The notes under the pieces: model-generated
What the model was told of the DNA's origin: nothing
Database searches by the model: none
The model's input: the letters and a program-made list of their open reading frames with translations, nothing else
Assembly (NCBI GenBank): GCA_003116975.1
Contig: BGKB01000085.1
Coordinates: 1 to 64,000 of the forward strand
Length of the DNA stretch: 64,000 bases
Direction: 5' to 3'
Origin: Aurantiochytrium sp. KH105
Taxonomy: Eukaryota > Sar > Bigyra > Thraustochytrida > Thraustochytriidae
Translations under genes and position numbers: made by a program
Shown here: in pieces, positions 1 to 64,000 of the stretch
How positions within the stretch are numbered: position 1 is the first letter of the stretch
How the letters are laid out: each line of letters opens with the position of its first letter

Positions 1-1371
1 AACGTCATTGCTATATCCTGAACCATCCGCGTAGCCTGTGTGAGGAGCATCAATGGCCGCGTCTCCGCTGTGGCCGACCAGGACAGTGTCATCATTGATA
101 ATGAGCAAAAGGACTGCAGGAACGCCGCTTTCGTGTGCTCTGTTTGCGACATCAATTTTCGACTTGAGCCACGCATCATTCCAGGACTCACTCATGAACT
201 CGTTCCGATGGCTTCGAAAGAATTCAAACCACATGCGCAAAACTTCAGCTCGAACTTTCAAATCTTTGCTTTTTGAGACGAGCCTTTTCGCCTCGTTGAT
301 TGAGCTGACCTCAGAGACAAAAACAACGTGCAAAACGTCAGCCAAAGAGTCGATGCCTTGAGCGATGAGCGGACCACTTGTTTCCTTCACAAAATCGCCT
401 TCGGCGCTAGCTTTACTCACAGCGAGGGCGTTGCCGGTGATGACGCGGTTAAGATGGTTGCCGCTGCTTCCTTTTTGCCAAGCCGCCTTGACACGATACA
501 CCCACGAGATTAGTCGGTAGTTTGAGAGCAGCAGGTCTTCAGCGAAAGTCGTTTCGGGAAGTTTTGGCATCGGACCCGGGTCGATAAAAAAGTAGGACGA
601 CAATGGGGCTCGGCCTTTGCGCAAACACGCGCAACATTCGGCGCAAACTTGCACCTGTCCATTTGAAACGCCCTGCTCGTGAACGACGAGGCATCTTCCA
701 GACTCAAATGTCGTGGTTGTGCGACTGCCAACCGCGCAGTTGGACGAGTCTTGAAATTCAATCGGGTCAAGCGCAGAATCATTTCCTTCGATCATCTCCG
801 CGATTCCGCTTCTGTCGTGGAGCACACCGCAAACACCGCAAGCCCACCGAATATGATTTCTAGAATCAAGAGTGTGTGCAATGAACTCATTGACGCACGT
901 GGCGAGCAACTCATCAGATGGTGGCTTCAAATGGTTTCGCCGTTCATCCGGAGAAATGCCTGCGCCAAAAATTCGATTCATGACGTCTGTTGCTTGCATC
1001 ACATCTGAATCTTGGATGAGAGGAACTGGCATCTGCGCATCGCTTCCAACCCTACGGCGACTTGATTTTGATTGGCTCTCAGGCTGTTTGCCGCCCTGGA
1101 TAGCTCGGCACCGCTTTTTGTTTCGACTCGTGTGGCGGCCCCCACAGCTTGCGCAAGGCCGCATTGGACAGGTGTACTTTCGGGTGCATTGGGATTTACC
1201 CACTTCACACCAGCAAGAACAGCCTTTCTTTAAAGAATGCCTCTTACCGCATTGATTGCAAAGAGGAGTGCAAGCTTTGTTATATGCATGCTTGCAGCCG
1301 CATTTACTACAAGGCCGATTTTTGCAACGATCGCGTCTGCAGTCCTTTGAGCCTTCACACCAGCAAGTCAT
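1..1371 (-). CDS. Helitron-like replicase N-terminal fragment (partial, runs off left edge)
   Basis: The minus-strand frame is open from an ATG at 1371 to base 1 (457 codons, no stop), with an in-frame TAA 15 bases upstream of the ATG. Residues 1-90 are Cys/His-rich, with repeated CxC, CxxC and CWC groups such as MTCWCEGSKDC and CSCWCE, suggesting zinc knuckles. Further on, the order CAECCACLRKGR, then a Pro/Leu segment, then TFAEDLLLSNYRLISWVYRVK, then a VRAEVLRMWFEFFRSH segment matches the DUF6570-like block that precedes the Helitron Rep domain in rolling-circle transposons. This is family knowledge matched by eye. The HUH Rep and helicase domains would lie beyond base 1, so whether the element is whole cannot be judged. 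The alternative is a host zinc-finger protein carrying this block. Confidence 0.6.
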   Translation of the reverse strand, partial: MTCWCEGSKDCRRDRCKNRPCSKCGCKHAYNKACTPLCNQCGKRHSLKKGCSCWCEVGKSQCTRKYTCPMRPCASCGGRHTSRNKKRCRAIQGGKQPESQSKSSRRRVGSDAQMPVPLIQDSDVMQATDVMNRIFGAGISPDERRNHLKPPSDELLATCVNEFIAHTLDSRNHIRWACGVCGVLHDRSGIAEMIEGNDSALDPIEFQDSSNCAVGSRTTTTFESGRCLVVHEQGVSNGQVQVCAECCACLRKGRAPLSSYFFIDPGPMPKLPETTFAEDLLLSNYRLISWVYRVKAAWQKGSSGNHLNRVITGNALAVSKASAEGDFVKETSGPLIAQGIDSLADVLHVVFVSEVSSINEAKRLVSKSKDLKVRAEVLRMWFEFFRSHRNEFMSESWNDAWLKSKIDVANRAHESGVPAVLLLIINDDTVLVGHSGDAAIDAPHTGYADGSGYSNDV

Positions 1372-1709
1372 TGTGAATTTGCGTTAGAGTATTGTTCGCT
1401 GATGCTTTTCACTAAAGCTTTCTGTTTTCATCGCTGCGAAGGGCTCGTCACTGCCAATAAATTAGCACCATCTACGCATGCGCCATCAACTAAGCAACTA
1501 TCACTTTTACTGAGGTAAGAATGGCCTACACCTACTTTTCATTGTATTGCATCAGCCAAGTTCCTCGATAATGGCTTGTGGCTGGCTTATTTCACTGTTG
1601 CAATGTCTTGCTGCCAGTATGACCAAACTGCTCGTTCACTTGCAAGCCACGTTGTTCGACTTGATGCGCTGATGAGCCCTTGAAACAGGCCTATTTGGAT
1701 TGCGGATGA
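1372..1709. other. Intergenic spacer between divergent genes
   Basis: This 338-base spacer lies between the Helitron-like fragment (minus) and the WD40 gene (plus). No coding frame or clear promoter motif is seen. A small upstream ATG at 1706 opens a 27-codon frame that overlaps the WD40 start at 1710 and ends near 1789, so it could act as an overlapping uORF. Confidence 0.4.
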
Positions 1710-3227
1710 ATGGCGGGGTTCGTGGAGCCGCGGCCGTGCGGAAGACGCCGCAATTGTCAAATTTCTGCACAAGTTTGCCCCCCGAGTAATAAATCAGTGC
1801 TAAAAACGCACTTCAGACATGTGTTGGAGGGGCACTCGCGTCCGGTCTCGAGCGTGGCGATGGAAGGCAATACGATCGTTTCTGGGTCTGTGGACAAAAC
1901 AGTGCGCATCTGGCACGCTATGTCCGGCGAGGAGCTTCATGTTTTGACGGGGCACTCTGATGTGGTCTGGAGCGTGGCGGTTGAGGGCAATACGATTGTG
2001 TCAGGGTCCTCAGACAATACGGCGCGCATCTGGAACGCTACGTCAGGCGAGGAGCAGCGTGTCTTGAAAGGGCACTCATCTTGGGTCAGGAGCGTTGCGA
2101 TCAAGAGCAATACAATTGTTTCTGGGTCTAGGGACAAGACGGTGCGCGTTTGGAACGCTACGTCGGGCGAGGAAAAGTACATGTTGGAGGGACACTCATC
2201 TGCGGTCGATAGCGTGACGATTGAGGGCGACACGATCGTTTCTGGGTCCGCGGACAATACGGTGCGCATCTGGAACGCTACGTCGGACGATCAGCACCAC
2301 GTCTTGGAGGGGCACTCCTCTTGGGTCCGGAGCGTGGCGATCAATGGCGATACGATCGTTTCTGGGTCTGCCGACAAGACGGTGCGCATTTGGAACGCTA
2401 CGTCGGGCGAGGAGCAGCACGTCTTAAAGGGGCACTCTGATTGGGTCCGGAGCGTGGCGATTGAGGGCGAGACAGTCATTTCTGGGTCCAAGGACAAGAC
2501 GGTGCGCGTTTGGAACGCAACGTCGGGCGAGGAGCAGCACATCTTGGAAGGACACTCATCTGCGGTCGATAGCGTGGCGATTGAGGGCAACACCATCGTT
2601 TCTGGGTCTGCGGACAATACGGTGCGCATCTGGGACGCTACGTCAGGCGCGGAGCAGCACGTCTTGGAGGGCCACTCTTCTTGGGTCCGGAGCGTGGCGA
2701 TTCAGGGTGATACAGCTGTGTCAGGTTCTTGGGACAAAACGGTGCGCGTTTGGAACGCTACACTGGGTGAGGAGCAGCACGTCTTAAAGGGGCACTCTGG
2801 TTCGGTCTTGAGCGTGGCGATTCAGGGCGGTTCTATCGTCTCCGGGTCTTGGGACAAGACGGTGTGCATTTGGGACTCTATATCCGGCGATAACAAACGC
2901 ACTTTAAAGGGGCACTCACTTCCGGTCTATTGCGTGGCGCTTGTTGGCAATACATTCGTCTCGCAGTCTTCCGATGTTACGCGTTATTGGGATGTTCGGT
3001 TGGGCGAAGAGCTCGACGCGGACGAGGCAGAGGCATCGTCTACACCTGAAACGAGCACTTTGGTAAATGTCGAGAACGGCATGCACGTGAAGATTACGGG
3101 AGGCATAGGCTTCACAACCGACCACAACTTTCCGACCACAGTTCGTCAAGGGAACGTGTTCGTTGTCGGCGACCGAAGCGGAATGCTTCATATCTTACAT
3201 TCTCAAGGCGTCAATCCTACGAGCTGA
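1710..3227 (+). CDS. WD40 beta-propeller protein with ten near-identical blades
   Basis: This 505-aa frame starts at ATG 1710, with an in-frame TGA directly upstream. After about 36 unstructured residues come ten WD40 repeats, almost all exactly 40 residues long. Each follows the pattern HVLEGHS..V.SVAI.G.TIVSGS.D.TVR(I/V)WNATSGEEQ. A divergent eleventh strand set (residues about 455-505, ending VFVVGDRSGMLHILHSQG) may close the propeller or sit after it. The GH, D and W positions that define WD repeats are kept in nearly every blade. No catalytic or NACHT domain precedes the propeller. The protein is therefore either a stand-alone scaffold or the 3' exon of a longer receptor whose 5' part I cannot see. 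High identity between blades indicates recent internal duplication or gene conversion, as known for NWD-type STAND genes. Confidence 0.85.
   Translation: MAGFVEPRPCGRRRNCQISAQVCPPSNKSVLKTHFRHVLEGHSRPVSSVAMEGNTIVSGSVDKTVRIWHAMSGEELHVLTGHSDVVWSVAVEGNTIVSGSSDNTARIWNATSGEEQRVLKGHSSWVRSVAIKSNTIVSGSRDKTVRVWNATSGEEKYMLEGHSSAVDSVTIEGDTIVSGSADNTVRIWNATSDDQHHVLEGHSSWVRSVAINGDTIVSGSADKTVRIWNATSGEEQHVLKGHSDWVRSVAIEGETVISGSKDKTVRVWNATSGEEQHILEGHSSAVDSVAIEGNTIVSGSADNTVRIWDATSGAEQHVLEGHSSWVRSVAIQGDTAVSGSWDKTVRVWNATLGEEQHVLKGHSGSVLSVAIQGGSIVSGSWDKTVCIWDSISGDNKRTLKGHSLPVYCVALVGNTFVSQSSDVTRYWDVRLGEELDADEAEASSTPETSTLVNVENGMHVKITGGIGFTTDHNFPTTVRQGNVFVVGDRSGMLHILHSQGVNPTS
1818..3014 (+). repeat. 120-bp in-frame tandem repeat, ten copies (WD40 blades)
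   Basis: Ten consecutive 120-base units (the last three bases shorter) encode the WD40 blades. A higher order is visible. Blades 3-4-5 carry SSWVRSV, SSAVDSV, SSWVRSV and blades 6-7-8 carry SDWVRSV, SSAVDSV, SSWVRSV, with matching KDKTVRVW/ADNTVRIW endings. This suggests duplication of a three-blade, 360-base block. Confidence 0.85.
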
Positions 3228-3799
3228 GCTCGATGCTGTCTCGGTGGCTCTTTTTCCTCGCTTCCCCTTATCGCTTCATGTGTCAACCCTCATCACATAG
3301 ACCTTTGCGCGTGTTTAATTTTTGAAGTACATTTTGGCACTGATTTATTACCCGGGCAAACTTGCGCAGAAATTTGGACAATTGCGGCGTCTTCCCCGCG
3401 GTCGCGTCTCCAAGAACTCTCCGTTCAATCGCTTGTCAAATAGGGCTGTTTTCCTCTTCCAAGTGTCTATTCAGCAAGTCGAGCAATTCGGCTTGCAAGT
3501 GGCAGCCAGGCATCTGCTCTATTAGCATCCAGTCATTGCAGCAGTGACCAGCCCCCCTCACTGTCAACCCCTTGAGCGGGGCATGTCGACACATAAACGG
3601 TCGAGGCACACACCTTAGCGGATGTGTGCGTGCGCATGTGCGCGCAGGCGCGTCCACCCGCTGAGGTGTAGATGTCGAAGTAGACAATATTCTAAAAGCA
3701 AGCCGCACCACGAGTTTGAGCTAGGCATAGGGTTTCGTCAACCAAATACATGGCCCAGCCGTACGTGCGGCAATTCCAAAACTAAGTCATCTTCACATG
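3228..3799. other. Intergenic DNA downstream of the WD40 gene
   Basis: No supported gene. The stretch near 3470-3600 resembles the stretch near 4585-4700 (shared words such as GTCGAGCAAT, CGGCTTGCAA and GCAGCCAG), so the composite repeat described next begins here in decayed form. Confidence 0.4.
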
Positions 3800-5740
3800 T
3801 TCCAATAGGGCATTGGCACAACACCCGGATTGCAAGTGCTGCTCGACACATTTGCAAGTGCAGAACCGCCCATCGCAAGTGCAGAATCCTTGGACTTGTT
3901 GTTTTGCCTTCTAGCTGCGCTGCTACAGGCTGACTGTGAGTAAAGAGGATGTCTAGTTGGCAAGTGAGTCTGCAACGTTTGCAAGTGTAGTAAGTGGAGC
4001 TCGACTTGATGCATGTGAGTAAAGAGGATGTCTAGTTGGCAAGTGAGTCTGCAACGTTTGCAAGTGTAGTAAGTGGAGCTCGACTTGATGCAAGTGAAGA
4101 ATTTTCCCTCGCAAATGCATTTTTTGCCGTGTGAACCAGTGCTGAGAATAGTGCGGGGCGCGCATACCTCAGCGATAGCAAATTGATGGAGCATACATAC
4201 CACAGCGCGAAAGCCAAAGACAACAGTGCGGGGCATACATACCCCAGCGAGAGCAAATTGACAGTGAAGGAGTATACATACCACAGTGCGAAAGTCAAAG
4301 ACAGGCAATGTGCAGCTTGCACCACAGCAGAGTCAATGGACTTGTGGAGAAGCGTGTGGAGCGTTCACACCACAGCATCAGCAGCAGGGAGAGCACCGAA
4401 TGTAGGCTGTGGAGCGTGCGTTCAACAGCACGAACGCCAGCATGGAGAGCGACAGCAACAAAGCATGAGGGCAGAAAGCAGCTGCAGGTTCTAAGGCATG
4501 CGCATACCACAGCAGTAAGAACAGGCTGGTTGCGAGTGCTCCGCAGTTGAACTTCAGTGCAAGTTTGCGGGGTGATTTAGTGTCAGTCGTAGTCGAGCAA
4601 TGCGGCTTGCAAATGCAGAATCAGCTTTGCCAGTCGTTTGCCCCACTCGCAGCCAGCCATTGCGGCAAAGTCCCAGTCAGCCTCCAACCATTGAACGGGG
4701 CGTCAGCACAATACTCAGAGCGCAAGTGCTACTCTCTACATTTGCAAGTGCGGAACCGCCCATCGCGAGTGCAGAATCAGTCTTTTTTGTTGCAAGAGAC
4801 TGTCACAGTGAATAGGGTGCCTTTTCGGCAAGTCCATCTGCAAGTGCAGACTTCGCCTTGCAAATGAAGAATTCTCTCTGTTAATCGCCACTACAATGGC
4901 AGACATCGGAGAACGTGCAGCTCAACTTGCTGCAAATGCAGAATTGTGGCTCGCAAATGCAAAATCACCTTGGGTACACTGTTTTTTTTAAATTAAATTG
5001 TGTGGGGCGGCGCATACCTCAGCAGATATATATCAGTGTGGGGCAAGCTAACCACAGCAAAAATAGCAAATTGAGAGTCTGCAGAGAATAGGCCTAGTGT
5101 GGTGCATTTATACTACCACAGCGGCGTCAAAGTGCAGCAGGAGCTGATTGCTCACGGCGTTCGTATAGCAACAACAACAACAGAATTCGGACTTATCTGC
5201 TTTGCGACAACAGCATTAGACTTCGAGCAAAGCATGTGGGGGTCGTCCTACCTTTAAAGCAACAACAGCAAACTTGCAAGCCTTGCAAACGAAGTACTCG
5301 CTTTGTCACCAATGGCCAAACGGGAGTGCGGGGAGATCAACTTGATGCCAATACAGAATTGTCCCTCACAAATGCAGAATCAGCTATATACACTGTTGAT
5401 CGAAACAGTGTGGGGGCGTACATACCTCAGCAGCAACAACAGTCCGAAGTATGCCAACCACAACAAAAACAGCTATCCGAGAGCCTGAAGCGAATAGTGT
5501 GGAGCGCTCACACCACAGCACCATTGATTTTATAAGGAGGGCTACTTGCTGCAGGCGTTCGCACTATACAGCAACTGCAACAGAAACAGCATGAAGACCT
5601 GCCTGGAAAGCAGGCAAGGGAGCCCGCCTATACCACAGCAGCAATAACAGAATGAACATGAAAGTGCATTATGACTTCAAGCGAAGCGTGTGGCATGGGT
5701 CGACATACCACAGCAATCACAACAGCTCGAATGCAGCACT
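3800..5740. repeat. Composite degenerate repeat field
   Basis: Two short modules recur in mixed order. Module A is built on GCAAGTGCAGAATC or GCAAATGCAGAATC (for example 3853-3895, 4610-4625, 4740-4785, 4926-4970, 5345-5385). Module B is an AGTGTGGGGCG word followed within a few bases by CATACCTCAGCAG or CATACCACAGCA and CAACAAC runs (near 4195, 4235, 4360, 4500, 5000, 5035, 5100, 5410, 5495, 5690). Longer blocks repeat too: about 90 bases at 3803-3893 resemble 4683-4782, and A plus B pairs recur at 4078, 4926 and 5336. No open frame of note crosses it. The origin is unknown; it could be a decayed satellite or a non-autonomous element cluster. Confidence 0.65.
3935..4092. repeat. 79-bp tandem duplication
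   Basis: Two adjacent 79-base copies (3935-4013 and 4014-4092) begin TGTGAGTAAAGAGGATG and end with CTCGACTTGATGCA. They are essentially identical by eye, so this duplication is much younger than the surrounding degenerate repeats. Confidence 0.85.
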
Positions 5741-8148
5741 CTCAGCAAATGAATAGAGAAACAAATGTGCGGGGGCCTTCCGATTGTGGCGATGACGCGC
5801 CCTTTGTAGCGAAGCGATAAGGCTTCTGTGCAACAGCGGCTGCGGGCGAATCCCGGACTTTACGTCAAAATACCTTGCTGGTGCGAAGGCCCCAAGGAGT
5901 TCAGGCGTGATCAATGCAAGAGTTGATGTTGTAGGTTCAAGCATAGATAGGCCTACTTTTGAGCTTGCTCTCGTTCTTGCGTTCATTGCGGTAAAAAACA
6001 ATCATCGAGAAGGCTGCGCTTACTGGTGTGATTCGACCAAGTCCTATACTCCCTTTAGCGCGCTTGCTTGATACGACCTCGCGCAAATAGCGGGGACAAA
6101 GTCAGCGCGACGCAGGGTGAGGTCACGGACAGTAACGACAGCGAGCATGCGCAGCTCACGGACGACGAAGATGCTTATAGAGACCGCCTCGACAGAACCC
6201 AACAAGGACAGCCGACGAGACGTCAGCTTTTCTCTGCGTCGAGATCTGCACCTGCTTTTTCTGCGAGAGACGACTTTCAGCCTCCCCGATCCCTTCAAGC
6301 AAGCCAGGTTTCCGCCTTTGCTTCCACACCTGAAAGGCCCGCGTCACAAGTGGAAGCCACAGCCTTTCCTGCCGCCAAATCTGCTCAATCTCCTCCCAAG
6401 TCTCCTTCTTCTACAAGTCATCCTTCGTCAAGACCGGCTCCGCCGGCTACGAGTATAACCGATGAGACAATTCCATCGGAATTCCATCGGAAAAAACGCA
6501 CTTCAGGTCGCGGGTGCTTTAGCCCCGCAGGGTATGCACGGACCAATGATTCACTTTGCAGCGCGCGGATAACACACTTGGCTCTTGTAGATCTTTGCAC
6601 ATCGACGAGCTCGCAGCGCGGCAAGTTAGACACCGACGTCAAAGCCAGACACGTGGCTCATGAGAAAGTCTTGGTCCAAGAGAAGAACCAAGGGTGAATG
6701 TTTGTCACTGCTCGAAAAGACGTGCTCATCATTGCCGCAACCGTCATGCCTTTTATCCCGTTGAAGGAGGAAACAAAATGCTTGCGCTCAACCCACTCAC
6801 AGCTGGTCTCGCCCCTGTCTCTCGCCAAACGTCTTCTAATACCGCCGTATGGCACTAACCACCGTCCGAGCGACACTTCGCCGAGAGTAAGAATAAGAAG
6901 ATGATGAAGATTTCCACTCGTCTGTCGAGCTCTTTGGCGGCCACGCAAGTTGCCCTTGGACGACCACCTTTCTCCCCCCTCCCCCGCGCAAGCCCACTCG
7001 GTTCGTCTCCCAGGTATCATCGTCTCGGCAGCCACCAAAGGCAGCGCGTCTCCTCCTCGGGCCCTGGCCTCCCAGCCAGCTACTTCCAGCTGCTGTCAGC
7101 CCCCAGGCCGCTCTGGCGCAGCTCGAGGCGGCCCTCGCGGCGCGTACCACAGCTTCGGGCATCCCTCGCTCCCTCCTGCCCTTCTCCCTTTTCCCTTCTC
7201 CCCTTTCCTTCCGCGCGCCGCCTCGATTTCCAGAAAGAGGGTGTGCGCGCCCAGCAGCCGCCAGCCGCTGCGACCTTTGGCCAGCTCGCTCGATCGATCA
7301 GTCACCGAAGCAAGAAAGCTCGCAGTGCAGCGGGCCGACGCGAGGTCTGTTCGTGGCGCAGCAGCAGCGGGACACTCCATGCGCGCGTCGGCGTCAGCAG
7401 CGCAGCGCAGCGCCGCGCCTGCCAGCTCTCTCTACTCGAAACCCGACATCTCGCACTCCTTCCCCCTGGCCTGGCCTGCTTCTTCGCAGACACGCCGCAC
7501 GTGCTTCGGAGAATTTCCGGTGCTCACGGAGAAACTTGGGTCTACGCTAATATTATGAGAGCTGAAACCTTATTTACCCGACTGGCATGGAAGTTTTCCT
7601 GGCCGATCCTCGAGAGCACGATGCGAGCAGAGCGCAAACGATCACGTGGGTGGGCTCGGCTCGAGGCAAGCGCTCGCGCGCTCGTACGTGCTCGTACGTG
7701 CGTGTGGCGCCCCCTCCTACGCTCACTTCGCTGCGCGCCCTTCTTGCCTGCTCTCGACCCCGCGGCGTACCGGGCAATCGGCTAACGAGCTGAAATTAGA
7801 CGATCGATATCTTCGCCTGTCTGCCTGCTGCGCGCTTGCGTCGTCGACACCAAGCACGAGACGCTCGTAGAGAAGCCGCGCTGAACGAACAACGCATCCG
7901 TCTTGCCCTCGTGCACGTGGCGCCAAGTTTCTCTGGCTGCCGCGCCGCTGCGGTCTCGGATCCTTTCGTTCGTCGCTTGACAACGTCCTCGCTCTCGCGG
8001 CCAGATTCACGACGTCATCTTGGAGAAAGACGTGTCGACGTTGTATTAGCTGCAAGCGTCTATTGGTCTCTGCATAGCATCAATTTGAAGTTGTGCTTCT
8101 CGTGAGGAGGTCGCGTAAAAATTTCTCGAGTGCAACTAGATTGCGACA
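5741..8148. other. GC-rich intergenic DNA upstream of the LRR-kinase gene
   Basis: No gene is supported. Open frames at 6068-6697 (Ser/Pro/Asp-rich, no ATG of its own) and 6901-7785 (Arg/Ser/Pro-rich) exist but have no recognisable domain and resemble chance frames in GC-rich DNA. A missed exon of the downstream gene cannot be excluded. Confidence 0.3.
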
Positions 8149-11100
8149 ATGAGCAATCAAGAAAAGCTCAACAGAGCGATTAAGGCGATCAAAAACGGTG
8201 CGACAGAAATCGAGTACGTAAATGACAAATTCTAAGATCCCCCAAAACAAGAGCTGACCACAACCCACGTGCACACGCACGCACGGAATGCGATGGAATG
8301 CAATTTTTGGCGCGATTTCGTTCATCTTGGCGTCTCATGTTTTGGCGAGCGCAGTCTTAAGTACAACAATATCGGCGCAGAGGGCGCCAGGGCGCTCGCG
8401 AACGCACTCGCGAACAACGAGTCGCTGCAGACGCTAGTGTAAGTGATTGCGAAAAAGTGAAAGTGAGGCCAAAAGCCCAAGAAGCAACAAGACCTGACCA
8501 CAACTCACGTACGCACGCACGCATGGGATGCGACGGAGTGCAACTCTTGGCGCGATTTCGTTCATATTGGCTCTCATGTTATGACGAGCGCAGTCTTTGG
8601 GACAACAATATCGGCGCAAAGGGCGCCAGGGCGCTGGCGAACGCACTCGCGAACAATGAGTCGCTGCAGACGCTAGAGTAAGTCATTGTGACAAAGTGAA
8701 AGAGGGGCCAGAAGCCCAAGAAGCAACAAGAACTGACCACATTCCACGCACGCACGCACGGACGCATGGGATGCAATGGATTTCAACCCTTGGCGCGATG
8801 TCATTCATCTTGGCGTCTCATGTTATGACGAGCGCAGTCTTTCGAGCAACAATATCGGCGTAGCGGGTGCAACGGTGCTGGCGAACACACTCGCGAACAA
8901 CGAGTCGTTGCAGACGCTAGTGTAAGTGATTGCGAAAAAGTGAAAGTGGGGCCAGAAGCCCAAGAAGCAACAAGACCTGACCACAACTCACGTACGCACC
9001 ACGCATGGGATGCGACCGAATGCAACCCTTGGCGCGATTTCATTCATCTTGGCGTCTCGTGTTATGACGAGCGCAGTCTTTATAACAACAGGATCGGCGA
9101 CGAGGGCGCTACGGCGCTGGCGAACGCTCTCGCGAAGAACGAGAGTCTGCATATGCTAAAGTAAGTCATTGCGACAAAATGAAAGTGGGGCCAGAAACTT
9201 AAGAAGAAAGCAACAAGAGCTGACCATAACTCACGTACGCACGCACGCATGGGATGCGACGGAATGCAACCCTTGACACGATTTCGTTCATCTTGGCGTC
9301 TCATGCTATTACGAGCGCAGTCTTGAAATCAATAACATCGGCCACGAGGGCGCGACGGCGCTGGCGAACACACTCGCAGAAAATAAAACATTACAAACGC
9401 TCGAGTAAGTCCCAAGAAGGACCCACGCCCCGCATCAAATTCCTTCTAACATTCTAAAATTACAGCATGGACCGGCCCCAACGTCTTGCTATCGAGGCCG
9501 CTCTCGAACGCAATCGAACTCTGTACGAACAGAGTCAAACGCCTCTCATGCAGGCGTGCAAGAACGGGGACATCCCGGAGGCAGAAAAGTTGGTCGTCGG
9601 CGAAACCCGGATCGACGCGCGGGACACTTTAGGTCAGACAGCGCTGTTTCACGTTTGCGAAGCCAAGGATGAGGACATTGCTCTCCTTCTAGCAAAACTT
9701 CTTTTCAAGCGCAGCGTAGGTCTTTCGAGCGAGTCCCTCGGGATAAAGAAGGCCATTAAGGATGCTGCTTCCAAGCATTACACGAAGCTGTCCGGCTTTC
9801 TCTCCTTCATACACTCGTTACCGTTAGCACAGCTCCAAACCAACGCCCTGCGAATGATGGTCGTCAACCTTTTCGATAAGGGTGTGCGAACGCTAGAAGA
9901 GTTTCGTCGTCTCACTCTTGCTCAGCTCGAAGTAATGGGATTTTCAAGCGCGCAGGACCGTCGTGCGCTGCTACTAGCATTCGCAGATCCTGAGCAAGCA
10001 CTTGACCTCAAGGTGTCCGATGCCACGGAGCAAACTAGCAAACTTGGAGCATTAGCTATCAAGATTTCTCTTGTGCGAACGGAACGTGGAGAAGACAAAG
10101 TTTCCCTTCATCCGAGACTGCATGAGGTTTTTGCCGAGCAGCTCTCGCGCAAGAACCCGGTCGCATCTTTTGCAGACTGGGATAGGCAGCAAATCATCCT
10201 CCGGGAAAAGGCGCGTGAGCTGACTACGCTCCAGGAGGCTGTCAAGACAGACTCGGAAAAAGTACCTCAACGAAATGAAGCTCGACGCGACCTTGTCGCG
10301 GGTATTCGGGAGGCTTTGTCAGGGAGAATCGAAGGTCGGCTGGAGAGACTACGAGCGGATCCAGTGACAAAGGCTGCTCTAGACTCCTGTCATAGTCTAT
10401 GGAAGGAGATTCTAAACGGCCCTGTGGACGTCGATGATGCTGTCGCACAAGTGACCTTTGAGCAGGTGATGGAAGCAACACAAACCGCAGCAGAGGCCGT
10501 AAAGGCCTGGGAGACTCGACATGACACGAGCGCTGCGCGCAAGCACTCCGAAGCGGCCATTGATGCTTTGGATGAGAGCACCAAGCGCCTTGGCATCCAG
10601 CCAACATTCTTCATGACGCTGAGACATCCCGAGAGGACAAACGAGCTAGCAAACGAGCTGGAAATGGTGCAGCAAGCATTCGAAGCCGAGCTCAGCGTCT
10701 TGGCGAACGTCGATCCGATGGCAGACGCTCCAATGGTGGAAATCCGACGAGCATTGGCCAGCACCATCTCATTCTACACCCGCTCAGTTACGAACGAGGT
10801 CTCGCGCTTGCAGACAGACGTTAAAGATCTTACCGAGCTCCTTTCCCGGCACGTTCCCGGACTATCTGAGCCATGCACGACGGGCGTAGAAGAGATCATG
10901 CAAAGCATGCGCAAAACGAAGCGGAAGCGTGAACGACTTGAACACGATCTTCGCTACGCCCGCGAGGATGCCAATGACGGAGATACAGAAGCTCGAGCTC
11001 GCGTTCCTGGCCTCGAGCATGAGCTTGCTCAGATCGGGAGTGTTTACAAGCTCGACAGCGAGCTGCGCAAAGAGCGCGCACGCGTTCTACGTCATGCAGA

Positions 11101-12661
11101 GAAACACTATCCTGAGTTGCTACGAGATCAAGAGTGGCTGCGGAGCTTGGGCATACAGAACAGCATACCCCACGAGCTGTCCACGTTGGGTCTCTGGCTG
11201 ACCAATGCAAAACGTGAAGATTTTAGGACTGTCGCGCAGCTTCCATCCAATTCTGGCAAAATTGTCCTGCATGTACGCGATCTAAATGGCCAGGAGTTTG
11301 TGCTCAAATCCTTTCATCTCGCCAACGAAGAGTGGAGCAGTCGCTTTTACCGTCAAGTGACAGTGCTTGCTCAGATGCAGTCAGCCTACATTGTGCGTAT
11401 TCAGGGCGCCTTCATGCAGGACGCGCATCAGGGCTGCATTCTGATGCCCTTTTACAAGGGTGGCGACCTTGATGCCTGGATTCGAGACAACCCGTTTGCA
11501 GACTTGGCAACGCGCAGGCGCATCGCTATCGGTCTTTTGTACGGTTTGCACGATTTGCACTCGCAAGGTTTTGTGCATTGCGACATCAAGCCAAAGAATA
11601 TCTTTCTCGCACCAAGTCTTTCACCAGTGCTAGGGGACTTTGACGGCGTCCAGATGCACAACGTGACCATGACGCAGCCTTTGCAAACGACCAAGCAATA
11701 CATGGCACCCGAGCTGCTGCGTGACGAAGTTGTTGACAAGGTTGAGTCTGCCGTGGACATGTACTCTGTGGGCGTGGTTCTCGCGAAGCTCTTCGAGAAC
11801 GCAGAGATATCAGAAGCCACCAAGTCACTTATATCGTCTCTGCGGTCTGAAGATCCAAGTCAGCGGCCAACTGCACTCGAGGCCTTGCATCACGAGGCCT
11901 TTCAGGTCGAGCCTGTGAAGGAGGCCTCGTGTGCCATTTGCCTCGACACTTATCCCGCCGATGAGGGCGTCTCTTGCGCTGACGGTCACTTTACGTGCAA
12001 AGAGTGCTTGGGCCACTCAGTCCGTGCCGCGGCTCAGCCTGATGCACACGTGAACTTCTTGCGCGATGGCAGCATGTGCTGTGTCGCGTCAGACTGCGAG
12101 CTCCTCATTACGGGACATGCCATAGCAACTGCTGTCCCAGAAGACTTTGCGAACTGGCTCAACATCGTGCGCAAGCATTTTGAGCGAGACGCCGCAGCCG
12201 AGCAGGAGCGCCAGCTCCAGCTTCGTCTCGATGCAGCTCTGCGTGAGCATGGGCTGGATCCGACGACGCAGAATCACCTTCACACAATTCAAGATTCAGT
12301 CCTCGTCATGTCGTGCCCGCGCTGCTCGACAGCCTTTGCCGACTTTAAGGGCTGCTGTGCTCTGTCATGCTGCGTTTGCCCGTGTCGTTTTTGCGCATGG
12401 TGTCTTCAGGACACAGGCAATAACTCGCCGGCTTGTCATCAGCACGTGGCGAGATGTGCGTCGAAGCCTGGTAGAGAAAAGGATCCATTCTTTAGCGATT
12501 TCGCTGTCGTGCAGCAAGCATGGGCTCGACTTCGAGCACAGCGTCTCCGTGAGTACATGACAAATCGTATTCAGGATGCAGGCATACGTGCCATCGTCCA
12601 GGCCAAGCTACGTCCACTCCTCACGCCGGACATTGTCGGCGGAAACTTTAGGTTCGACTAG
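8149..12661 (+). CDS. LRR-ankyrin-protein kinase-RING/RBR-like fusion protein, seven exons
   Basis: I read the exons as 8149-8213, 8355-8438, 8594-8677, 8838-8921, 9077-9160, 9321-9404 and 9466-12661, all joined in phase 2 by GTACGT or GTAAGT donors and AG acceptors (1226 aa). Exons 2-6 each encode one 28-residue ribonuclease-inhibitor-type LRR (L.NNIG..GA.ALANALANNESLQTL). Residues about 183-246 look ankyrin-like (TPLMQACKNGD, LGQTALFHVC) and about 285-335 SAM-like, followed by a long helical region. A kinase domain lies at about 755-980, with lysine in EFVLKSF, HCDIKPKN as catalytic loop, DFD in place of DFG, and an intact APE. A RING-like CAICLDTY starts at about 985. A second Cys/His cluster (CPRC..., FCAWCL, HQHVARC) at about 1110-1155 resembles RING2 of RBR ubiquitin ligases. 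Likely role: a sensor coupling LRR recognition to phosphorylation and ubiquitination (inference). Confidence 0.82.
8240..9404 (+). repeat. LRR exon-intron cassette array, five copies in 483-bp dimers
   Basis: Five 84-nt LRR exons start at 8355, 8594, 8838, 9077 and 9321, with spacings of 239, 244, 239 and 244. The introns between them are 155, 160, 155 and 160 bases and are themselves closely similar. Shared parts include CAAGAAGCAACAAGA, the ACGCACGCACGCATGGGATG segment and the 3' end GACGAGCGCAG. Exons 1 and 3 of the array end CTAGT with donors followed by GATTGCGAAAAAG; exons 2 and 4 are followed by CATTG(T/C)GACAAA. The true unit is therefore a two-exon dimer. The 3' part of the first intron belongs to the array; the last 61-base intron does not. 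Confidence 0.9.
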
Positions 12662-13955
12662 TACATGTTGCGAAAATGTTTGAAACGCCCATGCCCTGGA
12701 AGGGTATGCTTCCCTGTGACCTGACGTGCTCGCCGAGGCCCAAGACGCTGCTGCGGTCTTCCTTCGCCTTCCTTGCTGCTTGCTGCACACAAGGTCGAGT
12801 CGACGAAAGACGCGAGACGGCCGTTGCAGCTCGCGCGCCTCCATTCGCCGCAGCTCGTCAAACGTAGCCTTATCCCGGGCCACCGCTCCTCTCGTGGCTC
12901 GCTCGCGTCGGAGTCCGATTCGCTCCCGAAAGGGCCCAGAGCCAGCCTGAGGATTGCAAGGCATGGCGTTCTCATCAGCACGTGTGAGCGTGAGAGGCCT
13001 CCAGGTCGTCAGCGCTGGCGAGCATCGCTCTGGCCTGACAACTTGGCCTATCCTTCGCGCTTGCGCGCTGCATGAGGCTCGGCACCAGCACCTTGCGCAG
13101 CTAGACAGACAGAGCACGAGAGATCGTGCGGGAGACCAGCTGGCTGCCCGCCCGCCCGCCCGCGCGCCGATCCGACGAGCCCAAGTCTGCGCACGGGCAG
13201 ATTTTGCAAGGCGGCGTTGCACAAAGACAAAATTGCCTCCGATTCTTGTGAGCATGCTTCGAGCGACGGACCCCGTGTCACGTCGTGCATACAGGCTGGC
13301 TTCCCGGACAAACGACCGGCGTCTGTCTGTGTAGAACGAACGAACCACGCGCCCGCGCGAAGCTTCTGCGCGAGCTCGGCGCGGCGGCAGAGGCGACCTC
13401 GTGTAAAATGAAGACCATTTCCTCCGACCACTGAGCATCCATCATCAACCACGAACGAGACGCTTCACTTGCTGAACGAGATGGTCGCCAGGATGGTCAA
13501 GGTTGTCGCATCATCAAACAGCAAGGTCGACATAAAGTGTTAGATTCAGCGTCTCAGAGGCACGTATATTTAGCTTTTGGCAAGGCTGGTAGCAGCCGTG
13601 CCCGACATCGACGATGATGTCCGCTGTACACGCCATGTCGGATGGCCGCAATCTCCTTTCCACCAGCTTGGCAATTGAAGTGAAACGAGTTGACCTTGAC
13701 ACTCTCGTCCTTCCAATCAATCATGAACGACTCGCAAAAAGAGGAACAAGAGGGAAATATTTCGAGTTTATTTGTCGCCAAAGGGGCATCGGTTCATGAA
13801 ACCTCCGCATGCCCCATGATACATCAAGTATCGTGAGAAAAAAAGAGACGTGCTGGGTGCAGAGAGCTGCTGTTGGAATGATACTCAAAGACAACGTTCG
13901 CTCTGCGTAAACAGACTTGTTGACGCGCCAACGTTTGTGAAAAGTAAATGGAATT
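12662..13955. other. Spacer between convergent LRR-kinase and NLR-type genes
   Basis: Holds the 3' ends of two converging genes. A minus-strand frame at 12608-13438 overlaps the upstream gene's end, is Arg/Ala/Ser-rich and shows no domain; I treat it as chance. Nothing else is seen. Confidence 0.4.
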
Positions 13956-14957
13956 TTAAAGCATTTGACTTGAAGTGGGCGGATCGGAGTTGCTGGCAAG
14001 ACGCAGAATATGGAGCGCGCCGCTCTCATCAAACAGAGCAAGCGAGTCAGTAACTGCGCCGTTGGGGCTGTGCAAAAGACGCTGAACAGGACTTGGTAGC
14101 GTCATGTAAGCGCCTGTTCCGCGGTGCTCGACGCGTTTGCCGCCAGCAGACACGGCCCAGAGCCTTTGTGTCTCGGCATCGTCGGCGTCGTCGCCGTGGA
14201 GAGCTTCCTCGGACACCGCGACTCCTGCAAGGGAGTCGCTCAAGAGTTCCGAGGTTTCGCGACTCCACTCGCGGCACGACCCGCTGCTGCAAATGGTAAT
14301 GAGTTTGTCGTCATCCACCTTGACCCTTGTGACCATGCTGTCGTGGCCTTCGAGTACGGCAACACATTCGTTCGTCTCTCGAAGCCAGACGCGGGCGGTA
14401 CGGTCCTTGCTCCCCGTGAGAATAATCTCATCATCCATGTCGATACAGCGCACGAGGCCGCGGTGGCCAACGAGTTCTTGGCTCGAAAAGGTCTCTCGTG
14501 AAAAAACCTGCACGGAGCCACTCGCGAGGGCCGCGACAATGAGTGAATCATCCATGGCCAGGTCCCAGACGTCGTCGCACGGTAGCGTGCGTACAGGCAG
14601 ACCGGTTTCTGCATCCCAAAGCCTAATGCTGCCCTTGGCTGCGCTCACAATAAGGTTTGCTTCCTTGTCGCGACCGACAAAGGAGACTGGGTGTTCATGA
14701 CGGCCCCAGGGGCGATGGACCTCGCGCAGCGTATCTTTACCGCCGGGGAGTAGCAGGGTGTTTCCGTCCACGGCAAGGTGCGTTGGCGTGTTGCTTGCAA
14801 GAAAGACTTTGTGGACAAAGGCGCCCGTGGAGAGAGACCAAATGTGAATGTGCTGCGCGTCTGCCGAGACGGCGAGGCCGTCCGCCACCACATCAAAGGC
14901 GACAACGCCCAGCTTGTGTCCATCGTACTCGAGCAGGCAGACTGCGGTTTCCTCATT

Positions 14958-15005
<48 letters not shown>

Positions 15006-18000
15006 TTCGTCGTCGTTGTCTTCGTCCAAAGGTGGGACTACCTTCCAGATGCGAACGACGCGGTCATCGAGGCCGCAGGTGACAAGTGTGGCGCCATGCA
15101 GACGGACGGTCGTGAGCGAGGTCTCGCGGGTCTTGATACGCCTCCGAGGCGTGTCGTCACCATGAGCAATATCCCCACGGTAGTGCAGGTAGGCAGCGCC
15201 GTCGGCGCGGCCAACCGCGACCCAGGTATCATCAATATCGAGAGCCACGACAGGCGAGGTGGACGACTGGATGACGCGCACGCACTTGTGCGAGGCGCGC
15301 GACCAAAACATGACACAGCCGTCCTTGGCCCCGCTCACAATATAGCTCTCTGTGAGGCAAACCTTGGTGACCTCGTTAGAGTGTCCGCGCAAGGTGTGCA
15401 AGCAGGCGCCCGAGGCGAGCGACCATACCTTAATGGTGCGATCGACCGACCCGCTCACCAAGACATCGTCGTCCATGGCCAGGGTGTTGCAAATGCCATC
15501 GTGACCGCGAAAGATGCGAAGGGTTTTTAAAGTGGAGCGGCTGTATACCCGAAGCGTTGAGGCGGCGTGCATGGCAACGAGATCGCCCCAGACGACTGCG
15601 GCCTGGACGTTGGTGACCGGTGCGTACTGAAAGGGTTCGAGCTCTGGGCTAGCGCTGAGGCTTGGAGCCACGGTTTGCAGCCAGACTTCGGGCGCAAACT
15701 CTTCGAGGTTGACGCGCATCGAGTGCCCAGGGGGCAGACGCCCGACCATTTGCGCGGCCAGCTCCGTGGGGTCGCGTTCAATGACGTCGGCAGCCTCTTC
15801 AAGTGCGCGAACCACGTCGGCGCATTCACGAAGGCTAGGCGAGTTGATGACGGAGTCGTGGTCATAGGTGTCGGCAGTTTGCGTCACTTCGACGAGAGAG
15901 CCCACCCCGCTTGAAGAGGAAAGCGAGGTCACGGACCGCCGGGGCTCAGCTTCCGGTTCGCCACGGGGTGGCGCAAAGACATCAGATGCCGCCGCGTCGA
16001 AAAAGGTCTCCTTGCAGTCCTTGACGAAGCTGTGCGGGGACACGTTGAGCAGGCGAAAGGTGTAGCTCAAGAGCTCAAAGTCACCAATGATGCGGGCGGC
16101 CACGGAGCGCAGATTGGCGCGGCAGAGATGGTAGACAGCGTTACGGGCTGCGGTTTCGTCGTTAATGTAGTTGTTGCGAAAGATGCTGGAGAGCGCGTAA
16201 TGTCCCGCGAGCGGGTCGATGCGAAGATCCTCGGGGGTGTCGGGCTGCATGAGGATTTTGGCGATGGAGCTGTGGACAAAGCGGACCTTGTCCTCGACAA
16301 GGTCAAAGAGCGGGTCCATGTCTGCGACTGTGAGAAAAGGGACGGCGTCGGCGGCAAGTCGTAGCGGTATTGGCTCGCGCGCCACGCAGACCGCGGCAAG
16401 CATGTCGCGGCGCATTTGCATGTCGACGCCGTCACCGACGAACTTGCGCAGGAGCATGGTCAGGTACGCTGATTGGTCCGTAGGGACCTCTTTCAGGCCA
16501 CGGACAGTCTTTTCTGCCGTGAGAAACCGCGCGCGCAAAAAGAGACCCCCCGCGCGCTCTCTGGCCACCGTTGCAGCGTGCCGTGGAAGGCGGGACAGGT
16601 AAGTACGCAGAAACAGCTCGATATCGGCCTGATTCTTTTGCTGCTCGAGGTCGATCTCCATCGTGACAAAGGGCGCGGCCAAGGAGGGGGTCTGGCTCGA
16701 GAGGCTCACCACGGTGCCCAACCAAGGCGGCATAAAGTTATCCCACTTGTTGTGCAAGAGGTCGAGCAGGGACCGGGCGTCATGGGGGCCGAGTTCCTCG
16801 ATGCCATCAAGTACAATGTACGCTTTGCCCTTGGGCTTGATGGGCAAGTACCGCAACGGTGCTGCAATCCATTTTTTGAAGAGTTGTTTGCGTCCAAGCG
16901 TTTTGGGGGGGGCATTCTCGGTATTCTCGCGTTGCAAGATGGCGTCGAGGGCTTCGTGGAAGCCAGGGATGGTCCCGCAGAGTTGGGCTGCGAGGGTGCG
17001 TACCATGCTTTCGACGGAGCAACTCGCGGCATCTTCGCGTCGAAAGAAATAGGCGCCGGCCACGAGCGGCGGCATATCGTAGGAGAAACTCCCGAGGCTG
17101 ACCACGGTGGCATTGCTGCGGCGCGAGGCGCGCATTGAGAATCGTTGCATGAGCGACTTGCGTTTGCCTGTTCCCGCCTCTTCCTCTGGACTGCCATCTG
17201 GTCCGTGCATTCGGCCCGAGGCAATGCCAGGCTCCGAGGATGCGCCGTGAGAGCCAGCATCAGAGGCAACTGATGCCACCGCTGCTGATGTGGAGAATTC
17301 GGGATCGGGAATGATGTCTTCTCCCGCTGCCGCAGTGGTGCTACTGGCTTCTCCTTGGTCATCGTCGTCATTGTTGCTGTTGCTGTTGTTCTTGTTGCCA
17401 TCATCATTGTCGTCGTCGTCGTCGTCGTCGTCGTTGGTCCGATGCGAGACGCTTGGCGAGGGTTTGCGCGCAAAGAGCTCATCAAGAGCCTGGGCCGTCA
17501 AGGTCGTCTCGGGCTGGGACGGCACAGCCAGCTCGCGAAAGGTTGACGCCGGATTGTGCAGCAGACCTCGAAGGCAGAATTGGGCGAGAAAGACGGACTT
17601 GCCCGCGCCCGAGGGCGCCTGTAGCGAGACGCGGGCGGCGCGTCCTCCGTTCGAGGCCTCGCGAAGCTTGTCGACGAGCACCGTGTGCAGCCAGCTGCGC
17701 GTGCCCGCGAGGGCCTCGTCCGAGATGCGGCGGACTGTGCGGAGCATGCTGGCCGATCTTTCCTTGTCGGCAAGATTGGCGCTCGCAGGTACGCTCTTGA
17801 GGACGCCTTGATCCTCGGCCTTCTCCAAGAGGTCCATGAGTTGGTCCATGGCCTCATGGACCTTGGCGTTGGACGTGAGGTCAACGATGGGCCTGGCGCC
17901 AAAGGCCTCGCGCAGACGGCGCGGCCACGTCTTTCTGTCCAGCAGCGAGGGGTCGAGAATGACAGGGACGGTGCGCGCCGTGCCGCGTAGCATGGTACCC

Positions 18001-18278
18001 AAGGTAAAGTCGAGCATTTCCTCGGCGCCGCCGGCCGTCGTGGACGTTCCGCTGACATAGTCCACGTACGTTTGGGTGACGAGCGTCACGAAGAAGTGGG
18101 CCAGGTCCATGGACGCGCGCGGTTCGTCCTCCTCTTCGCCCGACCTGTCGAGGACCTTGACCCTCCCGTCTTCCCTCAGCGCGCTCACAAAGGCCTCGGC
18201 CAGCTGCAGGTACGCCATGTCCCTGGCGGGCGCCTCAGCCGGCGACACCCGCGACACGTACACATTCACCGCGCGCAT
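13956..18278 (-). CDS. TIR-like/NACHT/WD40 NLR-type STAND protein
   Basis: Single-exon frame of 1440 aa starting at ATG 18278. Residues 1-150 resemble a TIR fold: VYVSRV, then LAHFFVTLVTQTYVDYVSG, then EEMLDFTLG, then TVPVILDPSLLDRKTWP. A P-loop (APSGAGKSVFLAQF) lies near residues 221-234, and a Walker-B-like strand (AYIVLDGIEELG) near 480. Between them is an Asp/Asn-rich insert (about 275-305). Helical winged-helix-like sequence follows, then about ten WD40 blades from about residue 916 to the end (RGHDGICNTLAMDD, VSGSVDRTIKVWS, LRGHSNEVTKV). A (DE)n tract sits between blades. This tripartite order is that of signal-transducing NLR/NWD receptors in animals and fungi. The expected role is ligand-triggered oligomerisation and TIR signalling or NADase activity; the TIR catalytic glutamate could be one of EEMLD, but this is unproven. 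Confidence 0.82.
14961..15005. repeat. GTCCTC hexanucleotide microsatellite inside the NLR-type gene
   Basis: About seven GTCCTC units on the plus strand encode alternating Asp-Glu on the minus strand between two WD40 blades. A GTC run at 17409-17434 similarly encodes the poly-Asp insert of the NACHT part. Both are prone to length change without frame loss. Confidence 0.85.
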
Positions 18279-20270
18279 CTCTCCTCCTCCTTTGACCCCT
18301 CCTTTTTCTCCTCCTCGCCCTCGCCTCGCCCGCCCTGCCCGTCGCGCGTCGCGTGCACGTGCACGTGCCGCGGCGATGCGCTCTCCGCCTTCGTCTCCCT
18401 CCTGCCCTAGTTAGCGAGAGAGGCACGGGAGAAGAGGCAGGAGCAGGGACCACCTCCTCCTCCTGGCCGCCGTCCACGCGCGCGCGCGAGCGAGCGAGCG
18501 AGCGAGCGAGGGAGGGAGGGAAGGGGGGGCGGGGTAGCCGCGCGGCGGCGCGAGCGGGCCGGGCGTTGCCGGGCGCGGCCGCGCCGCTGGTCTGCTGCTG
18601 CAACTGCAGGTACAGCGAGGGGCGTGCGCGATCAAGCAAGCGAGCGTGCGAGCGAGTGCTCCTTCCCGCTCTCCCTCTTTGGGCCGCCGCGCTGGCCCTC
18701 TCCTCTCCTCTCCTCTCTGGCGTCTGCTCTTCGAGTCTGCTCTGCAGCTGCACCAGCCACGAGCAGCGGCCACGAGCAGCTGCGGCCTCAAGTCGTCGGA
18801 GAACGCGGACTGCGCCGTGTAGTGAGTGCCAAAGTCGGCCAGGTGGTGCAAGTACGTAAGTGCCTGGGTATAACCAAAGTGCCTGGCAACCAATGGCGAC
18901 TAGAGCAACATGGCAACAGCAGCAAACGGCGGCGGCAACTGCAACAAAACGATGGAAATAATAGGGACGGGCGGCCATGCACGTGCCGCGTTTCGCACAT
19001 GTCTGTCTGTGTGTGCGCGTGTGTGCGTGGACGCTATGAGTCGTAATATCAAGTGAATAGGGGAGTTAGGAATGTCACGACAGGCGCAGGTGCAGGTAGT
19101 GGCGGCCACTGGGGGCTTGTATTGGCAGCTGGCTGCTGGGATGCGCCAAATGTAAAGTCAGCCAAGATTGGGCTGTCGACCTGATCCAAGATCGGCCTTC
19201 ATCTGGCTGTTCGCTCGCTCGCATCTTCGTCTATAGAATCTATCCCTTCCCATCACCAGCTGCAGCGAGCCAACCTCAACTACAAAGTTCAACCTGGCAG
19301 GCCGTTCTCGGAAACAACGCCCGCGGCGGCGCGTTGCGCAGCGACACCACGACGTCGTCCTCCTTCCGTCTCCCGCGCAGCTGCAGGTTGCTGCTTCTGC
19401 GGCAGGTTCTCCATCTCGTTTCTGCTCCTGCTCCCCCAAGTTCTCGCTCCCGCTCCCGTCGCCGTGACTTCTCTCCTCCAGCACATCGCGGTCGTCTTTC
19501 CTCCGTCCGTCGGCGGCCCTCGCCTCCTCCGCGGCGCGAGCCGTGCAGAACCCGAGGCCTACTTAATTTGTCAGGTCTACGGCAGAACGAACTTGGATCA
19601 TCGAGCGCGGAAATTCGAGATAGCAGAACTGCAAGAGCGGGAGCGAAGACAGCGGCCGCGGATCCCCGTCCGTGCGAGTGCGAGCGCTCGTTTCCTGCGT
19701 GCCTCCCCTCCTTCCTTCCTTCGCTCGGGCCAGCGCCCGTGCGCTCGACCGCGACGCGACTGCCGCTGCCGCGCGCCTGAACCGCGGCTTCGCAGCCACC
19801 AGCCGCGCGAGAGGGACGGAGGAGGAAGGCCGCGAGCACCGCATCGACCTGGCCGGCGCTCACTCACTCATTCCCTTCATCCACCTGCCCAAGTCCCCAT
19901 CCCGGCCCGCCACGCTCGCAGCCCGCCCCTCCAGCGCCGCGCCTCCTCGCTGCAGCTGCGCTCTCCTCGGCCCACGCGGAGCGCGCGTGCGTCGCCGCTT
20001 GCCCGGGCGCCGCGAGAACGTGGCTCGGGCCGGCGGGCTGCACTGGCTGAGCGGGCGAGAGACAGCGCGAGGAGGAGAGGAAGCAACCCGGAGACGAGCA
20101 GGACGAGCAGCTGGCCAGGCCGAGCCAAGCAAACAAGCAAACCAGCAAACAAGCAAACAAGCAAACAGCAAGCAAACTTTCCTGCACAGCGAGCGCGACA
20201 CAGCAAGCGGCGGCAGCAGACCCAGAGCCAGAGTCGCTTCGACGCGCGAGACACGCCCGCCGGGACCAGG
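18279..20270. other. GC-rich upstream region of the NLR-type gene
   Basis: Very GC-rich DNA with simple runs (GAGC runs near 18485-18520, AAGCAAACA runs near 20130-20180). Many overlapping open frames on both strands have Arg/Ser/Ala-biased composition and no domain. Presumed promoter of the minus-strand gene and 5' region of the small plus-strand gene. Confidence 0.35.
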
Positions 20271-20573
20271 ATGCAGTGCTTCCCGCTGGCCTCCTCGCTG
20301 ATGCGGCTCGGCAAGCCGCGGCGCAAGACCGAGAAGCGAGACACGGCGCTCTCGGTTGGCTCATGCGACACCCTCGCGAGCCACGAGACGGGGTTTTCGG
20401 GCGGAGGGACGCGCATGCGCGGGGACAGCTGGGCCAACATGGACATGGAGAGCCTCGCCGAGCTCAGGGAGCGCTTGCTCCTGGAAAAGCAGCAGCAGGC
20501 CAAGCGCAAGCAGTCGCAGCAGAGCGGATTCGCACACGGACAGAGCCAGGTGCAGCACACAGGGGACCGATGA
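20271..20573 (+). CDS. Small hypothetical protein, 100 aa
   Basis: ATG 20271 follows the purine-rich context GGGACCAGG and opens a 100-residue protein. It has a basic patch (MRLGKPRRKTEKR), a Ser/Thr/Gly segment and a C-terminal amphipathic helix (MDMESLAELRERLLLEKQQQAKRKQ). Its composition differs from the Arg/Pro/Ser-rich frames around it, which is the main reason to accept it. The frame stays open upstream to 19464, so an N-terminally longer product or upstream exon is possible. I do not recognise the family; a coiled-coil or regulatory peptide is a guess. Confidence 0.4.
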   Translation: MQCFPLASSLMRLGKPRRKTEKRDTALSVGSCDTLASHETGFSGGGTRMRGDSWANMDMESLAELRERLLLEKQQQAKRKQSQQSGFAHGQSQVQHTGDR

Positions 20574-21212
20574 CGAGCGGCCCTGCCCCCCCCTCCTCCG
20601 CCAGCACGTCGCCCGCCTGAACAAGACAAAATGAACATCAACACCCGGTGCCGCCGGCACGAGGGACGACCTGCCATGTGCGAAACCGAGTCGACGCGGG
20701 CGAAACCATGCGAAACGGAGAGTATAGTATAGCACCAAGTCTACTGCAACAATACGAAACGAAACGAAACGAAACGGCCAGGCCTAGCCCAGTACGTAGT
20801 ACTAAAAAGCCACCATCCCATTTTTTCATCATCCATGTTTCTCGTTACCAAAGGCAAGCAGGCAGGCCCAGACCATCTCAACAAACAACAAAGAAAGGAA
20901 GAAATCTCGTTTGCCAACAAAGTAACGTCGTAGGTAGTAATGGCAACAGTGAACGGACAAAAAAATCAAACATTTATTATAATCGAGACAGAAAAGAGAA
21001 CGAGCGCGATGCTAAGACTACATGATGGACGGCGCGCAGACGGTTTCGGAAACGACCGACTTTTCTCTCGTTCGCCGTGCTCTTGCTTGCGAAAGGCTGC
21101 ACCGATCGATCGAATGAGGAGTTTTATGTGCCCCCTTTTCATTTTCAAACAATTTTCATTTGCTCGCTTCCTCCCTCAGTCATTCATCTCATTCACGCAC
21201 GCACACGCGCGC
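20574..21212. other. Intergenic spacer between convergent genes
   Basis: Contains a short ACGAAACGAA run near 20755-20780 and AT-richer DNA around 20940-21000. No gene is seen. The two flanking genes converge here, so it should hold both polyadenylation regions. Confidence 0.4.
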
Positions 21213-22754
21213 TCACACAGGCAGATCTTCGGGACTTGACACCAAGATTGCCGGAGAGCCCGGAATGTCCTTGTCTTGAAATCGTGATGAGAGGCGGCCG
21301 CGGGAAGACGAGAGCCCACTACGTGAGGAGATGCGCCTCTTCTCATCCTCCTCCTCCATCTCGTTTTCGTTTCCGTTTTCGTCATTATCCTCCTCCTCTT
21401 CCTCGAGACCGATTTGATCTTCCCAGGAATCCACGCTCCCACTCATCGGCTCCTCACTACGGACGCGCATGAGCGCCGCCAATGGGCCTTCGTGAACGCT
21501 GTAAGATGTCGAAGAGAGATGCTTGTCAAACGGGTCAAGATACTGCATGAGCGCGTAGCGGTGAGCCGAGCCAATGCCGTGACCATATGCCAAATTAAAG
21601 CCCGTGATCTCGTTGCACCGCACACTTGTGCGGCGGAACTCGCCGACACTGTTGCCTTCCTCGTCCTCCTCCATAAAAGCCACGGCAGGAACCTCTACAT
21701 CACCGCAGTCGCCGTGATTCGCGACGGCGAGCCACGTAGACTCGGGCAAAAGGGCAAGCTTGGCGACCTCCTCTTTTTGCAAATTGAGATTGCTCCAGTC
21801 AAAGCCAGCGGGGCCAGTCAAGGCGTCTGCAGAGTAAACGAGCATGAGAAATTGAAGTTCTCGCGAAGGCAAAACCTCTTGCCAGCAAGCACGCAACTTG
21901 AGCGTCGCGGGCTTCACGCTGAGACCCGTTTCCTCCATGAACTCGCGCGAAGCCCCGGCCTCGAGCGACTCACGGGCCTCAACATGACCGCCGGGGAAAA
22001 CCCACAAACCATTGTAGGTTCCACCCTTGTGTCGCGTCACGCGCTGGGTAATGATCAGGTGCGGTTCGCCCTCGTACATGACGCGCGGAATTACTACCGC
22101 CGCCACGCGAACCACGGGAGACACGATGCCGCACCGCATGAGCGGCTTCGTGTACGCGTGATGACAGCTCATGAGCGTGCGAATGAGCGTACCAATTTTA
22201 GTTTGACGGTAAGAGTACGAGCCAGCCGGGACAATTTGTAAGGATAGGTCATCGGTGTCATCTTCGAGAGCGTCGAGCCAGTCAAACGCCTGCACCGCCG
22301 AAATGGTCACATCAAAGGTGCTGGCGTCCTGGCGCACGACCAGAAGTGGGCGATTGATGGCAACTTCGGCGCGCCGGAACATGTCCAGGCCGTAGCGTGC
22401 CAACTCCTTTTCTCCACTTGGCCTTTTCACGTACACGACGGGCCGACGGTTCTCGAGAGGGCCGTCCATGAGGTCCAGCGGCAGCACCGGGTACGAGAGC
22501 TCGCGTTGCAGGGCATGCGAGTTTGGGGAGAGATGCGTGGCCCGCGAGCCGAGCTGCTCCGGCGTCGGGGGGGGTCTCGGTTGGACTTTGTCTAGGTGCG
22601 ATAAGATGGTTTGCGACCCGTTCTTCCTCGAATGCGACGGTGCCGTCGACGGCGTCAGCTCCAAGCCGCTCGGATCTTCGGCCGCGCCGGACGGCTGTCG
22701 TCGCCGCCCCGCGCTCGTGCTGGCCCTCGAGAGCCCGGTCGCCGTCGTTGCCAT
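21213..22754 (-). CDS. Nudix hydrolase domain protein
   Basis: Single-exon frame of 513 aa from ATG 22754. Residues about 190-330 form a Nudix fold. VRVAAVVIPRV and LIITQRV are followed by GGTYNGLWVFPGG and the Nudix box GHVEARESLEAGASREFMEETGL, which matches G-x5-E-x7-RE-U-x-EE-x-G-U exactly, so metal binding and pyrophosphohydrolase activity should be intact. Substrate cannot be told from sequence; nucleoside diphosphate derivatives are typical. The N-terminal 180 residues are not recognised. The C-terminus carries an acidic Glu/Asp/Asn tract (about residues 450-470) and a Ser/Arg-rich tail. The first 90 residues are low-complexity and may be a targeting or disordered region. Confidence 0.85.
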   Translation of the reverse strand: MATTATGLSRASTSAGRRRQPSGAAEDPSGLELTPSTAPSHSRKNGSQTILSHLDKVQPRPPPTPEQLGSRATHLSPNSHALQRELSYPVLPLDLMDGPLENRRPVVYVKRPSGEKELARYGLDMFRRAEVAINRPLLVVRQDASTFDVTISAVQAFDWLDALEDDTDDLSLQIVPAGSYSYRQTKIGTLIRTLMSCHHAYTKPLMRCGIVSPVVRVAAVVIPRVMYEGEPHLIITQRVTRHKGGTYNGLWVFPGGHVEARESLEAGASREFMEETGLSVKPATLKLRACWQEVLPSRELQFLMLVYSADALTGPAGFDWSNLNLQKEEVAKLALLPESTWLAVANHGDCGDVEVPAVAFMEEDEEGNSVGEFRRTSVRCNEITGFNLAYGHGIGSAHRYALMQYLDPFDKHLSSTSYSVHEGPLAALMRVRSEEPMSGSVDSWEDQIGLEEEEEDNDENGNENEMEEEDEKRRISSRSGLSSSRGRLSSRFQDKDIPGSPAILVSSPEDLPV

Positions 22755-23979
22755 CCTCGCGTTTCCTTTCTCCGCTCTTTTCTCTCTTCCCTTCCCTTGC
22801 GCGCGAGTCCGCCTCGCCTACTCGCAGTTTATCCTCTTTCCCCCTGTCGCCCTCCCCGTATGCTCGCGCTCTTGGCCGAGCTCGCGCTTGCGATCTCTGG
22901 TCAAGTTGCGGCTCTGTATTGCCTTTTGCACGTGCTGCGCGCTCGCGCTGGCCATGGTGGCTGGCACGTGCAAAGCAGGCTGCGCTTTTTTTTCTTTACG
23001 CTCTTCAAGTTCCCGGCCTCCGTATATACGCCACTTGCGTCCTGCGATAGCCCACTGTGCGCGCCGCGCCGCCACTGACTTATATACCTTCTCTTCCTAC
23101 TCTGCCACTACAACACAACGCCCCCCCCCGCGGGCTTCGTGCGTCATCGCACCGCCGGAGATGCGCCCCGCCCCTCTTCGCCGCCTCGCAGCACGCGCCG
23201 CGCCAGCCGCAGCCGCAGCCGGCCCCAGCCAGCAGCAGGCAGGCGGGCATGCCAAGTTGAACACAAGCCACGCTCGCTAACTTATCCAAGCCAAGCTGCT
23301 AAGCCGAGGTTGGGACGCGCTGCGCTGCGCTCGCAAACGCAAACGCGAACGCGAGCGCCGCACGCAACTGCGCGCTGGCCGGTTCGTCCTCGGCCCTCGG
23401 CGCCCGTGTCGACGCGCCGGCCGTTCTCGCCGCGCAGCGAGGCGCTCGCCGCGCCGCGCAGCGAGGGGTCGCAGAGCGCAGCCTTGAGAAACGAGGAGTG
23501 TGCACCTTGTAATGGGAAGCCCGAGTCGCGGACGCCAAGGCCTGAAAAGCTGTATGAGCCTTTGCAAGATTTCCGTCGCGCAAGGGGGGCTCGTGTGCAG
23601 GCTGCCGGCCAGCGAATCGACTCGAGAATGCGGCCGCCTTGATGGCATTGGATGGGGGATGGGATGCTTGGAGTCGAATATCGGTCGGCGAACGCACGCG
23701 AGAGGGGGGGGGGGGGGATTGTGTAATTTGCAAATTGGGACACAGAGAAAGGAATGACGCTGGATTCGAGTCCATCGACGCGTCTCGCTCACGCCTCCTT
23801 GCCACCCTTTTCAGCTCGCGTTTCTCCCCCTTTCTGGATCTAGGGGTCAAGTGGAAAAGTGATCAAAGGGGGAAAAGAAAAGGGAAGGGGGGAGGGCTGG
23901 TGGCTAGAAAAAAGTTGCATCCGCCGCCTCTTTGTCCCCTTTGTTAGTTTCTTTGCCATCGCTTCGACTGAACTCGAAG
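22755..23979. other. Intergenic DNA upstream of the Nudix gene
   Basis: GC-rich promoter-side DNA with homopolymer C and G runs (near 23115 and 23705). The frames here are Arg/Ala/Pro-biased on both strands and none has a recognisable domain. Confidence 0.35.
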
Positions 23980-24358
23980 CTAGAATGGCAGGACAACTCG
24001 ACGCGCGGACTTGAGCCACAGCAGAGACGAAAATCGATCTCCCCCTCCCCCCTTTTCGAATAAAGTGGAGAACGGTAGAATGACTCGACGCGCGGAGTTG
24101 GACCATAGCAGGGACGAAAATCGATCTCCCTCTTCCCCCCTTTTCGAATAAAGTGGAGAACGGTAGAATAACTTGACGCGCGGAGTTGAGCCATAGAAGA
24201 GACGAAAATCGATCTCCCCCTTCCCCCCTTTTCGAATAAAGTGGAGAACGGTAGAATAACTTGACGCGCGGAGTTGAGCTACAGCAGAGACGAAAATCTT
24301 CAAGCGATCTCCCCCCCCCCCCCAACTTCGTCTAATAAATTGGAGGACGGGTGAGAAA
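23980..24358. repeat. 88-bp tandem array, about four copies
   Basis: The word TTTTCGAATAAAGTGGAGAA recurs at about 24053, 24141 and 24229, an 88-base period. Each unit also has CGACGCGCGGA, a GAGACGAAAATCGATCTCC segment and a C-rich run. The first and last copies are partial or diverged; the last has CTTCAAG inserted before the C-run. The array lies between the start of the Nudix gene and the 3' end of the first antiporter gene. Each unit carries AATAAA on the plus strand. Confidence 0.85.
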
Positions 24359-24797
24359 CTTTGATCGAGATCTTTGAGATAATTCAAATCTTTTCATCAT
24401 TGTGGCCACCAAAAATCCAGCCAGACCAGCGCAAAAGCTCACTTTCCTTTTTCGAAAACGAACGAGCGAGATTGCGCTGGATCTCGCGTGTGCAGCATTA
24501 GAAAAACAGAGAGATTCGCTCTCTCGCCCCCAAGTGCACCGGTTCGGGAAAAAGCTTCATGTCCCATGCTCCCGGCCAAGTTGACAACACACAAAAAACA
24601 GGGGGAGGGGGGAGTGCTTGTGACAGAAACGCGACCAGTCCCTTTGCAATCTCCGGGAGAAAGATCATGCTTGTTCACCTTTTCTTTTCTTTTTATCCTG
24701 CACGTCTTACCTCATTTCAAGTTCAGAACAACCTTAGACGAAAAGAACGAAAATTGATCATTACACGCAAGCGATACAGTGACAAACGTCTCATGTT
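24359..24797. other. 3' flank of the first antiporter gene
   Basis: AT-richer DNA with no supported gene. It probably holds the 3' untranslated region of the minus-strand antiporter gene. Confidence 0.4.
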
Positions 24798-27317
24798 TTA
24801 CACAGAAGCAATGGCCTTGTTGCCGTCATTGTTGCTGTTACTGCTCGCAGATGCGTCAGCGTCAGCGTCTTCGACCTCGTCGTTGCCCTCGTAGAGATGT
24901 GCGTCAGACCCGGCCGAAGTGGACTGGTCCTCCGAGGCGGCGCGACGAGTCGCTTCCTTGAGCTCGCGAAGTTTGGCATCCTTTGTGATGAGCAGGTAAA
25001 GTTCGAGAAAAGGATCAAGACGACCGCTCGCGCCACGCGTGGGGGCGCTCATAATAAAGCACAGGACAATGGTGACGACAATTCCGACACCCATCGCAGC
25101 ACCCGTCGAGTACGAACCCACACCCACGGGGATAGTGCCGACAATGATGCTAACGACGCCCACAGTGAGCGCGTACGGGGCCTGGGTACGCACATGGCGC
25201 TGGAGGTCGCAACGGCTGGCCAAACAGCTGAGCACGGTCGTGTCGCTAATGGGCGAGCAGTGATCACCAAGCACCGAACCGGCCAGAACAGCAGCAATTG
25301 TGCCGTAAAAGATGTTGAGGTCGCCGTCGCTGGCAATCCAAGCAGGCTGCGTCACGAGCGGAAAGACAATGGTCATGACGGACCAGCTCGAGCCCGTGGC
25401 AATAGCCATAAATGCCGAGATAATAAAGGTAATAGTGGGAAGGTAATCCACGTTGAGGCCGCTGGTGATGGCCCGCGAAAACAGACGATCGCACCCGACG
25501 GTCGTCATGATTGATCCCATGGTCCACGCGAGGACGAGGACAATTACGGCCGGAAAGAGCGTGGTAAGTCCCATCAAAAAGTACTCAAAGCTCTCCACCG
25601 GCGACAGGAGCGGGCGTGCAATGTCGTCATTCATCGTTGCGTCACCGTCAGCCGATTCGGCACCGTTGCTGCTGGCAGCGCCGCGAGTGTCCTCCTCCGA
25701 GAGGGTCTTGCCGGCAGCGACCTTGTCGTCGACAGCCTGTTCGGTCGCCTCGGGGCCCTTGGACGAAGACGAGGAGGAGGAGGTCGTCGTCTCCTTTTTA
25801 GACTTGCACGGGCGCACGAGCTCCCACAGGCCACGGGGCGTCGGGATTGCCAGGTGGCCATTCTTGACGAACTGCAACATGTACAAGACCATGGCACACA
25901 CTGCGGCTCCCACCGTACCAATGAGGAGCGCCGAATACGAGTCCGAGTTCTGAATCACAGTGAGGAAATCAGCGTCCGCATCCGAGGCGCTGCGGCCCGT
26001 GGTGACCAATACCCAAAACACGAGGAGGACCAGAACAGCAATGGGCAAGAGCATGTTGTATGCGTAGCGGGGGACACCCTTCTTCGGCTGGATATCATTT
26101 GTGAGGCCGGCGGCGCCGTCAAAGGCGCCTTCGCCGCCATCGGTGCGACCCGAAATGAAGACTTTGCGCTCCGCGACGAGCATGGGGCCAAAGTCGCGCT
26201 GCATGAGCGCCAGACTGAGCTGAAAGACAATGAGGTAGATCGGATAGTACCGGTATGCAATGGTCTCGAGAAAGATGGCATAGGCACTGGAGGGGAGGCC
26301 TTCGGGGCTCGTACCACCGTTGCTCTCTGTGATCCGGTCCAGCTCCGTCTGGATCAGTGAGACCTCAAAGCCAACCCAGCTGGAGATGGGCGAGATGCTG
26401 GCAATCGGGGCGCTGGTGGCGTCAGTAATCCATGCCGTCTTCTCGCGGCTGACAAAGTTGTCGAGAATAGGGCGCATTGTGTTGCCGATCACGAGCGTGT
26501 TGGTGTAGTCGTCAAAGAAAATGAGGATGCCACTGGCCATGGCGATGACCTGCGCCCAGCGCGCATTGCGTGCGAACTTGACAATGGTGGCGGAGAGACC
26601 GTCCATGCCGCCAGTGCGCTGCATCATGGCCACAAGGCCCGAGAGGAAGAGCGAAAAGAGAATAACAAACTGGTGGCTGCTGTCTGCGACGGCCTCGAGC
26701 AGGTAGGTTTGAAAGGTGTCGATAAAGCCTTGGCGCAACTCTCCGGCCACCATGCAGGCGCCCACAAAGATGCCCAGGACGAGGGCGATCTCCACCTTTT
26801 GCAGAGTGACGGCGACAAAGAGCACAACGATGAGCGGGACGATCGACGCGCCGGCGTTAATGGCCTGGGCCGAGGCGTCGCCGCTGGTGGTCACGTCTGC
26901 GTCGGCAAAGGTGCTGTCCAGCGAGAGGTCGGCGCTCACGGTAACGAGTCCCGTGTGATCCACAGTGACGTCACCCATGTCGATACTGTCGGGGAGGATC
27001 CGCGATTCGTTGAGTGCCTCGGAGCCCGTACTGTACTCTTGTCCGTCCACAAAGAGGCGCCAGTAGAGCGCGTCGCCCTGGGCATACTCTGCGTCGAGTT
27101 CGCTCCATTCGAGCGCGGCCGTGACGGCAAAGGCCTCGTCTCTGAAGAGCGTCGTGTACTCGATTTCCACCGAGGCGCTGGGCGCGTACAGGATGGGCTC
27201 GGCCCGCGCGGCGGTGGCCAGCATCAGCGTCATGGCCGCGGTGGCCAGCATCGCCGACACCATCATCATCTTCTTGCTGCTGTTGCTCGCAGTCTTCCTC
27301 GCCGCAGCTGTTCGCAT
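24798..27317 (-). CDS. NhaC-type Na+/H+ antiporter with signal peptide (copy 1)
   Basis: I start it at ATG 27317 (839 aa); the frame is open to 27536, but that part begins at a TTG and is low-complexity. Residues 1-39 form a signal peptide (MMMVSAMLATAAMTLMLATAARA). An extracytoplasmic domain of about 150 residues follows (YAPSASVEIEYTTLFRDEAF..., LYWRLFVDGQEY). About a dozen membrane helices come after it, with NhaC-family motifs: FFDDYTNTLVIGNTMRP, ASISPISSWVGFE, GSSWSVMTIVFPLVTQPAW and GDHCSPISDTTVLS. A cytoplasmic Ser/Lys-rich loop lies around residue 540-600. The family exchanges Na+ for H+ across membranes. A close paralogue lies 4 kb upstream on the same strand, so the pair arose by tandem duplication. 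Confidence 0.85.
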   Translation of the reverse strand: MRTAAARKTASNSSKKMMMVSAMLATAAMTLMLATAARAEPILYAPSASVEIEYTTLFRDEAFAVTAALEWSELDAEYAQGDALYWRLFVDGQEYSTGSEALNESRILPDSIDMGDVTVDHTGLVTVSADLSLDSTFADADVTTSGDASAQAINAGASIVPLIVVLFVAVTLQKVEIALVLGIFVGACMVAGELRQGFIDTFQTYLLEAVADSSHQFVILFSLFLSGLVAMMQRTGGMDGLSATIVKFARNARWAQVIAMASGILIFFDDYTNTLVIGNTMRPILDNFVSREKTAWITDATSAPIASISPISSWVGFEVSLIQTELDRITESNGGTSPEGLPSSAYAIFLETIAYRYYPIYLIVFQLSLALMQRDFGPMLVAERKVFISGRTDGGEGAFDGAAGLTNDIQPKKGVPRYAYNMLLPIAVLVLLVFWVLVTTGRSASDADADFLTVIQNSDSYSALLIGTVGAAVCAMVLYMLQFVKNGHLAIPTPRGLWELVRPCKSKKETTTSSSSSSSKGPEATEQAVDDKVAAGKTLSEEDTRGAASSNGAESADGDATMNDDIARPLLSPVESFEYFLMGLTTLFPAVIVLVLAWTMGSIMTTVGCDRLFSRAITSGLNVDYLPTITFIISAFMAIATGSSWSVMTIVFPLVTQPAWIASDGDLNIFYGTIAAVLAGSVLGDHCSPISDTTVLSCLASRCDLQRHVRTQAPYALTVGVVSIIVGTIPVGVGSYSTGAAMGVGIVVTIVLCFIMSAPTRGASGRLDPFLELYLLITKDAKLRELKEATRRAASEDQSTSAGSDAHLYEGNDEVEDADADASASSNSNNDGNKAIASV

Positions 27318-29678
27318 TCCAGTTCTGCTGGTCTCGATGGTCGCTGGCCGGGCTTGTCTGCTGCGCGTCGCTCCTTCCTTTCTTCCTTTCTTCCTTCCTG
27401 TTTCCCCTGTCTTCCTCTCTGCGTTCTCTCTCTCACTCTCTCCCTCTCTGTCTCTGCGGCAGTGCGGAAAAAGTAGCCAGAGAGCGTGCGTGCGTGCGTG
27501 CGTGCGTGCGGTGCGATGAGAGGGAGCGTGCGGCAACTTGCTTTGCTTTGCTTCTGCTTTTGCTTTTGCTTTTGCTTGGCGCCGGCCGACGAACAGATGG
27601 ATGGATGGATGGATGAATCAATGCTCGTCTGTCCTGTTTGGTCTGTCTCCTCGTCTGTCGAATAAAAGTTAGCCCTGGCTGTTCGCGTGGCGCGCTCGTT
27701 CGTCCGCGTCTGCAGCTGGCTGTTGCACTGCGTGCGTCGGCTCGGCCAACCTACAGCTATAATAAATGCAAGATCAAAGCAATGGCGCCGTGACGCTCTC
27801 CGTTGCTCCGCGATGCCTTTGCTCCGCTCCGCTCCGTGTCTGTCCCTCGCGCTAGGCTGGCGCTGGCTGCCGCAGTCGGTTCCGCTCGCCCGGCAGTGGT
27901 GGCTTGGCAGCTGGGCCCGACCGGTTGCGAGGCCTGGACGCGGCGCTCCGCCTCAAAAGTGGGCTCCGGCGTTGCCCTGCGCGTGCGTGCGTCCGGGCGT
28001 GCGAGCGTGCGAGCGTGCGCGCAAGCGGTGCGAGCAACAGCGCGCGACAGAGCGAGCAAGCGGGCGCGCGGGGTTCGAGCCGCGGCGTTGCAGGTTTTGG
28101 TTTTGGTTTTGGATTCGAATTTGAATTTGAATTTGAATTGGTATTGGAATTCTGCCATCCAGCTCTTCGCGCTCCTGCTCCTCAGCGGCCACTGCAAGAT
28201 CGATTGCCTCGCCTCGGCGGCCGCGCCGCGACGCCAGGGCCGCGTCGGTCAGCGGAGGCACGCGGCGGGCAGGCGCGCGGCCGGGCGGGCGGCCATGACC
28301 AGTCGCAGCGGCCACCCGCACGGTAGCGGGTCGGTCGCTTCCGCGCCCCGCCTCCTTTCCCGACCGAGAGAAAGGAAGACGAACGAACTCGCCTCGCGGC
28401 GGTGGCCTTGCTCAGTGGCCCCAAGACTCTGAACGCGTGCGAGCGATACGGCGAAGCGGCCACTGGCTGGTGGCTGTGGCTGGCATCTGCCTGACTGGCT
28501 CGCGCCGGGGAGGGCGCGCCCCGCCATGGCTCGGAAGGGAACTCGCCGCTCCGCCGCGACGGCCAGATTATGAACGAATTTCAAAAACCCGTCCCGCCGA
28601 GTCTCTGCCTGCCTGCCTGCCGCGGCTGCCATTACAGCCACCGCGTCCCTTCGACCGTTCGTCTCCGTGCCGCGCGGGTCAGGAAGCAAGCAACCAAGCA
28701 AGCCCTCCGCAAATTGACCGTGAGACGGAGAGGCGCGAACGCGCGGCAGGCGACGCCCGCAGGCCGGATGCGAGCGGCCGGTCGCTCCGAACGGGCCCGC
28801 GCGAGCCACCCGTGGCGCCTCCTCGCAGCCCTCCAGTTCCTCTCCGCCCTGCTTCGGCGCGGCGCGTGGCAGCGCAGCGCAGCTGCCAGTCGCGCCTTCG
28901 GTCATGTCATGGCATGCTCTCTGTCACTCGCATCAGTCCCATGCTCTCTCCACATGTCCTCCGCACGAGATCGTCTTCTCTTGCTCGCTCTCGCACCGCG
29001 GCCTGCGACGGCTTGGCCTGTCTGGCTTGGCTTGGCTTGGCTTGGCTTGGCCTGGCTTGACTTGGTTTGGCTTGGCTCGACCTTTGGCTTGGCTCGACCT
29101 TTGGCTTGGCTCGACCTGGCCGGCCTTGCCTGCCTTGGCTGCGTGCGTGCGCCTGCGTGCCGAGGACGCGAGCTGACTAGGCCGGGCTGACGAGGCGGGT
29201 CCGAACAGCGGGCCAGGGGACTCAAGGCGGGACCAGGCTTCCGGAAGCCCGCTGGCCACCACCACCCAGTGGCAGTGGCCGCGGTGGCTCTCTCGCTCTC
29301 ATCCTCTTACTTGCCAGTTGGCGCTGCGCCTCTCTCTCGCTCTCTCTCTCTCTCGTTTCCTCTTGCGGCCTCGCTGGCGCTGCTTCCCTCCGCACCGCGC
29401 GATCGCTGCACCAGGAGAGGGGAAGGAAGGTCGGCACAGCGCGGCGGCTCCTGGCGGCGGAACAAGATGCTTGAAACGCGCAGCTACCTCGCCTCGTCTT
29501 GCCTCGTCTTGCCTCGGTAAACTTCGGAACGCGAGAGAGAGCTAGGAAGCGAGCAGCGCACCCAAGGCCGCTGCTGCTGCAAACGAAACTCGTGGATGCC
29601 GTCTTTCCTTGTTGGCGGCAGCGGCGCGGGCAAAACGGCATGGGACTGACCCACTCTTCCTGTCTCTGCCTCCTCTTG

Positions 29679-29709
<31 letters not shown>

Positions 29710-31334
29710 GTCTTTAAGCGTGAGGGGTCAGTGTGTTTTCGTCCCCCGAGTCCCAACTGCAGTGGAAACATGGCTGCTGCTGCTGCAGCTGCAGCTGCAG
29801 CTGCTATGACCACACGCTGCCACGACAGGACCTGCATCACCTGCAGCTGCACCTGCGCACGCCCGGGAGAGAGAGAGAGGGAGGCCAGGCGCAGACAGAG
29901 ACGCGATGGGAGCAGTGGAGACGCGGCGGCGACCGTAGCCGGGGCAGGACAGCCAGCCATCTTCGAGGTTTTCAGTAGTCGCCGTCTCGCGTTGGCGTGG
30001 TGCGATTAGCAGACGTAGGCGAGACAATTGGCCGACAGACAGGCCTCGGCTGCGGGTTATTTAGCGTGGTTGGCCGGGAGCGTGTAGTGGTGCCGCTTCC
30101 TCAAGAGTCGGGACGCTTCCTGTCATCATGGCAGATCAAATAGCAACTACGAGGCAACTTTTTGGGCAGGCCTCTGCATTGGCTGGATGCTGATAGCTGC
30201 CGCTGCCTGCACAAAAATCGCATCGCCTCGCCACCATGAACCATGTCCACCATGACTTCAGACGCGCGAGTTGCCACCGAACTGCCACTTATCGATCGAT
30301 GGCGACCAAAAATAATAAAAAAATCGCTCTTCCAACTCATAAGGCGCGGCAGGGAGCCACCCTACGTTGTTGGCCAGCACTGATCCTCTTCGCTTTTGTG
30401 TAGCTACCATGGAAAGCCGGGGCCATGATTGAAAGCCGCTAGCATCATCACCAAACATGCAGTGTTGAACACGTCACACAAAAGAGGCATTCATTGTTTC
30501 TCCTTTCGTTCTTTCATTCTGGTCATCAGCCATGCACTCGAGTGCATGGCGAGTCGTCATCGCGGGAAGAAACAGACAAACAAATAAGACAGTGGTCGCT
30601 GGAGTGCGACCGAGCTAATCTGAACTGAACTGGATTACATTGATGTAATCGACGATGCTCGTCACGATGAGCTACCCATCACCTTGACACCAGGTGGTAA
30701 ACTGCTATAGCATCCACGCTCAAGCAGATCCAAAGTGCACACCCAGTGTGGACACCAAGTGTGCACACCATGGAAAAGCCGCACTAATTCCACGTGCGAT
30801 CCAAGATCGCACCCACTGCAATGATGCCGCCTTAACGAGGCCCGCGTATCATTCCGTCAGTGAGGCAATGCCGTCCTTGACGAAGGCCCAGCGCATTGCT
30901 GGATAATGTCGCCTTNTGATGCAAAATTTTCCTGCTTCTTCTGTCGCGGTTCAAGCAGCTATTATTTTGGGGATTGGTATGAGGAATGCCTTTTGCTATG
31001 CGAGCCTTGCCTGCCTCAAGGCCCTCCTCCTTTCTCTTTGCGGGACACGAACCCACCTCGCTTTGCGCCAAAGTGACCAAGCTCGAATAAAACTTCGTCC
31101 GGAGCGGGGTGGGTCCCGGTCGATCCTCTCTGCGCGGCAGATGAATGAGACCCACAGAAGCCGGCTGGGGCCTTCCTTGCAAGACACGAGACGAAAGCAA
31201 GTCGAGATGGGTTCGGTCGCCAAGAGCGTCTTGTTTTCTTTTGTCAATCACAAAAAAAGAGTAAACATGAATTAGATGGATGGATGAACGAAAGGGTGAG
31301 GGGGGAAGGGAACATGAAAGGAATGCAGACAAAC
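27318..31334. other. Long GC-rich spacer between the two antiporter genes
   Basis: No gene is supported in 4 kb. Simple repeats are frequent: GTGC runs near 27486-27508, TGCTTT runs near 27553-27575, ATGG runs near 27597-27612, AATTTG runs near 28115-28138, GGCTT runs near 29025-29110, CT runs near 29680-29710 and CAGCTG runs near 29780-29800. Base 30916 is an undetermined N. Around 30725-30775 the words CACACCCAGTGTGGACACC and GTGTGCACACC form short inverted arms. Confidence 0.4.
30529..30550. repeat. Perfect 22-bp palindrome
   Basis: The half-site GCCATGCACTC at 30529-30539 is followed at once by its exact complement, with no spacer, centred on CTCGAG. It is flanked by ordinary AT-richer DNA about 3 kb upstream of copy 1. 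Confidence 0.85.
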
Positions 31335-33623
31335 TCAGATGTCCAACGAGACGGCCGAGGTCTTCTCCGCATAAGTACGCGCAGTCTCGGTCTTGATCTC
31401 GGCCAGACCCTCGTCCTTGGTAATAAGCAAGTACAGCTCGGTCATCGGGTCGAGACGGCCCGACGCGCAGCGCACGGGGGCAGAGAGCAAAAAGGCAAGA
31501 ACAATGGTGACAATGGAGCCAATGCCCATGCCCACACCCGTCGAGTAGCCACCCGTGCCCACGGGCATGCAGCCGCAAAAGAGAGAGATGAGCGCCACGA
31601 GGAGAGCGTAGGGAGCCTGCGTGCGCACATGTGCGTCGAGACGGCACGCCGCCGCCATCGACGAGAGCACCGTGGTGTCACTAATGGGAGAGCAGTGGTC
31701 GCCCATCACCGAGCCGGCCAAGACGGCGCCCATGGTGCCATAAAAGATGTTCAAATCACCGTTGCTCGCCTCCCACGCAGGCTGGGTCACAAGAGGAAAG
31801 ACAATCGTCATGACACTCCACGAGGAACCAAGGGCAATGGCCATGATGCACGAAATCGTAAAGGTCAGCGTTGGCAGGTAGCCCACGTTCAGGCTGCCAC
31901 CCGTAATGGCGCGTGCGAACAGACGGTCGGCGCCAACAGTCGTCATAATGCTACCCACCGTCCATGCGAGGACCAGCACAACGATGGCCGGGAACAGGTG
32001 CACAAGACCGTTGATAAAGGTCGTGAACGAGTCCATGGGCGACATGAGCATGCGCGGGCCCGCCGAGGGATCGACAATGTCCTCCTCCTCGCCATCATCA
32101 TTGTAAGAGGCGACCGAGCCAACCTTGTCCATCTTGGGCTTGGGTTCCTCCTTGTCGCCGAAGCACGAGAGATTGGGCAACATGTCCTTGAAAGACTGCG
32201 CCGTCGGCAGGGTCATCTCGCCGTCCTTGGTGAACTGGAGTGCGTAAAAGACCGCGATGCACACCGCTGTGCCCACAGTGCCGATCAAGAGCGCCGTGTA
32301 CGAGTCGGAGGCCTGAATCACATCGAGAAAGTCAGCGTCGGCGCCCGTCGAGCTGCGGCCCGTCTCCACCAGAATGTAGAACACAAGAATCACGAGAATG
32401 GCCACGGGGACAAGCATATTCCACGCGCGCGCCGGCGTCGACGAGCGCACCTTGACCTGCTGCAGGTGGCTGCCGCCTTCGAAGGCACCCTCGCCACCGT
32501 CCTTGCGGCCGGAAATGTAAATCTTGCGCTCCGCAATGAGCATGGGGCCAAAGTCGCGCTGCATAATCGCCAGACTGAGCTGAAAGACAATGAGGTAGAT
32601 CGGGTAATACCTGTACGCAATGGTCGAGAGGAAGACGGCGTAGCCGCTGGTGGGGAGGCCCGTCGGGGCCGTGCCGCCGTTGGTCTCAACAATGCGGTCG
32701 ATCTCCGTCTGAATGAGCGACACTTCGTAGCCAACCCAGCTGGAAATGGGCGAAATGCTGGCAATCGGGGCGCTGGTGGCATCCGTAATCCAGGCCGTCT
32801 TCTCGCGGCTGACAAAGTTGTCGAGAATCGGGCGCATCGTGTTACCGATGACGAGCGAGTTGGTGTAGTCATCAAAAAACAGCAAGAGACCGCTGCAGAA
32901 GGCAAGAACTTGCACGGTGCGGCTCGTCTTGGCGTAGCGGATCATGAGCGAAGTCAGACCACGCGTGCCGCCCGAGCGCTGCATCATCGAGACAACGCCC
33001 GAGAGGAAGAGCGAGAACAGGATAACAAACTGATGATCGGCATCCGCCACGGCATCGACAAGGTACGTGGCAAAGGTGTCAATAAAGCCCGTGCGGAGAT
33101 CGCCGGCCGTCATGCAGGCGCCAATGAAGATGCCGCTAAAGAGACTGGCCTGCACGTCGCGAAGGAAAATGGCCACCAGCAGAACAATGATGAGGGGCAC
33201 CACCGAGGCGCCGGCGTTGATGGCCTGCGCCGAGGCCTCGCCGCTCGACGTCACGTCTTCGTCCGCAAAGCTCGCGTCCAAAGAGACCTCCATGGTCGCG
33301 GTCGTCGTACCGAGCTCCGAGGTCACGCCCGTCGCGGTGATCTCCGAGAGCAGAACGCGCGAGGCGTTGATCAGCTCGCTGCCAGAGCTGAAAGCGGCAC
33401 CGTTAACAGAGAGACGCCAGTACAGGTAGTCGCCCTGCGCGTACGCAGCGTCGAGGTCGCCCCACGAGATAGCCGCGGTGACGTCAAACTCCTCGTCCTT
33501 GAAGAGCGTATCGTAGCCCATGCTCACCTCGTCGATGCTCGGCGCGTACATGATCGTGTCCGCCTGCGCCACGGCCGCCATCGCCGCGGCGGCCATGCTT
33601 AATGCCGCTGTAGCAGCCCTCAT
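31335..33623 (-). CDS. NhaC-type Na+/H+ antiporter with signal peptide (copy 2)
   Basis: Single-exon frame of 762 aa from ATG 33623. A short signal peptide (MRAATAALSMAAAAMAAVAQA) precedes an extracytoplasmic domain like that of copy 1 (YAPSIDEVSMGYDTLFKDEEF, LYWRLSVNG). The membrane part shares long identical stretches with copy 1, such as ISPISSWVG, YRYYPIYLIVFQLSLA, GSSWSVMTIVFPLVTQPAW and DHCSPISDTTVLS. Differences concentrate in the large cytoplasmic loop (CFGDKEEPKPKMDKVGS) and both termini; copy 1 is 77 residues longer. Family role: electroneutral or electrogenic Na+/H+ exchange, plausibly for pH or salt balance in a marine cell (inference). Upstream DNA is GC-rich. Confidence 0.87.
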   Translation of the reverse strand: MRAATAALSMAAAAMAAVAQADTIMYAPSIDEVSMGYDTLFKDEEFDVTAAISWGDLDAAYAQGDYLYWRLSVNGAAFSSGSELINASRVLLSEITATGVTSELGTTTATMEVSLDASFADEDVTSSGEASAQAINAGASVVPLIIVLLVAIFLRDVQASLFSGIFIGACMTAGDLRTGFIDTFATYLVDAVADADHQFVILFSLFLSGVVSMMQRSGGTRGLTSLMIRYAKTSRTVQVLAFCSGLLLFFDDYTNSLVIGNTMRPILDNFVSREKTAWITDATSAPIASISPISSWVGYEVSLIQTEIDRIVETNGGTAPTGLPTSGYAVFLSTIAYRYYPIYLIVFQLSLAIMQRDFGPMLIAERKIYISGRKDGGEGAFEGGSHLQQVKVRSSTPARAWNMLVPVAILVILVFYILVETGRSSTGADADFLDVIQASDSYTALLIGTVGTAVCIAVFYALQFTKDGEMTLPTAQSFKDMLPNLSCFGDKEEPKPKMDKVGSVASYNDDGEEEDIVDPSAGPRMLMSPMDSFTTFINGLVHLFPAIVVLVLAWTVGSIMTTVGADRLFARAITGGSLNVGYLPTLTFTISCIMAIALGSSWSVMTIVFPLVTQPAWEASNGDLNIFYGTMGAVLAGSVMGDHCSPISDTTVLSSMAAACRLDAHVRTQAPYALLVALISLFCGCMPVGTGGYSTGVGMGIGSIVTIVLAFLLSAPVRCASGRLDPMTELYLLITKDEGLAEIKTETARTYAEKTSAVSLDI

Positions 33624-36600
33624 GCTGCGCTCTCTTGTGTCTACTGCCTCTTCGAGTCTTGATTTGTGCTCGAGTCTTGCGTCTCGGGTTTTGGTTTTGC
33701 TGCTGCTTGCCCGGTCCTGCCCGGCACCGGCGGATTGCCTGGTCCAGTCTTGACTTGGTGCTTGTGACCAGTCCTTCTTCTATGTTTGCATTTTGTCGCC
33801 CTCGCGTGCCGAGGTTGGCTGATCAGTGAGTGAGTGGCTCCACCCGCTCGTGGCCCAAGGGCCTTTTTCTTTTCCTTTTTCCTTTTTTTCTTTTCCCTTT
33901 TTTGGCTTGCTGCTTGCTTGCTGCTTGCTTGCTTTCTGCTGTTGCTTGCGCCGGCCTGGCGGCGGAAATAGCTGCTGCTGCTCGCGCTGCTCGGACCGCG
34001 CGTCGCAATCGGCCGCAGGCAGTCGGTCGGTCGGTCGGTCAGCCGGCGGCCGGCCGGCCAGCGGCCCGACTGTGACTGGCCCTGAGCAACTCGCTGTCGC
34101 TGTCAGGTCCTCGCGCGTGTCGCCTTCTGATTGCAGCAGCAGGGCTAGCGACGCAAGAAGGAGGAGGAGGCGGCAGCGCGGCACGCGCGGCCGGGCAGCA
34201 GGCCGGAACTCCTACGGCACTTTTCTCTTCCATAAAGGTCTCTCTCTCTCCCTCCCTCACTCTCTCTGTTGGAAAAATACTTTGCGAGAGACTCCTTCTC
34301 CCCTTTCTTCCCATTCTTTCTTCCTTGATTACTTTTTCGTCTTCCTCCGGCCGGCACAGCTGTGGTGACGGGGGTCACACTGCCGCTGCCGACAGCGATT
34401 GTTACTGACATGTCCACAAGCTAACCTTGAGAAAGAAAACCAGCCCTGCCGGCTGAGCCACTCGGCTTTGCCCGCCGCGCAAGTTTGCGAGCAAACGAGC
34501 GACCACCCATTGACTGTCCTTTGGCCAGATGCTCTTCCGACCATGCCGTCAGAAGCAGCAGAGCAGCGGCGGCGAGAGAACTTTTGTCAGGCTGCTGCCC
34601 CGTCACGTTTTCCTGTCGATCCTGCCTCGCCGGGCCAGGTGGACTCGCATCGCGTCGCCCAGCCTCGCAGCAGCTGCAGTGGAGCTCGCATGTCTACATA
34701 ACTAACAGTAACAAACAAACCAAAGAAATGATCTTCAAGACAAGATCACCTTTCCTTCCCCTCCTGTTCCTCAACTTGCTTCCTCTAAATGAGTCTCTTT
34801 CCGGCGCTGACCGCGTGCACGCGGCCGCTCGCGCCGCCGCCTCCGCTGCTCGTCGCCGCTCGCTCCGCCGCCACCCATCCGCAGCCGTCGCTCCACCCGT
34901 CCACGTCCCGACAGCGCGAGACTTTGCGCGGTCGACCCCGCTTCTCCCTGCCCACGCCTCGCTCTACTAACTTTCTTTCTTCATCCGCTGCCGCCATATT
35001 TTTTTCAAGCCCCTCGCGCGGCAACTCCAAAGGAGCGGCCACTCCACTCACGCGTGCGCACGCGCGAGCTGGCCTCGATGGTTTACTGACCGACACAGGC
35101 CGCAATTCTCGGCAGCGACCTGCGCCCGGGGCACGCGCGGCGGCGGCACGGCATCGTGACGCCAGGCCAGGCCTGCCCAGAGCACGCGCGGCGCGCAGAG
35201 ACTGCGAGCGAAGGCGGCTGCGAGCGAGCGCGCGAGCGAGCGGGCGAGGGGGGAGGGAGGGAGGCTCCCCGCGCGGCCACCCTCGCTGTCGTGCCGCGCG
35301 GAGGGCCAGGCCTCGGTGGCAGCCTCGGGCCTGCCTGGCCTGGGCGGGGCGCGTCGGCGTCCGGGCCTCGCGCTCGCTCGCCGCACCGGGCCAGGCTGCC
35401 TCCGGGGCCTCTTTGCTGCCGCCGGCGAGACTTCTCACGCCGTCGGGCTCGTGGGGCACGTGCGAAGGGGACGGGTTTCCTCCGGGGCGGCGATATCAGG
35501 GAGGAGGCGCAGCGACGACAACGAGGTGGCCGCTGCAGCTGGTTGCTGCAGCTGGCCGCTGCCCGAGGAGCTCCACGAATTCGGCTCGAGGGCGTTCGAT
35601 CGTTCTGCTTTCGATCGTGCTGCGAGGCTCGATCGAATCGGGTTGGATTGGATTGGATGGATTGGGCTGGCACGGGCTGGGCTGGGCTGGGCTAGGCAGC
35701 GAGTGGTTGCGGCGGCGAGGGCACGGAGAAGACTCGGCCGCAGGCGGGCAAAGAAATGGGAAGAAAAACCAAGGCCAGAATTGGGACCACGACCAACAAC
35801 CAGCACATTGCAAGAGCAAGAGCAAAAGCAACAGAAACAAGCTTCCTCCTTTATCCTCTGGCGACCGAGCAAGGCTGAGGGAGGGATGTGCCACCACTCG
35901 CAAGCGTCGCGTCCGCGGGCCGCGCTACCTCCCGGAAGCGCGCTTTTGTCCTGCCCGCGTGGCCGCGAAGGGGGGGAACAGCACGCAGGGACGCAAGGAA
36001 GCAACTTGAAAGCAAGCAAAGCAAAGCACGCAAAAAGCAATCCAAGCAAAGCACGCAAGCAATCCAAGCAAAGCACGCAAGCGAGAAAATTGGATTCGGC
36101 CGGCAGGCTTGGAACTTTAAACTGCCGGAGCGGCCGGCCACTGGACGCGGCAAAAGGTCTGAGACCGTCTGTGTCGCATGCTGCATGTTGCATGTCGCAT
36201 GTCGCATGTCGCGAGCGTCCGTCCCGTCGACCACCTGACAGGCGAAGGCTGTGCCACGGACGCGCATGAAGTCATTGATGTGAGTGCGCTGCACCACCCA
36301 TCACTGGGAGAAAGCAGGGCAGCGAACAAAGGAACGCAGCAGCGTGCGGCCGACTCGGACTCGGACTCGGACTCGGACCCAGACTCGGACTCGGACCGGG
36401 TGATGACGTGCCACGACATGGCACTTGTGCGACTAATCTCCTTGCTTGTAAAAAGAAGGCGTCGCGGTCTCTGCCCACCCATCCCCCGCTCTTGCCGATC
36501 CTGCTTCGTCAATCGGTCGATCTCTCCCTCTCTGCGCCCACTCGTTCGTGCTTTCCGTGCCGTGAATAGTGTGAACCCCCAGGTGGTAGTAGGTGTGTGC

Positions 36601-38022
36601 GCGCGCATGTCGACCAGGCTGCCGCCGTTCCTTTCAAATCCTTTCCAATCCTTTCTTCTTTCTTCTTTCTTTCTTTCTTTCGATGACCTGCTGCTGCTGC
36701 TGCCAGCCACCATGGCCAATGACCTGCCAGCCAATGGCCCGCCAGCCAGGCCTTGGCATTTATTCATTTATTCATACATTAGATCGCCGCTTGGCGGCCG
36801 CCACTGCCGCTGCCGCGTGCGATTTTTTGATTGACGCCAATCCAATCCAGTCCAGTCCAGTCCAGTCGAGTCCAGGCCAAGGCGATCCCACTCCACCTTT
36901 GTCATTTCCTTTTCTCCACCTTGCTAGCTGGCCGCCAGCCCAGGTCAAGGCAGCCAGATGATCCGCCGCAAAATGAACGATCAAGCAACAAGAGAGAGAA
37001 AGATTGGCACTTCCTTTGAGCAACAGCAACGTCGTAGCCAGGCAAGCATGACGGCGCTCGCGCTGCCCGACGATGACGCTTCTGCGCGTGCCAGGGCCCC
37101 GGCTTTCAGCTCCCCTACCGCTGCAGCCTGGCGAGGCGCGCGCGGTGCAGCCTGCAGCTGGTGGCGCCCAAAAGCAGCCTGCTGCAGGGGCTGGGCCGAT
37201 CCTACGCCAGCACAGGCCTGTCCGTCAGTCTGTCTGCTGCTCTGCTGCTGCGCGTAAGTCGCTTCGATCGCGGCCGCCGCGCCTCTTGCGACTGCCAGGT
37301 CTCTCCGATTCTCGGCACCCGGAGAGCCGCCGCGAGATCCAGCCGCAGGCAAGATTGGCGCTCCGATCGAGTGGCCTCTGCCGATGGGCCTTTTGACCGA
37401 CCGATTCTTCGAGCGAGCAATCCGAGGGCGCTTGCAGCGCAGCACCGGTCTGGCCCGAGCGGGCTGCTCGCTCTCGCTCTCGCTGCGGTGTACTATGCGG
37501 CCTCCGTCCTCGGGCTGCGTTGGACCTTGACGGTATGCGGCAGAACGCCTGCCAGTGCACTACCTCCTCGTCCAAGAGAAAGTACGAGCCCCAACGCGCG
37601 TGCCGTCGCGGATCCTGGCTCCATGCACGCACGAAAGGATCGCGGGCTGGAGGCAGGGGTGAACGGCTGGAGCCCCGGCCGCGAACGCACGAGTGGGCAG
37701 GTGGTATGTACAACGGCGCGGAGGACACATGACGGGCATCGCCCCGAAAGCGTGCATCTCCCGATGTTCGTGGTCGGCGTCCGCAGAGCCCAGGCTGCAT
37801 GCACTGCTGCTGCGGTGGGCCAGAAGGCTGCCTTCCACAATTCGCCATCCTGCTTGAACGCAGAGAGGGGGCCCAAAAACGTGCGAGCCCACGCGCGACC
37901 AATTGAAATCTGTTCGTGATCCACAGAAATCCGAGCAGTTTGCTTCGTTATGATATGGCGTCGTTGCGTGGACCGCTTTAGGGCATGACAGCACCCCGAG
38001 GCTTCCCATAGAAGAGAAGCCT
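33624..38022. other. Long GC-rich spacer upstream of antiporter copy 2
   Basis: No gene is supported over 4.4 kb. Frames such as 34789-36009 are Arg/Ala/Ser/Pro-rich on every strand. Simple repeats include GGTC near 34024-34040, GATTG and GGGCT near 35640-35695, a 22-base unit (CAATCCAAGCAAAGCACG...) twice at 36038-36081, GCATGTC near 36183-36210, GACTCG near 36353-36397 and TCCAG near 36845-36870. Confidence 0.35.
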
Positions 38023-38253
38023 AGCATGGGACTAACACCGGCGCAAACGACCAGATTGTCTCCTCAAGGTCAACAATAGCATGGGACTAGGCTACGAACA
38101 GTCACCCCCAAGCATGGGACTACCACTAGCGCGTGCAATAGCATGGGACTGCTCTCTTCATCAAAAGCATGGGACTACGAATACGAGCACAAGCATGGGA
38201 CTAGGACCGGGAGCACAAAGAAAAGCACGGGACAAGAGATAAGCATGGGACGA
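38023..38253. repeat. Eight interspersed AGCATGGGACTA words
   Basis: The 12-mer or a one- to two-base variant begins at 38023, 38078, 38111, 38140, 38166, 38192, 38224 (AGCACGGGACAA) and 38242, at spacings of 55, 33, 29, 26, 26, 32 and 18. The DNA between the words is not conserved, so this is a spaced motif array rather than a plain tandem repeat. It lies 3' of the minus-strand adenylosuccinate lyase gene. Confidence 0.85.
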
Positions 38254-38369
38254 GCAGAGTGTCGCAAGTTATATCATCTGAATCTCGAGCGGAATTCAGA
38301 TAGCAAGTAGTGTCCTAAAAAAATGCACGCCATGCATTTCTTTTGGAGGAATCATCTAATTTACGCCAC

Positions 38370-38585
38370 ACGAGAACACTCAAGTTACGGATCGTTCATG
38401 AAGCGAAACACCCAAGTCCCGAGTTGTTCATGAAAGCAAAACGCTCGAGTCCTGAATGATTCATGAAGCAAAAGACACACTTTCTGAATTATCCATGAAG
38501 CAAAACACTCGACTTCTGAATCGTTCATGAAGCAAACAAAACACGCGAGTCCTGAATCGATAAAATGGCGAGTCCTGAATCAGTA
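38370..38585. repeat. 32-bp minisatellite, about seven full or partial copies
   Basis: TTCATGAAGCAAAACACTCG followed by AGTCCTGAATCG recurs, with TTCATG (one copy TCCATG) at 38395, 38427, 38460, 38492 and 38524: period 32-33. Partial copies flank the array (CGAGAACACTCAAG before it, GCGAGTCCTGAATC twice after it). There are no unique spacers, so it is not a CRISPR-type array. Confidence 0.85.
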
Positions 38586-38766
38586 CAACGTCGAGCAAAT
38601 TTCGGCAGTCTTCAAAAAGGAGAGAGAGAAGAAAAGAAAAAAGAACTGCCGAACGCAAGCCATCAACCAAGTCTGGACCGGCCACAAACAAAAAGAGCAA
38701 CAAACACTGTCTTCAAAAAAGTTCAAGAGTGATACGCTTCCTTTCACACACATGCATGCTACGAGA

Positions 38767-40980
<2,214 letters not shown>

Positions 40981-42405
40981 TCAATCCTCAAGAGCTGGCA
41001 TGTCCTCAAGTGCGGCAAGGGCGTCTTCTTCAAGTGTCTTTTGCTCCTGCGCGCGTTCGCGGGCCTGATTCTCTGCATTGGCACGTGCCATGGGCTGGAA
41101 AATCTTGTTGTGAAATAAGTTCTTCTCCTCTGCGCGGTAGCGTACCGCGTGTTCCCGAAGGAGCTTTTCCAAGACAACTAAGTCTTTGCGCAACGCAGCA
41201 AGCGCCCGTTTTTGCCGTTCCCATTCCCCCTTTGATAAAATCCCGTCTTCAGGTTCATGCAAAAGCAACGAGTGAGCCAATCGATAGTCCTCGCGCGCCG
41301 CCTTGAGCATATCCGTCGCGTGCTCCAGAACCCAGAACTCGCGCCGCTCCTCCTTGGCAAACTCCCCGCGAAGCAAAGCACAGTGCACCTGTGCACGTCG
41401 GAACAGTCCCTTGACGCTCTCCGGGTCTATTTCCAGCGCTTGGTCGCAATCCCACATGGCTTCGTCGAGCATGTTGAGCTTAAGCTTGCATAACGCCCTA
41501 TTAAGGTGCAAAATGTGCTTGCACGCACCCACACAATTCCGCTCTTCTTCGCTAAGGTTCTGAGAATACTCTTCCTTTGAGAAAAAAATGGTCACAAACG
41601 CGCGATCATACAGCTTCTTCGCCTCCTCCAAATTTCCCGCCTTGAAAGCACCATTACCGCGCTCCCGCTCCGTCTCCGCAAGGCCAAGACGCTCGTCGAC
41701 AGATGGGGGTGGATTTGCTTCGTACCGAGCTCGGTCTTCAGCCTCACGCTCCATGCGCGATCGTTCTAGCTCATCTCGAGACGGGATTGGCGGCAAAGCG
41801 CGATCCCAATCCACAATCTCAAACTCAAATAGGACTGATTCGTGAGGGCCCACCTTGGGTGCGTATCCTTGCGCACCATAGGCCAATTGCGGTGCGCAAA
41901 CAAAAGCAGCCACCTCATTTTTGCGCATTGTGAGCAATGCTTGATCCCAAGCTTGGCATCGCCCCAGAGCAACATACATGGGATCCATCTGTTCGCGCTG
42001 ATACTCTTGATCAACAGTGTCCTGCGAAAACCGCCCCAGCATCACCTCATACGGATCGTCCGTGCCACCCACGTGCTTGCCTTCCACAACATCGCGCGTC
42101 GTCTCAAAAATGTCTGGCCATGCTTGCGTGCGCTCGTCCCATAATCTGCCAACAACGTGAATTCGCGTTGGGCATCCGACCGCCGGCTGAGGACTTCCCG
42201 CGGGTGCCGCGCGAATCGTTTTCTTCAAAAGACTGTAGTCGCCCGTCTCCGAGATGTCCACAAAGCCCTCGTCCAGCTGACGCTGGATGAAGCTACTCGG
42301 GCGCAGCGTCGCGCGGTTTTCCTCGCGAACGCAGTGCGCGCATCGCCCGCCACGGTAGCGCACCAAGTCTTTGCCTCGCCCGCCACAGCGCGAGCACCGC
42401 TGCAT
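40981..42405 (-). CDS. FKBP-type prolyl isomerase with TPR domain
   Basis: Frame of 474 aa from ATG 42405. An N-terminal zinc-ribbon-like pair (CSRCGGRG and CAHC) precedes an FKBP-like domain at about residues 65-205. That domain has VVEGKHVGGTDDPYEVMLGR, a long insert, then MRKNEVAAFVCAPQLAYGAQGYAPKVGPHESVLFEFEIVDW, the typical FKBP ending. TPR repeats follow at about 240-370 (AETERERGNGAFKAGNLEEAKKLYDRA, NRALCKLKLNMLDEAMWDCDQALEID), then a charged helical tail. FKBP-TPR proteins are Hsp90 co-chaperones. Several active-site aromatic positions are not obvious, so catalysis is uncertain. The N-terminal zinc ribbon is not usual for the family. Confidence 0.82.
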   Translation of the reverse strand: MQRCSRCGGRGKDLVRYRGGRCAHCVREENRATLRPSSFIQRQLDEGFVDISETGDYSLLKKTIRAAPAGSPQPAVGCPTRIHVVGRLWDERTQAWPDIFETTRDVVEGKHVGGTDDPYEVMLGRFSQDTVDQEYQREQMDPMYVALGRCQAWDQALLTMRKNEVAAFVCAPQLAYGAQGYAPKVGPHESVLFEFEIVDWDRALPPIPSRDELERSRMEREAEDRARYEANPPPSVDERLGLAETERERGNGAFKAGNLEEAKKLYDRAFVTIFFSKEEYSQNLSEEERNCVGACKHILHLNRALCKLKLNMLDEAMWDCDQALEIDPESVKGLFRRAQVHCALLRGEFAKEERREFWVLEHATDMLKAAREDYRLAHSLLLHEPEDGILSKGEWERQKRALAALRKDLVVLEKLLREHAVRYRAEEKNLFHNKIFQPMARANAENQARERAQEQKTLEEDALAALEDMPALED

Positions 42406-42750
42406 CGTTTTCGCCGTTCTTGTGCGCGCGTGGCTTGCGCGCGCGTCCGAACAGCGCCCAGCTGGGACTGGAACTCCTCGTGCGCAAGGGACTGACTGAC
42501 TGACTGACTGATTGACTGACCGCCCGAATGACCGACCGCCTGTTCATTCGATGTCACGCCAGCCTGACTGGCTGTGACAGCTGTGAGCAGGGCCCATCTT
42601 AACGGCTATACGTAGCCAGGCCTAGGCCTAGTTTGTGAAAACAGAAGTAAATGAAAAAAAATTGATGGAAACTTCAAACAACGGGAACTCACTGTCCAGG
42701 GAAAGATAGACTGTGAGAGCTAGTTCTCGATCGAGAGGGGAGGGGGAGAC
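42406..42750. other. Spacer between FKBP-TPR and ZIP genes
   Basis: Contains a GACT tetranucleotide run at 42488-42515, close upstream of the FKBP-TPR start, and an AT-rich stretch near 42640-42690 that likely holds the ZIP gene's 3' end. No gene is seen. Confidence 0.45.
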
Positions 42751-44091
42751 TCAATGGTCGTGGTCATCGTGGTCTGCATGGCAGTGGATGTGATAGAGAT
42801 TTGTGAGGCCAATGAGAACGGCGCCAATGATGAACAGACCGAAGCGGAAGAAGAGAACTTTCTTGTCCAGCCCTTCATCAAAGACTTTAGGGACGAGCGT
42901 GGACAACGAAACAAAGATGATGTACCCAGCACCATACAGAAGCACGAGACCCTGGCCTTCCACGGAGATTTCGCCGCTCAAGGCAAGCGCAATGACAACA
43001 CCAAGAACTGCCAGGAGTGAGCTAAGGAAGTTGTAGAAGATGGCCATTTTGATCGAAAGACCTGCCGAAAGGAGTACCACGAAGTCGACGACTTCTTGTG
43101 GGATCTCGTGAAGAAGAATGGCTGCCAGAGTAATCCACCCAAGGTTTGATTCCGAGCAGAACGCGAAAGCCGTTCCGATGATAAGGCCGTCAGTAAGATT
43201 ACACATGCCATCTCCAATGACGACGTTTGCGATGAGGAGGTAAGAAACAATCTTCGATCCGGTCGAATTCTCCTTTGCAGCCTCAAAGTCTTCCTGCGAC
43301 AAGATGGCTCCTGAAGAAGAGATCTCACGCTTTACTGTTGGAAGCGCGATTTGCATGAATAGAGCACTTGCAATGCCACCGAGGAAACACGCCCCCTGCC
43401 GCCACGTATACGAAGCCTCTTCGACAGCCTCAGGTAGGAGGTGAGCCAGGACAAAGCTCAAAAGAAGGCCTGTCGCAAAGGCAGACATACTGTCCAACAC
43501 GGGCTCCGTGATACGTCCTCTGCTCACAATGACAATCGCGACGCCAGCAATGGACGCGAGGGCGGAAAGAATCCCCGCTGCAATGCCCTTTCCCCACATT
43601 TGTGATGTGATTTCTTCCGGCAGGACATCCGACACTTCGCACTCATGCTCCGCCACGGCAGCTCCATCAACCAAGACTGCAGAACAACATCCTTCAAAGT
43701 GCTCGATCACGAGCTCGCCGTCTTCGCAAACCGGGATTTCACAAAAGTCCTCATCGAAGTCTTCTGCATGCTCCGAAGAGCACGAGTCAAAGAGGCTATC
43801 GTTCAGAGGAACACCCAAGAAGGCTTGCGAATCCATGTACACTGAAAATGAATCGTTCGTGCACGCAAAAACTTGAAATGTGGCTTCAGAGTTCACAGAC
43901 TCTGGAATGTCAGAGGCGGGGTTAAGATCTCCTGCGATCTCTTCGAGAACTTCCCTGAGTCTCTCATTGGACTCGGCGCACTCGTCCTCGTCATGATCGT
44001 GCTCGTGATCATGGTCGTCAGCGGCAAGCGCGCAAGGGACACTGACACTCGCGCATGCTAGCGCGAGCAAGAGAAGGCCGGCCTTGCGCAT
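42751..44091 (-). CDS. ZIP-family (SLC39) metal transporter with altered metal-site residues
   Basis: Frame of 446 aa from ATG 44091. A signal peptide (MRKAGLLLLALACASVSVPCALA) is followed by a His/Asp cluster (DDHDHEHDHDED) and a Cys-rich luminal domain of about 140 residues. Eight membrane helices follow. The helix-4 motif, usually HNxxD, reads CNLTDGLIIG. The helix-5 motif, usually HEIPHE, reads HEIPQEVVDF. The C-terminus is again His-rich (HIHCHADHDDHDH). ZIP proteins bring Zn2+ or other divalent metals into the cytosol. The replaced histidines suggest changed metal preference, as known for ZIP8/14-type variants (inference). It lies head to head with a CobW-type zinc GTPase gene. Confidence 0.88.
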   Translation of the reverse strand: MRKAGLLLLALACASVSVPCALAADDHDHEHDHDEDECAESNERLREVLEEIAGDLNPASDIPESVNSEATFQVFACTNDSFSVYMDSQAFLGVPLNDSLFDSCSSEHAEDFDEDFCEIPVCEDGELVIEHFEGCCSAVLVDGAAVAEHECEVSDVLPEEITSQMWGKGIAAGILSALASIAGVAIVIVSRGRITEPVLDSMSAFATGLLLSFVLAHLLPEAVEEASYTWRQGACFLGGIASALFMQIALPTVKREISSSGAILSQEDFEAAKENSTGSKIVSYLLIANVVIGDGMCNLTDGLIIGTAFAFCSESNLGWITLAAILLHEIPQEVVDFVVLLSAGLSIKMAIFYNFLSSLLAVLGVVIALALSGEISVEGQGLVLLYGAGYIIFVSLSTLVPKVFDEGLDKKVLFFRFGLFIIGAVLIGLTNLYHIHCHADHDDHDH

Positions 44092-44614
44092 GTTCCGACT
44101 GAGACTTTGCTTCTCTCTCGGATGTGGCTTGAAAAGGATTTGGAGTTGCGGATTTGGAGTTGCGGATTTGCAAATCTGATCAGCTTTTTGAGCGCCACCG
44201 TGCTAATGTTCATGGCGAAAAAGCGCCAGAGTATGGCCAGGTTGATCGGCCTCGACGCTCCGGAGCCTTTAGATGCAGAGTTTACAGCAACATACCATCT
44301 CCAGCTCTTTGCAATATTTTGACAGCATAATGCGTCGTCAAAGCGATGATGTGCACGCGCACTCCCGGCGCTCACATGGTATTTTTGTAGGAAAATTTTT
44401 AGCTTCGGCAGTGTTCCGGACACTCTTCAGCTGGCGCCTTGTCCCTGCGAACCTTCGTCGGAGATCGCACTTCGAATGGTTGGTTGCGAGGTGTAGCGGG
44501 ACGTGGCGTAGCGTCTATAGATTCAAAAGCTGCACTTGGTACCTCAGGCTGTCAGTGGCCTGTGACTCGCGCTCTCCCTTTACTTGCCACACATAGCCTG
44601 CCGGATACGCAGCC
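44092..44614. promoter_or_regulatory. Shared divergent promoter region, ZIP and CobW genes
   Basis: These 523 bases separate two divergent metal-homeostasis genes. Near the ZIP start, GGATTTGGAGTTGC occurs twice in tandem (44136-44149, 44150-44163) and runs directly into the perfect palindrome GATTTGCAAATC (44165-44176). TGCACGC at 44352 fits the animal metal-response core TGCRCNC, which could be chance. No gene is seen inside. Confidence 0.5.
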
Positions 44615-46795
44615 ATGGCAGAGCGTTGTCAAAATTGCAGAGAACGTCTCCTGTCTCGTCCACCACGGCGACCGAAGGACGCTGCGGCTTCTGCTCATTC
44701 CGGGCTGCCCGAACCGGGCTGCACGCGCCCGCAGCTGCTGCCGCGACGGACGTCTCAAAACGAGGCCGTAGATAGAGATGCTAAGAGCCAGCTAGGCTCC
44801 CTTACAGATAGTGCATCCGGACATTCAGATTCGGCCGGGACAGGCTCAAGCGAAGCATTGACGTAAGTAGTAAACGAACGCAGGGTCAGCCATCATAGAA
44901 CAAGTACGCGCAAGTGGTGTAGTTTACCTGGCTGGTGGAGGCGGCGCCAATTCTTTTTTCGATGGTTTTCAAGTCAAAGTGGGAGCGTGACTGGCATCGG
45001 GTCCAGGGCTGAGACCCAAAGCAGAACAAAAAAGATGCCCAAGTTTGCGCGCAAGAAGCGAGCGAAGGACATGATGCACGCGGCGAAAGAAGACGTGAAG
45101 CGGCCCAAGAACGAGGAGGGGGGCGTGAAGCAACCCAAGAGTGAAAAAGGACTTGTTCCGGTCACGCTGCTGAGCGGCTTTCTCGGCGCTGGGAAAACTA
45201 CCTTGCTGAGGAATATTCTCCAAGAAAAACATGACGAAGATGGGGAATTCAAGTGCGCTGTCATCGTGAACGATATGGCCGAGCTGAACATCGACAAGAG
45301 CTTGATTGACAAGTCGTCCTTGCTTCGCAGCGATGATGTTATCGCTATGCAGAATGGCTGCATCTGCTGCACACTGCAGAACGACGTTGTGGAGAAGATG
45401 ACGACCTTGGCTTCTTCTGGAGATTTCAACTACATGATTATCGAAGCTTCTGGCGTTTCGGAGCCTCAAGAGATCGCGCGGTTGTTTGCCGAATGTGAAG
45501 ACGAGCACGACCATGCTGATCACGAGAGCGTGACCCTCAACAGCGTCGCCGTCCTGGATACATGTGTGACTGTGGTCGACGTCGCTGATTTTCTTGACAA
45601 TCTCACGACAGTCAAGATTGGTCCGGACAATGGTTCGCCTGCGCAGCTCCTGGTCGAGCAGATAGAGTATGCCAACGTCATCCTCTTGAACAAGACGGAT
45701 CTCTTGAGTGCAGATCAGCTCGCAACTGTAGAGAAGCATGTGCGTGTTCTCAACCCGAAGAGCAAAATACTGCGTTGCCAAAATAGCAAGATACCTATCA
45801 CAAGTATTCTCAACACAGGACTATTTAAAGCCGAAGACTTCGTCTTTGCGCCGGTACTCCCTGATGAACTTGAGGCGGAGCCTGCATGCTGTGAAGCAAG
45901 CATGCGGCGTGGAGAATCTCCGTGTTGCAAGAAGAAACGCACTCTTGACTCGGGAATATCAAAGGTGATTCTCCCTTCAAAGCGAGGACCCAAGACACGG
46001 CATGAATCTCGCTTCGCACTCACATCGTTCATCTATTGTGCGCGACGACCTTTTCACCCTCTCCGTTTCCACAAAGACTTTGTTGAGAAATACTTTGTTT
46101 TTGTAGAGCGCGAAGAAGAAGAGGAAGACGACGTCGAAGACGACGACGTCGAAGACGACGACAAAACGCGTCAAGGTAAGATCGATGATCAAGGGCAAGA
46201 CACGAAGATGAAGGGACGAGATGATACGACGCGAAACAGCGTCGAGTCGGATGGGACGCGCACTGCCGAAGTCCCCTCGTCCTCGAAAGAAGAAGCCGAA
46301 GAAGATGCGTTGAAGGCTCGCCAACGTGATGCTGCCGAAAAGTCGGATGCTCGGTCCAAGGCCTTTGGTTCCCTATGTCGCAGCAAGGGGTTTCTTTGGA
46401 TATCAAGCACACATGATCTGGTCGGGCATTTTAGCCAAGCAGGGAATATTGTGACGATCGAGACCCCGGGCGTGTGGTCCGTGCTGGAAAAGAAAGCCTG
46501 GGCCGGGAGCGAAAAGGAAAAGGCCGAGATTCGAAAACTTTGGGTCGATCCTTGGGGAGATCGACGCCAAGAACTCGTTTTTATTGGGTTCGATTTGAAT
46601 CACAGGAAGGTGCAGGAAGTGCTGGACCATTGCTTATTGACGGACGAGGAATTCGCTCTTGGACTCGATGGTTGGAAGGCCAGCTTTGGCGATATTTTCC
46701 TCGATGGAGGCGAACACGACGAGTACGCGCGCGAAAGCGTCCACTCCGATGAAGAATCCCACAAACAGGACACGGAAAAAGATGAAGGGCGCTGA
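44615..46795 (+). CDS. CobW/ZNG1-type GTP-dependent zinc metallochaperone, two exons
   Basis: I join exon 1 (44615-44862) to exon 2 (44974-46795) across a GTAAGT...TTTTCAAG intron; the frame then runs without a break (689 aa). Exon 1 encodes MAERCQNCRERL and a Ser/Arg-rich stretch. The G domain starts at about residue 145: Walker A GFLGAGKTTLLRN, the metal-binding CICCTLQND (CxCC), ASGVSEPQE, and NKTD for guanine. An Asp/Glu-rich linker (EEEEEDDVEDDDVEDDD) is followed by the CobW C-terminal domain (KGFLWISSTHDLVGHFSQAG, QELVFIGFDLNHRKVQEVLDHCLL). The family delivers Zn2+ to client enzymes with GTP hydrolysis. If the intron is wrong, the protein starts at ATG 45035. Its neighbour is a divergent ZIP transporter. 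Confidence 0.88.
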
Positions 46796-47039
46796 TCGCG
46801 CCAGTTTGAGATTTTCTAATCCAATTACAAATGAAATCGAACGATCAATACGATTTATGGGTGTGAGCGATGTCGAAAAATCCAGCCGGCCAGCCAACTA
46901 GGCCTTAAAAAAAATATTTTTTCAACCATTCTCTGGGACCTTAAAACGGCGAGTCCCCCGAAAAAGATCTAGCTTGGGCATAGTATGCTGCATCAACAAT
47001 CGTGGCAGAGCTGCCTGCGCCAGCAAACCCGGAGTCACC

Positions 47040-48341
47040 ATGTTCTCCAGCGGCGCCGCTGTGCAGAGCGTGAGCGCTGACAAGCCATGCAGGTGCGTCG
47101 AGGCCCTGCCCACGGCGACCTCTGCCACACTCGACGGGGGAGACTCACTAGGAGCCGGCGCCGATGCAGCGCTCGATGACTTCGACGAGGTTCACGCCGA
47201 CAAGCACCTCTTCCTTGCTGGCACGCAGCGACTAGGCGCCGAAGAGGATACCGGTGATGCCAATGAGATTGTGCTTTTTGAATACCTCGAGGCAGGCAAC
47301 AAACTAGAAACGCGCGCGCGCATGAAACATCCTGGCGAGGTTTGGCAGCTCGCGCCTCATGCAACAAGGAGAGATCTCCTCCTCACAATCGCAGGGACGG
47401 GAGTTGAACGCCAAGGAATGCTCTTTCGCTTCGACGCTGACGCAGGATCACTCAACGAGCTGGCGCGCGTCCCCACTACGACTGACCACACGCTGCGCAA
47501 GCTTCTTTGGCACCCACCAGAAACCTCAGCTGCAGGTTCACTTGGCGGCGAAGACTTCGAAGATGACCACGAGCTTTCGGAGAGGTTCTTGGCTGTTCAC
47601 GACGGCCTCGTCCGTCTTTGGGACGTCGAGCAAAGTCTCACGCAAATGGACGACATTGGCACCTGTTCGCTCCCATCGCCTCGATCGCTCGGCGCAGCTT
47701 GTTGGGATCCGCACCATATTCATGAGGTCTCCGTGGGTTCGGGCGACAAGGTCGTTGGGATCGACCTTCGCTCCATGGAAATCACGCGCCGCATTGACGG
47801 CGCGCACAAGCTTGGTGTTCGCGACCTCGACTATAACCCCAATAAGCCATATCACCTCGTCACGGGTGGTGAGGATCGGCGCGTTAAGTTCTGGGACGTG
47901 CGCAAGCCCGACCAGCCGCTCAAGGTCATTCTGGCACACGATCACTGGGTCGGCGCCGTACGCTACAACCGCTTCCACGACCAGCTTGTCCTGTCCGCAG
48001 GTACCGATAGCCATGTTTCTCTTTGGCGCCTCTCCTCGATTTCCTCTGCACCACTCCTGGGACTCGACGACGATGACGACGACGCCAGTGACGTCGGCAA
48101 TGATAGCGATGATCCAGATGACCGAGATACTGACGCGCATAGCAAAGGAGGCGCTTCAACGGCCGCAAGCACGAGTGAGACCGCTGACGGCCTGGTCAAG
48201 TCCTATGAAGACCATGCCGACAGCGTCTACAGCGTGGCTTGGAGCGCCGCCGAGGCTTGGGTCTTTGCCTCGCTTTCCATTGATGGCAAACTTGTCGTGA
48301 ATCACGTTCCGTCGGCGGAAAAGTACAAGATTCTGCTATAG
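47040..48341 (+). CDS. EIPR1: EIPR1/TSSC1-like WD40 protein
   Basis: I take ATG 47040 (433 aa); the frame extends upstream to 46974 without another ATG, and an unseen first exon is possible since known homologues start with a short YGLxxQARAL segment. Family-specific stretches are clear: HPGEVWQLAPH near the start, HKLGVRDLDYNPNKPYHLVTGGEDRRVKFWDVRKPDQP, and AHDHWVGAVRYNRFHDQLVLSAGTDSHVSLWRLSSISS. The end reads YEDHADSVYSVAWSAAEAWVFASLSIDGKLVVNHVPSAEKYKILL. Animal EIPR1 (about 387 aa) binds EARP and GARP tethering complexes in endosome recycling and dense-core vesicle sorting. A Ser/Asp-rich insert (DDDDDDASDVGNDSDDPDD) between the last blades makes this copy longer. Confidence 0.9.
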   Translation: MFSSGAAVQSVSADKPCRCVEALPTATSATLDGGDSLGAGADAALDDFDEVHADKHLFLAGTQRLGAEEDTGDANEIVLFEYLEAGNKLETRARMKHPGEVWQLAPHATRRDLLLTIAGTGVERQGMLFRFDADAGSLNELARVPTTTDHTLRKLLWHPPETSAAGSLGGEDFEDDHELSERFLAVHDGLVRLWDVEQSLTQMDDIGTCSLPSPRSLGAACWDPHHIHEVSVGSGDKVVGIDLRSMEITRRIDGAHKLGVRDLDYNPNKPYHLVTGGEDRRVKFWDVRKPDQPLKVILAHDHWVGAVRYNRFHDQLVLSAGTDSHVSLWRLSSISSAPLLGLDDDDDDASDVGNDSDDPDDRDTDAHSKGGASTAASTSETADGLVKSYEDHADSVYSVAWSAAEAWVFASLSIDGKLVVNHVPSAEKYKILL

Positions 48342-48679
48342 ACATGTTTGCGGTCTGACGGGGCAATTTGGTCAACAGGGATGGGATGGGACGGGATGAC
48401 AAGGCTGTCAAGACTATTCGTTCCAAGTCTTGCGTTATGTTGATTGTACTTACTTGCTTGGGAGAGCGACTTTGAGGTTTCTAGCTGATCGTTATACTTT
48501 TACAAAATGTTGCTGCACTCACCACATTGTTTTTGTGACAAGAGAAAAAAGAGTCTGTCTGCGTGTGTTTGCGAGCACATCATAATAGGTCTAGGTTTCC
48601 CATGGACACAGATATACCGTGCGTCATCGCACTGTACGTTTTCCAAAAGCGAAATCCTTCGCGTACACGGCAATTGCTC
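48342..48679. other. Spacer between convergent EIPR1 and CWC22 genes
   Basis: AT-richer DNA where two genes converge; expected to carry both 3' untranslated regions. A short GGGATGGGATGGGACGGGATG run lies near 48378-48398. No gene is seen. Confidence 0.45.
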
Positions 48680-49796
48680 TCACTCGCGGCGTCTACGCTT
48701 GTGGCGCGGCTCTGCCATGGATCGCGACGAATCTGAGGAAGAACTGCTTCTCGAACTGCTGCTGCCACTGCTGTCACTGCTCTCGCTGTCTGAACGACGA
48801 CGGCGACGATGATGACGACGACGTCGGCGCGAGCCTGTACGGCTGTCGCCGCTGCTGCTGCTCCCACTGCCACTGCCACTGCCACTGCCACTGCTGCTGC
48901 CACTGCTGCTGCTGCTCCCACTGCTGCTGCGCGAAGAGGCAGAGTCGCTATCCGAAGAGGAGGAGCTCGAGCCATCGTTTTCTTCATCGCGGGCTCGGCG
49001 TGCCGCCAGTTCGGCTGCGCGCCGAGCCTCCAGCAGACGAGGCGCATTCTTGTAGTAAGCACGCATATTGTCGGTGAGAGGACCGAGCCCACTCTTGGTG
49101 AAAAAGGTAATGCTGAAGGCAGTGTCAGCGAGATTGTCTCCCATGGGAAACATAAAGCGAAAGATGTGCTCCATTTCAGGGTTCAAGAAGCGGTCACGTA
49201 ACTTGTTCATGCCCAGCTCCTGAGCCATTTCGACGCACAAATGCTTGACAAAGATGCGTTTCGTGGGGTTCGAGGCCGCTTCCGTCATGTGCACCACCTC
49301 AAAGACCGTCCAGGGCACTGCATCGTTGCTCAAGAGATGAGCAAAAAGAGAGGCAACGTTTCGCAACTGATTTGTCTCCAATCGATGAATAGTATCATAC
49401 TGTGTCTTGAAGGCATCCATGAAACACTCTTGATACACGCGGGACATTCTGCAAAAACGTTGCGCAATTAGCGCGTGGTACCGATTAAAGGTCTTCTCTT
49501 GAGAGCAGCTTTCAATGATCATATTCACCAGTTCGGACTCAAGACCCACGGGGATCCGAAGTTTAATGAGCTTGTGGGCAGCCTCCTCAAAGGTCAGCGA
49601 AGACATAATGGTGAGATAAATATTCCTTCGCAGCGCCACCAATTCAGACTCGGAGAGATCCTTGATTTCTTCGGCAGCCTTTTCCTTTCCATGATTCGCG
49701 GCCTCTTCCGCGCCGCCGGTATCCGTAACTGCAGCCTTTTTCCCATGACCGCGGTGCGTGCTGGTGCTGCGTCCGCTTCCACCGCTGCTACTGCCG

Positions 49797-49827
<31 letters not shown>

Positions 49828-51289
49828 CATCGCTGTCATCGCCGCTGCCACCACTCTCCTCCGTGTCAGATTCGCTTCCACTCGAAGAACCGGTACTCGA
49901 GCTGGAGCTGCTCTCGACGCCTCCCAGAATCTCCTTTTGGATGGATCGCCACATGAGCTCCGATTGGCGGAACTTACGGTCCACTGAAAACGTATCGAGT
50001 CTTTCTAGCGGGTCGAGCTCGTCGTCAAGGCCAATTTCGTGCACGATGCGATCCGAGTCCTCCACAAGGTCGAGGTTCGGCTTGATGATGGCGGGAAAAT
50101 CGGCAAAGTCCTTCTTCCGGATCTCAAACAGGTCCTCAATCATGTACTGCACACGTTCCGAGACGATACCTTCCTGCAAAAGCGTTCGAAGCTGCTCAAA
50201 GATCATGTGCAGGCCATTTGGCACGGACTCGCTGAGATGCTGTCCAATCTGCTTTGTAAACTCGACGGCAACTTCCACCGAGTCGTCCGTTGGTCGGGCC
50301 AAGAGCAGGTGAATTACTTCGAGCGCCAAGAGATCATGTGCCACTTGTTGGTTCACAAGGTGGGCAATGAATCGGACGAGCGCCGTGGACTCGGGCTTGT
50401 TGCGTTTCTGGAACGCCCGACGAAAGCTCACCACAACTCGCGTTACGAGGAGATCGCCCACCTCGGGAAGCTTGGTATTAATGACAGCCGCAACGGCCGC
50501 GTATACGGGCGTATATCCGACAGAAGCCAGCTGGGCCTTCATGAGCGCGCGCACGAGCAAACCTTTGCCACGCACAAGATTGTACTCGAAAAAGGCGGGA
50601 AGAAGTCCTTGAATATTGTTTTGGGTCACGCGGTTTACCAGGCCATTCAAACCTTTCAAAAGGCTCAGCCACGTGAGCTGCTGCCGCTCCTCGGTGGTGC
50701 GCTGAATCTTGGCGCGGGCCATCGCACGCACGAGCTCCTTTCTCCGTTGTGGTGGCATGTAAATGCCGAGCTGGTGTTTACGGTATGAGAGAGTCACGCG
50801 TTTGGACCAATGTTTAGGAATTCCCCGCCAGCTTTCGCGCCCACTGCTACGACCGCTGCCGTAACTCTTGCTCCGGCTCCGGCTCGGGCTGCGAGGCGGC
50901 CGAGACTGGCCTTTGCCTGATGGTGGGCCACGCAATTCACTTCGGTCGCGTGGTCGCTCACGTGAAGCTTGGCTGCTGCTTCGGTCCCGGTTTGATGAAG
51001 TGGCGATGGCGGCGGTGGCGGCGCCTTCTGGTGCAGGCTTTTCAACTTCGAGAGGAGATTGCTCCTTGGCAACGTGATCACTGTTTCGCTCAGCCTCTTC
51101 TTCCACGTGAATCTTGTTTTCATTTTTTCCCTCAAGGTTCTTGGGGCGAGACGAAGGTGCGGATGATGACGATGACGAAGAAGAAGAAGAAGAAGCAGCC
51201 GAGGCGGCACTCTTCGCACTCGCCCGTGTTGCTGAGGATGCGTCCGAGGCTGCCGAAGACTCGGAGTCCGAGCGTGCGCGCTTCGACAT
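48680..51289 (-). CDS. CWC22: Pre-mRNA-splicing factor CWC22 homologue
   Basis: Frame of 869 aa from ATG 51289. Residues 1-150 are Ser/Arg/Glu-rich. A MIF4G domain starts near residue 165 (YMPPQRRKELVRAMARAKIQRTTEERQQLTWLSLLKGLNGLVNRV, then NIQGLLPAFFEYNLVRGKGLLVRALMKAQ). After IGLDDELDPLERLDTFSVDRKF comes a Ser/Gly/Asp linker, and then an MA3 domain (LRRNIYLTIMSSLTFEEAAHKLIKL...). The FMFPMGDNLADTAFSITFFTKSGLGPLTDNMR ending of the core is typical. The tail is a long Ser/Gly run and an RS-like Arg/Ser region. CWC22 binds eIF4A3 and seats the exon junction complex in the spliceosome. Length is close to human CWC22 (908 aa). Ser tracts are encoded by GCT/CTG-type runs prone to length change. 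Confidence 0.92.
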
Positions 51290-52673
51290 GGTGCTATCTA
51301 CTCGCGCCTACACGCAATTGCGTGCGCGAGCGCGAGCACAAGCGCGCGAGAGTGCCAAGGGTCGTTTTGCACTGGCCAACCAGCTAGCAGGCTAGGCACG
51401 CCTGGCTGGTTTTCTTTCGCGTTACCTGGCCGAGATCGTCCGTCGCCAGAGCTTGTGTATGCGCCCGCGAGGGTCTGGTCTGCGCCGCTCTTTCTTCGCT
51501 CGCTCGAAGGGTTCCCACGCCGTGGGCCCCGACGCACCGCGCAGGACGCCTCCAAGTCGTCCTGCGGCCAAGATGATCTGTTTGTTTCTTTTGTTTCTTC
51601 ACTCGCGTCTCGGTGGTCTCTTGTTTCGCGTAGCACCAGCTTAAGACTTGCTACATCAGGCCCCAAGACCTTGGCGAGCTTTTCGGGGAGGAAAGAACAA
51701 CAAGATCAATGCTGGGTGGGCGGCAGAAAGTGCAGCACAAGCTTCTCTCTTGAAGAAGAAAGAGAGGTAGGCCTATACTCCCTCCTCCCCCAAGAAATTA
51801 AGCAATGCGAGAACAAAAAGGTCCGAGTGCAACGTATGCCCAATCAGCCTGACCGACATGACAGGCTCCTTCCTTGCGAAGAAGAAGGAGAAGGAAGAAC
51901 TCAAGATGGAGAATGCTCCTCCCAAAATGTTCAAGCATTGCAATGACACATTGCCAAACAGAAGAGACTCAAGTATACACATTTCGTTCTTTGAGAATGA
52001 TTCCTGCCTGCTGCTCATAGTCAGTCTCACGAGGCTTTGGTCGTTCTTGCTGGTCAAGTTGGCATTCCACCCACACAAAGTCTACGATCCGTATCATTAC
52101 CAAAGAAAATCACAGCCCTCTGGCCTCTCTCTCTCCACCTTCCCCCCCTAAATTCTCCACCATTCCCCGCCCCCCAGCACTTTTCCCCTTTCGCCGCCAT
52201 GTTCATCCTTGCTCCGTTTCCGGAGCCTTCGCTCTCGCTCTCCGCATCGCTCGCCCTTTCGCCAGTCACTTCACATTTCGAGGCGACGGTTGCTCCGTTT
52301 CTTCTTCTTCTTCTCCGTCTTCTTCTTCGTCTTCTTCTTCTTCTTCTTCTTCTTCTTCTTCTTCGCCCTCTTGGCCCCCGCGGTTTTTATCCCCGCGGGC
52401 CCGGCGCGTTTTCGCCCCGCGCGCACACCTCCGTGCGCCGTGCGCCGTGCCCGCCGCGGATCTCTGCTGCGTACCCCCTAGGGTTAGGTTTTCTCGGCGG
52501 AGCCGGGGTGGCAAGCAGTGCTTGGTGGGTGGCGGGCGGCGTGGGGGGCAGGGCGGGAGACTTGGCGCGCCTCCTTGGCGCCATTGAGCGCGGCGGAGAG
52601 GGCGAAAGGCCAATCACCGATTGAGACACACGAGCGCCAGGAGTCTGTCTCGCGCTTCGCCTCGCCAGGGAAG
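51290..52673. other. Spacer between divergent CWC22 and RPL26 genes
   Basis: Head-to-head promoter region of two genes. A CTT/TTC microsatellite occupies about 52297-52368. Frames at 51455-51946 and 52037-52624 show no domain and the second is mainly the CTT run. A telobox-like word lies at 52479-52490. Confidence 0.4.
52479..52490 (+). promoter_or_regulatory. Telobox-like element upstream of RPL26
   Basis: TAGGGTTAGGTT lies about 185 bases before the RPL26 ATG; its complement AACCTAACCCTA resembles the AAACCCTAA telobox known from plant ribosomal-protein promoters. Function here is inferred only from position and likeness. Confidence 0.4.
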
Positions 52674-53442
52674 ATGAAGTTCTCGGTACGTGCGCGAGGG
52701 CGCGCCTGCCGCCGCTGCCCGCCGCCCTGCCCGTCGCGCTCGCTTCGCATCGCCCCCGCCCCGCGCATGGAGCGCGTGGTGGAGCGCATCATGTCGCGGC
52801 GAGATGACGAGGAATGACTGGCACCTGGCCAGCCAGCCAGCCAGCCAGCCCGCCCGCCCGCCCGCCCGGGCGCGCGACGGGAAGGAGACGGGGCGTGCTG
52901 CGCAAGAGAATTGCGCGGCATATGATGGGTAATGACGACGATGAAATCAACAGAGTAACTGACGGAATGGAACGCTTTACCGACGTGCTTATTTTCTACT
53001 CTTCGCTGTCGCACGCGGAAAACCTTACGTATCACAGCCCTTTGTTTCGTCCTCGCGGAGGAAGAACCGCAAGGCCCACTTCGGTGCGGACTCCAACCGC
53101 CGCCAGAAGCTCATGAGCTCCCCGCTCTCCAAGGAGCTCCAGCAGCAGCACAAGGTCCGCGCCATGCCGGTCCGCAAGGATGACGAGGTCGTCATTGCCC
53201 GCGGCAAGTTCAAGCTCGTCGAGGGCAAGGTTGTCTCGTGCTTCCGCAAGAAGTTCGTCCTCCACATTGAGGGCGCCAAGATCACCAAGCAGAACGAGCA
53301 GCCCGTCTTCGTCGGCATCCACCCCTCGAACGTCATCATTAAGCGCTTGAAAATGGACAAGGACCGCAAGGCCACCCTCGAGCGCAAGGCCCGGGGCGCC
53401 CAGAAGAAGGTGAGCAGCGGTGATATTAGCCAGATGGACTAA
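52674..53442 (+). CDS. RPL26: 60S ribosomal protein L26 (uL24), two exons
   Basis: Exon 1 is four codons (MKFS, 52674-52685), followed by a GTACGT donor and a 352-base intron ending in CGTATCACAG. Exon 2 (53038-53442) continues [59 protein letters not shown], which matches eukaryotic RPL26 (MKFNPFVTSDRSKNRKRHF..., [17 protein letters not shown]). The KOW-type core [28 protein letters not shown] is also clear. The total is 138 aa, close to the usual 145. The protein sits near the polypeptide exit tunnel of the large subunit. The tiny first exon is a common layout for ribosomal protein genes, and exon 2 alone has no ATG before MSSPL, supporting the join. Confidence 0.95.
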
Positions 53443-53607
53443 GGGATTCTCTCGGCTGCCTGCGTGAGCGGGCGAGCGCTCGTTCATGCAACTCCTGTGC
53501 ATTCCCTTCCAACTTTTATCGACTACCCGCAATCAGCTTATTCGCAGATCCTGGTTTTCTGACCATTCGTTTCTCATTTCTTACTGCTACATGCTGCTCC
53601 ATCGCGA

Positions 53608-54306
53608 TCAGCTCTTGAACACCTTGTCGCACCGTCCTGGCCTGTGCGAAAGCTTGTGCGCAAACTTTTGCGGCAATGTGGATCGCAGCACGCAATGCGA
53701 ATCAAGCCATCCGCGACTGTGTGCGCGAAGGTCGCGCGCCAGTTGGAACTCGCCCTGTGCACAGCAGCAACGCGGACAGGCGCGACCTAGGAACCAGCGT
53801 TTCATTTCGGCTCTTGGGTCCACGCAGACTTGGGCCAGAGCCACGCCTTGTCGTCGCACAATCGCCTTGAGCGGGCTACTTCCCGTCACTGCGCAGACCA
53901 CGCTTCCGTCTGGCTTTTCCACGCGCGTCGCGAGCACTTCGTATGGTGTCTCGTTTTCGCAAACATCGCACGTGCGAAGCCTCGCGTATGCGCACAAGAA
54001 GAATTCGTCGCGTTTGCGCTCCACGGCAACGCGAGAGTCTTCAGAGCGCGCGTCGGGCAACGCCTGCGCCGACACGTATTTTGCAGCGCTCTTGCCGAGC
54101 ATCGCCGCAGTTCCAGACATCTTGCGCTTGTTTTCGAAGACCACCGCTTCTTTTTTCTTGCCTTCTTCTTCGTCTTCGCGGTCGCCGTTGTTGTTGTCGT
54201 CATTCCCTTCGGAGTCCGTTTCCCAGCCCGTCTCCGTCTCGGCGACCTTGGCCAAATTGACCTTGTCCAAGGCACGGTCAAGGCGGATTTTGCTTGGGCG
54301 CATCAT
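53608..54306 (-). CDS. Hypothetical protein with paired Cys motifs, 232 aa
   Basis: Frame from a double ATG at 54306. The N-terminal half has an acidic Asp/Asn/Glu stretch (about residues 28-50) followed by a Lys patch. The C-terminal half looks folded: FFLCAYARLRTCDVCENETPYEVLATRVEKPDGSVVCAVTGSSPLKAIVRR and CPRCCC at about 177-182, so a zinc site from CDVC plus CPRC is plausible. I do not recognise the family. It converges with RPL26 across 165 bases. The biased acid/lysine make-up followed by a Cys-ordered region is unlike chance frames nearby. Confidence 0.6.
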   Translation of the reverse strand: MMRPSKIRLDRALDKVNLAKVAETETGWETDSEGNDDNNNGDREDEEEGKKKEAVVFENKRKMSGTAAMLGKSAAKYVSAQALPDARSEDSRVAVERKRDEFFLCAYARLRTCDVCENETPYEVLATRVEKPDGSVVCAVTGSSPLKAIVRRQGVALAQVCVDPRAEMKRWFLGRACPRCCCAQGEFQLARDLRAHSRGWLDSHCVLRSTLPQKFAHKLSHRPGRCDKVFKS

Positions 54307-55367
54307 CCTCCTTTCTTCTTGTGGACGGCGTCCTCGACCTTGTTGTGCTCGCGCGCCCGGCTCGCTCGCTCAACCTGCTTCTTCCTTTCCGTGTTTCCAC
54401 TCTACTTCTTCTTCGATTCCACTTTACTTTACTTCTTTGGATCACGTCAACGAGCACCTGCGTCACGTTATGCAGGCAGTTTTGCTCACTCGCCTTTCTC
54501 GTCGTCCTCGTGAAACAACACTCCCCCAAAATTAAAGAAAAGAAGTCCTCGCTTGCTGCTTGATGCATCCATCCTTTGGCTTGCATTTGTGCGTTATACG
54601 GTATCGTGCCTTGTACCGTACAAGAAGACTTTTTCACTCTGGTACGCAATCATCAATATCGTACTTGCACGCTCTCTCTCTCTCTCTCGCGCTTTGTCTC
54701 TTTTCGGCCTTGGTGGGCGTGCGTCCGTCGGCCACAAGTCTGCGACTCCGACGACATGCTTTAGAGACTCTCTCGCGCTTTCTCAAGTTCTTCGCCGGCA
54801 GCGATCAGGCGAGCCCTGCGTCGAAGCCCTTGCTTCTGGGCCGAGGCAAGCTGCTGGCCTTCTGCCTCCGCTCGCTCGCTGTCTGCCTGTCTGCACCAAG
54901 CCCAGCGACAGACGACATCTCGGGCACGTGCACGTGCGACACTCTGGCCGGCCTGCAGTCCACATTTCCGACGCGTGCTCGCTCGCTCGCTCGCTCGCTC
55001 GCTCGTTCGTTCGGGCGAAGCTGCTTTCGCGCCCGTGCACGCGCGCTCGCTCGCTCGCACGCGCAAGCGCAAGCGCAAGCGCACGCACGCGCAAGCGCAA
55101 GCGCGCAAGCTCCTCGCACTCAAGGGCGCGCGTAACGAAGAAGGAGCTCTCCGCTCGCGCGCGCAGAGCTGTAAAAACCATCCGCGGTCCCTCCAGGCGA
55201 CCGACTGCGAGCGACCGACTGCGAGCGACCAACCGACCGGACGATCGTCCGCACGCGACGCGACGCGGACGCACGCAGACGCCGACGACCGCGACGGAGA
55301 GGCCCGGGGACGAGGCCTACCTTGCTGGTGGAGACGCTAGCGCTCGCGGCGAAGCGAAGAGGCAAGC
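54307..55367. other. Divergent promoter region, hypothetical and GYSWET-repeat genes
   Basis: GC-rich with GCTC runs near 54975-55010, GCAAGC runs near 55065-55110 and GACCGACTGC repeats near 55195-55230. Open frames on both strands are composition artefacts. No gene is supported. Confidence 0.4.
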
Positions 55368-57062
55368 ATGGGCATCTTCACACGAGGCGGCAGCGCGCCC
55401 CGACCTCCGCGCAAGCCGAGCAAGTACAAGGGGTACAACCACGAGGCCGAAGACCACGACGACGACGAGGGTCTGCCAGAATGGTTCGATGAAAACGATG
55501 GAGCTCCTCCTGTGCCGCCACGCTGGTCTCGCGGCGAGCAAGAGCCCCGAACGCGGAGAATGGTCCGTAAAAGCATGGGCAAAACCCATAGGCGTGACGA
55601 GCTCTTGACGCAGAACTCGTCCAGCTTTCGCGAGCGACAGGTGCCGGCTCGTGCTGCAACATCGGGACCAGGATATAGCTGGGAGACTGGCGGGGGTGGA
55701 GGCGGAGGTGGAGGGTCGTACTATGACGACGTCGACGCATCTGCTGGTGCCGATGACTTTGACGACGATGATGGCGATGACGGCTACAGCGCCCCACCAC
55801 CTACTCGTACGCAGCGTGGCGGTGGTGGTGGCGGCGGAGGTGGAGGAGGTTACAGCTGGGAGACCTCCGGCGCATCGAGCAGTGGCGGTGGCAGTGGCGG
55901 TGGCGGTGGCTACAGCTGGGAGACCTCAGCGCCCACTCGAGCCCCCACTTCAGCTCCTGGGGGCTACAGCTGGGAAACCTCGGCGCCCGCTCGACAAGAT
56001 CCCACTCCGGCCTCGAACGAGGGCTCCTCCACCGGGTACAGCTGGGAACAAAGTGGACGTACAGGCGGGGGCATTGTTCGCGCTCCCGAAACAGCAAAAC
56101 CCTCGGCGGCTCCCGCAGCCTGGGCACTCGCACGGCGCTCCAAAAATAGAGGCGGCGCGGGCGCGGGCGCGGGCGCGGGCGCAAGCGCAAGCGCAGCCGC
56201 TGGAGGCAGCCGTACAGGAGGAGACGGCTGGCGTAATCATGGCAATGGTTGGCGTCACGGAGAAAAGCCCAAAGCCGACGCGCACTGGAGGCAAGAGGCC
56301 GCCTCCGAGGACGACGACGACAACCATGACGAGGACGTCCCCACTACCACAGGTGGCTACAGCTGGGAAACAAATGGCACTGGAGGTGGCGCGAGCGCCA
56401 GTGCCGGGGGCTACAGCTGGGAGACCTCCGGTACTGATGCGGCCGATCGAGGTGGTTACAGCTGGGAAGAACCTGCCAAACGGAGGTCAAGTCGCGGCGC
56501 TGCGCTCCTCAAACGCCTCAGTGGGCGTCTTAGCGGTTCACGTGGCGCAATGGTGGCGAGTCCTGGCTCCGGCAGCGACATGGAGTCCTACGCCCAAGGT
56601 GCGGGCTGCTACCTGATCTTCGAGACCAACAGTAATGGCGTTCTCTATGCGCAATGGTCCTCGGATGGATCTGCGCCTGCCAATGCCTGGGCTTACTTTC
56701 GCCCTCAGAAAAAGGTACCTGCTTACAAGTACACGCAGAACAAAGGTCGCATGGACATTCTCAAGATCAGCGGAGATAAAAAGAAGATCTATGACGGCGT
56801 CGCGCAATTCATCAAGGACGCGGTCACCTACCGCGCTACCTTTGTCCCGCTTGACCACAGCGAGATCAAGTTTGATATGTACGGCCTCACCTACGAGCTG
56901 ACCGTCTTTCCGTTCAACCTCGGCCAGGAGTATTCTACCAATCGTCTCGAAGCCGTCGCGGTCGTCCCGCACTCCAGTCTCGCCTATGAGGGCATCACGA
57001 AGACCAGTCGCGGTTATTTTCTCTCTACGGGCAACAAGGCTGGTGTCTCGTCTGCCATGTGA
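55368..57062 (+). CDS. Repeat protein with eight GYSWE(T) motifs and a C-terminal globular domain
   Basis: Frame of 564 aa from ATG 55368. Residues 1-95 are basic and acidic mixed (SKYKGYNHEAEDHDDDEGLPEWFDENDG). Eight copies of GYSWE(T/Q/E) follow between about residues 101 and 367, separated by Gly, Ser/Ala/Pro or acidic linkers of varied length (for example GGYSWETSAPTRAPTSAPGG). A basic patch (KRRSSRGAALLKRLSGRLSGSRG) leads to a C-terminal domain of about 170 residues (SYAQGAGCYLIFETNSNGVLYAQWSSDGS..., YKYTQNKGRMDILKISGDKKKIYDGVAQFIKDAVTYRATFVPLDHSEIKF) with alternating beta/helix pattern. I do not recognise this domain. The repeats look like multivalent short linear motifs or a phase-separating aromatic-in-glycine tract (inference). 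Confidence 0.85.
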   Translation: MGIFTRGGSAPRPPRKPSKYKGYNHEAEDHDDDEGLPEWFDENDGAPPVPPRWSRGEQEPRTRRMVRKSMGKTHRRDELLTQNSSSFRERQVPARAATSGPGYSWETGGGGGGGGGSYYDDVDASAGADDFDDDDGDDGYSAPPPTRTQRGGGGGGGGGGGYSWETSGASSSGGGSGGGGGYSWETSAPTRAPTSAPGGYSWETSAPARQDPTPASNEGSSTGYSWEQSGRTGGGIVRAPETAKPSAAPAAWALARRSKNRGGAGAGAGAGASASAAAGGSRTGGDGWRNHGNGWRHGEKPKADAHWRQEAASEDDDDNHDEDVPTTTGGYSWETNGTGGGASASAGGYSWETSGTDAADRGGYSWEEPAKRRSSRGAALLKRLSGRLSGSRGAMVASPGSGSDMESYAQGAGCYLIFETNSNGVLYAQWSSDGSAPANAWAYFRPQKKVPAYKYTQNKGRMDILKISGDKKKIYDGVAQFIKDAVTYRATFVPLDHSEIKFDMYGLTYELTVFPFNLGQEYSTNRLEAVAVVPHSSLAYEGITKTSRGYFLSTGNKAGVSSAM

Positions 57063-57744
57063 TCTGTGGTGCGCCTTTACTTACGTTTCCCTCCAAAGGG
57101 CTCCATACCTCTACTCCATTCCTATTCCTTTTTCCGCTGACACAATCGGTGAATATGTTATCTTTCGTTGTTTTATCTTTCTTTGTTTGCTCTGTAAATG
57201 TCAGTGATAGCCTTCTACGTCAGCCGTGCGATCTCTCAGGGGCACAGTGCTTTGCTGTATGGCTCCACATAGAAGAAAGGATTTGGCTCGTGTTTCTTCT
57301 GGTTCCTAAGAAAGATGCATCATTCTGGCGCCACTTGCCAGAAGCGATGGAGAGGAAAAATGAAAGAGGATAAAGCCCTTTCTAGTAGCTTCACAGAGAA
57401 TCGACAAGAGTACCGTGGCAAAAAAATGCCGACACATTCTATCGACCACTATTTTCGGCCACGAAGAAGAGCGTGAGCATAAACAAGCAGGCTTGGCTTC
57501 GTTGCGCGTTTTTCAACCCCTGGCTCTTCTAAAAAAGAAGACGTTCGTTTGAAGCTGTAAAGACAAGCAGCCAGCCTTCGAGCAAGAGAGAGAGAGAGAC
57601 AGCAGCCCCATTTTCACTCCTATTGCTTCCACATTGATGCCATATGCCTTGCTATCTCATTTTTGCGCGCGCTGTTGTTTTTCTGGCTCACAAATGAGCA
57701 AAGATTCGCGCCGCACATGCATTTTAGATGGGGGGAAAAGAAAA
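57063..57744. other. Spacer between convergent GYSWET-repeat and SmB genes
   Basis: AT-richer 3' flank DNA with no supported gene; an AGAG run lies at 57584-57598. It should contain both genes' polyadenylation sites. Confidence 0.45.
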
Positions 57745-58269
57745 TCACTTGCGCGGTGGAGGCATCATGTTGCCTCCCGGGGGCATCATGCCCGGCGGCA
57801 TCATGCCTGGAGGTGGCATCATGCCTGGTGGCGGCATCATGCTGCCCGGCGCCATAGCGCCAGGCGGTGGCATGCCCTGGCCACGGCCCCCAAATTGCAT
57901 TGGTTGTGCGTGCGCTGCAGTCACAGCCTGCGGTGGGAGAACTCCACGGCCCGCGGCCACAGCACGACCTGCTCCTGGTGCAAGTGAGGTCTTGAGGTCC
58001 TGTTGCGGAGGCGCCTCCACCTGCACGCTAACGACGTTCTCGCCACGCAAAAGGACAAGGCCGAGCGTGCGTTTTTCCTCACGCTCCTCGAGCATTTTGC
58101 TGCCGCGCTTCTTTTTGATCTTGCGATGCTCTTCGCACTCTGCCAGGACCAAGTTCATATGCTTGTCAAAGGCCAAAAAGGTCCCCACCAGCTGCCTCCC
58201 GTCCGTCAGCGTCGCGCGCATCCTCCAGTTGATAAATTGCAGCATCTTGCTGCTCTTGATCATGCTCAT
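57745..58269 (-). CDS. SNRPB: Spliceosomal Sm core protein B (SmB/B')
   Basis: Frame of 174 aa from ATG 58269. Sm1 ([41 protein letters not shown]) and Sm2 ([19 protein letters not shown]) are separated by a Lys/Arg/Glu linker as in SmB. The C-terminal tail is Pro/Met/Gly-rich ([18 protein letters not shown]), the normal SmB tail type but shorter than the human 240-residue protein. SmB is one of seven Sm ring proteins on U1, U2, U4 and U5 snRNAs. Repeated GGCATCATG-like units encode the tail. Its promoter side holds a 216-bp direct repeat. Confidence 0.94.
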
Positions 58270-58415
58270 GGTGGCTACCGCCGCTCTCTACCGCTGCACC
58301 GCCCGTGCGCCTCTCGCGTCCGCTGAGTCGCCACGCCCGCTGCAAGTGCTCTGCCTTGCGCTGCGCGCCCTTCGCCCGCGCACCAGCCGCCGCAGCCGCG
58401 ATTCGACCTTTGCTC

Positions 58416-58847
58416 GCAACGAAGCCACTCACCATCAAGTCATCCTCCCCCATAGTAGGCCCTATGGGCCTCGGCATGGCATGGGCCCCGAAAAACAGAA
58501 TAAAAGGGGAAGGAGGTCAAACAAAGCCAATCTCTCGAGTTGTTTTCTTCAAAATTGCACTCTTTTCTCTCCTTGTCGTAGCTCTTGTGGCGTGCTCTTT
58601 CAACCCCGAACTTCATACCATGATACAAGCAGCAACGAAGCCACTCACCATCAAGTCACGTCACTCCAGTTCATTTTTACGGATACCGATAAAAGAAGAT
58701 AAAAAAAGGAAAGTCAACGTCAATCTTTGTTTGCTTGCGTCTTGGGTTAGAATATGTAAAAAATCACTCTTTACTCTCCTTGTTGTAGCTCCTGTGGCGC
58801 GTTCTTTTAATTAAATCCCGGGTTTCATACCATAAATATCTTCTTTG
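58416..58847. repeat. 216-bp diverged tandem duplication upstream of SmB
   Basis: Copy 1 (58416-58631) and copy 2 (58632-58847) both begin GCAACGAAGCCACTCACCATCAAGTCA. They also share a CACTCTTT(T/A)CTCTCCTTGT(C/T)GTAGCTC segment followed by GTGGCG and TTCATACCATGATA or TTCATACCATAAATA. Central parts have diverged. The two copies fill most of the 628-base gap between SmB and the LRR gene. Confidence 0.8.
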
Positions 58848-58897
58848 GCCCGTCGCCACCTTGCTCCAGTCCAAAATACAATACAAAATGATCTTTC

Positions 58898-61843
58898 TCA
58901 GGCCCACAAATAAGCTGCACGTGCATCAAGTCGAAAGGGATCGGGCCCAGCAAGGTTGATGGGAACAGCGTCGCTCGCGTCCTCCTCGTCCATGTCTTCG
59001 TCATTGCTAACTTGTGCAGAGACGTGCAAAAGTCGAGTATATGTGGAGCGCAAGGTCAAGAGCTGGCGTGTGCGCATCCGCTGCAGAACGTGAGCCGGGA
59101 AACGAACCCACAAAGAAAGCGTGTCACCCACAAAAACGTCCAGTGTGCGAAGACTGACGCGATAGTGCGCATAACTCATGTCCTCCACGTCTTGACCAGC
59201 AGGGAGTCTCGCCGAGTCTTCATCACCAGAGAGCGCCGTGCTTGCAGTACCGTTTTTGGTAATGCGCCACTGCACCCCAATAGTGCCTCCGTTTGGCGCG
59301 CGACGGTCACGCAGAGGCTCGCCAGAACCCACTTTTTCGATGCGCATATCCCATGCCAGCTGTAATTCGCCGCCGCGCACGCCTGCATGCACGTAGAAAT
59401 CGTGGACCCGCAAAAAAGCATTGGCCGTGTTACGACCATCAATGAGTACCGAAGACTCGAACTCCCAGCTCCGATCCTGAAGCAAGCGGATGCAACGACC
59501 CGCCTCTTCCGTCGAGTCCGTCTTTTCTTCGTCTCTGGCAGATTCGCCTTTTGCTTCCGTGAGACGAGCATCCGCACCTTCGACCGTAGCTTGGACAGAG
59601 AGACTCTGGACATAACATCCTTTCCAAGAACTGGTTCCCTCGGCCGGCTCGGGCCGAACCTCGAGAATGAGCTTGTCGCCGCTTTGCCATTCAACTGTAT
59701 CAACCTCGTAGCGCATCCAGGACCGTTGACGCTCCCCGCGCTTTTTCGCAGCGACAAGCCGCCCGCATGCATGACTGTCACCGGCACAACAGACCTCAAT
59801 GGATGGATCTCCGACAGCCTGAACGCGGCGCTCGCGCATCACGCGCCACTCAAGAGGAGGGTCGGTCTCCCACACAACGCGAAGAGACCGAACTGTGCCG
59901 AGTCCCGGAGGCAGTGAAAAGGTGCACAAGTCGACCGATGCTGCCGTTGGCGACGCGAGCAGCTGTGCTAGTTGCGTTCGTTCTGACATGGCATAAAGCT
60001 CAATCGTCCCACTCGAACGCTTCACCTTATCGTCCAGAACCCCCGTTTCATGTCGCGCGTCGGCTCGGTCATGACGTAGCGCCTCAAGCAACCGTCTCTT
60101 GATGCCTACAGAGAAGAGCAAATGCTCTGGCGGACCCAGTGAAACAAGACTTGGAGTTTCTTTGACGGCCTTGCACAGCACTTCAGCTCCTCGCTGCGTA
60201 GTCTCGAGGTCGGCCCTGTAGAACTTGTTGCGTGCCAGATTAAGTTCGTTTATTGGCGCCTCCGTCTCCGTTAGCGCGCGCGCCAAGCGGCCTGCGCACG
60301 CATCCGTGAGCTCGTTTGCGGCGAGATTAACACGTTTGAGCGTAAAGCTTGACGCAATTGCTTTGGCAAGCCATGAGGCACCAAGCGCGCCGATGCCGTT
60401 CATGCGCAGCACAAGCTCTTCGAGCAAATGAAAGCTTTCGCGCGAGGCTTCTCGGAGCTTTGATTGATATCGGGAAGCATGAACGTCGGCCCCGCGCATC
60501 AGCGCGTCTGCGCGAATCATCGCCTTGGACAAAATCACGGCACCCTGCGAGCCGATAAAGGCCATGCTAAGATTCAGAACGCGCAAATACGCCTTGGAGA
60601 CTCCCTCCGAGGCAAGAGCTACAAGAGCTGCTTTGGGCAAAGAGCGCTGCACAAGACCCAAGGCGGTGATGCTACAGTGCGCAGACATGATGCGGGAAAC
60701 AAAGGTTGCCGTGCTTCCTCGCTTTGTCATGGACGCGCGATCGTTTCTTGGATCTCGCAAGGAAATCACCAGCCGCGAAAGCACATTTCGTGCCTCGCCA
60801 AAGAGCTCGCCAAGAACTTTGCCGGCCGCAGGGTCTTCGGCAAAGAGGTTCTCGCTCAGATCGAGCGACTTGAGTGTCTCGTTGCGAAGCAATGCTCTTC
60901 CCACGGTCTGTGCACCGGCGAGCCGGAGACGATTGTCGCGTAGGGAAAGCTCCTCGAGTCCGGAGCCCCGCTGCGCCAAAATTTGGGCCACGAGCCCCGC
61001 ACAGCTGTCCGCGAGAGCATTGCTACTCAGATCAAGCACACGGAGATGAGGAAGATGCACGAGGGCCTTCCCAAGCTGCGCGAGCATGAGATCATTCACT
61101 CCTTGACCATTGAGGTGCAAACTCGCCAGATTGACAAGAGATTCTGTGTCGCTGAGATCGAGCTTGCGTCCAGCAGTGTCCGTGTATGTCCCCAGCGTGT
61201 AGTCAGCTTCCCCATCAGATGTGTCTTCATCGTCCCAGCTCTCCGTGCTTTCCTCAGAGTCGTTACCGAGATCGTTATCCTCTTTTTCTCGCAAATGACG
61301 CGGTTTCGAGGATCCTTTATATTTTCTCGACCGTCGGGTTGTCTTTTGTTCGACATTTCCGTCCCGATTCTCGAGGGTGCTACGCATTACTTGTAATTCA
61401 CGTTCCTTTTCTTGCAGCTGCATTTCCATCAGCTGGCGTTCTTTCTCTACAATTGCTTGCACCTCTGCGAGGAGTTCAGGACTCTCAAGTGTGGTTTTCA
61501 AGTGTGAACCCTTTGCTTGATTTTCGCTTTGATCTTCGGTAACTCTGCGAGGACTTGGTTGCTCGTGACGTTTCGAGGCAAGGCTATTCGGCGAGCCTCG
61601 ACGAGCCACACGAGGCGACGAACTAGCTTGCTGTTTCGTACCAGGTCTTGCGGAGACACCTTGGTTTTTTTGCTCGTGTCTTTTAGCGCTCTCTCGAAGA
61701 CGCGCCGCGGCTGCTGACAACGGACTGAGGTCGCCATCGTTGTGCACGCTCTCAGTCGCGCGATCGCCATGGCCTTTGGTCCTTGATTTTGCGCTCCGTG
61801 GTCGTGAGCCCGCAACACGGCGTCTCGTGGGAGGTCGCATCAT
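58898..61843 (-). CDS. Large LRR protein with novel C-terminal domain(s)
   Basis: I start at ATG 61843 (981 aa); the frame is open 46 codons further but from a TTG. The N-terminal 180 residues are basic and Ser-rich, with a short coiled coil (VQAIVEKERQLMEMQLQEKERELQVM) and an acidic patch. Ribonuclease-inhibitor-type LRRs span about 240-590 (LPHLRVLDLSSNALADSCAGLVAQIL, LEELSLRDNRLRLAGAQTVGRALL, LKSLDLSENLF, NELNLARNKF). The last 340 residues are rich in beta pattern (LRVVWETDPPLEW, AFLRVHDFYVHAGVRGGELQLAWDMRIEKV) and not recognised; one stretch resembles a carbohydrate- or ligand-binding sandwich only loosely. No signal peptide is seen, so it is probably intracellular. It is unrelated in repeat layout to the multi-exon LRR gene at the left. 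Confidence 0.8.
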   Translation of the reverse strand: MMRPPTRRRVAGSRPRSAKSRTKGHGDRATESVHNDGDLSPLSAAAARLRESAKRHEQKNQGVSARPGTKQQASSSPRVARRGSPNSLASKRHEQPSPRRVTEDQSENQAKGSHLKTTLESPELLAEVQAIVEKERQLMEMQLQEKERELQVMRSTLENRDGNVEQKTTRRSRKYKGSSKPRHLREKEDNDLGNDSEESTESWDDEDTSDGEADYTLGTYTDTAGRKLDLSDTESLVNLASLHLNGQGVNDLMLAQLGKALVHLPHLRVLDLSSNALADSCAGLVAQILAQRGSGLEELSLRDNRLRLAGAQTVGRALLRNETLKSLDLSENLFAEDPAAGKVLGELFGEARNVLSRLVISLRDPRNDRASMTKRGSTATFVSRIMSAHCSITALGLVQRSLPKAALVALASEGVSKAYLRVLNLSMAFIGSQGAVILSKAMIRADALMRGADVHASRYQSKLREASRESFHLLEELVLRMNGIGALGASWLAKAIASSFTLKRVNLAANELTDACAGRLARALTETEAPINELNLARNKFYRADLETTQRGAEVLCKAVKETPSLVSLGPPEHLLFSVGIKRRLLEALRHDRADARHETGVLDDKVKRSSGTIELYAMSERTQLAQLLASPTAASVDLCTFSLPPGLGTVRSLRVVWETDPPLEWRVMRERRVQAVGDPSIEVCCAGDSHACGRLVAAKKRGERQRSWMRYEVDTVEWQSGDKLILEVRPEPAEGTSSWKGCYVQSLSVQATVEGADARLTEAKGESARDEEKTDSTEEAGRCIRLLQDRSWEFESSVLIDGRNTANAFLRVHDFYVHAGVRGGELQLAWDMRIEKVGSGEPLRDRRAPNGGTIGVQWRITKNGTASTALSGDEDSARLPAGQDVEDMSYAHYRVSLRTLDVFVGDTLSLWVRFPAHVLQRMRTRQLLTLRSTYTRLLHVSAQVSNDEDMDEEDASDAVPINLAGPDPFRLDARAAYLWA

Positions 61844-62386
61844 CTTCACCTTTGCTGCCAGCTCACTCTCTCTTGCCTTTCTTTTACGTTGCGCACTGCA
61901 GATTGAATGAATGCTTATCCGTGTCACCCAGCCCTCGTGCGCACAGCAGTCTTGCTGCCTGTGCGCGCTAGCTGCACGCAAGAAGCTGCCAAACTTGGTG
62001 CGCGGGATCGTTTGCCAAGATGGACAACTTGAATACGACTAGTAAAAGAAAGTGGCTCAACGGCCCGCAAGACCAATAGACTCGGACAGACAAAAGGTGT
62101 CCCGCCATCGGAAAGAGAAGGACGAGCCTAGCCCAGGTTTACCTTGACCGTTCTGTCCGTCAGGCTGTTATACAGGTCGTTTAAGAGAATGCTAGGGTGT
62201 GTGTGTGCGTGAGAGAGAGAGAGAGAGAGAGAGAGATGAAAGAGTTAACCGAAAGACTTGCATGCAGATGAAAGCTACAAATCATTTGCGGTGATTTCTG
62301 ACTTTCATCAGAAACAAAGCGTACGGGACGATACGGAAGTGAAATTCATGAGAATAAAGCATGGGTAGGCTGGCTAACTACTACTA
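61844..62386. other. Spacer between LRR and Ttd14-like genes
   Basis: Promoter side of the minus-strand LRR gene. It carries a GT then GA dinucleotide run at about 62196-62235 and AT-richer 3' flank of the next gene. No gene is seen. Confidence 0.45.
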
Positions 62387-63325
62387 CTACATGGACCGAG
62401 AAGAAGCCGCAGCGGAAGCGGCGGCAATCTGCTGGAGCTCGGCATCGAGCACCTCCTTGAGATGCTCGTACACGCGCGCGAGCTTGGCGTCAAAGTTCTG
62501 AGCATTATCAATGACACGCTGGTGCGGATGGCCGCGGTAGCTATCCAGCACAGCCGAATCAAGACGACGCGCCTCTTCGAGTTCCTCCTCGGTTGCGTCC
62601 GGATGTTTGTCCAAATAAAAGGTTTCCGCACCGTCAGCAGCTGTGACGAGGTGCAAGATGAGATCGTACCTGTCAAGCACAGACAACAGGCCGTTGCGCA
62701 CCCACGAGTTGACATTGAGTACGCGACCCCAGAGCTCCGGGGGCAGAAAGGCGGCCACGTCTGGCAACGCGCGGTCATAGAGAATGATCGAAGGTAGCCT
62801 CGAGGAACGTGCAATGTCCGTAAAGCTGTGCTCCATCTGCAGCTGGAGTTCTAAAAGACGCGATTCAAAGGTGACGAGAGCATCTACGTCGCCGTCCTGA
62901 CCGGGATACACACAGCCGCCGTTCATGAGCAGCGTCGGAACCTCGGGTACCGTGTACACATTCCACCCGTCTTTGTGCAGCTCGGCCGCAAGGAACTCAA
63001 TCGAGGACGCCTTGCCTGCGCACTGGCCTCCCGTGATGACCACCTGAAAGACGGGTGTTTCATTGGGTGCGAAGGGAGCGCTATCGCCGGCAAGTTTGTT
63101 CTGAAGAACCACCTGGCTCTTCTCCCTTGCGCTGGCGTCCAGGTGGTGCCAGGCAGACCACTTGGAGATCTTCCTGCGACGGCTCTCCCGCACAATCACA
63201 TACACGCTCCGTGCCAGCGCCACGGCCGACAGACCTGCGGCACACGCCGCGACGCCCACCGCAAAGGCGTGCCTCTCCTCGCGGCCATACTCGGGCACTC
63301 TCGCCGCCCACTCCATGAACGCCAT
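62387..63325 (-). CDS. Membrane-anchored Ttd14/NadR-like P-loop protein
   Basis: ATG 63325 gives 312 aa. A hydrophobic helix at about residues 19-45 (HAFAVGVAACAAGLSAVALARSVYVIV) is a membrane anchor. The P-loop region reads FQVVITGGQCAGKASSIEFLAAELHKDGWNVYTVPEVPTLLMNGG, the pattern of the NadR-like AAA_28 domain in TRPL-translocation-defect protein 14, where GGxCxGKTS/T is usual. DRALPDVAAFLPPELW and the strand YDLILHLVTAADGAETFY follow family order. Ttd14 binds GTP and phosphoinositide and affects TRPL trafficking in fly photoreceptors; here only the N-terminal nucleotide-binding half is present, without the C-terminal tunnel domain. Ala in place of the usual Ser/Thr after the P-loop lysine may weaken Mg-nucleotide binding, though Ser follows next. 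Confidence 0.75.
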   Translation of the reverse strand: MAFMEWAARVPEYGREERHAFAVGVAACAAGLSAVALARSVYVIVRESRRRKISKWSAWHHLDASAREKSQVVLQNKLAGDSAPFAPNETPVFQVVITGGQCAGKASSIEFLAAELHKDGWNVYTVPEVPTLLMNGGCVYPGQDGDVDALVTFESRLLELQLQMEHSFTDIARSSRLPSIILYDRALPDVAAFLPPELWGRVLNVNSWVRNGLLSVLDRYDLILHLVTAADGAETFYLDKHPDATEEELEEARRLDSAVLDSYRGHPHQRVIDNAQNFDAKLARVYEHLKEVLDAELQQIAAASAAASSRSM

Positions 63326-64000
63326 CACCCACCTCCTCCGGCCGCTGGCCCCGCCCGCGCAGAGCCGAGGGGGGCGGGGGACGGGGCCTCCGCGCGACCG
63401 CTCTGCCGCGCCCGCGCCGCTGCCGGCCTCCTCCTCGCGCGCCGCGCCGCCAGAAGCTGCTCCCTGCCCGCGCTGCCCGGCTCGCTCGCGATATGCCGCT
63501 CTGCCTGGCCCCTCGAGACCTCCTCCTTGTAGGCCCCGCTACCACTCGACTACCTGGCCGGCGTGCATGCCTGCCTGCCTGCTGTGCGCGGCGCAGCTAC
63601 GTGCGGACGCCGAAGCCGCCCCAGCGCCCCGGCCAGCGACGCCGCGCCCTGACCCCGACCTGACTGGCGGCCAGCGAGCGAGCCACGTGCCGCACGGAAC
63701 GTCGGGTCCGAGCGCGAGACGGGGAGAAAGGAGGTCTGCTCGCATAAATCGTCCCGGTTCTTGCTTGCACGAGATCATTGTGGCGCCGTAAAAAAGCACA
63801 GATTATTCAATACAGCACAGCACAACACAGCCAGCACCGTGGCAGCATGCGAGCGCATCTGCTAAAGAGGGCCAGCCCTGATCTGATCTGCTTACCCGTA
63901 TTCACGAGCATGCGGCTCTCGTGCCTCCGCGTGGATGGAGTAGTAAACGTATACACTGGTTTTCATGCAACATTCGGGCTCTCGTGGCTGCGCAGCGCCT
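63326..64000. other. Right-edge GC-rich flank
   Basis: Presumed promoter of the Ttd14-like gene; CACAGCACAGCAC-type short repeats lie near 63808-63835. Frames here are composition artefacts and no gene is supported before the window ends. Confidence 0.4.

Follow-up and report, generated by a model that had tools for sequence, protein, structure and literature searches.

A row of look-alike exons separated by look-alike introns raises the question of which unit was copied, and of whether the copies have gone on exchanging sequence since. Such a row lies within a predicted gene in the DNA analysed here, a stretch of 64,000 nt from Aurantiochytrium sp. KH105 (contig BGKB01000085.1, positions 1 to 64,000; hereafter, the window).

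As modelled from the sequence, positions 8149 to 12661 of the forward strand read as one gene of seven exons. Predicted exon 1 (8149-8213), whose start ATG is preceded by an in-frame TAG at 8137, specifies 21 residues and the first two bases of the codon after them, and ends in phase 2 before GTACGT. It is followed by intron 1 (8214-8354; 141 nt), which is homologous to introns 2 to 5 from about position 8246 onwards, while its first ~32 bases are not clearly so. Five LRR exons then occupy positions 8355-8438, 8594-8677, 8838-8921, 9077-9160 and 9321-9404, separated by introns 2 (8439-8593; 155 nt), 3 (8678-8837; 160 nt), 4 (8922-9076; 155 nt) and 5 (9161-9320; 160 nt). Intron 6 (9405-9465; 61 nt) leads to the last exon (9466-12661), which comprises 1064 whole codons and ends with the stop codon TAG at 12659-12661. 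All five LRR exons are 84 nt long, open with TCTT after GCGCAG and close before GTAAGT, and each encodes one 28-residue LRR of the ribonuclease-inhibitor (RI) type; their spacing is 239, 244, 239 and 244 nt. In the gene model, each of the six junctions is in phase 2. In these respects (five LRRs on five 84-nt exons, phase-2 borders, alternating spacing), the original prediction for this locus is confirmed, and so is its view of the exons as symmetric cassettes: because both borders of each LRR exon are in phase 2, the loss, gain or skipping of a single one is predicted to leave the reading frame intact. Retention of an intron would lead to an early stop, after seven codons for intron 1 and after a single codon for the other five of the six (introns 2 to 6), the latter because of the phase-2 border combined with the GTAAGT donor.

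The spliced product is a single frame of 1226 residues that runs into the 1064-codon last exon. It matches 11 Pfam families at E 0.01, including LRR_6 (2.6e-20) and Pkinase (2.3e-33). The five 28-residue repeats, the LRR_6 match and the structural relatives agree on LRRs of the RI type: of the solved sequences, a ribonuclease inhibitor-like protein ranks first (E 8e-41), and both RI and NLR chains are present among the best 60 of 87 solved relatives at E 0.001. The last exon specifies, in order, an ankyrin match, a middle part with below-cut-off matches only, a kinase domain and RING-like cysteine clusters. Scanning in separate pieces placed Ank_2 barely above its cut-off (27.8 against 27.3 bits), with SAM_2, UBA and zf-RING_2 all below theirs. 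The Pkinase match spans profile positions 12-196 of 263 and thus identifies a protein kinase domain, in which stretches reading HCDIKPKN, DFD and APE can be seen by eye; we take these to be the kinase motifs of the predicted protein. The C-terminal cysteine clusters gave weak matches to the RING ligases Roquin-1 (E 0.0076) and RNF216 (E 0.041), and a second weak C-terminal match was to RNF31 (E 0.017), together with a TenA-family chain that is unrelated (E 0.032). RNF216 and RNF31 are both RBR ligases; an RBR ubiquitin ligase has the order RING1-IBR-RING2, with a catalytic cysteine.

NLRs carry a NACHT domain. Neither NACHT nor NB-ARC is among the 11 Pfam families matched at E 0.01, which sets the product apart from NLRs, the human ones included; nor is the ROC-COR tandem among these 11, so that the product does not classify as a ROCO protein either. 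No signal peptide was seen by eye in the exon 1 product and the protein begins almost at its first LRR, for which reasons the predicted LRR-ankyrin-kinase-RING-like protein is probably cytosolic. Relatives were sought in prokaryote genomes and viral contigs only, and misses there carry little weight. With positions 10091-12655 as the query, 17 pattern matches in prokaryote genome contigs yielded one relative, on a bacterial contig (26% identity over query residues 400-587), and viral contigs gave zero pattern matches. The LRR array as the query matched eight stretches in viral contigs, none of them a relative; the exon DNA pattern matched two viral contigs, with no LRR array there in any of the three frames read on the matching strand for ~800 nt.

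The G+C content of the window is 50-66% in 2-kb steps, unlike the 45% given for Aurantiochytrium sp. TWZ-97 (PMC12258536). Several other open reading frames (ORFs) may be noted in it. At 1710-3224 (+), a WD40-repeat ORF with nine WD40 matches forms a single uninterrupted frame; its DNA repeats in units of 120 nt, with a higher-order unit of 360 nt, in contrast to the intron-split LRR array. A long ORF at 13959-18410 (-) combines a match to a STAND-type NTPase (NPHP3_N, E 1.4e-9) with WD40 repeats behind it; this neighbour of the LRR-kinase gene thus has an architecture like that of an NLR. A second LRR_6 ORF, of 1046 residues, lies at 58901-62038 (-), its LRR part in one open frame. Two ORFs at 24801-27617 (-) and 31338-33779 (-) match a Na+/H+ antiporter family (E 4e-33 and 3e-33) and are possible paralogues; a further one at 55341-57059 (+) matches the N-terminal domain of Immune Mapped Protein 2 (E 5.9e-19). 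A DUF6570 match (E 6.9e-10) falls in an ORF with a cysteine-rich start at 1-1383 (-), which runs to the window edge, and at 23995-24298 lies a tandem repeat with a unit of 88 nt (3.5 copies, 91% matches).

How alike are the introns, and how far does the likeness reach? They had been described as nearly identical, which holds for introns 2 to 5, with 85.9-94.8% pairwise identity, but not for intron 1, which is 79.3-81.4% identical to these four, nor for intron 6, whose homology is not demonstrable (its alignment score with intron 3 was equalled or beaten in 18 of 300 shuffles). TRF places the start of the repeated tract at 8246, inside intron 1, and its end at 9377, just before the diverged tail of LRR exon 5. 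The simplest reading is a tandem array of exon plus intron at about 8246-9377, with looser edges, a reading better supported than that of a copied dimer (see below). That the edges of tandem repeats escape homogenisation is known from concerted evolution of such repeats. When introns 1 to 6 and exons 1, 4 and 5 were compared by BLAST with the rest of the 64-kb window, only matches of 34 nt or less were found, the best intron match (E 2e-4) falling in a simple-repeat stretch. A profile of the five LRRs did not detect a second array in the window; its best other match (E 0.014) was to the LRR ORF at 58901-62038.

The introns could also be alike through a working element that they share, i.e., a structure, an RNA gene or a splicing-control site, serving for example exon choice. 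Introns 1 to 5 do contain long conserved blocks, as such an element would have it, but the window has no Rfam match at gathering thresholds, intron 4 (the only intron folded alone) folds no better than its shuffles (z 0.23), and a double change occurs in only one of the 30 pairs of the predicted intron consensus structure. We regard this explanation as highly improbable. A search for tRNA in the window found none.

Which unit was copied? According to the original prediction, it was a 483-bp dimer of two exons: the unit E1-I2-E2-I3 (E, LRR exon; I, intron) would have been duplicated to give E3-I4-E4-I5. The alternation on the donor side, which was part of the argument, is indeed present at three sites, namely the last exon base and intron bases 7 and 15. 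The intron lengths of 155, 160, 155 and 160 nt, on the other hand, reflect four indels at four different places: I2 has one G fewer near its 3′ end and I4 one G fewer in its middle, while the four extra bases of I3 lie in a CACG run and those of I5 in an AAGA run. The background on which these indels arose would be an intron of 156 nt. Since the 239/244 alternation comes from four unrelated indels, the spacing argument for the dimer fails.

Other evidence on the dimer is divided. The closest introns are I2 and I4 (94.8%), as a duplicated dimer would predict, but I3 and I5, sister copies under the same model, are the least similar pair of I2-I5 (85.9%), and the closest exons are the neighbours E1 and E2 (91.7%). 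Exons are, on average, more alike at lag 1 (80.1% identity) than at lag 2 (77.4%); for introns 2 to 5, the means are 89.2% and 90.4%, so that lag 2 is not clearly above lag 1. TRF scores period 483 higher than period 239 (1609 against 1548), but the share of matches is lower (83% against 85%). Sites that split the copies two by two fit the dimer grouping in three of only five informative cases when units are taken as exon then intron, and in four of only eight when taken as intron then exon. The grouping of copies 1 and 3 against copies 2 and 4 has the best likelihood in three of four partitions (bp-RELL 0.44 for exons 1-4, 0.79 for introns 2-5 and 0.69 for both joined), but the partition of introns 1-4 puts 1 and 2 against 3 and 4 first (0.54), and AU tests reject no grouping in any of the four (lowest p-AU 0.07). 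A dimer step is, thus, possible rather than demonstrated, and we think it an unlikely course of events. For the study of tandem arrays in general, the pitfall is that regular spacing, here 239/244, can be the product of indels that have nothing to do with each other and does not necessarily reveal what was copied.

The single exon-plus-intron unit leaves the question of whether exons and introns are of the same age. The original prediction had named equal divergence of all cassettes as the case against it; what is observed is a range of exon differences from 8% (E1-E2) to 31% (E1-E5). Among units 1 to 4, synonymous divergence is 0.10-0.29 in all six pairs, and the introns that precede these units differ by 5.6-16.5%. 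Unit 5 stands at a synonymous divergence of 0.53-0.66 from the others (four of four pairs), while the intron before it differs from the other introns by just 8-15%. Pairwise Fisher tests gave p values from 2e-6 to 5e-5 for the pairs with unit 5, pairs that share copies, and none below 0.05 for the six pairs of units 1 to 4. In all five copies together, third positions of the 14 codons whose residue is unchanged took 10 steps at 14 sites, as against 30 in 107 columns of the intron core, an excess with a Poisson p of 0.007 (Fisher p 0.027 for variable columns). In copies 1 to 4, the strictly synonymous rate is no different from that of the introns (6/16 against 25/107, p 0.175), and at such sites exons 1 to 4 appear about as diverged as the introns. 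Taking all third positions outside codons 3 and 4, not all of them synonymous, the same four copies give 11/26 against 32/164 in introns (p 0.015). Because the two rates do not differ in copies 1 to 4, the case for intron homogenisation rests on exon 5.

Exon 5 is not diverged evenly over its length. Compared with the majority of E1-E4, it differs at 8 of 48 positions in nt 10-57 and at 13 of 27 in nt 58-84 (Fisher p 0.0066), and its G+C content is 30% in the last 27 nt (9378-9404, the A+T-rich 3′ edge of the array) against 60% in the first 57 nt. Exon 4 leans likewise, without significance (8/27 against 7/48, p 0.14). By this comparison, exon 5 is an outlier, mostly through its last 27 nt, beside an intron that looks young. 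The ages of exons and introns in the array are thus partly at odds, a sign of possible exchange; we infer that it took place within the introns.

The same disparity would also be expected if the introns were younger than the exons, that is, if near-identical introns had been inserted recently, in the manner of introners, into an older, intronless LRR array. Intron 5 is indeed far less diverged than the next exon is at its synonymous sites, and two other ORFs for repeat proteins in the window (WD40 at 1710-3224 and LRR at 58901-62038) look intronless over their repeats. Such gains, however, would need at least five insertions at the same position of the repeat and on one strand, with none in the 3.2-kb last exon; the introns have no relative elsewhere in the 64 kb beyond the short matches described above, and, judged by strictly synonymous sites, exons 1 to 4 are of about the same age as the introns. 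We find this hardly credible. A static array, born of one or few past duplications, fixed in copy number by now and always fully spliced, has more in its favour: living variation is not in evidence from one allele, and the copies, with a synonymous divergence of 10-66% from one another, are not very young. The likeness of the introns (86-95%) beside the synonymous divergence of exon 5 (above 50%) is nevertheless hard to reconcile with it unless there was later exchange, and we rate a static array as somewhat unlikely.

Codons 3 and 4, just past the splice junction, specify five different residues in the five copies (K, W, S, Y and E at codon 3; Y, D, S, N and I at codon 4). As established for LRRs of the RI type, these positions of the LxxLxLxxN pattern face the concave side. 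In copies 1 to 4, the two codons took 7 steps at 6 sites, more than the intron columns (32/164, p 2e-4; 32/154 when ungapped, p 3e-4), the other exon sites (25/78, p 0.004) or the third positions (11/26, p 0.015). Mean entropy is 1.52 bits in the five concave-face columns against 0.41 elsewhere (exact p 0.0023 over random sets of five), and the most variable three of them (columns 1, 3 and 4) give p 0.0006, both sets having been chosen after the alignment had been seen. Different concave-face residues in each repeat fit selection for different binding surfaces.

The account we prefer, and consider reasonably probable, is that of an intron-split LRR module that exchanges within its introns while selection acts on its concave face. 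The repeated unit would consist of a single 84-nt phase-2 exon, specifying one 28-residue RI-type LRR, and an intron some 156 nt long. Both the growth of the array and the partial likeness of its copies would be due to unequal crossing over, or to gene conversion, within the look-alike introns, recombination and copy-number change being read here from one allele; exchange or exon skipping would alter the repeat number in whole units and keep the frame. The edges of the array, that is, the 5′ part of intron 1 and the last 27 nt of exon 5, would join in this exchange less and so diverge more. Selection would favour differing concave-face residues in each repeat, and the resulting binding surface would signal through the kinase and possibly the ubiquitin-ligase end. 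Carried further, the gene might encode a cytosolic LRR-kinase-RING-like sensor, neither NLR nor ROCO, in which the number and order of repeats vary between strains or transcripts by intron exchange or skipping and the concave-face codons are pushed apart by selection: a receptor diversified in the germline or by splicing. This extension is tentative, and we think it rather unlikely to hold in full; the original prediction, which saw here a ready mechanism for receptor diversity, went further than the evidence does.

The layout itself is already known from human NOD-like receptors, brown algae and Tetrahymena, and the present gene, with all five predicted LRR exons of 84 nt and phase 2 at all borders, is a further example; the comparison that follows draws on sections of the papers cited. 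Open-licence papers, at title and abstract level, yielded none that describes such an arrangement in an LRR-kinase-RING protein, a combination for which wording is little covered, so that absence from print is not established; among the titles listed for that combination, the Tetrahymena paper cited below was the only one on the layout; nor was there a direct match among them for thraustochytrid LRRs or for 84-bp LRR exons.

Most human NOD and NLRC genes devote each exon to a single LRR of 28 residues, and the exon border invariably falls at one position of the beta-sheet (Hoss et al. 2019, PMC6642158). They share with the present gene the RI type of LRR, the single 28-residue LRR per exon and a layout in which skipping would keep the frame. 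Human NLRP3 has 171-bp exons with two LRRs each, and skipping of its exon 5, with the frame kept, has been shown (PMC6642158, PMC11352923). Near-identical introns, as in the present gene, are not mentioned for the human NOD, NLRC and NLRP genes in the sections of PMC6642158 drawn on here.

The ROCO genes of brown algae have 72-bp phase-2 exons, each for one 23-residue LRR; a protein has, on average, some ten LRRs and can have as many as 49 (Teng et al. 2024, PMC11378527, which cites Zambounis et al. 2012 for these genes). Positively selected sites of these exons lie on the concave face, splice variants are documented, and exon shuffling together with alternative splicing has been proposed to diversify binding; somatic recombination, according to the same paper, has not been reported. 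One LRR per exon, phase 2 and change on the concave face are thus common to both, whereas the algal proteins carry a ROC-COR GTPase and the present one a kinase, the units differ (72 bp and 23 residues against 84 nt and 28 residues), and splice variants are documented only for the algal genes.

Tetrahymena has tandem 90-bp phase-2 LRR exons with introns of characteristic length, in thousands of genes, some of them fused to protein kinase domains; growth of the arrays by unequal crossing over has been proposed, an association with retrotransposons is described, and Ka/Ks is mostly that of purifying selection (Xiong et al. 2019, PMC6564038). The present gene has in common with these the tandem arrangement of LRR exons that are all equally long, the phase-2 introns and the link to a kinase; it differs in the length of its exons (84 nt) and in being a single gene with five of them in the window. 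In the present array, the ages of introns and exons can be compared copy by copy; and as a further case of the layout, on a kinase/RING-like protein, it supports a repeated origin of one LRR per exon where binding surfaces must change.
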